IMG/VR virus record: IMGVR_UViG_3300034198_019044
Location: 1-28,133 of that record
DNA: 28,133 nucleotides
Reading direction: 5' to 3' (one strand)
Source of the DNA: a virus
Part shown: positions 1 through 28,133 of the stretch, piece after piece
How the letters are laid out: each line of letters begins with the position of its first letter
Numbering within the stretch: position 1 is the stretch's first letter
Translations under genes and position numbers: made by a program
Notes under the pieces: model-generated
Database searches by the model: none
What the model was told of the DNA's origin: nothing
What the model saw: the letters and a program-made list of their open reading frames with translations, nothing else

Positions 1-527
1 CGCAAAAACTCACACACAGCAACTATCCGGCGTATTTTTACGAATCTAGCGAAACTGCTGCTATATCAATTACTGGGGACTTTACAGTACAAAATGTAAC
101 TGAAGGTCAATATCTATTGGCATGTATTTATTTCTTTAGAGCGGCAACAAAAATGTTCTATGGCAAAGGTGATCATGCCGGAAATCCACCGCCAATATTG
201 TTCCTGGATGGATACGGCAAATATTATTTTCCACACGTGCCTTGCGTGTTGACCAGTTTTACACATACCATGGCAGCTGAAGTTGACTACCTACAAATTC
301 CCGGAGCATCGGCTATAGCACCACCGCCACCAAATGCAGTGCAGGACCCACAGCAGCGTGCAGCCACCATGGCCCTGACCGCAGCCACAGTTCCGGCACT
401 GACTCGTGTGCCAACTGCTAGCCAAATACAGATAACACTACAACCAGTGTACAGTCGTAGAAGTGTAAGCGAATTTGATCTTGAGCAGTTTGCTCAAGGT
501 AGACTACTAGATCGAGGATTCCTATAA
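1..527 (+). CDS. Baseplate tail-tube cap/junction protein, gp48/gp54-like (5' partial)
   Basis: The reading frame is open from base 3 to the TAA at 525-527, so the gene begins before the window. An internal ATG at 117 is not the true start, because good coding sequence precedes it (residues such as ITGDFTVQNVTEGQYLLA). In T4-like phages, gp48 and gp54 cap the baseplate hub and start tail-tube polymerisation. The visible signature is a stretch around 182-300: PPPILFLDGYGKYYFPHVPC, then VLTSFTHTMAAEVDYLQIP. This resembles the conserved segment of tube-cap proteins, in which a 'PCVL-SFSHT-P-DVDYI' type strand motif recurs. The C-terminal part is Pro/Ala-rich and then polar. Its stop overlaps the start of gp53 by one base (TAATG), suggesting translational coupling. 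The family assignment rests on recalled motif similarity and gene order; it could be another tube-fold baseplate protein. Confidence 0.6.
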   Translation, partial: QKLTHSNYPAYFYESSETAAISITGDFTVQNVTEGQYLLACIYFFRAATKMFYGKGDHAGNPPPILFLDGYGKYYFPHVPCVLTSFTHTMAAEVDYLQIPGASAIAPPPPNAVQDPQQRAATMALTAATVPALTRVPTASQIQITLQPVYSRRSVSEFDLEQFAQGRLLDRGFL

Positions 528-826
528 TGGCCGCATATTCAAAAACCAGCCCCTACTACGAAACGCAGCAGTTTGGGCCATTTTTAGATGTAATGAATCA
601 TCGCAGCCTTCCTAAAAATGTCAACGATGTCAGTTTCACTATTGATGCCACCTATGATCTAAAACCACAACTGTTGGCATACGACTTGTATGGTGATCCA
701 TCACTGTGGTGGGTATTTGCCAGCAGGAATCCCAATGTGTTGAAAGATCCACTTTTTGGTTTTGTTGCAGGAACAACTATTTTTATTCCCACCAAAGAAA
801 CTCTAGTATCTACCTTGGGATTATAA
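527..826 (+). CDS. 53: Baseplate wedge protein gp53-like (LysM-like)
   Basis: This 99-aa protein matches the gp53 wedge family of T4-like baseplates. The diagnostic stretch is at residues about 46-90: LLAYDLYGDPSLWWVFASRN, followed by N-V-KDPLFGFVAGTTIFIPT. It shows the YG-P--WW pattern and the 'aGt-I-IP' ending typical of the family's LysM-like fold. In T4, gp53 is longer (about 196 aa), so this is a compact version holding mainly the core domain. The start ATG overlaps the previous stop by one base, and the next gene starts one base after this stop. That spacing supports the chosen start and co-translation with its baseplate neighbours. Assignment is confident from the motif and the context. 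Confidence 0.85.
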   Translation: MAAYSKTSPYYETQQFGPFLDVMNHRSLPKNVNDVSFTIDATYDLKPQLLAYDLYGDPSLWWVFASRNPNVLKDPLFGFVAGTTIFIPTKETLVSTLGL

Positions 827-827
827 T

Positions 828-3581
828 ATGGATAATGGTGCTTATCAAAAATATCTGTATCAGCAGCAGCAGGCTAGAATCAAGGCCAATACTGAAGATG
901 CTAAAAAGCGTGTAGAAGCCAAAGATCATGCAGAAGCGATCAAGGCACAAAAAGATAATCCTGCTCCAGATAATATAAAGCTGGCGTCAAACAAAGCACA
1001 TGCTGTTGAAGCTGCAAAAAAAGACGCAGCGATCAAAGAGCAAAAAGCGTCAGACGATAACCAGTCGGCAGCCGAAACAGCTAGATTGTCCAGGCATGAA
1101 AAAGAACTGGTTGTTGAAGCCAACAAATATATAGAGTTTGACCCCAGACCCAACATGCTACTGGACTATGCAGACTATACCTATGCGTTGAGCCTACATG
1201 TAGTACCACCTAAGAAATACAACGACATGATGACTACTCCGGGATATGTTTATAACACCATGTGGGATCCTTCTTTTGGAAACTCATCAAAAAAATCCGG
1301 TGTACGGCGAATAACCAAAGAAGAGTGGGACGCAGGCGTGGCAATAACTGCTGCGTCTGATGGCAATACCGGAATCATACAGGCACTAGTTGGTACGGTA
1401 CTAGTGGCCAGCGGCGGCCGACGCAACGATCAGTATCGTAGAAATCCAGCATTTAAAGAAGATTTCTATTTTGAAAATCTGCAGATGAAAACAGTAGTAG
1501 GCCTAAACTCTAGGACTAAAAACTCCAATGCCATTGAAATGAGTTTTACGCTAATCGAGCCATATGGGGTTACGTTCTTAGATAGACTACTATCGGTAGC
1601 CGATCAACTGGGCACCAAAAGCTGGATGCAGATACCCTACATGTTGCAAATTGATTTTCTAGGCAATAACTCTGCCGGCGAAGTGTTAACGCCAATCCCT
1701 AATCAAACCAAATATGTACCTATAAAAATAATAGCCTGTAAGATCAAAGTCACCAGTAAAGGCGCCGAATATCAGATACAGGCGGTACCATTTGGTCAGC
1801 AGGCATTTACAGAAAGCGCCGGCAGCACGCCGGCCATGCTAGAAGTACAAGCATCCACAGTGGGGGATTTTTTCAGCAGCATTGGCAGCGCAGGTCAAGC
1901 AGGCGCTATAGTTAAAGTACAAAATTTGGACAAAGAACGTCGCGACGGCATTAATAAAGAAATAGAAGAAGAAAAGAAAAAAACCAAACCCGACGACAAA
2001 CGTATAGCAGAATTGCAAAGCAAAGCAGATGCAGTGTCTAAAGATCTAGCAAAAACACCCTACATAGTAGGTAGCTATACTGCCGCCATGAACAGCTATC
2101 AAACACAGCTGGCTTCTAATGGACACTTACAGCATGCCGAAGTATACCAATTTGACATACATCCCGATTTGGCAAAGTCAAAAATAGTAATTCCAAAAAC
2201 CACCACAGCAGCTAGTACTGCCATGACAGACCCAGTCAAGGCCCTGCGCAACAACGCCAAAATTTCTAATGTCGGCATTGACCAATCCAAATCAGGCTTT
2301 AGTATAAATGCAGGTACATCCATTATCGAAGTCATGAACATGGTCATGCGAGCCAGCGACCATGTAAGAGACCAGCTGTATGATCCGGCTACTGATGCCA
2401 AAAAAACCAACAACAGTAAGGCAGACAGCAAAAATACTCCCATGTCATGGTTTAAAATTACCAGCACAGTAGAGTTATTGGAATTTGATGTCATCAGAGA
2501 TACTTATAGCAAAAAGATAACCTATCACATCATGCCTACGGCTATCTTTAATACCAAATTCCCCAATGCGCCAAAATCTGAGCCTCGTTCGGTCACTAAA
2601 GAATATCACTACATGTACAGTGGACGTAATGACAGCATAATTGATTTTGATTTAGATTTTGACACCATGTTTTATACTGCAATCACAGCGGATCGTAGCA
2701 AGAATCAGCAGACAGAAGTGCAGCAGGAAAATCCCGAGAACACCAGGCAACCCATAAACGCCAGCACCGGTAAAGTGCAAATAACCAACCGACAGATAAA
2801 GCTGGTATCGGGGCATGCAGATATGCAACGGGCAACTAACCCTGACAGCAAAGCTGCCATGGTGACTGATTTCTATAAGAGCAGTTTAAGTTCCAGCCGC
2901 GGTGACATGATCAATGTCAAACTCAAAATCATAGGCGATCCAGAGTTTATCAAACAGGACGATGTATTTTTTAATCCAATGACCAATCCAGATCAAAATA
3001 GTGGAAAGCTAATTGATAAAAATGGCAGTATCATGTTTGACAGTGCCGAACGTTTTGTATTATTGACATTCAACACCCCAGTAGATGTTAACCCCGAAAC
3101 TGGACTCATGGAAGTTGATTCTAAATATTCCACCAGTGCATTCAGCGGAATATACAAAATCATCACGGTAGATAATGATTTCGCCGGCGGCTCATTTACT
3201 CAGACACTGGATCTCATACGTATATTTGATAATTTCCCCAAGACCGAAGATGACAATCGTGCTGCCGAAGTAAAAACAATACCACAAAATAAAACCGAAG
3301 AAACAGCAGCCAGGACCGGTGCGACACTGACTGCTGCTAGTGGTAGTGGTGCGGGACGCGGCAAAATAAATGATTCCTTGCCAGTAGCAGGTCCAGTGAC
3401 ATCAAATACTGACCCGGCTGGCAGTGATGACGGCAGTGCCGCAGTACAAGCAGCCCGAGCAAACGCAGATAAAGTTGCCAGGGACAAGCACTACGAAAAA
3501 TTAAAAGCACAAAAAATAGCAGAAGATATTAAAAAACTTCGAATAGTGCCAATCTATGAAACACCGCCGGGACTTTTATAA
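828..3581 (+). CDS. Baseplate hub protein, gp27-position (917 aa)
   Basis: This is a large hub-type protein directly upstream of the gp5-like spike. Residues about 1-100 are rich in Lys, Ala, Glu and Gln and look like a long charged helix or coiled coil. A second charged helical insert lies at about 366-410 (KERRDGINKEIEEEKKK) and another at the C-terminus (about 880-905). The core begins at residue 110 with NMLLDYADYTYALSLHVVPP, the kind of 'YTY-LSL' opening I associate with myovirus hub proteins. Near residues 780-805, GIYKIITVDNDFAGGSFTQT followed by LDLIRI resembles the closing strand motif of gp27/gpD-type hubs. The expected role is the trimeric ring joining tube and spike. T4 gp27 is only 391 aa, so this protein is more than twice that size. 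Start is one base after the gp53 stop. Exact orthology to gp27 is inferred. Confidence 0.6.
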   Translation: MDNGAYQKYLYQQQQARIKANTEDAKKRVEAKDHAEAIKAQKDNPAPDNIKLASNKAHAVEAAKKDAAIKEQKASDDNQSAAETARLSRHEKELVVEANKYIEFDPRPNMLLDYADYTYALSLHVVPPKKYNDMMTTPGYVYNTMWDPSFGNSSKKSGVRRITKEEWDAGVAITAASDGNTGIIQALVGTVLVASGGRRNDQYRRNPAFKEDFYFENLQMKTVVGLNSRTKNSNAIEMSFTLIEPYGVTFLDRLLSVADQLGTKSWMQIPYMLQIDFLGNNSAGEVLTPIPNQTKYVPIKIIACKIKVTSKGAEYQIQAVPFGQQAFTESAGSTPAMLEVQASTVGDFFSSIGSAGQAGAIVKVQNLDKERRDGINKEIEEEKKKTKPDDKRIAELQSKADAVSKDLAKTPYIVGSYTAAMNSYQTQLASNGHLQHAEVYQFDIHPDLAKSKIVIPKTTTAASTAMTDPVKALRNNAKISNVGIDQSKSGFSINAGTSIIEVMNMVMRASDHVRDQLYDPATDAKKTNNSKADSKNTPMSWFKITSTVELLEFDVIRDTYSKKITYHIMPTAIFNTKFPNAPKSEPRSVTKEYHYMYSGRNDSIIDFDLDFDTMFYTAITADRSKNQQTEVQQENPENTRQPINASTGKVQITNRQIKLVSGHADMQRATNPDSKAAMVTDFYKSSLSSSRGDMINVKLKIIGDPEFIKQDDVFFNPMTNPDQNSGKLIDKNGSIMFDSAERFVLLTFNTPVDVNPETGLMEVDSKYSTSAFSGIYKIITVDNDFAGGSFTQTLDLIRIFDNFPKTEDDNRAAEVKTIPQNKTEETAARTGATLTAASGSGAGRGKINDSLPVAGPVTSNTDPAGSDDGSAAVQAARANADKVARDKHYEKLKAQKIAEDIKKLRIVPIYETPPGLL

Positions 3582-3587
3582 TCTATT

Positions 3588-3601
3588 AGGAATACAACAT
3601 G
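3588..3601 (+). promoter_or_regulatory. Ribosome binding site for the spike gene
   Basis: AGGAA at 3588-3592 lies seven bases before the ATG at 3599. It is one of the clearer Shine-Dalgarno sequences in the window and fixes the start of the gp5-like gene. A TATAAT string at 3577-3582 overlaps the stop of the previous gene, but nothing else suggests that it is a promoter. Confidence 0.6.
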
Positions 3602-5833
3602 CAAGATAAAAGAATAGGCAAGAAACCGCCAGATCACTTTAACCGGGAAGCTGCCAGTACCAAACTAGACAGCGGCCCGTTTATTGGAAAAGTAAAAAAC
3701 AATCTAGATCCCACCAGGAGTGGTCGACTGGACGTTTGGATCGCAGACCTAGGCGCCGGCGATGAAGCTAACCCTAAAAATTGGCGCACAGTTTCCTATG
3801 CCAGCCCCTTCTTTGGTAGTACCTATCAGCCCGACAGTACCAAAATCAATTCCTATAGCAAAGTACGTCACACATATGGCTTCTGGGCAGTGCCGCCGGA
3901 CATTGGGGTGTTTGTATTGTGTACGTTTGTTAATGGTGATCCCGAGCGCGGATTCTGGTTTGCCTGTGTGCCTAACACACTAGGTAATCATATGGTGCCT
4001 GGCATTGCCGGCAGCAGCAACGTAGATAAAACCACCCTTGAAGACGCATCACTGGCTGCTTCCATAGATAAGAAAACCATAGTGGCTGAGTTTAATGAAA
4101 ACGGTGAACCAGACTGGACTAATTTCCCCGGCATCAATAAGCCAGTGCATGAACATCAATTAAAAGTTCTGCGCAATCAAGGACTAGAACGAGATTTCAT
4201 TCGTGGTATTATATCTAGTAGTAGTCAGCGAGAAATGCCTAGCGCAGTTTTTGGCATAAGCACTCCCGGTCGCGCTATCAACGATCCAGCACCGGACCCC
4301 GACTTCCAGAAAAAACTAGTAACAGGCGACTTGAATCCAGTTGACTATGCGATTGCTGCTCGCCGAGGTGGGCATCAATTTGTCATGGACGATGGTGACA
4401 TAAATGACAAAGACCGGCTCATACGTTTACGTACAGCAGGCGGGCATCAATTACTAATGAACGACAGCGAGCAGGTGTTGTACATTGGTAACAGCAACGG
4501 CAGTGTCTGGCTTGAAATGACCGGCGCCGGCCACCTCAACATATTTTCTGCTGCCAGCATAAATGTACGTGCCGGGGTAGACTTGAATTTTCATGCTGAC
4601 AATAACATTAACTTCAATGCCGGCCAAAGTGTAAACTTCAGTTCTGCTAAAGATTTTACAGTACAGAGCACAGCAATAAATGTCAATGCAGCACAGGCAC
4701 TTACCATGTATGGCGGACAGGTCAACATTGGCAGTGACGGTGGGTTAAATTTAAATGCAACAGGTACTACTACCATGAATGGCACCGCAGGAACTAAAAT
4801 CACCGGCGCCAAAGTAACACTAAACGAAGGCGGCAGCGTAGGAATAACTAGACCCACTGCACTTAAATTAAACAAGCTAAGTGATACAGGCAAGCAAGGA
4901 CTAGTGTGGAAAAGTGTAAATGGTGCGCTGGAGACCATAGTACCAATCGCCCCAACACACGAACCCTGGAGCCTACACCAGACTGTAACTGCGGCAGCAC
5001 CTGCACCGGCTCCCGTGCCAGTTGCACCAAAAGCATCTGCTGAGGTCCCAGTAGCGGCAGCGACCCCAGTAGTGGCGGCCGCTAGCCCTTTTGCTGCATT
5101 CAGTCAGGTACAAGCAGTCGCCCAACCTTTACCAACACCGGCACCTAACGTCATCAGTGGTGATCCTCCGGCAAAACCACTGCCAGTGGTTGAGTGTGCT
5201 GGCTCTACTGCACCACCGGCTGACCAAGGACCAAAAGCAGCGGTAGGCAAACCAGTGCGAAAACCACTGAATAAGAATTATCTTAAAAGACCTGACGCTC
5301 CTAACCCACCAGCTGGTATCGGCCCACTGGCAAAGACACATACTAAAGCAGTATTTGCTCAGTTGGCATGGAGTGAAAGTTCTTGGGATTATACATCAGT
5401 AAACGAATTAAACTATATAGGCAAATATCAAATGGGTGCAAGCGCATTAACTACCCTGGGATATCTTAAAAATGATGCCTATAAGCAGTACGGCAATAAG
5501 GCATCAAACTATCCCAGCAGCTGGACAACCAAGGCAAATAATGAAGGTATTAATTCAAAAGCAGATTTTTTAAGCAATCCAGCATTCCAGGAAAAAGTTA
5601 TGATGGAAAATACTACATTTAATTACAAGGTCTTGCGTCACATAACTGCTCTCCACGACGGTGATGATTTGTGTACTGTTGCAGGTATGCTATGTGCTAG
5701 TCACTTGATTGGCGCCGGCGCAGCAAAAACATGGCGCAGAACAGGCGAAGGTGGAGATGCTAACGGGGTAACTGGCACTGCATATTTTAACATGGGAAGA
5801 TATGCTGTTGACGTTTTGGCGGCAGCAGCCTAG
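3599..5833 (+). CDS. 5: Baseplate hub spike, gp5-like, with C-terminal peptidoglycan-hydrolase-like domain
   Basis: Domains in order over 744 aa. An OB-fold typical of gp5/VgrG spikes lies at about 25-135 (FIGKVKNNLDPTRSGRLDVW ... DIGVFVLCTFVNGDPERGFW). A repetitive beta-strand region lies at about 255-410 (GHQLLMND, LNIFSAASINVRAG, INFNAGQSVNFSSA), consistent with the intertwined beta-helix of the spike shaft. Pro/Ala-rich linkers follow at about 465-500 and 524-575. A lytic domain occupies about 580-744: candidate catalytic Glu593 in AWSESSW, then YIGKYQM at 606-612 (compare the G-YQ motif of lysozyme-like folds), and a later AGAAKTWRRTGEGGDANG stretch. T4 gp5 carries its lysozyme between OB-fold and beta-helix; here it is distal. 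Expected role: piercing the envelope and local cell-wall digestion. The stop is TAG. The lytic activity is inferred from the motifs only. Confidence 0.8.
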   Translation: MQDKRIGKKPPDHFNREAASTKLDSGPFIGKVKNNLDPTRSGRLDVWIADLGAGDEANPKNWRTVSYASPFFGSTYQPDSTKINSYSKVRHTYGFWAVPPDIGVFVLCTFVNGDPERGFWFACVPNTLGNHMVPGIAGSSNVDKTTLEDASLAASIDKKTIVAEFNENGEPDWTNFPGINKPVHEHQLKVLRNQGLERDFIRGIISSSSQREMPSAVFGISTPGRAINDPAPDPDFQKKLVTGDLNPVDYAIAARRGGHQFVMDDGDINDKDRLIRLRTAGGHQLLMNDSEQVLYIGNSNGSVWLEMTGAGHLNIFSAASINVRAGVDLNFHADNNINFNAGQSVNFSSAKDFTVQSTAINVNAAQALTMYGGQVNIGSDGGLNLNATGTTTMNGTAGTKITGAKVTLNEGGSVGITRPTALKLNKLSDTGKQGLVWKSVNGALETIVPIAPTHEPWSLHQTVTAAAPAPAPVPVAPKASAEVPVAAATPVVAAASPFAAFSQVQAVAQPLPTPAPNVISGDPPAKPLPVVECAGSTAPPADQGPKAAVGKPVRKPLNKNYLKRPDAPNPPAGIGPLAKTHTKAVFAQLAWSESSWDYTSVNELNYIGKYQMGASALTTLGYLKNDAYKQYGNKASNYPSSWTTKANNEGINSKADFLSNPAFQEKVMMENTTFNYKVLRHITALHDGDDLCTVAGMLCASHLIGAGAAKTWRRTGEGGDANGVTGTAYFNMGRYAVDVLAAAA

Positions 5834-5835
5834 GG

Positions 5836-5843
5836 TTAAATAC
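5836..5843 (+). promoter_or_regulatory. TTAAATAC box before gp25 (weak late-promoter candidate)
   Basis: TTAAATAC resembles the T4 late-promoter core TATAAATA and is identical to the box at 25984-25991. It lies only three bases before the ATG at 5847. A transcript starting at the normal T4 distance would begin at or past that ATG, so its function here is doubtful and it may be a coincidence. Confidence 0.2.
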
Positions 5844-5846
5844 AGT

Positions 5847-6224
5847 ATGATCACGTACAAAGGATTCAGTACCTATAATAGATTCAAAAAATTTCGCCTA
5901 ACCGACTTTGAATTGGCCAAACAAGACTTGTTTAACCATTTTAACATACGCAAGGGTGAGAAGTTGATGAATCCTGACTTTGGCACCATAATATGGAACT
6001 GCCTGTTTGAGCCGTTCACGGAAGAAATCAAGCAACTCATAGTTGATGACGTGACACGAGTAGCGCGGTACGATCCTAGATTGGCTATTACTGACGTTGT
6101 AGTAGCGCAATACCAATACGGAATACAAATTGAACTGTCGTTAGTCTATATTCCCACAAATCAGACTGAACAGATGTTTGTATCGTTCAATCAAAGCACA
6201 AAGTCTGCCAGCATGGGCAATTAA
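5847..6224 (+). CDS. 25: Baseplate wedge protein gp25-like
   Basis: The 125-aa product fits the gp25/GPW family of small wedge proteins that help initiate sheath assembly (T4 gp25: 132 aa). The family pattern is visible: KQDLFNHFNIRKGEKLMNPD, then FGTIIWNCLFEPFTEEIKQL, then RVARYDPRLAITDV. This matches the usual 'G-r---P-fG-gl---lFep' and 'i---eprv' elements. An in-frame ATG at 5802 would add 15 residues (MLLTFWRQQPRVKYS) that overlap the spike gene by 32 bases and look unlike the family. The ATG at 5847, just after the spike gene stop, gives the normal length and is preferred. Little Shine-Dalgarno sequence is visible. Highly conserved family; assignment is confident. Confidence 0.9.
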   Translation: MITYKGFSTYNRFKKFRLTDFELAKQDLFNHFNIRKGEKLMNPDFGTIIWNCLFEPFTEEIKQLIVDDVTRVARYDPRLAITDVVVAQYQYGIQIELSLVYIPTNQTEQMFVSFNQSTKSASMGN

Positions 6225-6243
6225 CTGCGTGTATTATAAATGC

Positions 6244-6251
6244 TATAAATA
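6244..6251 (+). promoter_or_regulatory. T4-type late promoter box TATAAATA before gp6
   Basis: An exact match to the T4 late-promoter core, TATAAATA, lies in the 45-nt gap between gp25 and gp6, the longest gap in the window. A near-copy, TATAAATG, sits just upstream at 6235-6242. With T4 spacing, transcription would start near 6257, leaving a leader of about 13 nt to the ATG at 6270. T4 late promoters are recognised by the phage sigma factor gp55 with gp33 and the sliding clamp. Whether this phage has that system is not visible here. Confidence 0.5.
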
Positions 6252-6269
6252 TTAGATACGGACGATAAA

Positions 6270-9200
6270 ATGGCCATCAATACAAGACAACAGAGCTTAC
6301 TAGTAGCTGACAATTGGAAAAAGATATATCAAACTTTCCAAGAAGCAGACTTTACCAGTTACGATTTTGAAACACTGCGTAAAAGCATGATAGATTACCT
6401 CAGGATATATTATCCCGAGGACTTTAATGACTTTACTGAAAGCAGTGAATTTGTTGCCTTAATTGACTTGATCGCATTTTTGGGACAAAGTCTGGCATTT
6501 AGAACTGATTTAAACGCTAGAGAAAATTTCATTGACACGGCTGAACGTAGGGACAGCGTGTTAAAGTTGGCAAGACTGGTCAGCTACAGCCCCAAGCGTA
6601 ATATACCTGCCAGCGGGTTTATCAAGATTGAGGGCATAAACACCACCGAAGCCGTGTACGACAGCAACGGACTTAATCTCCGTGGCAGCAATGTCAATTG
6701 GAATGACAGCAGCAATGATAACTGGCACGAGCAGTTTATAACCATATTAAATGCAGCCCTATCCACTAGCCAAGTAGTAGGCAAGCCCGGAAATACGCAG
6801 ACCATCAACGGCATCAGAACAGAAGAATATGGGTTAAATCTCATATCAAACATACTGGGTACCTACAAGTTTGAAGCCCAAGTCGAAGGTAATAAAATTG
6901 AATTTGAAGCAGTCAGCGCAACCAGTGTGGGTAAATCATACGTCTATGAAGCTGCACCTAAAGCCAATTCCTTGTTCAATATCCTATACCGCAACGACAA
7001 TTACGGTAATGGATCAAACAACACCGGATTCTTTGTTTACTTCAAGCAAGGGACACTGGCCAATCAAGATTTCTCGTTAACAGATTCAATTCCCAACAGG
7101 GTAGTATCTTTTGACAACGGCAATGTCAACAATACCGATGTCTGGTTGTATGGACTATCTACCAATGGCACTGTGCAGAATCTATGGCGTGCTGTGCCCG
7201 CAGTAGCTGGCATTAATGTAATTTATAACAAGCAGTCAGATAGGAATCTCTATCAAATCAATAGTCGAGCCGGAGATCAAATTGATTTGGTATTTGGTGA
7301 TGGCAGTTTTGCTAACATACCACAAGGTAATTTTAGAATATACTATCGCAGCAGCAACGGGTTGAGTTATAAAATAACGCCCGACGAAATGCAGAACATT
7401 GTGATACCAGTTAGCTATGTTAGCCGTTCAGGCCGTGCCGAGACATTGACTATACGTGCCAGTTTAAAGTATACAGTAACCACTGCGGCTGCAAGAGAGA
7501 CATCCGACGATATAAGACAGCGAGCACCGCAGGCATACTATACACAAAATCGTATGATTACAGGCGAAGACTATAACATAGTACCATTCACCACGTTCAG
7601 TAACATACTCAAAGTCAAGAGCATTAATCGCACCAGTTCGGGTATTAGTAGATTTTTAGACACCCTGGACACCACAGGAAAATACTCCAGTACCAATGTT
7701 GTTGGCACTGACGGCATTCTGTATCAAAATTATTTTACAAGAAATTTTAAAACCAACTTGGTATCGTATGCAGATATTTCTAATACAATAACTCAAAAAA
7801 TTGTCGCTGACATCATATCAGCAAATGAAATCAAGCATCTCTATTATGCAAAATTCCCCACATACGCAGTCAATGGCTTTACATGGAAGCTGAGCACAGT
7901 TGGGTCTAATAGTGCTACTGGTTATTTTGTAAAAAACAGTAAGCCAGCACAAGTTGGTGGCGTAGTAAAAGATGCTGCTAATTACATTAGAAAAGGAGCG
8001 GTCATACGCTTTGATGCACCAACCGGCCATTATTTTGATAGCAACAATAATCTCTTGCCTGGCGCACCATCAATGATGACAGATCACCTAGCTGTATATG
8101 CTAGCGTAGTCGAAGTAGCTGGCGACGGTACAAACAATGGTCTAGGCAATTATACCAGTGGAGTTGGTCCAGTAACGACCAACATCAAAGTGCCTACTAA
8201 TGCCATTGTTGGGGCAGTTTATCCTATATTTAAAAACAATTTTAACAGTTCCTTTGTAACAACCCTGACTAAATTGTTTCAAGACTTTAATACATTTGGT
8301 ATTACTTACAATAAAGTCAAACAAGATTGGCAAGTGATCACAGAACAAAATCTTGGCAGCGGTGAGTTTGACCTAATCAATCAGGGCAGCACCAGTAGCA
8401 CCGGTCAAGACAACAGTTGGATAATCAAAGCTGTATTCACCAATACTGCTTATATCATATACTACCGCGGGCTAGAGTATGTGTTCCAAAGTGCAGGCGA
8501 AACTACGTTTTTTTACGATGATAAAACTAAAGTATACGACAGTAAAACTGGTAAAGTCTTGCGCGATCAAATAACTGTGTTAAAAACTAATTCTCAAGCT
8601 GATTCGGCAGCACCGTTGGGATACGATTATGTGTGGTACATTGATAAAAGCATAGTCGATCCAGATGGGTTCTCTAATAATGATAAAATTTTAGTCACGT
8701 ATCAAGATCAAAATAGTGATCTTATTCCCGACAATCCGCGACTATTTGAACATATTGTGGCTCCTGCCGTGTCACCAGACACCAAATTGGTATATTTCCA
8801 ATCAGTTAACGGATACGATAGATTCAAGGATATGATTTCAGTCGATGCTGCCGGCATATGCAGTAAATTTGCTACGCAACAAGAAATTTTATCTAATATT
8901 GGTTTGTTCATATCCGGGCAACTGTTTTACGCCACACAAGAAAAAGTATTCTATCAATTGACCGCATCGCATACATTAATTGTAAAATCTGATTATCAGG
9001 CCATAATTGGCAGACAAAATATCACATTCCAATACAGGCATAATAGCCCAGAGTCTAGAAGAATTGATCCTTCTAGTACCAATGTCATGGATCTGTACAT
9101 ATTGACAGCCACATATCAAGCCGACTATCAGAATTGGATCAAGGACACCAGCAACAGCATCTCTAAACCAGTACCACCTACCAGCCAAGAATTAGATATG

Positions 9201-9641
9201 GATTTTAATTCATTAAATGATCAGCGCAGCGTAAGTGATACCATTATTTTTAATAGTGCAGTGTTCAAGCCTATATTTGGAAACAAGGCTGAGCATAGTC
9301 TGCAGGCCACGTTCAAGGTAGTTAAAAATGTGTCATTGTCCACTAGCGATAATGATATCAAATCATCAGTCATAAATGCCATCAATACATATTTTGATAT
9401 CAATAACTGGGATTTTGGTGAGACGTTTTATTTTAGTGAGTTGAGTGCCTATCTACATCAGGCCTTGACCCCTACAATTTCTTCTATAGTTATAGTACCA
9501 ACCAATCCTGATACCAGCTTTGGTAATTTATATCAAATCAATGCCGAACCATATGAGATTATCATCAGTGCAGCTACTGTAGAAAATGTAGAAATTATAA
9601 GTTCAATAACAGCATCTCAATTAAATATGGGATTAAAATAA
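6270..9641 (+). CDS. 6: Baseplate wedge protein gp6-like (1123 aa)
   Basis: gp6 forms the ring that links neighbouring baseplate wedges. The N-terminus fits the family well: NWKKIYQTFQEADFTSYDFE, then LRKSMIDYLRIYYPEDFNDF, then VALIDLIAFLGQSLAFRTDL and NARENFIDTAERRDSVLKLA. A baseplate-J-type signature lies at residues about 409-436 (RETSDDIRQRAPQAYYTQNR, then MITGEDYN). The C-terminal end (IINAINTYFDINNWDFGETF-like stretch) also resembles the J/gp6 C-terminus. T4 gp6 is 660 aa, so about 460 residues are extra, mostly in residues 450-900, between the J-type motif and the C-terminal region. It follows gp25 by 45 nt and is followed by the giant gene after four bases. A late-promoter-like box precedes it. 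Family call is confident; the role of the extra region is unknown. Confidence 0.88.
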   Translation: MAINTRQQSLLVADNWKKIYQTFQEADFTSYDFETLRKSMIDYLRIYYPEDFNDFTESSEFVALIDLIAFLGQSLAFRTDLNARENFIDTAERRDSVLKLARLVSYSPKRNIPASGFIKIEGINTTEAVYDSNGLNLRGSNVNWNDSSNDNWHEQFITILNAALSTSQVVGKPGNTQTINGIRTEEYGLNLISNILGTYKFEAQVEGNKIEFEAVSATSVGKSYVYEAAPKANSLFNILYRNDNYGNGSNNTGFFVYFKQGTLANQDFSLTDSIPNRVVSFDNGNVNNTDVWLYGLSTNGTVQNLWRAVPAVAGINVIYNKQSDRNLYQINSRAGDQIDLVFGDGSFANIPQGNFRIYYRSSNGLSYKITPDEMQNIVIPVSYVSRSGRAETLTIRASLKYTVTTAAARETSDDIRQRAPQAYYTQNRMITGEDYNIVPFTTFSNILKVKSINRTSSGISRFLDTLDTTGKYSSTNVVGTDGILYQNYFTRNFKTNLVSYADISNTITQKIVADIISANEIKHLYYAKFPTYAVNGFTWKLSTVGSNSATGYFVKNSKPAQVGGVVKDAANYIRKGAVIRFDAPTGHYFDSNNNLLPGAPSMMTDHLAVYASVVEVAGDGTNNGLGNYTSGVGPVTTNIKVPTNAIVGAVYPIFKNNFNSSFVTTLTKLFQDFNTFGITYNKVKQDWQVITEQNLGSGEFDLINQGSTSSTGQDNSWIIKAVFTNTAYIIYYRGLEYVFQSAGETTFFYDDKTKVYDSKTGKVLRDQITVLKTNSQADSAAPLGYDYVWYIDKSIVDPDGFSNNDKILVTYQDQNSDLIPDNPRLFEHIVAPAVSPDTKLVYFQSVNGYDRFKDMISVDAAGICSKFATQQEILSNIGLFISGQLFYATQEKVFYQLTASHTLIVKSDYQAIIGRQNITFQYRHNSPESRRIDPSSTNVMDLYILTATYQADYQNWIKDTSNSISKPVPPTSQELDMDFNSLNDQRSVSDTIIFNSAVFKPIFGNKAEHSLQATFKVVKNVSLSTSDNDIKSSVINAINTYFDINNWDFGETFYFSELSAYLHQALTPTISSIVIVPTNPDTSFGNLYQINAEPYEIIISAATVENVEIISSITASQLNMGLK

Positions 9642-9645
9642 TATT

Positions 9646-12600
9646 ATGGCTACTAGTAGAACATTAAATTTCCTACCAGAAATATTTCAGACCGATACAA
9701 ATAAAAAATTTCTAGCAGCTACACTAGATCAATTGATATCAGAGCCCTCGTTTACTCGTGTAAATGGTTACATCGGGCGTAAATTTGCGCCTGGGTATAA
9801 ACTGGGCGACACCTACGTAAATGAAGTCGACGCAGATCGAAAAAATTATCAGCTTGAACCCAGTATAGTAATAAAAAACGCAGCCGGAGATGTTGAGCAA
9901 TACAGCGGCTACACTGATCTAGTCAATAAGATACAATACTATAACGGCTTAACCGACAATCATGATAGATTGTTTTCTTCTGAATCCTATACCTATGATG
10001 GTTTATTTGATTTTGACAAGTTTATCAACTATAGCCAATACTACTGGTTACCAAACGGGCTAGATCCAGTCAGCGTAACCTCTTCAATAGTCAGCAGTCA
10101 AAAAACTTTTACACTAGTAAAAGATGCTGACACAGATAAGTTCGTAGTCAACAACGATATCAATAATCCTAAATTGGTACTGGTACGCGGCGGACTGTAC
10201 AAATTTAAAGTAAATCAGCCAGGATCTAAACTGTGGATTCAAACCGAGCCTGGCACCACTGGCACTGCCGCCGCACAACCGGAAGTGTCTACTAGAGATA
10301 TATTGGGTATCAATAACAACGGCCAAGACGTAGGTGTAATTGAATTTAGAGTTCCTTTAATAGATGCACAAGATAATTTCTTGTCTATGCCTATATTGTC
10401 GTCTGTTGACTATGTGTCTAATTTGAATAAAAACCAAATAATAGGACATAGATTCTATGGCGTGGTAAACACACATGGTGGATTTGATGGCGTAACAGTA
10501 GATCCTAATGGTAAAACTGTTTTATTTTTAAATGATGGTGCTACACAAATTTGGAGAGTTGTCTTAACCAGTAATGGTGGTGACAATGATATTGTGTCGC
10601 TTGAACTCTTACGAAATATCCCAGAGAATTTTAAAGTGTATGTTAGATCTGGTCTGACCTATCGCGCCAGGGAATTTTATAATAAACCAAATGCAGGACT
10701 AACACTGGTACCTGTGCTGACAGCTCAATTTGATAAATTGTACTATCAGGACAGCTCATCGGCCAACGCATACGGCGTTATTGAACTAGTTAATAATGCC
10801 GTAGACGCAATTGAAGTCATTGATGAAATTATAGGACATGCCAACTTTACCAGCCCCAACGGTGTGGTATTTACTAACGGGCTTGTAGTACAATTTGACA
10901 GCACAGTAGTGCCGGACTCTTATGCCAACAATACTTATGTCGTCGAAGGTGTTGGAAAAAGCATCTCGCTAATTGAATTTTCTAAGCTGGTGTCGCCAGA
11001 ATCAAATGTACTGGTAAGCCAAGTGCCATGGGACAAAGTGCCATTTGAAAACGGCAAGTATGACGAAAACTATATAGGGCCAATCACTCCTGATTATATC
11101 GTTTCTAGTAGGGCTAGCTTGGATTTAAATGCATGGGCCAGACAAAATCGTTGGTTCCACATTGACGTAATCGAAGCCACTGCTGCATATAATCAAACAG
11201 TTACAACCCTTGATCAAGCTCAGCGGGCACAGCGGCCTATCATTGAATTTGAGCCTAGTATACAGCTATTCAACAACGGAAGAATTGGCAAGCGCCCAGT
11301 TGACATCATTGATAATACGCTAACCGATGTGTTTGGTAACAGCGTCACTAAAACTGTGGATTTTATTAATCAAGGTTTAGTTTACACACTGAACTTCACT
11401 CCCGAGTTTGACGATATATTAACAGTCACATCTGGTAATATCAAAGTGCCGGAAGCTGACTATACTATTGTTGGTAATGTACTGACACTAATTAACCCAC
11501 CCAGGGGATTTGATATTCGTGTTGAGGCTAAAAAATCATATGACAGCGTACAACACAGTAGATCTCTTACTGTTAGCGGAATTGATTTTAAACCCGGTCA
11601 ACGTGTGTTGTTTGCAGCTGATAGAGATCCGCTAGTACGCACACAAGTCTACACTATACAATACTCACTACAAGCAGAATCTGCCACCCCGTCATACTAT
11701 GATGGCAAAGGCGCTGGCCAAATTACCATCGAGCCGTCTACTATCAGTTTTGGTTCACTTAGCGATCCGTATCAAGTAGCTGATACTCTATACGGTTGGC
11801 GAGTAATAGGCAACGAAGACATTCTAACGGTAACAGAAATACGCGGACTTGATGGTAGCACAGTTGGTACAGTAGGTCAAATTGATGCTTTGCCCGATAG
11901 AAACTACGTAATCTATTTTACTACACCGTATGTACTTGGCAGCTTACGCAACTTTGACATACAACTAATAGGCCCGGGCGGTAGCAATTATGTATTTGGT
12001 GGCAACACAAAATTTACAACTGATGTAAAAGTTGGTGGTGCATTGTATACCATGGACGGCGAGTATATAGGTACTGTGGCCTTCATTATCAGTGACACTA
12101 AATTACGACTTGAAGCAAAATCTAATTTACCATTACTGTTAGAGGAATATCAGTATCGGGATCCTAGGGTGCAACTAATAGTGTCCACCGATCCTGATGA
12201 CGCCATGGCCGAGTACGACAGTGTCGTAGCTGTGGGTGGTGCATTTCAAGGAGTAACATTTTGGTATAACGGTACTACATGGGTCCGAGCACAGCAAAAA
12301 ACCGCAGTAAATCAAACACCAAAGTTTGACGTATACGACACAGCCGACCAGTCATTTGCATCTTCAACATATGCATCAAGTAAATTTGCTGGCACAAAGA
12401 TATTTTCTTATAGCCTTGGCACTGGCACCAACGACTCGGTACTAGGCTTTCCATTAACTTATAGAAACTTTAACTCTTTAGCTGATATTGTATTTGATAA
12501 TAATTTTGATAATGACACCTTTGAATACTTACTGAATGGAAAAATAGTATCTAAAAATATCAACACCGGATACCTACGTAGAAACTCTGGTAGATACAGT

Positions 12601-15600
12601 TTTATCAAACGCACAGTATGGAATACACGAGTTGAATCGGATAAGCAGTATCAAGTTGTTAATGCGGTCTACACCGGTACCGGTAATGGTTCCTATTTTG
12701 AAATTGACGTTTTGCCCAATCCAGATGCTTATGTACCAAACATAAAAGTATTTGTAAACACTACGCTGCTAAACCCATCTGAATATCGGGTGCTCACAAT
12801 TGGAGCAAAACATGCAGTGCATGTGACTAAAGCCATGGTTGTAGGTGACAATGTTAATATATTGGTATACAGCTCAAGTACCAGCACCATGGGATTTTAC
12901 CAGGTGCCACAGAATTTAGATTTCAATAGCAAAAACGTGCCATTGAATAAATTGACTCTCGGTCAATTAAGAAATCATGTTTCTGTGGTAGGACAAAATT
13001 CAGTGGGTATAGCCGGACAAGTGCCTGGCAACAGTAATCTTAGAGATATTGATGTTAAAAACAGAGGCGGTAATATACTGCAATCGGCTGCGCCAACAAT
13101 ATATGCTAGCTTGTTTTTGATCTCTAAGCAGGCTAATTTTTTCAACAGTGTTGACTATGCTAGAAAAGAGTATGCGAAATTTAAAAATAAGTTTTTAGAA
13201 ACAGCATTAAATTTACCGGGCCTTGACTACAATGATCCATCAACTTCAGTTGATACCATATTGAAATTTATCAATCAAGCCAAGAATACATCATTCCCAT
13301 GGAATCGTAGTGATATGGTTCCCTATGGAAATTACACCTCTATAGAGTATACTGTAGTCGACCCCTTACAGCGGCAGTACAAAATAAATTCTATTTTTGA
13401 TATAACCAAGTTACAGACTCGTGCGGTATTAGTCTATAATGGGTCACACCAATTGATTTATGGCAAAGACTATTATTTCCCACAGGATCGCAGTGCGGTT
13501 ACTATTAATGAATCTGTGCATTTGATTGTAGGGTCAAGAATAGAAATTCGTGAATACAACACCGAAGGCAATTACATACCCGAAACGCCTACTAAATTGG
13601 GCCTATACCCTAAATTCTTGCCCAGCGTGTTTACTGATGATACTTATCGTAATACTATACAAGTAATTCAAGGACATGACGGTAGCTTGACTCCTATTTT
13701 TGGAGACTATAGAGACTTGTTCTTACTTGAATTGGAAACAAGAATTTATAACAACATCAAAGTTGACTATGAAAAAACTGCGTTTGACCTGAGAGACTAT
13801 ATCCCGGGCAGATTTAGAACAACTGATTACTCACTGAGTGAATTCAACAGCATTAAATCTTCTGCATTCATGAAGTGGTCGGGCGATAATAGAGTTGATT
13901 TCAACACCAACCACTACTTTGTATCGGGAGATCCGTTTACTTATAACTACAAGTCCAGTACTGATACTGTGTTTAATCAGGCCTTACCGGGTTGGTGGAG
14001 AGGAATTTATAATTATTTCTATGACACAGATCGACCACATACACATCCGTGGGAAATGTTGGGATTCACCGAGCAGCCTTTGTGGTGGACCGGCACATAC
14101 GGGTCTGCACCATACACGTCTGAAAACTTATCTTTGTGGGATGATCTCAGCATGGGCATCATACGCCATGGCAGTCGTGCTGGCACATACGCAAAATATG
14201 CGCGACCACAATTGTCAAAAGTTATACCTGTTAACGATCATGGCACTCTAATACCTCCACTGGGATTGATTGCCAAGCAATTCAACAGCAACCGCACAGC
14301 AGAAAGTTTTGCCATTGGTGATCAGTCGCCTGCTGAGAGTGCATGGATGCGATCTAGTGATTACCCGTATGCATTGCAGCAGATAGTGGCTATTATGAAA
14401 CCAGCCATGTATTTTGCCATGTTGTTTGATACCAGTGTATATCATAAAAATACCGAGTTGGATCAATATCAAATAACTGCCACAGGACAACGACTAACAC
14501 CCGCAGATATAACCATACACAACGAACTAGTTAACGGTGTTGCTACAAATGCAGCTGGTTATATCAATTACATCAATGATTATCTAATCAGTCAAGGCAT
14601 CGACGGCACAGGCACCATTAGATCACTATTAACAAATCTCAATGTGCAGCTATGCTATAAAGTTGGTGGCTTCACAGATAAAAATTACATAACAGTTCTA
14701 GCAGAACAATACAGCCCGGGCAGTATAAATGAATCTATTATTGTTCCCGATCAAAATTATCAAATTTACCTTAACAAGAGCGTGCCGGTTGACCGAGTGG
14801 CATACAGTGCGGTAATAATTGAAAAAACCGAAACAGGATATTCGGTGACTGGTTACGATAAAAACTCACCTTATTTTGTTGTAATCCCCAGCAACACTGA
14901 CAGCGAAAATTATAATATCACTGTTCAAAATATCAGTGCTACCATATACAAAAATTATCAATTTGTCAAATTAGCCATACCATATGGTTATGAATTTACA
15001 TCGAGGCAGCAAGTAGTTGATTTCTTGGTCAGCTACCAACGTTATCTAAACAGTCAAGGGTTTATTTTTGATGAATACAATCAAGATATGGCCATGACTC
15101 AAGATTGGATTTTAAGTGCTCACGAATTTTTAACATGGACCCTACAAGGCTGGACTACTGGCAGTGTGATGATATTGAGCCCGTGCAATTCTAAACTAAA
15201 TTTAATCAGCACATTCTCTGTAGTAGATGAGATAACAAATGATTATGCAGGTAGTAAAATACTTGACCCCAACTTCTCGGTCATTAAAAATGATAATTTA
15301 TTCATTGTACGCGAAGCTGAAAATTTTGTAATTAAAACCACCACTAATCAAACCATTGCTTTTGCTGAACTTGATTTAGTGCAGCACGAACATGTATTGA
15401 TCTTTGACAATGTTACTGTGTTCAACGATGTTATATACAGTCCCGAGTTGGGCAATAGACAATACCGACTAAAACTAATAGGCGATAAAACTGCTGATTG
15501 GGACGGGTCTTTGTATGCGCCTGGCTTTATATATAATTCTACAAACATTGATGCTTGGGCAGCGGGAAATGATTATCACAAAGGTGATATAGTTGTTTAC

Positions 15601-18600
15601 AAAAACACCTACTACACAGCAATACAGGATCTTGCAGCAACTGAGTCTTTTGTATTAAGTAACTGGAAAATAATTAACAAAGCTGACATAAAGACCGGAC
15701 TGTTACCAAACTTCTCCACCAACGCAGAAAAATTCAATAACATATACGATGTTAACAGCAGCAGTTTAGATGAACAACTACAAGAATTCAGTGCAGGACT
15801 AATTGGATTCCGTAAGAGAAATTATCTAACTGACTTGAATCTAAACGTCAGCAGTCAAATTAAATTCTACCAAGGATTTATCAAAGACAAAGGTACTAAA
15901 AATGCAATTAATGCATTAAAAAATACCTCGTTCAATAATCTACAAAACAATGTTACCTACTATGAGGAGTGGGGTTTCAGAGTTGGTGAGTATGGCGCTC
16001 AAAACATCAATCAATCAGTAGAAATACAGCTGGATGAAACATGGGACTATACTGGGGATTTGGGCATCGCCATCATCGGAGATCACGACGCACCAATTGA
16101 AGGCATGATTTCTGTTCGCGACAAAGATTTATATGCTAGACCTGCTAAGCCGGGCCCGGCGCGTTTTATCAATAGAGACATGCAATCTCCACGTGGTAAT
16201 GATATACAACCAGCCGGTTATGTAAATCTTGACGACGTGGATTCTACAGTATTCAACAGCTCTGACTACAATACAACATTTACTGATCTCAGCAAATTCG
16301 CCAGCGGTCATACTATATGGGTGGCTAACAGTACCAACAGGGACTGGGATGTATACCGAGTTAACGAAACAAACAATACGATCACTACCATTAGTTATTC
16401 TCCAGATCTTCGTGGTAAAATAACTACAAAAAATCCGCACGATTTTGTAGTTGGCGATACAATAATAATTAAACAATTCAGTGACGCATTTAATGGATTC
16501 TACGAAATATCAGCGATTGATGACCGTACTTCGTTTACAGTCAGCGTAACATCCGACCAAAACAAATTGCTCAAGGTCAATCCTGTCACAGGATTGGGTA
16601 TAGTGTTCATACTAAAATCTATTAGATTTGATTCACCAAAGCAAATTGTTGATGCAACACCTTTGCATACATGGAAAGATTCTGATTTGGTCTGGGTCGA
16701 CTCAGACGAAAATGGACATTGGGCAGTATATGAAAAAAGCTCTCCTTGGAAATATGATAGCATACTCAGCATAAAAAATAAAAACTACAGTGCCAGGGAG
16801 CAATATGGTGCGGCAATTAAGATTAGCCCAGATGGAACAAAGATAGTAGTTGGATCACCGGGCGAGTTTAGTGGCACGGGCGGAATCCACGTATTTAAAA
16901 ATGATACCGCCAAGCAAGAAATATCAGTTTTATCTTTGTCAAACGCAAACATTATTGCGTCTGGGTATAGTGTTGATATCACTAACCAACACGTCATAGC
17001 AGGAGCACCTGATTCAAATTCAAGATCGGGCAAGGTTATTGTATATTCAATTGTTGATGATGCATATGTAAGGCCAATACAGATTATTGATAATCCGTCA
17101 ATCCTTGCGGCAGCAAAATTTGGACAAAGCATATCTGCAAGCAGTAATGGGCAATATCTTTACATTGGTAGTCCAGGAAATGATCGTGTACATCTTTACC
17201 AAAGAAAAGATTATGAATTTGCGACTAGTGAATTCAGGGTGTCTGATGGTATACAACCAAGTAGAGCACCATACACAAGATCGTACCAGCTGCCTTATAC
17301 AGTAACTGACAACAAGAGCATTGCAGTTTACTATAAAAATCAGTTGTTAACATTAATACACGATTACAACATATCCGGTAACTTTGTTGTTATTAATCCT
17401 TTGGTGTTTGACACAGCTGACTTTGATATGTTTGCTGACGAAACAAATGAATTTATAGTCATCACTCGCAGATCATATTATGATCTCAAGTATACAGTAT
17501 TGTCTACCGAGCGCGGAGTACAATTTGGATATAGTATTAAAACCGATACCACTGGTAAAATACTAGCAGTTGGTGCTCCGGATTCTAACATAAATGGTAA
17601 TCTCTATGCCGGCGCTGCTTATGTGTACAAAAATTACGGCGATACTAGATACCAATCACTTGGCCTAATAGAAAAACTTATAGCCGATGTGCCAACCTAT
17701 CGCGGAAAATTTGGAACCAGCGTGGAAGTATCCGCTAGCGATGTCAGCATCTACATTGGTGCACCGGGCTACAGCCACAGTGGCTACTCTGGGGGAGCTG
17801 TTTTTAGATTTGTAAATAACGGTCTAGCACATGGAACAATTAAATCTCTACCAGTTGCAGGTAATATTGCATCTTGTGGTCTTAGCATCAATGGCAATTT
17901 AATTAGTTTTACTGGTGGCACAGTTAGCAGTTTAGCCAGCAGGATAAATCAATATAATCTAACTGGCATCACAGCAACAGTAGACAGTGGCAGTTTGATC
18001 ATTAAGTCTGCAATAACTACAGAATTTAATAAGCTGGAAATAATTCCAGAGTCTGGTAATGTCTTGGCGCAATTGGGTATGTCAATATACCAATTGACAC
18101 AAAAGATCACCAAGCCAACTAACTCAACCTGGGAAAAATTTGGCGGATCAGTCAAAGTGTCCGGCGACGATACAACCGTAATGATCGGCAGCATCAATGG
18201 CAGTGTCAACTTGTACGCTAGTTTGGACAATGCAACAACTACATTTGACGGAAAAATTACCAGATTCTTGGACTATTTGTCAAATACTGGAGTTGTATAT
18301 GCTTACGATCTATTGCCGTCTGCGCGGCAAGACCAAGATTTAAACGGCATGTTTGGAATGACACAAGAGTTTGGTGTAGCAGAATTGCGAGCTGGAGACA
18401 TATTTGGTTCCGGTGTTGACTTTAACAATAACACTGTGCTAATTGGTGCGCAGCTTCGAGACCAAGGAAATACTATAAGCGAAAATTCTGGACAAGTATA
18501 CTACTACAGCAATGCCCATGGCAGTAAAGGATGGACAAAAACAAAGCAACAATTACCATCAGTGGAAGTTACTGGCATTAACAGAGTATTTTTATACACA

Positions 18601-21600
18601 GCTAAAACAAAATCGATACTTACTACACTAGATTACATAGATCCTATCAAAGGAAAAATACTAGGCATAGCAGAACAAGACTTGGATTTTAAATCCAGCT
18701 GGGACCCGGCTAGTTATAATTCTGGTACATCCGGTGATCGTACAACTTCTGATGAATATCATTGGAATTCTGCTCAATTGGGTATGACCTGGTGGAATTT
18801 AGATACTGTTCGCTATATTGACTACGAGCAACAAGATATCAATTATCGTTTTAAAAACTGGGGCAAGGCATTTGCCGGCAGCGACATAGCTGTTTACGAG
18901 TGGGTCTCTAGCACAGTATTACCAAGCAATTATTCAGCAACTGAGACTGGAACACCGCTGTACACTGATGACAGCTCATATGTAACCACATACGGTGTTG
19001 ACACCAACGGTGTGATCACCGTGACCTACTACTATTGGGTACGTGGACGTACCAGTGTACCTACAAACAGTAATCGAATACTAAGCGCCAGCGGAATAGA
19101 ACAGGCTATCGCTAATCCCAAATTAACCAATATCCCTTATGCTGAGATATTATCAGACAGCAGCGTCGGGTTGGTCAATTGCCAAGACTTTATATCTGGT
19201 AAAAATACCATACTACAAATTGACTATGATAGCAAGTTAAACAACAGCATCATGCATAATGAATATGCACTAGTACAACAAGGCAATGCCGACGGCGTGT
19301 TCCCAGAAAGAATAATCAACAAACTAGTTGACAGCCTCAGCGGTGTTGATCGCTTGGGGCTAACTGTGCCTGATCCCGATATAAGACAATCACAGAAATT
19401 AGGAATTGGTCTGCGTCCAAGACAAACCATGGTACTGGATAAAAATCTAGCTATCAAAAATATGACTCAGTATGTGAACGCAGTATTTGCCAAAACTACA
19501 GCCGCAACAAAAATACAGAGCAACCACTCATACTTAATGGCCAGCTGGTTTGATAGAGACCCAGAACCAGCAGCGACTGAATATGATTATCGCGCTGCTA
19601 ATGTTACTGAACTTGGATATGTAGACCGATATGACTCTGCAGGCAACATACTAGCTGGACTTCGTGTGCTAGTGGCGCAAGATCATGATTATTATAATTT
19701 CTGGACCGTTCGCGAATTAACTGCCAGCGGAGAATTCCGTGTAGTTAAAAATCAACAATACGATACCACGCGTCTTTGGGATTTTGATACTTGGTACAGC
19801 AGCGAATACACCTCAGCAACTAAAATAAATTACATCGTTAATCAATACTCCGATATTGAAAAACTTGGCGTGCAAGCCGGCGATGTAGTCAAAGTATTGA
19901 ATCACGCCCCTCGAGGATTTGAAATATATAAATTTTCTTCAGCAACTGACAGCACACTGATCGCACTAGAGAACGGGACACTGGTACTAAAAGATTTAAT
20001 TTGGGATACCAGTGCAAACGGAGTAGGTTTTGATAATGCTGCATTTGATGCCAGTGCATACGACGGCGACTACAGCCATGAAATACGTAACATTCTAACA
20101 GGGCTACAAAAAGATATCTTTATTGAGGACTTGGCCGTTAACTATAATGAATTGTTGTTTGTGGCAATCCAATACATATTAAGCGAACAGAAAAATGTAG
20201 ATTGGGCCTTTAAGACCAGCTTTATTGATGTGCTGCACAAAATACGTGAGCTGCAACAATACCCAATCTACATCAAAGATAATACCACCTACTATAGGCA
20301 ATACCTAGAAGAGGTTAAACCTTATCGTACTAAAATACGCAACTATCGTATTGCCTACACTGGCACTGACACTGCCAACACTCATGCATCCGATTTTGAT
20401 TTGCCTGGCTATTATGACAGTGACCTCAAGCGTTTCCGTAGCCCAAGTACAGAGTATTATTCCAAGGACAATAATCTGTACCTGTTGCCTGAGTATCAAG
20501 ATTGGAAAAACAATTACCTAAACGGAGTTGGCAGTATAACTGTAATCAATCGCGGACAGGGCTATACCGAAGCCCCGACAGTTACTGTGGTAGACAGTGC
20601 TGGTACCGGTACTGGAGTAGTGGCCTACGCCACTATCAATCCATTGCTGGGCACTGTAGTCAGTATCACAGTAGTCAATCCTGGAAAAAACTTCCGAGGT
20701 GAGCCTAGGGTAGTGATCAACGGTATTGGTACCGGTGCAACGGCCGCTGCAAAATTGGCCAACAATAAAATTCGCAGCATAAAAACTCTGTTAAAATTTG
20801 ATAGAGTGGCCTACAACACCGACATATTTGAATGGCTGCCCGGGGTTAGCTACACAGCGGGGCAGAGAGTCAGCTATCAAAGCCATGGCTACATAGCAAC
20901 TAAAACCGTACCAGCTGGACAATTCTTTAATTTTTCGTTGTTTAAATTAATTCCAGATGCCGAATACACTGCCGCAATTGATAGAATAGCGGCCATGTAC
21001 AATCCCAACAAATATCAAATACCGAGAGAGTTTGATCCAGTGACTGGCAAGATTGATTTGTCCAGGCTGGTACCAACAGCAGACAATCGAGTTGACAATG
21101 ATACTGAGTTGTATAACGATACATCAGTAGAATCACCATTCAATTATGATGATAGGACTGGTACCAATCTAACTGATATCAATCTGGTTGGCGGTAAATT
21201 TTATGAAGAAAAAATAGCCCGCGCACCCGAGGAATTAGTTGCCGGCACTACGCTGGATACTATAACAATGACAGTGACCACAGACATTAGCGCCAATGTG
21301 GGTAGCCCAACAAAAATAGCCTACAGAATGTTTAAAAGCATAGACAATGCTGTAGAATATTACGCAGTATCTGGGGAGAACACCAGTATCTTGACCGCAG
21401 ATTTGCTGAGCACAGATACTACTGCTAATGTTGCAGACGTTACGGCAGTAGCTGGGGGAAGCACATTCAGTTCGGTGTTTATCAACGGTGAAAAGATTAC
21501 TTATCGTGGTGTAGATATTGAAAATAATCAATTACTGCACCTAAGCAGAGGCGTGGGAGGAACTCCAATTCCAGAAATGCATGTGGTCAATACCAGAGTT

Positions 21601-21969
21601 GAGTATTCGGGCGCAAACGTAGCTGTTCCTGGATTGTACGAAGAATTTGTTACCAATTACATATTCAAGAAATCCAAACCCAGTTTTACTACAACATTTG
21701 TGGTGCCCGAGCAGCTGGATACTGCAAAAAATCAGCTGGGCATATACATTGGTATTGCAGTTCTCCTGCTAGATATCGATTACACAGTTGAAATAGTGAA
21801 TACCCGTGCAGTGATTACTATAACGCCCGAAGCAATAGCAAGAATACCAAACGGTACACGCTTGACTGCTAGATATCGCGAGTACGCACAGTGGCAAGAT
21901 TATAACACAACTATGGCTGATTCAAGCAATCCGATCGCAGTATTTTTGAAGAGTAAACCCTACTATTAA
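9646..21969 (+). CDS. Giant virion structural protein, gp7-position baseplate/tail component (4107 aa)
   Basis: One uninterrupted 12.3-kb frame. The N-terminus (LNFLPEIFQTDTNKKFLAAT, residues 7-26) recalls large structural proteins placed after gp6 in marine T4-like phages. Other stretches that look conserved: a Trp-rich segment at about 1448-1486 (GWWRGIYNYFYDTDRPHTHP, WEMLGF), SPAESAWMRSSDYPYALQQI at about 1563-1582, a segment ending KDKGTKNAINAL near 2080-2090, and EVKPYRTKIRNY near 3555. Modules: a carbohydrate-binding-like WAAGNDYHKGDIVVYKNTYY at 1971-1990; seven FG-GAP-like segments at about 2384-2962 with an inserted domain at about 2730-2820; two Gly-rich beta repeats at about 3627-3705; and a second carbohydrate-binding-like segment near 3729-3758. 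Position after gp6 suggests the gp7 wedge role (T4 gp7: 1032 aa), but orthology is not proven. No signal peptide or obvious membrane segment. A host-contact role for the propeller and binding modules is inference. Confidence 0.65.
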   Translation: MATSRTLNFLPEIFQTDTNKKFLAATLDQLISEPSFTRVNGYIGRKFAPGYKLGDTYVNEVDADRKNYQLEPSIVIKNAAGDVEQYSGYTDLVNKIQYYNGLTDNHDRLFSSESYTYDGLFDFDKFINYSQYYWLPNGLDPVSVTSSIVSSQKTFTLVKDADTDKFVVNNDINNPKLVLVRGGLYKFKVNQPGSKLWIQTEPGTTGTAAAQPEVSTRDILGINNNGQDVGVIEFRVPLIDAQDNFLSMPILSSVDYVSNLNKNQIIGHRFYGVVNTHGGFDGVTVDPNGKTVLFLNDGATQIWRVVLTSNGGDNDIVSLELLRNIPENFKVYVRSGLTYRAREFYNKPNAGLTLVPVLTAQFDKLYYQDSSSANAYGVIELVNNAVDAIEVIDEIIGHANFTSPNGVVFTNGLVVQFDSTVVPDSYANNTYVVEGVGKSISLIEFSKLVSPESNVLVSQVPWDKVPFENGKYDENYIGPITPDYIVSSRASLDLNAWARQNRWFHIDVIEATAAYNQTVTTLDQAQRAQRPIIEFEPSIQLFNNGRIGKRPVDIIDNTLTDVFGNSVTKTVDFINQGLVYTLNFTPEFDDILTVTSGNIKVPEADYTIVGNVLTLINPPRGFDIRVEAKKSYDSVQHSRSLTVSGIDFKPGQRVLFAADRDPLVRTQVYTIQYSLQAESATPSYYDGKGAGQITIEPSTISFGSLSDPYQVADTLYGWRVIGNEDILTVTEIRGLDGSTVGTVGQIDALPDRNYVIYFTTPYVLGSLRNFDIQLIGPGGSNYVFGGNTKFTTDVKVGGALYTMDGEYIGTVAFIISDTKLRLEAKSNLPLLLEEYQYRDPRVQLIVSTDPDDAMAEYDSVVAVGGAFQGVTFWYNGTTWVRAQQKTAVNQTPKFDVYDTADQSFASSTYASSKFAGTKIFSYSLGTGTNDSVLGFPLTYRNFNSLADIVFDNNFDNDTFEYLLNGKIVSKNINTGYLRRNSGRYSFIKRTVWNTRVESDKQYQVVNAVYTGTGNGSYFEIDVLPNPDAYVPNIKVFVNTTLLNPSEYRVLTIGAKHAVHVTKAMVVGDNVNILVYSSSTSTMGFYQVPQNLDFNSKNVPLNKLTLGQLRNHVSVVGQNSVGIAGQVPGNSNLRDIDVKNRGGNILQSAAPTIYASLFLISKQANFFNSVDYARKEYAKFKNKFLETALNLPGLDYNDPSTSVDTILKFINQAKNTSFPWNRSDMVPYGNYTSIEYTVVDPLQRQYKINSIFDITKLQTRAVLVYNGSHQLIYGKDYYFPQDRSAVTINESVHLIVGSRIEIREYNTEGNYIPETPTKLGLYPKFLPSVFTDDTYRNTIQVIQGHDGSLTPIFGDYRDLFLLELETRIYNNIKVDYEKTAFDLRDYIPGRFRTTDYSLSEFNSIKSSAFMKWSGDNRVDFNTNHYFVSGDPFTYNYKSSTDTVFNQALPGWWRGIYNYFYDTDRPHTHPWEMLGFTEQPLWWTGTYGSAPYTSENLSLWDDLSMGIIRHGSRAGTYAKYARPQLSKVIPVNDHGTLIPPLGLIAKQFNSNRTAESFAIGDQSPAESAWMRSSDYPYALQQIVAIMKPAMYFAMLFDTSVYHKNTELDQYQITATGQRLTPADITIHNELVNGVATNAAGYINYINDYLISQGIDGTGTIRSLLTNLNVQLCYKVGGFTDKNYITVLAEQYSPGSINESIIVPDQNYQIYLNKSVPVDRVAYSAVIIEKTETGYSVTGYDKNSPYFVVIPSNTDSENYNITVQNISATIYKNYQFVKLAIPYGYEFTSRQQVVDFLVSYQRYLNSQGFIFDEYNQDMAMTQDWILSAHEFLTWTLQGWTTGSVMILSPCNSKLNLISTFSVVDEITNDYAGSKILDPNFSVIKNDNLFIVREAENFVIKTTTNQTIAFAELDLVQHEHVLIFDNVTVFNDVIYSPELGNRQYRLKLIGDKTADWDGSLYAPGFIYNSTNIDAWAAGNDYHKGDIVVYKNTYYTAIQDLAATESFVLSNWKIINKADIKTGLLPNFSTNAEKFNNIYDVNSSSLDEQLQEFSAGLIGFRKRNYLTDLNLNVSSQIKFYQGFIKDKGTKNAINALKNTSFNNLQNNVTYYEEWGFRVGEYGAQNINQSVEIQLDETWDYTGDLGIAIIGDHDAPIEGMISVRDKDLYARPAKPGPARFINRDMQSPRGNDIQPAGYVNLDDVDSTVFNSSDYNTTFTDLSKFASGHTIWVANSTNRDWDVYRVNETNNTITTISYSPDLRGKITTKNPHDFVVGDTIIIKQFSDAFNGFYEISAIDDRTSFTVSVTSDQNKLLKVNPVTGLGIVFILKSIRFDSPKQIVDATPLHTWKDSDLVWVDSDENGHWAVYEKSSPWKYDSILSIKNKNYSAREQYGAAIKISPDGTKIVVGSPGEFSGTGGIHVFKNDTAKQEISVLSLSNANIIASGYSVDITNQHVIAGAPDSNSRSGKVIVYSIVDDAYVRPIQIIDNPSILAAAKFGQSISASSNGQYLYIGSPGNDRVHLYQRKDYEFATSEFRVSDGIQPSRAPYTRSYQLPYTVTDNKSIAVYYKNQLLTLIHDYNISGNFVVINPLVFDTADFDMFADETNEFIVITRRSYYDLKYTVLSTERGVQFGYSIKTDTTGKILAVGAPDSNINGNLYAGAAYVYKNYGDTRYQSLGLIEKLIADVPTYRGKFGTSVEVSASDVSIYIGAPGYSHSGYSGGAVFRFVNNGLAHGTIKSLPVAGNIASCGLSINGNLISFTGGTVSSLASRINQYNLTGITATVDSGSLIIKSAITTEFNKLEIIPESGNVLAQLGMSIYQLTQKITKPTNSTWEKFGGSVKVSGDDTTVMIGSINGSVNLYASLDNATTTFDGKITRFLDYLSNTGVVYAYDLLPSARQDQDLNGMFGMTQEFGVAELRAGDIFGSGVDFNNNTVLIGAQLRDQGNTISENSGQVYYYSNAHGSKGWTKTKQQLPSVEVTGINRVFLYTAKTKSILTTLDYIDPIKGKILGIAEQDLDFKSSWDPASYNSGTSGDRTTSDEYHWNSAQLGMTWWNLDTVRYIDYEQQDINYRFKNWGKAFAGSDIAVYEWVSSTVLPSNYSATETGTPLYTDDSSYVTTYGVDTNGVITVTYYYWVRGRTSVPTNSNRILSASGIEQAIANPKLTNIPYAEILSDSSVGLVNCQDFISGKNTILQIDYDSKLNNSIMHNEYALVQQGNADGVFPERIINKLVDSLSGVDRLGLTVPDPDIRQSQKLGIGLRPRQTMVLDKNLAIKNMTQYVNAVFAKTTAATKIQSNHSYLMASWFDRDPEPAATEYDYRAANVTELGYVDRYDSAGNILAGLRVLVAQDHDYYNFWTVRELTASGEFRVVKNQQYDTTRLWDFDTWYSSEYTSATKINYIVNQYSDIEKLGVQAGDVVKVLNHAPRGFEIYKFSSATDSTLIALENGTLVLKDLIWDTSANGVGFDNAAFDASAYDGDYSHEIRNILTGLQKDIFIEDLAVNYNELLFVAIQYILSEQKNVDWAFKTSFIDVLHKIRELQQYPIYIKDNTTYYRQYLEEVKPYRTKIRNYRIAYTGTDTANTHASDFDLPGYYDSDLKRFRSPSTEYYSKDNNLYLLPEYQDWKNNYLNGVGSITVINRGQGYTEAPTVTVVDSAGTGTGVVAYATINPLLGTVVSITVVNPGKNFRGEPRVVINGIGTGATAAAKLANNKIRSIKTLLKFDRVAYNTDIFEWLPGVSYTAGQRVSYQSHGYIATKTVPAGQFFNFSLFKLIPDAEYTAAIDRIAAMYNPNKYQIPREFDPVTGKIDLSRLVPTADNRVDNDTELYNDTSVESPFNYDDRTGTNLTDINLVGGKFYEEKIARAPEELVAGTTLDTITMTVTTDISANVGSPTKIAYRMFKSIDNAVEYYAVSGENTSILTADLLSTDTTANVADVTAVAGGSTFSSVFINGEKITYRGVDIENNQLLHLSRGVGGTPIPEMHVVNTRVEYSGANVAVPGLYEEFVTNYIFKKSKPSFTTTFVVPEQLDTAKNQLGIYIGIAVLLLDIDYTVEIVNTRAVITITPEAIARIPNGTRLTARYREYAQWQDYNTTMADSSNPIAVFLKSKPYY
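15550..15675 (+). other. Carbohydrate-binding-like module inside the giant protein
   Basis: Residues 1971-2010 of the 4107-aa protein read W-AG-DYHKGD-VVYKNTYYTA, then an acidic/aliphatic linker and NWK. This fits the short CBM5/12-type pattern (W--g--Y--Gd-V-y-g--Y-a ... W). A weaker copy is at 20830-20920 (GVSYTAGQRVSYQSHGYIAT). Sugar binding is inferred from the pattern alone. Confidence 0.45.
16795..18533 (+). repeat. Seven FG-GAP-like segments (predicted beta-propeller) inside the giant protein
   Basis: Seven segments share the pattern FG-S(V/I)-----D-----(I/V)GAP--------G-V-(V/L)Y. They begin near 16801 (QYGAAIKISPDGTKIVVGSP), 16963 (GYSVDITNQHVIAGAP), 17119 (FGQSISASSNGQYLYIGSP), 17521 (FGYSIKTDTTGKILAVGAP), 17710 (FGTSVEVSASDVSIYIGAP), 18136 (FGGSVKVSGDDTTVMIGS) and 18403 (FGSGVDFNNNTVLIGAQ). 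Seven is the number of blades in an integrin-alpha-type propeller. The calcium loop DxDxDG of classical FG-GAP repeats is not evident. Blades 3-4 are separated by about 100 residues and blades 5-6 by another domain. The fold is inferred. Confidence 0.7.
17833..18105 (+). other. Flagellin-IN-like domain inserted in the propeller
   Basis: Between blades 5 and 6 (residues about 2730-2820) lies CGLSINGNLISFTGGTVSSL, ASRINQYNLTGITATVDSGS, LIIKSA and so on. The order 'short strand - SLASRIN - GITATVDSG-LIIKS' resembles the IN domain found in flagellin, hook-associated proteins and some phage tail proteins. It interrupts the repeat pattern and is best read as an insertion. This is a pattern-level call without a profile score. 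Confidence 0.4.
20527..20760 (+). repeat. Two Gly-rich beta repeats inside the giant protein
   Basis: Two tandem units of about 38 residues (about 3627-3705) follow the pattern SITV-N-G--(Y/F)---P-V-V----GTG--A-A. The first contains SITVINRGQGYTEAPTVTVV and the second SITVVNPGKNFRGEPRVVIN. The 'GxGYtxaPtVtv' motif is common in structural proteins of T4-like aquatic phages. They probably form a small beta domain; their function is not known to me. Confidence 0.6.
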
Positions 21970-21971
21970 TC

Positions 21972-23679
<1,708 letters not shown>

Positions 23680-23693
23680 ATAACATTAATTGC

Positions 23694-23709
23694 GGAGTAT
23701 TTTAGAATG
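23694..23709 (+). promoter_or_regulatory. Ribosome binding site for the second fibre gene
   Basis: GGAG at 23694-23697 lies nine bases before the ATG at 23707, in a 27-nt gap. It supports that start. The gap also opens with GGTAAATAAC, only a loose match to the TAAATA boxes seen elsewhere. Confidence 0.55.
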
Positions 23710-24945
23710 GCATATAACATTAAATTATCAAACGGTGACGCGCTGGTAACCATAGCAGATGGTACCGCCGATGTTAACTATACTAGTTTGGCACTGGTTG
23801 GTAAAAATTTTGCTGGCTACGGTCAGCTCATGAATGAGAATTTAGTATCACTGTTGGAAAATTTTTCTAATTCGGCACCACCAGTAAACCCACTGGTGGG
23901 TCAACTTTGGTTTGACGCTGAAAATCGTCAGATGAAAGTGTACACATCTAGTGGAAGTTGGAAAACTATTAGTGCTGCCACAGCATCAAGAGCTGCACCA
24001 CCAAACCCAGCCATTGGAGATCAGTGGTTTGACACATTCCACGAACAGATGTTTATTTGGGCTGGAGCACCGAGCAATTGGAAATTAATTGGGCCACAGT
24101 TTACCCTACAACAGGGTATTACTGGGGCAGTACCAGATACCATTACAGATACTACCGGCATTTCACATGTGGTTATTAAGTTTTACGTAAATGATGTTGT
24201 AACTGGTATCTGGAGTAAAGATGCTGCATACACACCCGATACACAGACAGCGGTAGCTGGATTCACCGGCGATATATTACCAGGGCTTACGCTAGCTGAT
24301 CTCAATCCGGTTGCGCAAATGGTTAACGGAACTGCACATGATGCACTAGGACTAAGAAACATTAACGGGGTATATCACCCAGAATCTAGTTATGTACGAA
24401 ATGATACTGTAGCATTACAAACTATTGTGGGCCCACTTGAGCTTGGTAGCGATTTAACCACGCTTGGTGACAGTTTGTATAACATCGGATCAAGCACACA
24501 CAAATTTAACAGCATATATGCAACCACCTTCCATGGTACTGCTACTAGTGCATTATATGCTGACGTTGCGGAACGTTTTGCAGCCGACGAATACTACTCG
24601 CCTGGTACTGTTGTTGCCTTGGGTGGTGTTAACGAAATTACCAGAGTAGCAGATGAATTAAGTGATGATGTATTTGGTGTTATAAGTACAGCACCTGCAT
24701 ATTTGATGAATGCCGGTGCAGGATCAAACGAAACTCATCCTCCGGTGGCTGTAAGTGGTCGAGTACCGGTACAGGTTATTGGGCGTGTTAAAAAAGGTGA
24801 CCGCTTGGTCAGCGCCGGAAATGGCTTGGCTAGAACAGGTAGTAAATCGGAAATTACTCCATGGAACGTAATTGGCAGGGCATTGACTAGTAAATCGGAC
24901 TCTGGCGTTGGTACAGTCGAAGCAATTGTTAAATTAAGTTCATAA
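23707..24945 (+). CDS. Tail fibre-like structural protein with C-terminal beta domain (412 aa)
   Basis: The N-terminal about 85 residues match those of the preceding fibre (FAGYGQLMNENLVSLLENFS, then PPVNPLVGQLWFDAENRQMK). A second, shorter copy of the 'P--G--WFDT----m-vw' motif follows at about 98-130 (PPNPAIGDQWFDTFHEQMFI). The middle holds YNIGSSTHKFNSIYATTFHG, the same 'LGS-t-rw-sVYa' motif as the neighbour. The C-terminal 130 residues (ALYADVAERFAADEYYSPGT, VVALGG ... GVIST-PAYLMN ... VAVSGRVPVQVIGRVKKGDR) resemble a beta-rich domain common at fibre ends and next to self-cleaving chaperone domains (peptidase G2-like). I see no clear catalytic residue for cleavage. Expected role: virion appendage or fibre joint. 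Fibre identity is inferred from these motifs and the cluster. Confidence 0.65.
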   Translation: MAYNIKLSNGDALVTIADGTADVNYTSLALVGKNFAGYGQLMNENLVSLLENFSNSAPPVNPLVGQLWFDAENRQMKVYTSSGSWKTISAATASRAAPPNPAIGDQWFDTFHEQMFIWAGAPSNWKLIGPQFTLQQGITGAVPDTITDTTGISHVVIKFYVNDVVTGIWSKDAAYTPDTQTAVAGFTGDILPGLTLADLNPVAQMVNGTAHDALGLRNINGVYHPESSYVRNDTVALQTIVGPLELGSDLTTLGDSLYNIGSSTHKFNSIYATTFHGTATSALYADVAERFAADEYYSPGTVVALGGVNEITRVADELSDDVFGVISTAPAYLMNAGAGSNETHPPVAVSGRVPVQVIGRVKKGDRLVSAGNGLARTGSKSEITPWNVIGRALTSKSDSGVGTVEAIVKLSS

Positions 24946-24957
24946 GGATCAAACATG
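24944..24957 (+). promoter_or_regulatory. Ribosome binding site for the 342-aa protein gene
   Basis: AAGGA at 24944-24948 overlaps the stop of the previous gene and lies six bases before the ATG at 24955. It is a good Shine-Dalgarno match and confirms the start. Confidence 0.65.
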
Positions 24958-25983
24958 ACGTATGCAACTGGTGGACGAATACAAGCCGCTGATTATAATA
25001 CAATAAGCACTTCTCTTGGAGAAATTTGGGGAGTAGGTAACGGTCGGTTTGGCTACGGACAATCCACTACTTATATAGCACCAGTTGCAGTTGGCAATCT
25101 AGTGCGTAATGCTGAATGGAATAACTTAGATGCTGTGTTGGAGTTGACAACTCAACATCAAGCTATTACAACCTATAATCCCGGCACTTACGATACTGGG
25201 TTTACATCAGTTGTTGGTGGTACTAGCATCAAGCCATTAAATCACTATGTACCCTATGTGAGAACATCACATATAAATTGTGGAAATGTATACTCGGTGA
25301 CTGATAGTGTAGCAGATACTACTACCTATACTGGATATTGGGGGCATGATCATTCAAGAACCTTGAGCATGACACAGACTGTCTCTTTTGCAAGTGCCGA
25401 CTCTGCTAGATATTTTTTCAATTCTGGCGGTCGGATAAAGCTGAGCTTTTCGCATGTGGGCGGAATGACCAGTCGCGACAGTCTTTGGAGGAGACTGTGT
25501 ACCGATGCCGGTACTATAGAAATTGGATATCAGAACACAAAAAGATTAGGTGGCAATGCACTGGCCACTGATTTTACTATTTTGAACAACAACAATGGTG
25601 GATATTGGGCCAACACAAATGGACATCCACTAGAGCACTATAGGCAATTCCCCTTGGCATCTAGCAATCCATATGGCTATGGCTATGGCTATGGGTATGG
25701 ATATAGTCCTTATTATTATAACAGCTACTATGGTGGCCAAGACACTCTAGACTATATACAAGTATTGGTATCAACTGCTGGTACCACCGGCTCCCATGGT
25801 GGATTAGGTTCAGATCTGATCATTACTACAAATTTCGTTAACGGAACTGTAATAACCCCAACAGGTAATGACTTTGTAACCGGAACTACTACTACATCAT
25901 TAATTAAATCTTCGCCTGGTGCGTCGTATATTACCCCTATCTGGGGATCTATTGATTTTCGTGGAGCCACTGCACTTGTTTGA
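24955..25983 (+). CDS. Phage structural protein, probable appendage component (342 aa)
   Basis: The N-terminus (ATGGRIQAADYNTISTSLGE, IWGVGNGRFGYGQ) and the stretch near residues 140-155 (SADSARYFFNSGGRIKLSFS) resemble a family of structural proteins in T4-like aquatic phages. In that family an 'aryFFNaGG-irfs' motif recurs. A Tyr-Gly tract (PYGYGYGYGYGYSPYYYNSY) lies near residue 240-260. It is probably a flexible loop or tip, as Gly/Tyr-rich loops are often used in phage receptor contacts. The rest is Thr/Ser/Asn-rich and beta-like, with no enzyme motif. It is the last gene of the fibre cluster; the stop is TGA. Its exact place in the virion is not known to me. Confidence 0.6.
   Translation: MTYATGGRIQAADYNTISTSLGEIWGVGNGRFGYGQSTTYIAPVAVGNLVRNAEWNNLDAVLELTTQHQAITTYNPGTYDTGFTSVVGGTSIKPLNHYVPYVRTSHINCGNVYSVTDSVADTTTYTGYWGHDHSRTLSMTQTVSFASADSARYFFNSGGRIKLSFSHVGGMTSRDSLWRRLCTDAGTIEIGYQNTKRLGGNALATDFTILNNNNGGYWANTNGHPLEHYRQFPLASSNPYGYGYGYGYGYSPYYYNSYYGGQDTLDYIQVLVSTAGTTGSHGGLGSDLIITTNFVNGTVITPTGNDFVTGTTTTSLIKSSPGASYITPIWGSIDFRGATALV
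25672..25712 (+). repeat. Tyr-Gly codon repeat
   Basis: A near-perfect 6-bp repeat (GGCTAT with GGGTAT and GGATAT variants) encodes a run of alternating Gly and Tyr, followed by a Tyr-rich stretch. Such tracts can expand or contract by slippage, changing an exposed loop. Confidence 0.8.
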
Positions 25984-25991
25984 TTAAATAC
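25984..25991 (+). promoter_or_regulatory. TTAAATAC late-promoter-like box
   Basis: TTAAATAC lies at the start of the 35-nt gap after the fibre cluster. At T4 late spacing, transcription would begin near 25997, giving a leader of about 22 nt that contains AGGA at 26005-26008 and the ATG at 26019. The geometry is good, but the box differs from TATAAATA at two positions. Confidence 0.35.
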
Positions 25992-26018
25992 TAAACTAAC
26001 GTTTAGGATTAAACAAAC

Positions 26019-26339
26019 ATGGAACCCGATGAACTCAAAAATCTTGCAGATGCGCAATTTGCAAGAACTACATTTCTAAATAACCTTAAAGAAACCTACG
26101 ACTCCAAATTAACCGTAGCACATCGCGGCGGCACGTTTGTTGCCAAGCCAGAATTAATAGCATTTTTAAACAGCTGGGGCGAGGAAGAAATTCACGTTGA
26201 AGATGTCTACAACAACCCTATACTGGCAAATCGCAAAGAACTGCTGGAACAAGTCAAACTGGCTTATAGACAAGCATCGGTACATTGGGCGTCCGAAGTG
26301 CAAAGAGTAAACATGATTCAACGACCTACTGATGTCTAA
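26019..26339 (+). CDS. Small conserved-looking phage protein, unknown function (106 aa)
   Basis: I cannot name a function. The product is charged and probably mostly helical. Its centre (VAHRGGTFVAKPELIAFLNS) followed by VEDVYNNPILANRKELLEQV recalls small proteins of T4-like aquatic phages that carry an 'hnGG-Fk-tpELiaFl' motif. The tail (LAYRQASVHWASEVQRVN) looks like an amphipathic helix. AGGA at 26005-26008 lies ten bases before the ATG. Its end overlaps the start of the next gene by eight bases, so it is probably co-translated with the glycosyltransferase-like pair. No membrane segment or enzyme motif is visible. Confidence 0.6.
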   Translation: MEPDELKNLADAQFARTTFLNNLKETYDSKLTVAHRGGTFVAKPELIAFLNSWGEEEIHVEDVYNNPILANRKELLEQVKLAYRQASVHWASEVQRVNMIQRPTDV

Positions 26340-27168
26340 AGGTGCGCTGATTTTTGCCTATAACAGCAGCCTTGATTACGTATCAATGGCCACTGTAGCG
26401 GCCAGATTGGTAAAAAAATATTTAGACATCCCAGTTACTCTAGTTACAAATTCAACTACAGTGGTTGATGGTGTGTTTGAAAATATCATTTTACACGAGC
26501 TTGGCGAAAGCCGTTTTGAGCGTGTGTTTAATTTTGGTACCAGCAAAGAGCGTGTGATATGGCATAACCAAAATAGGTCCAGTGCCTATGAGTTGAGTCC
26601 TTACGACCAAACATTATTAATTGATGCAGATTTTTTAGTATTCAATAGTCATTTACGGTATTTGTTTGATACCAACTTAGAGATAGCCTGCTACAATCGA
26701 GTCACTGACATAACTGGCAGCAGACTATTGCAAGCGCATGCTAGAGTAGGCACGCCCGGAATACCCATGCAGTGGGCCACAGTAGTTTACTTTACAAAAA
26801 ATAAATTAGCCGAATCGGTATTTGAATTCATGCGTACCGTACGCAACAATTACATGTACTACTCGACTGCTTATAATTTTGATGCACATTTATTTAGAAA
26901 TGACTATGCGTTAAGTATTGCATTGCAGGCACTGACTGGGTATAATACTAAAAAATTTACGGCTATTCCGGGTACACTGATGACAGCTAATCCAGAAATA
27001 CAATTAACTGAAGTTCGTCGGTCTGGGGAGTTGATATTTCATTGGCAAGTTAGAGATAAATCTAAGACCTTAATGAACAGGCTGCACGGCACCGACATTC
27101 ACATCATGAACAAGCGTACTATTACGGATCCAGTGATACTGCAACAACTAATCGAGTACTCGCTATGA
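26332..27168 (+). CDS. GT-A glycosyltransferase-like protein, copy 1 (278 aa)
   Basis: The N-terminus (GALIFAYNSSLDYVSMATVA, then a helix and DIPVTLVTN) fits the first Rossmann-like half of a GT-A fold. A D-A-D motif at residues 98-100 within SPYDQTLLIDADFLVFN is the expected metal and nucleotide-sugar site, preceded by hydrophobic strand residues. Length (278 aa) is usual for small GT-A (for example GT8-like) enzymes. It probably transfers a sugar to an unknown acceptor such as a virion protein, host surface glycan or modified DNA; none of these can be chosen from sequence. The next gene is a paralogue with the same layout, starting in a 4-base overlap (ATGA). No signal peptide. The activity is inferred; an inactive binding protein is possible. 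Confidence 0.6.
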   Translation: MSKGALIFAYNSSLDYVSMATVAARLVKKYLDIPVTLVTNSTTVVDGVFENIILHELGESRFERVFNFGTSKERVIWHNQNRSSAYELSPYDQTLLIDADFLVFNSHLRYLFDTNLEIACYNRVTDITGSRLLQAHARVGTPGIPMQWATVVYFTKNKLAESVFEFMRTVRNNYMYYSTAYNFDAHLFRNDYALSIALQALTGYNTKKFTAIPGTLMTANPEIQLTEVRRSGELIFHWQVRDKSKTLMNRLHGTDIHIMNKRTITDPVILQQLIEYSL

Positions 27169-28016
27169 CACGCGGATATCTAACATTTGCACAAAACAGT
27201 GGATCCGTTGATTATCTAAACATGGCCTACGCACAAGCATTGAGTATAAAAGCCACTCAAGAGATCAACAGCTATGCCGTGGTGGTAGATGCCACTACTG
27301 CACAACTAGTAACGGAGCAACATCGCCGAGTGTTTGATCATATAATACCTTTACCGGGCGTGGATTTATCAGCAAATGATCGATGGAAACTCAAAAACGA
27401 GTGGAAAGCGTTACAAGCAAGCCCATACGATGAGACTGTTAAAATAGAAGCCGATATGCTGTTAACTGCTAGTGTAGACCACTGGTGGGATATAATGTCG
27501 CAACAAGATGCTTGTTTCACTACAAATGTAGTTGATTACACCGGACAAATAGCCTCTAATAGAGCCTATAGGCAGGTGTTTGATGTCAACAACCTACTTA
27601 ACGTCTACAGTGGTTTTTATTATTTTAAAAAAACACCACTGACTCAAGAGCTGTTTGAGTATGCTAGATTGGTATATGCTAATTGGACCATGTTCAGAGA
27701 CGATGTGCTAACAGCCTGCACTGAGCGTGAACCCAGTACCGATCTCGTGTTTGCCATTGCTGCCAAACTCTGCGGTGATGATAATTTTTACAATCCAACA
27801 TCAACTGTACCCAGATTCGTACACATGAAGGGTGCTATAAACGGGTGGAGCATTAATCAAGATTGGCAGGAAATGGTTTATCATCAATTTGATGGTGCAG
27901 CCCTAACTGTGGGATTTAGTCGACAGCAAGTGCCGTTTCACTACCATCAAAAAAACTTTATAACTAAAAACATAGTTGAAAATTATGAAAAGCTACTCAA
28001 GACCCGATCACTTTAA
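27165..28016 (+). CDS. GT-A glycosyltransferase-like protein, copy 2 (283 aa)
   Basis: Paralogue of the preceding gene. Shared elements are the N-terminal strand (YLTFAQNSGSVDYLNMAYAQ against ALIFAYNSSLDYVSMATVAA) and the SPYDETVKIEADMLL block against SPYDQTLLIDADFLV. The motif here is E-A-D (95-97) instead of D-A-D, with Asp97 kept. Downstream, NVYSGFYYFKKTPLTQELFE is the counterpart of the WATVVYFTKNKLAESVFEF block in copy 1. Thus the fold is probably the same, but the first acidic residue differs, which may change metal use or donor. The start codon overlaps the TGA of copy 1 (ATGA), a classic coupling arrangement. Its 3' end overlaps the next frame by 32 bases. Function beyond a GT-A-like fold is not visible. 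Confidence 0.55.
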   Translation: MTRGYLTFAQNSGSVDYLNMAYAQALSIKATQEINSYAVVVDATTAQLVTEQHRRVFDHIIPLPGVDLSANDRWKLKNEWKALQASPYDETVKIEADMLLTASVDHWWDIMSQQDACFTTNVVDYTGQIASNRAYRQVFDVNNLLNVYSGFYYFKKTPLTQELFEYARLVYANWTMFRDDVLTACTEREPSTDLVFAIAAKLCGDDNFYNPTSTVPRFVHMKGAINGWSINQDWQEMVYHQFDGAALTVGFSRQQVPFHYHQKNFITKNIVENYEKLLKTRSL

Positions 28017-28133
28017 AACCAACATAAGACCTGTACTTAGCCGGGAAATTACGCCACCGGAGTATCGTGTACATTACAATGTAGAAACGGGCGTGTGTAC
28101 TCATAAAACCAACTTGGCATCTAGCGTGTCGGA
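27985..28133 (+). CDS. Unknown protein, 3' partial
   Basis: An open frame starts at ATG 27985 (MKSYSRPDHFKTNIRPVLSR) and runs to the window edge without a stop for 49 codons. It continues with PPEYRVHYNVETGVCTHKTN, which reads like real protein. The 32-base overlap with copy 2 of the glycosyltransferase-like pair fits the tight packing here. I do not recognise a family, and only the first 49 residues are available. Confidence 0.5.
   Translation, partial: MKSYSRPDHFKTNIRPVLSREITPPEYRVHYNVETGVCTHKTNLASSVS

Follow-up and report, generated by a model that had tools for sequence, protein, structure and literature searches.

The question raised by this locus is whether the central spike of a contractile phage tail can carry its wall-cutting enzyme beyond the beta-helical shaft, at the far C terminus. 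The sequence studied here (the window) is IMG/VR record IMGVR_UViG_3300034198_019044, a stretch of 28,133 nt from an uncultivated virus of bacteria, and the product of its open reading frame at positions 3599 to 5833 is confirmed as a gp5/VgrG-like baseplate spike (Table 1). It resembles T4 gp5 in combining an OB fold, a predicted triple beta-helix, and a lysozyme-superfamily enzyme in a single hub protein, but in gp5 the order is OB-lysozyme-helix, the lysozyme belongs to another family, and a PAAR protein, gp5.4, caps the helix. The hub gene sits within a baseplate gene cluster, with gp53 and gp25 neighbors recognized by Pfam and a gp6-like wedge protein recognized by PHROGs; from its position, the 917-aa protein encoded upstream is possibly the gp27-like partner of the hub. 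An evolved VgrG of a type VI secretion locus with an immunity gene is ruled out by this phage baseplate cluster, in which the gp25 gene starts 13 nt after the hub stop codon. A PAAR gene would not fit into that gap. Also inside the cluster is a single open reading frame of 4107 aa (9646 to 21969). Farther along, a long collagen-like GxT/GPT repeat marks a protein of 345 aa (22642 to 23679), and a second, related tail-fiber-like open reading frame comes next (23707 to 24945).

Table 1. Features of the window, with the residues of the hub protein where these apply
Feature	Position (nt)	Strand	Evidence
gp53-like baseplate wedge protein	527..826	+	PF11246; phrog_7145
917-aa virion protein, upstream of hub	828..3581	+	phrog_11190 virion structural protein
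Baseplate hub/central spike gene (gp5/VgrG-like), 744 aa, C-terminal lytic domain	3599..5833	+	ORF; phrog_13211 and phrog_27932; 41-member full-length alignment; AlphaFold2 model
OB-fold region, N-terminal, residues about 27-140	3677..4018	+	phrog_13211 from residue 29; Phage_base_V weak
Predicted triple beta-helix shaft, residues about 273-410	4415..4828	+	DUF2345 weak match at 309-362; short repeated strands, pLDDT about 90 at 290-370
Post-shaft beta-hairpin (425-446) and H454-E455-P456 motif	4871..4969	+	AlphaFold2 strands 425-433 and 436-446; HEP in 41/41
Flexible Pro/Ala-rich linker, residues about 461-540	4979..5218	+	Pro+Ala content; low pLDDT
GH23-like (lysozyme-superfamily) lytic domain, predicted, residues 571-744	5309..5830	+	AlphaFold2; PDB matches MltE, MltC, Slt, Cj0843
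Codon of Glu593, predicted catalytic acid	5375..5377	+	Invariant 64/64; weak alignment to Slt/MltE/MltC catalytic Glu column
gp25-like baseplate wedge gene	5847..6224	+	PF04965, E 1.7e-8
gp6-like wedge protein	6270-9641		PHROGs

The spike backbone is recognizable by its profile matches. Hub residues 29 to 424 match phrog_13211 (baseplate hub; E = 3.4e-47), and against Pfam the window hub reaches 19.9 bits for DUF2345 and 17.6 bits for Phage_base_V, both under the cut-off. The homologous hubs of phages PA5oct and RaK2 exceed the cut-off for the OB fold (PF04717, Phage_base_V), and the helix match lies over or near it in homologues. For the window itself, the beta-helix is suggested by the weak DUF2345 match together with strands at pLDDT about 90 in the AlphaFold2 monomer model. 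This model, run at full length on one chain with 41 homologues in the alignment, places the C-terminal domain at pLDDT about 93 and the N-terminal half at moderate confidence (mean pLDDT 71.6, pTM 0.44), as expected for a single chain of an intertwined trimer. Its best PDB matches are spikes of extracellular contractile injection systems (eCIS), VgrG, and T4 gp5, with MltE and Slt next, matching its C-terminal part. The shaft hairpin is immediately followed by the HEP motif (residues 454 to 456, window 4958 to 4966), which is invariant in 41 of 41 hubs that end in the lytic domain (type A hubs) and usually takes the form (T/S)HEP followed by an aromatic residue. Counterparts occur at the hub ends of SCTP-2 (THEPCPDH), PA5oct (FEPCPEH), and Atu_ph07 (THEPFDQH).

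The long Pro/Ala linkers reported in the first-pass annotation are borne out, as these two residues make up 46% of positions 462 to 570 versus 19% of the entire protein; AlphaFold2 gives pLDDT about 28 to 35 at residues 470 to 530, and some 80 residues are predicted to be disordered. PHROGs matches and the model together yield the order OB fold, beta-helix shaft, HEP motif, disordered linker, and lytic domain (residues 571 to 744), in agreement with the earlier proposal of a lytic domain beyond the helix at the C terminus. The proposed span, 5342 to 5833, does hold the domain, although its start is slightly earlier, at nt 5309 (residue 571). The T4 order, OB-lysozyme-helix, was rejected for this hub because these domain positions put the lytic domain after the helix.

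We conclude that, in a contractile tail of the T4 type, this protein very probably forms the central spike, with GH23-like lytic domains that are tethered past the shaft and delivered to the periplasm. The domain order and the predicted fold are well supported, whereas we infer from homology with T4 gp5 and evolved VgrGs that the spike is a trimer, that the domain is catalytic, and where and when the enzyme acts. Three chains would together build a collar of OB folds and the triple beta-helix of the shaft. Past the shaft, hairpin, and HEP motif, every chain would run on as a flexible tether of roughly 60 to 140 residues to a terminal GH23-like lytic domain, in which Glu593 would be the general acid for peptidoglycan cleavage. 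Upon sheath contraction the shaft would pierce the outer membrane and bring the three tethered lytic domains, ahead of the tip or around it, into the periplasm; there they would cut glycan strands and so permit passage of the tube. T4 gp5 shows how such a shaft is used, and its last strand binds the PAAR tip gp5.4; in V. cholerae VgrG3cp, a peptidoglycan-cutting domain fused past the spike helix is delivered and acts in the periplasm. The likeness to evolved VgrGs (V. cholerae VgrG3, VgrG3cp), which had been pointed out before, is fair as an analogy; there too the peptidoglycan-cutting domain is C-terminal and beyond the spike helix. Unlike the window hub, however, an evolved VgrG is an antibacterial effector with an immunity gene that belongs to a secretion system, and its enzyme is pesticin-like or lysozyme-like.

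That the enzyme enters the periplasm first, as the first-pass annotation envisaged, we infer by analogy, and a long disordered tether could let it lie back along the shaft. Before contraction the tethered enzyme might fold back and dock beside the shaft or under the hub, in a working position like that of T4 lysozyme, which touches the first half of the beta-helix. A linker this long and disordered (57 to 138 residues from HEP to residue 577 in the 41 homologues) permits docking, but the wide variation in its length and sequence speaks against a fixed docking site. The tether is compatible with both placements; we regard fold-back as unlikely and lean toward delivery of the tethered domains ahead of or around the tip.

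In the C-terminal domain, residues 573 to 737 match phrog_27932 (hub/tail lysozyme; E = 6.7e-31) in a profile search of the kind that had been suggested, and the match falls at positions 334 to 491 of the 855 in the profile, so the lytic domain is central in the phages that define phrog_27932. An E value of about 1e-30 and a glutamate invariant in 64 of 64 relatives put this homology far above chance. In Pfam and among PDB sequences no lysozyme or SLT family appeared: residues 571 to 744 match no Pfam family at E ≤ 1, the domain-alignment profile finds only weak matches among PDB sequences, with no wall-cutting enzyme among them, and no GH23/SLT sequence-family match was found in either set. 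The enzyme class therefore rests on fold and motifs. The AlphaFold2 model of residues 571 to 744, built with 64 relatives, has pLDDT 95.9 and pTM 0.90; its top PDB match by Foldseek is MltE (E = 0.03, prob 1.00), and VIA-align gives Z scores of 11.0 for Cj0843, 10.8 for MltC, 10.3 for MltE, and 9.6 for Slt70, with lower scores for a T7 core protein (9.1), the phi6 lysin (8.6), and phiKZ gp144 (8.4). Nearly all of the VIA-align matches listed are lysozyme-superfamily enzymes.

The model and its structural matches point to the lysozyme fold with an active-site Glu that had been anticipated, and the residues named beforehand are in place, with Glu593 in LAWSESSWDY and YIGKYQM at residues 606 to 612. 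Glu593 ends the first long helix (residues 579 to 594) and is invariant, as are Ser594, Gly608, and Tyr610. In a profile alignment by hhalign against E. coli Slt, MltE, and MltC (MG1655), which has a low probability (3.2%, E = 0.014), Glu593 falls on the catalytic Glu of Slt, GKYQM on GLMQ, and ASHLIGAGAAKTW on AAYNAGPGRVRTW. We therefore describe the fold of residues 571 to 744 as GH23-like, with an active site that is predicted, and refrain from assigning the domain to GH23. A GH24 (Phage_lysozyme) identity was rejected, given that there is no Pfam match and that the fold is nearest to GH23-type enzymes. The weak sequence match to known transglycosylases would also suit a lysozyme fold that survives as a wall-binding or structural domain and does not cut peptidoglycan. 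Such a remnant is improbable, however, as even strongly diverged domain members keep Glu593-Ser594, the GKYQ motif, and Gly705 almost without exception, a pattern expected of an active site under selection.

Homologues with the window's domain order were sought, and about 60 loci of environmental viruses show it. The locus-type counts are based on the best 80 of 289 relatives found in an IMG/VR scan and are skewed toward the window: 62 of the 82 loci examined are type A, ending in the lytic domain (some are 5'-truncated fragments), 8 carry a further C-terminal M15-like domain (A-M15), 11 have the order OB-lytic-helix (type B), mostly with an M15 domain after the helix, and 1 has the lytic domain in a tape-measure protein. 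In this last case (L006, 739 to 3738), it forms the C-terminal end of a 1000-aa tape-measure-like protein. On a quick, midpoint-rooted tree of 66 domains, types A and A-M15 together make up one side of a branch with SH-aLRT 98. The OB families differ between type A (PF04717) and type B (PF06714), and the two orders therefore more plausibly reflect the fusion of one enzyme family to two spike backbones; a permutation inside one protein is for the same reason less favored.

Among cultured phages, the lytic domain is central in hubs of Rhizobium, Agrobacterium, and Sinorhizobium phages, and in pYD6-A it is N-terminal in the N4-like virion RNA polymerase; we found no cultured phage with it in the distal position. 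The hubs of phiM9 and other Rhizobium/Agrobacterium phages (phrog_27932) share the lytic family with the window at about 40% identity, but there the domain precedes the helix, on another backbone with no OB match detected. Since the same family occurs in central hub, tape-measure, and virion RNA polymerase positions, it is a mobile virion enzyme; these other carriers, too, are virion proteins that serve at entry. When the window domain was searched against 84,980 cellular genomes, no relative was confirmed, which gives no hint of the host. That the lytic domain is cleaved off after assembly, to serve as a free lysin at entry or host lysis, is highly improbable: the Pro/Ala linker would be protease-sensitive and Tenacibaculum phage PTm1 has the domain as a stand-alone protein, but all complete type A loci retain the fusion, and the domain turns up repeatedly in proteins of the virion, not in lysis cassettes.

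The nearest relatives of the window's hub backbone are jumbo phages. RaK2-like hubs (RaK2 gp078, CBB_240, GAP32_234, SE_PL gp161) have a homologous OB-helix backbone (28 to 30% identity) and, like the window hub, a far C-terminal enzyme after linkers. By Pfam, the hubs of RaK2, GAP32, and Vibrio phage 2.275.O consist of OB, helix, M23-like, and C-terminal GH24 domains. RaK2-like hubs differ from the window in that the enzyme is GH24 (Phage_lysozyme) with an M23-like domain before it, there is no HEP motif, and the hosts of these phages are cultured enterobacteria. After the helix, RaK2-like hubs (L010, 2423 to 5104; L011, 2938 to 5586; L017, 2941 to 5607) have an HxH-containing stretch (SHIHYH, SHTHDY), reminiscent of the iron-binding tip of P2 gpV. 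In GAP32 (L010, 5143 to 5628) and SE_PL (L017, 5644 to 6129), a second, stand-alone lysozyme gene lies directly 3' of the GH24-ending hub. The RaK2 paper (2013) described the C-terminal lysozyme as a very unusual domain composition, and the CBB paper (2017) repeated this for CBB_240, which was detected in virions; the post-helix order itself is therefore already published for RaK2-like jumbo phages and not new.

Other hubs carry different cargo behind the helix, or none. Like the window, Caulobacter phage Cr30 has a post-helix enzyme (M15-like), but its hub also has a central Phage_lysozyme2 domain in the T4 position, and a PAAR gene lies directly downstream, overlapping the 3' end of the hub gene. 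Behind its helix, the Atu_ph07 hub has a lambda-R-like domain (phrog_90 endolysin) and a trypsin-like one; the latter (PF13365, residues about 700 to 849; L009, 2405 to 4999) is unusual as spike cargo. The hubs of PA5oct and SCTP-2 stop soon after the helix. What is new here is a different enzyme family, GH23-like, in the post-helix slot of a large environmental virus group, for which we found no published account in the open-licence literature, together with a clear view of a post-helix slot whose occupant can be exchanged (GH24, GH23-like, M23-like, M15, trypsin-like) and a group, that of the window, without a detectable PAAR tip gene.

The first-pass annotation expected the enzyme to share space with any PAAR protein at the tip. 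A search with PF05488 found PAAR in T4, PA5oct, SCTP-2, Atu_ph07, and 5 of 8 type B records, and found none in the window, RaK2, GAP32, Vibrio phage 2.275.O, SE_PL, or phiM9, nor in 19 other type A/A-M15 records (fragments of 17 to 250 kb, in which a diverged PAAR could escape). The window's group resembles the RaK2-like phages, in which no PAAR was detected either (complete RaK2, GAP32, and SE_PL genomes). In all type A loci with an identified gp25, the distance from hub stop to gp25 start is -49 to 28 nt; the majority of type B loci have 918 to 952 nt there, and a simple search found a PAAR open reading frame downstream of the hub in three type B loci (L070, L087, L090), while the gap in type B locus L005 is 2 nt. 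The contrast between types A and B is confounded by descent, as type A is a single lineage. Sharing of the tip is possible, as enzyme and PAAR coexist in Cr30, in Atu_ph07 (with a post-helix enzyme), and in T4-order hubs (with M15), and we therefore reject exclusion of PAAR by a C-terminal enzyme as a general rule.

The PAAR protein of PA5oct (L107, 1602 to 2621; NC_071039, 164101 to 165123) itself carries a C-terminal M15-like peptidase, and its record has a mass-spectrometry note. This domain is 42% identical (E = 9e-31) to the C-terminal domain of type B hubs; one enzyme thus travels with PAAR in one phage and with the spike in other phages. Jumbo phage PAARs were described as unfused in a 2021 survey. 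It is conceivable, although less likely than not, that the end of the beta-helix in the window's spike lineage is an exchangeable enzyme slot and that the tethered enzyme has taken the place of the PAAR tip in the window's group, so that the wall-cutter leads.

With this family, a virion lytic domain not covered by Pfam is now defined. Contractile phage tails need not have their wall-cutting activity at the position that it has in T4; a wall-cutter can ride on a tether beyond the shaft, occupying a slot open to unrelated enzymes, much like that of evolved VgrGs. Natural pairs are on offer, with the same enzyme family central or distal, and the same backbone with or without an enzyme or PAAR, and such pairs could test whether the position of the enzyme affects envelope penetration. 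If the slot and the replacement of PAAR are true, the needle of these viruses would work without a separate sharpening protein, with the wall-cutter as its leading part.
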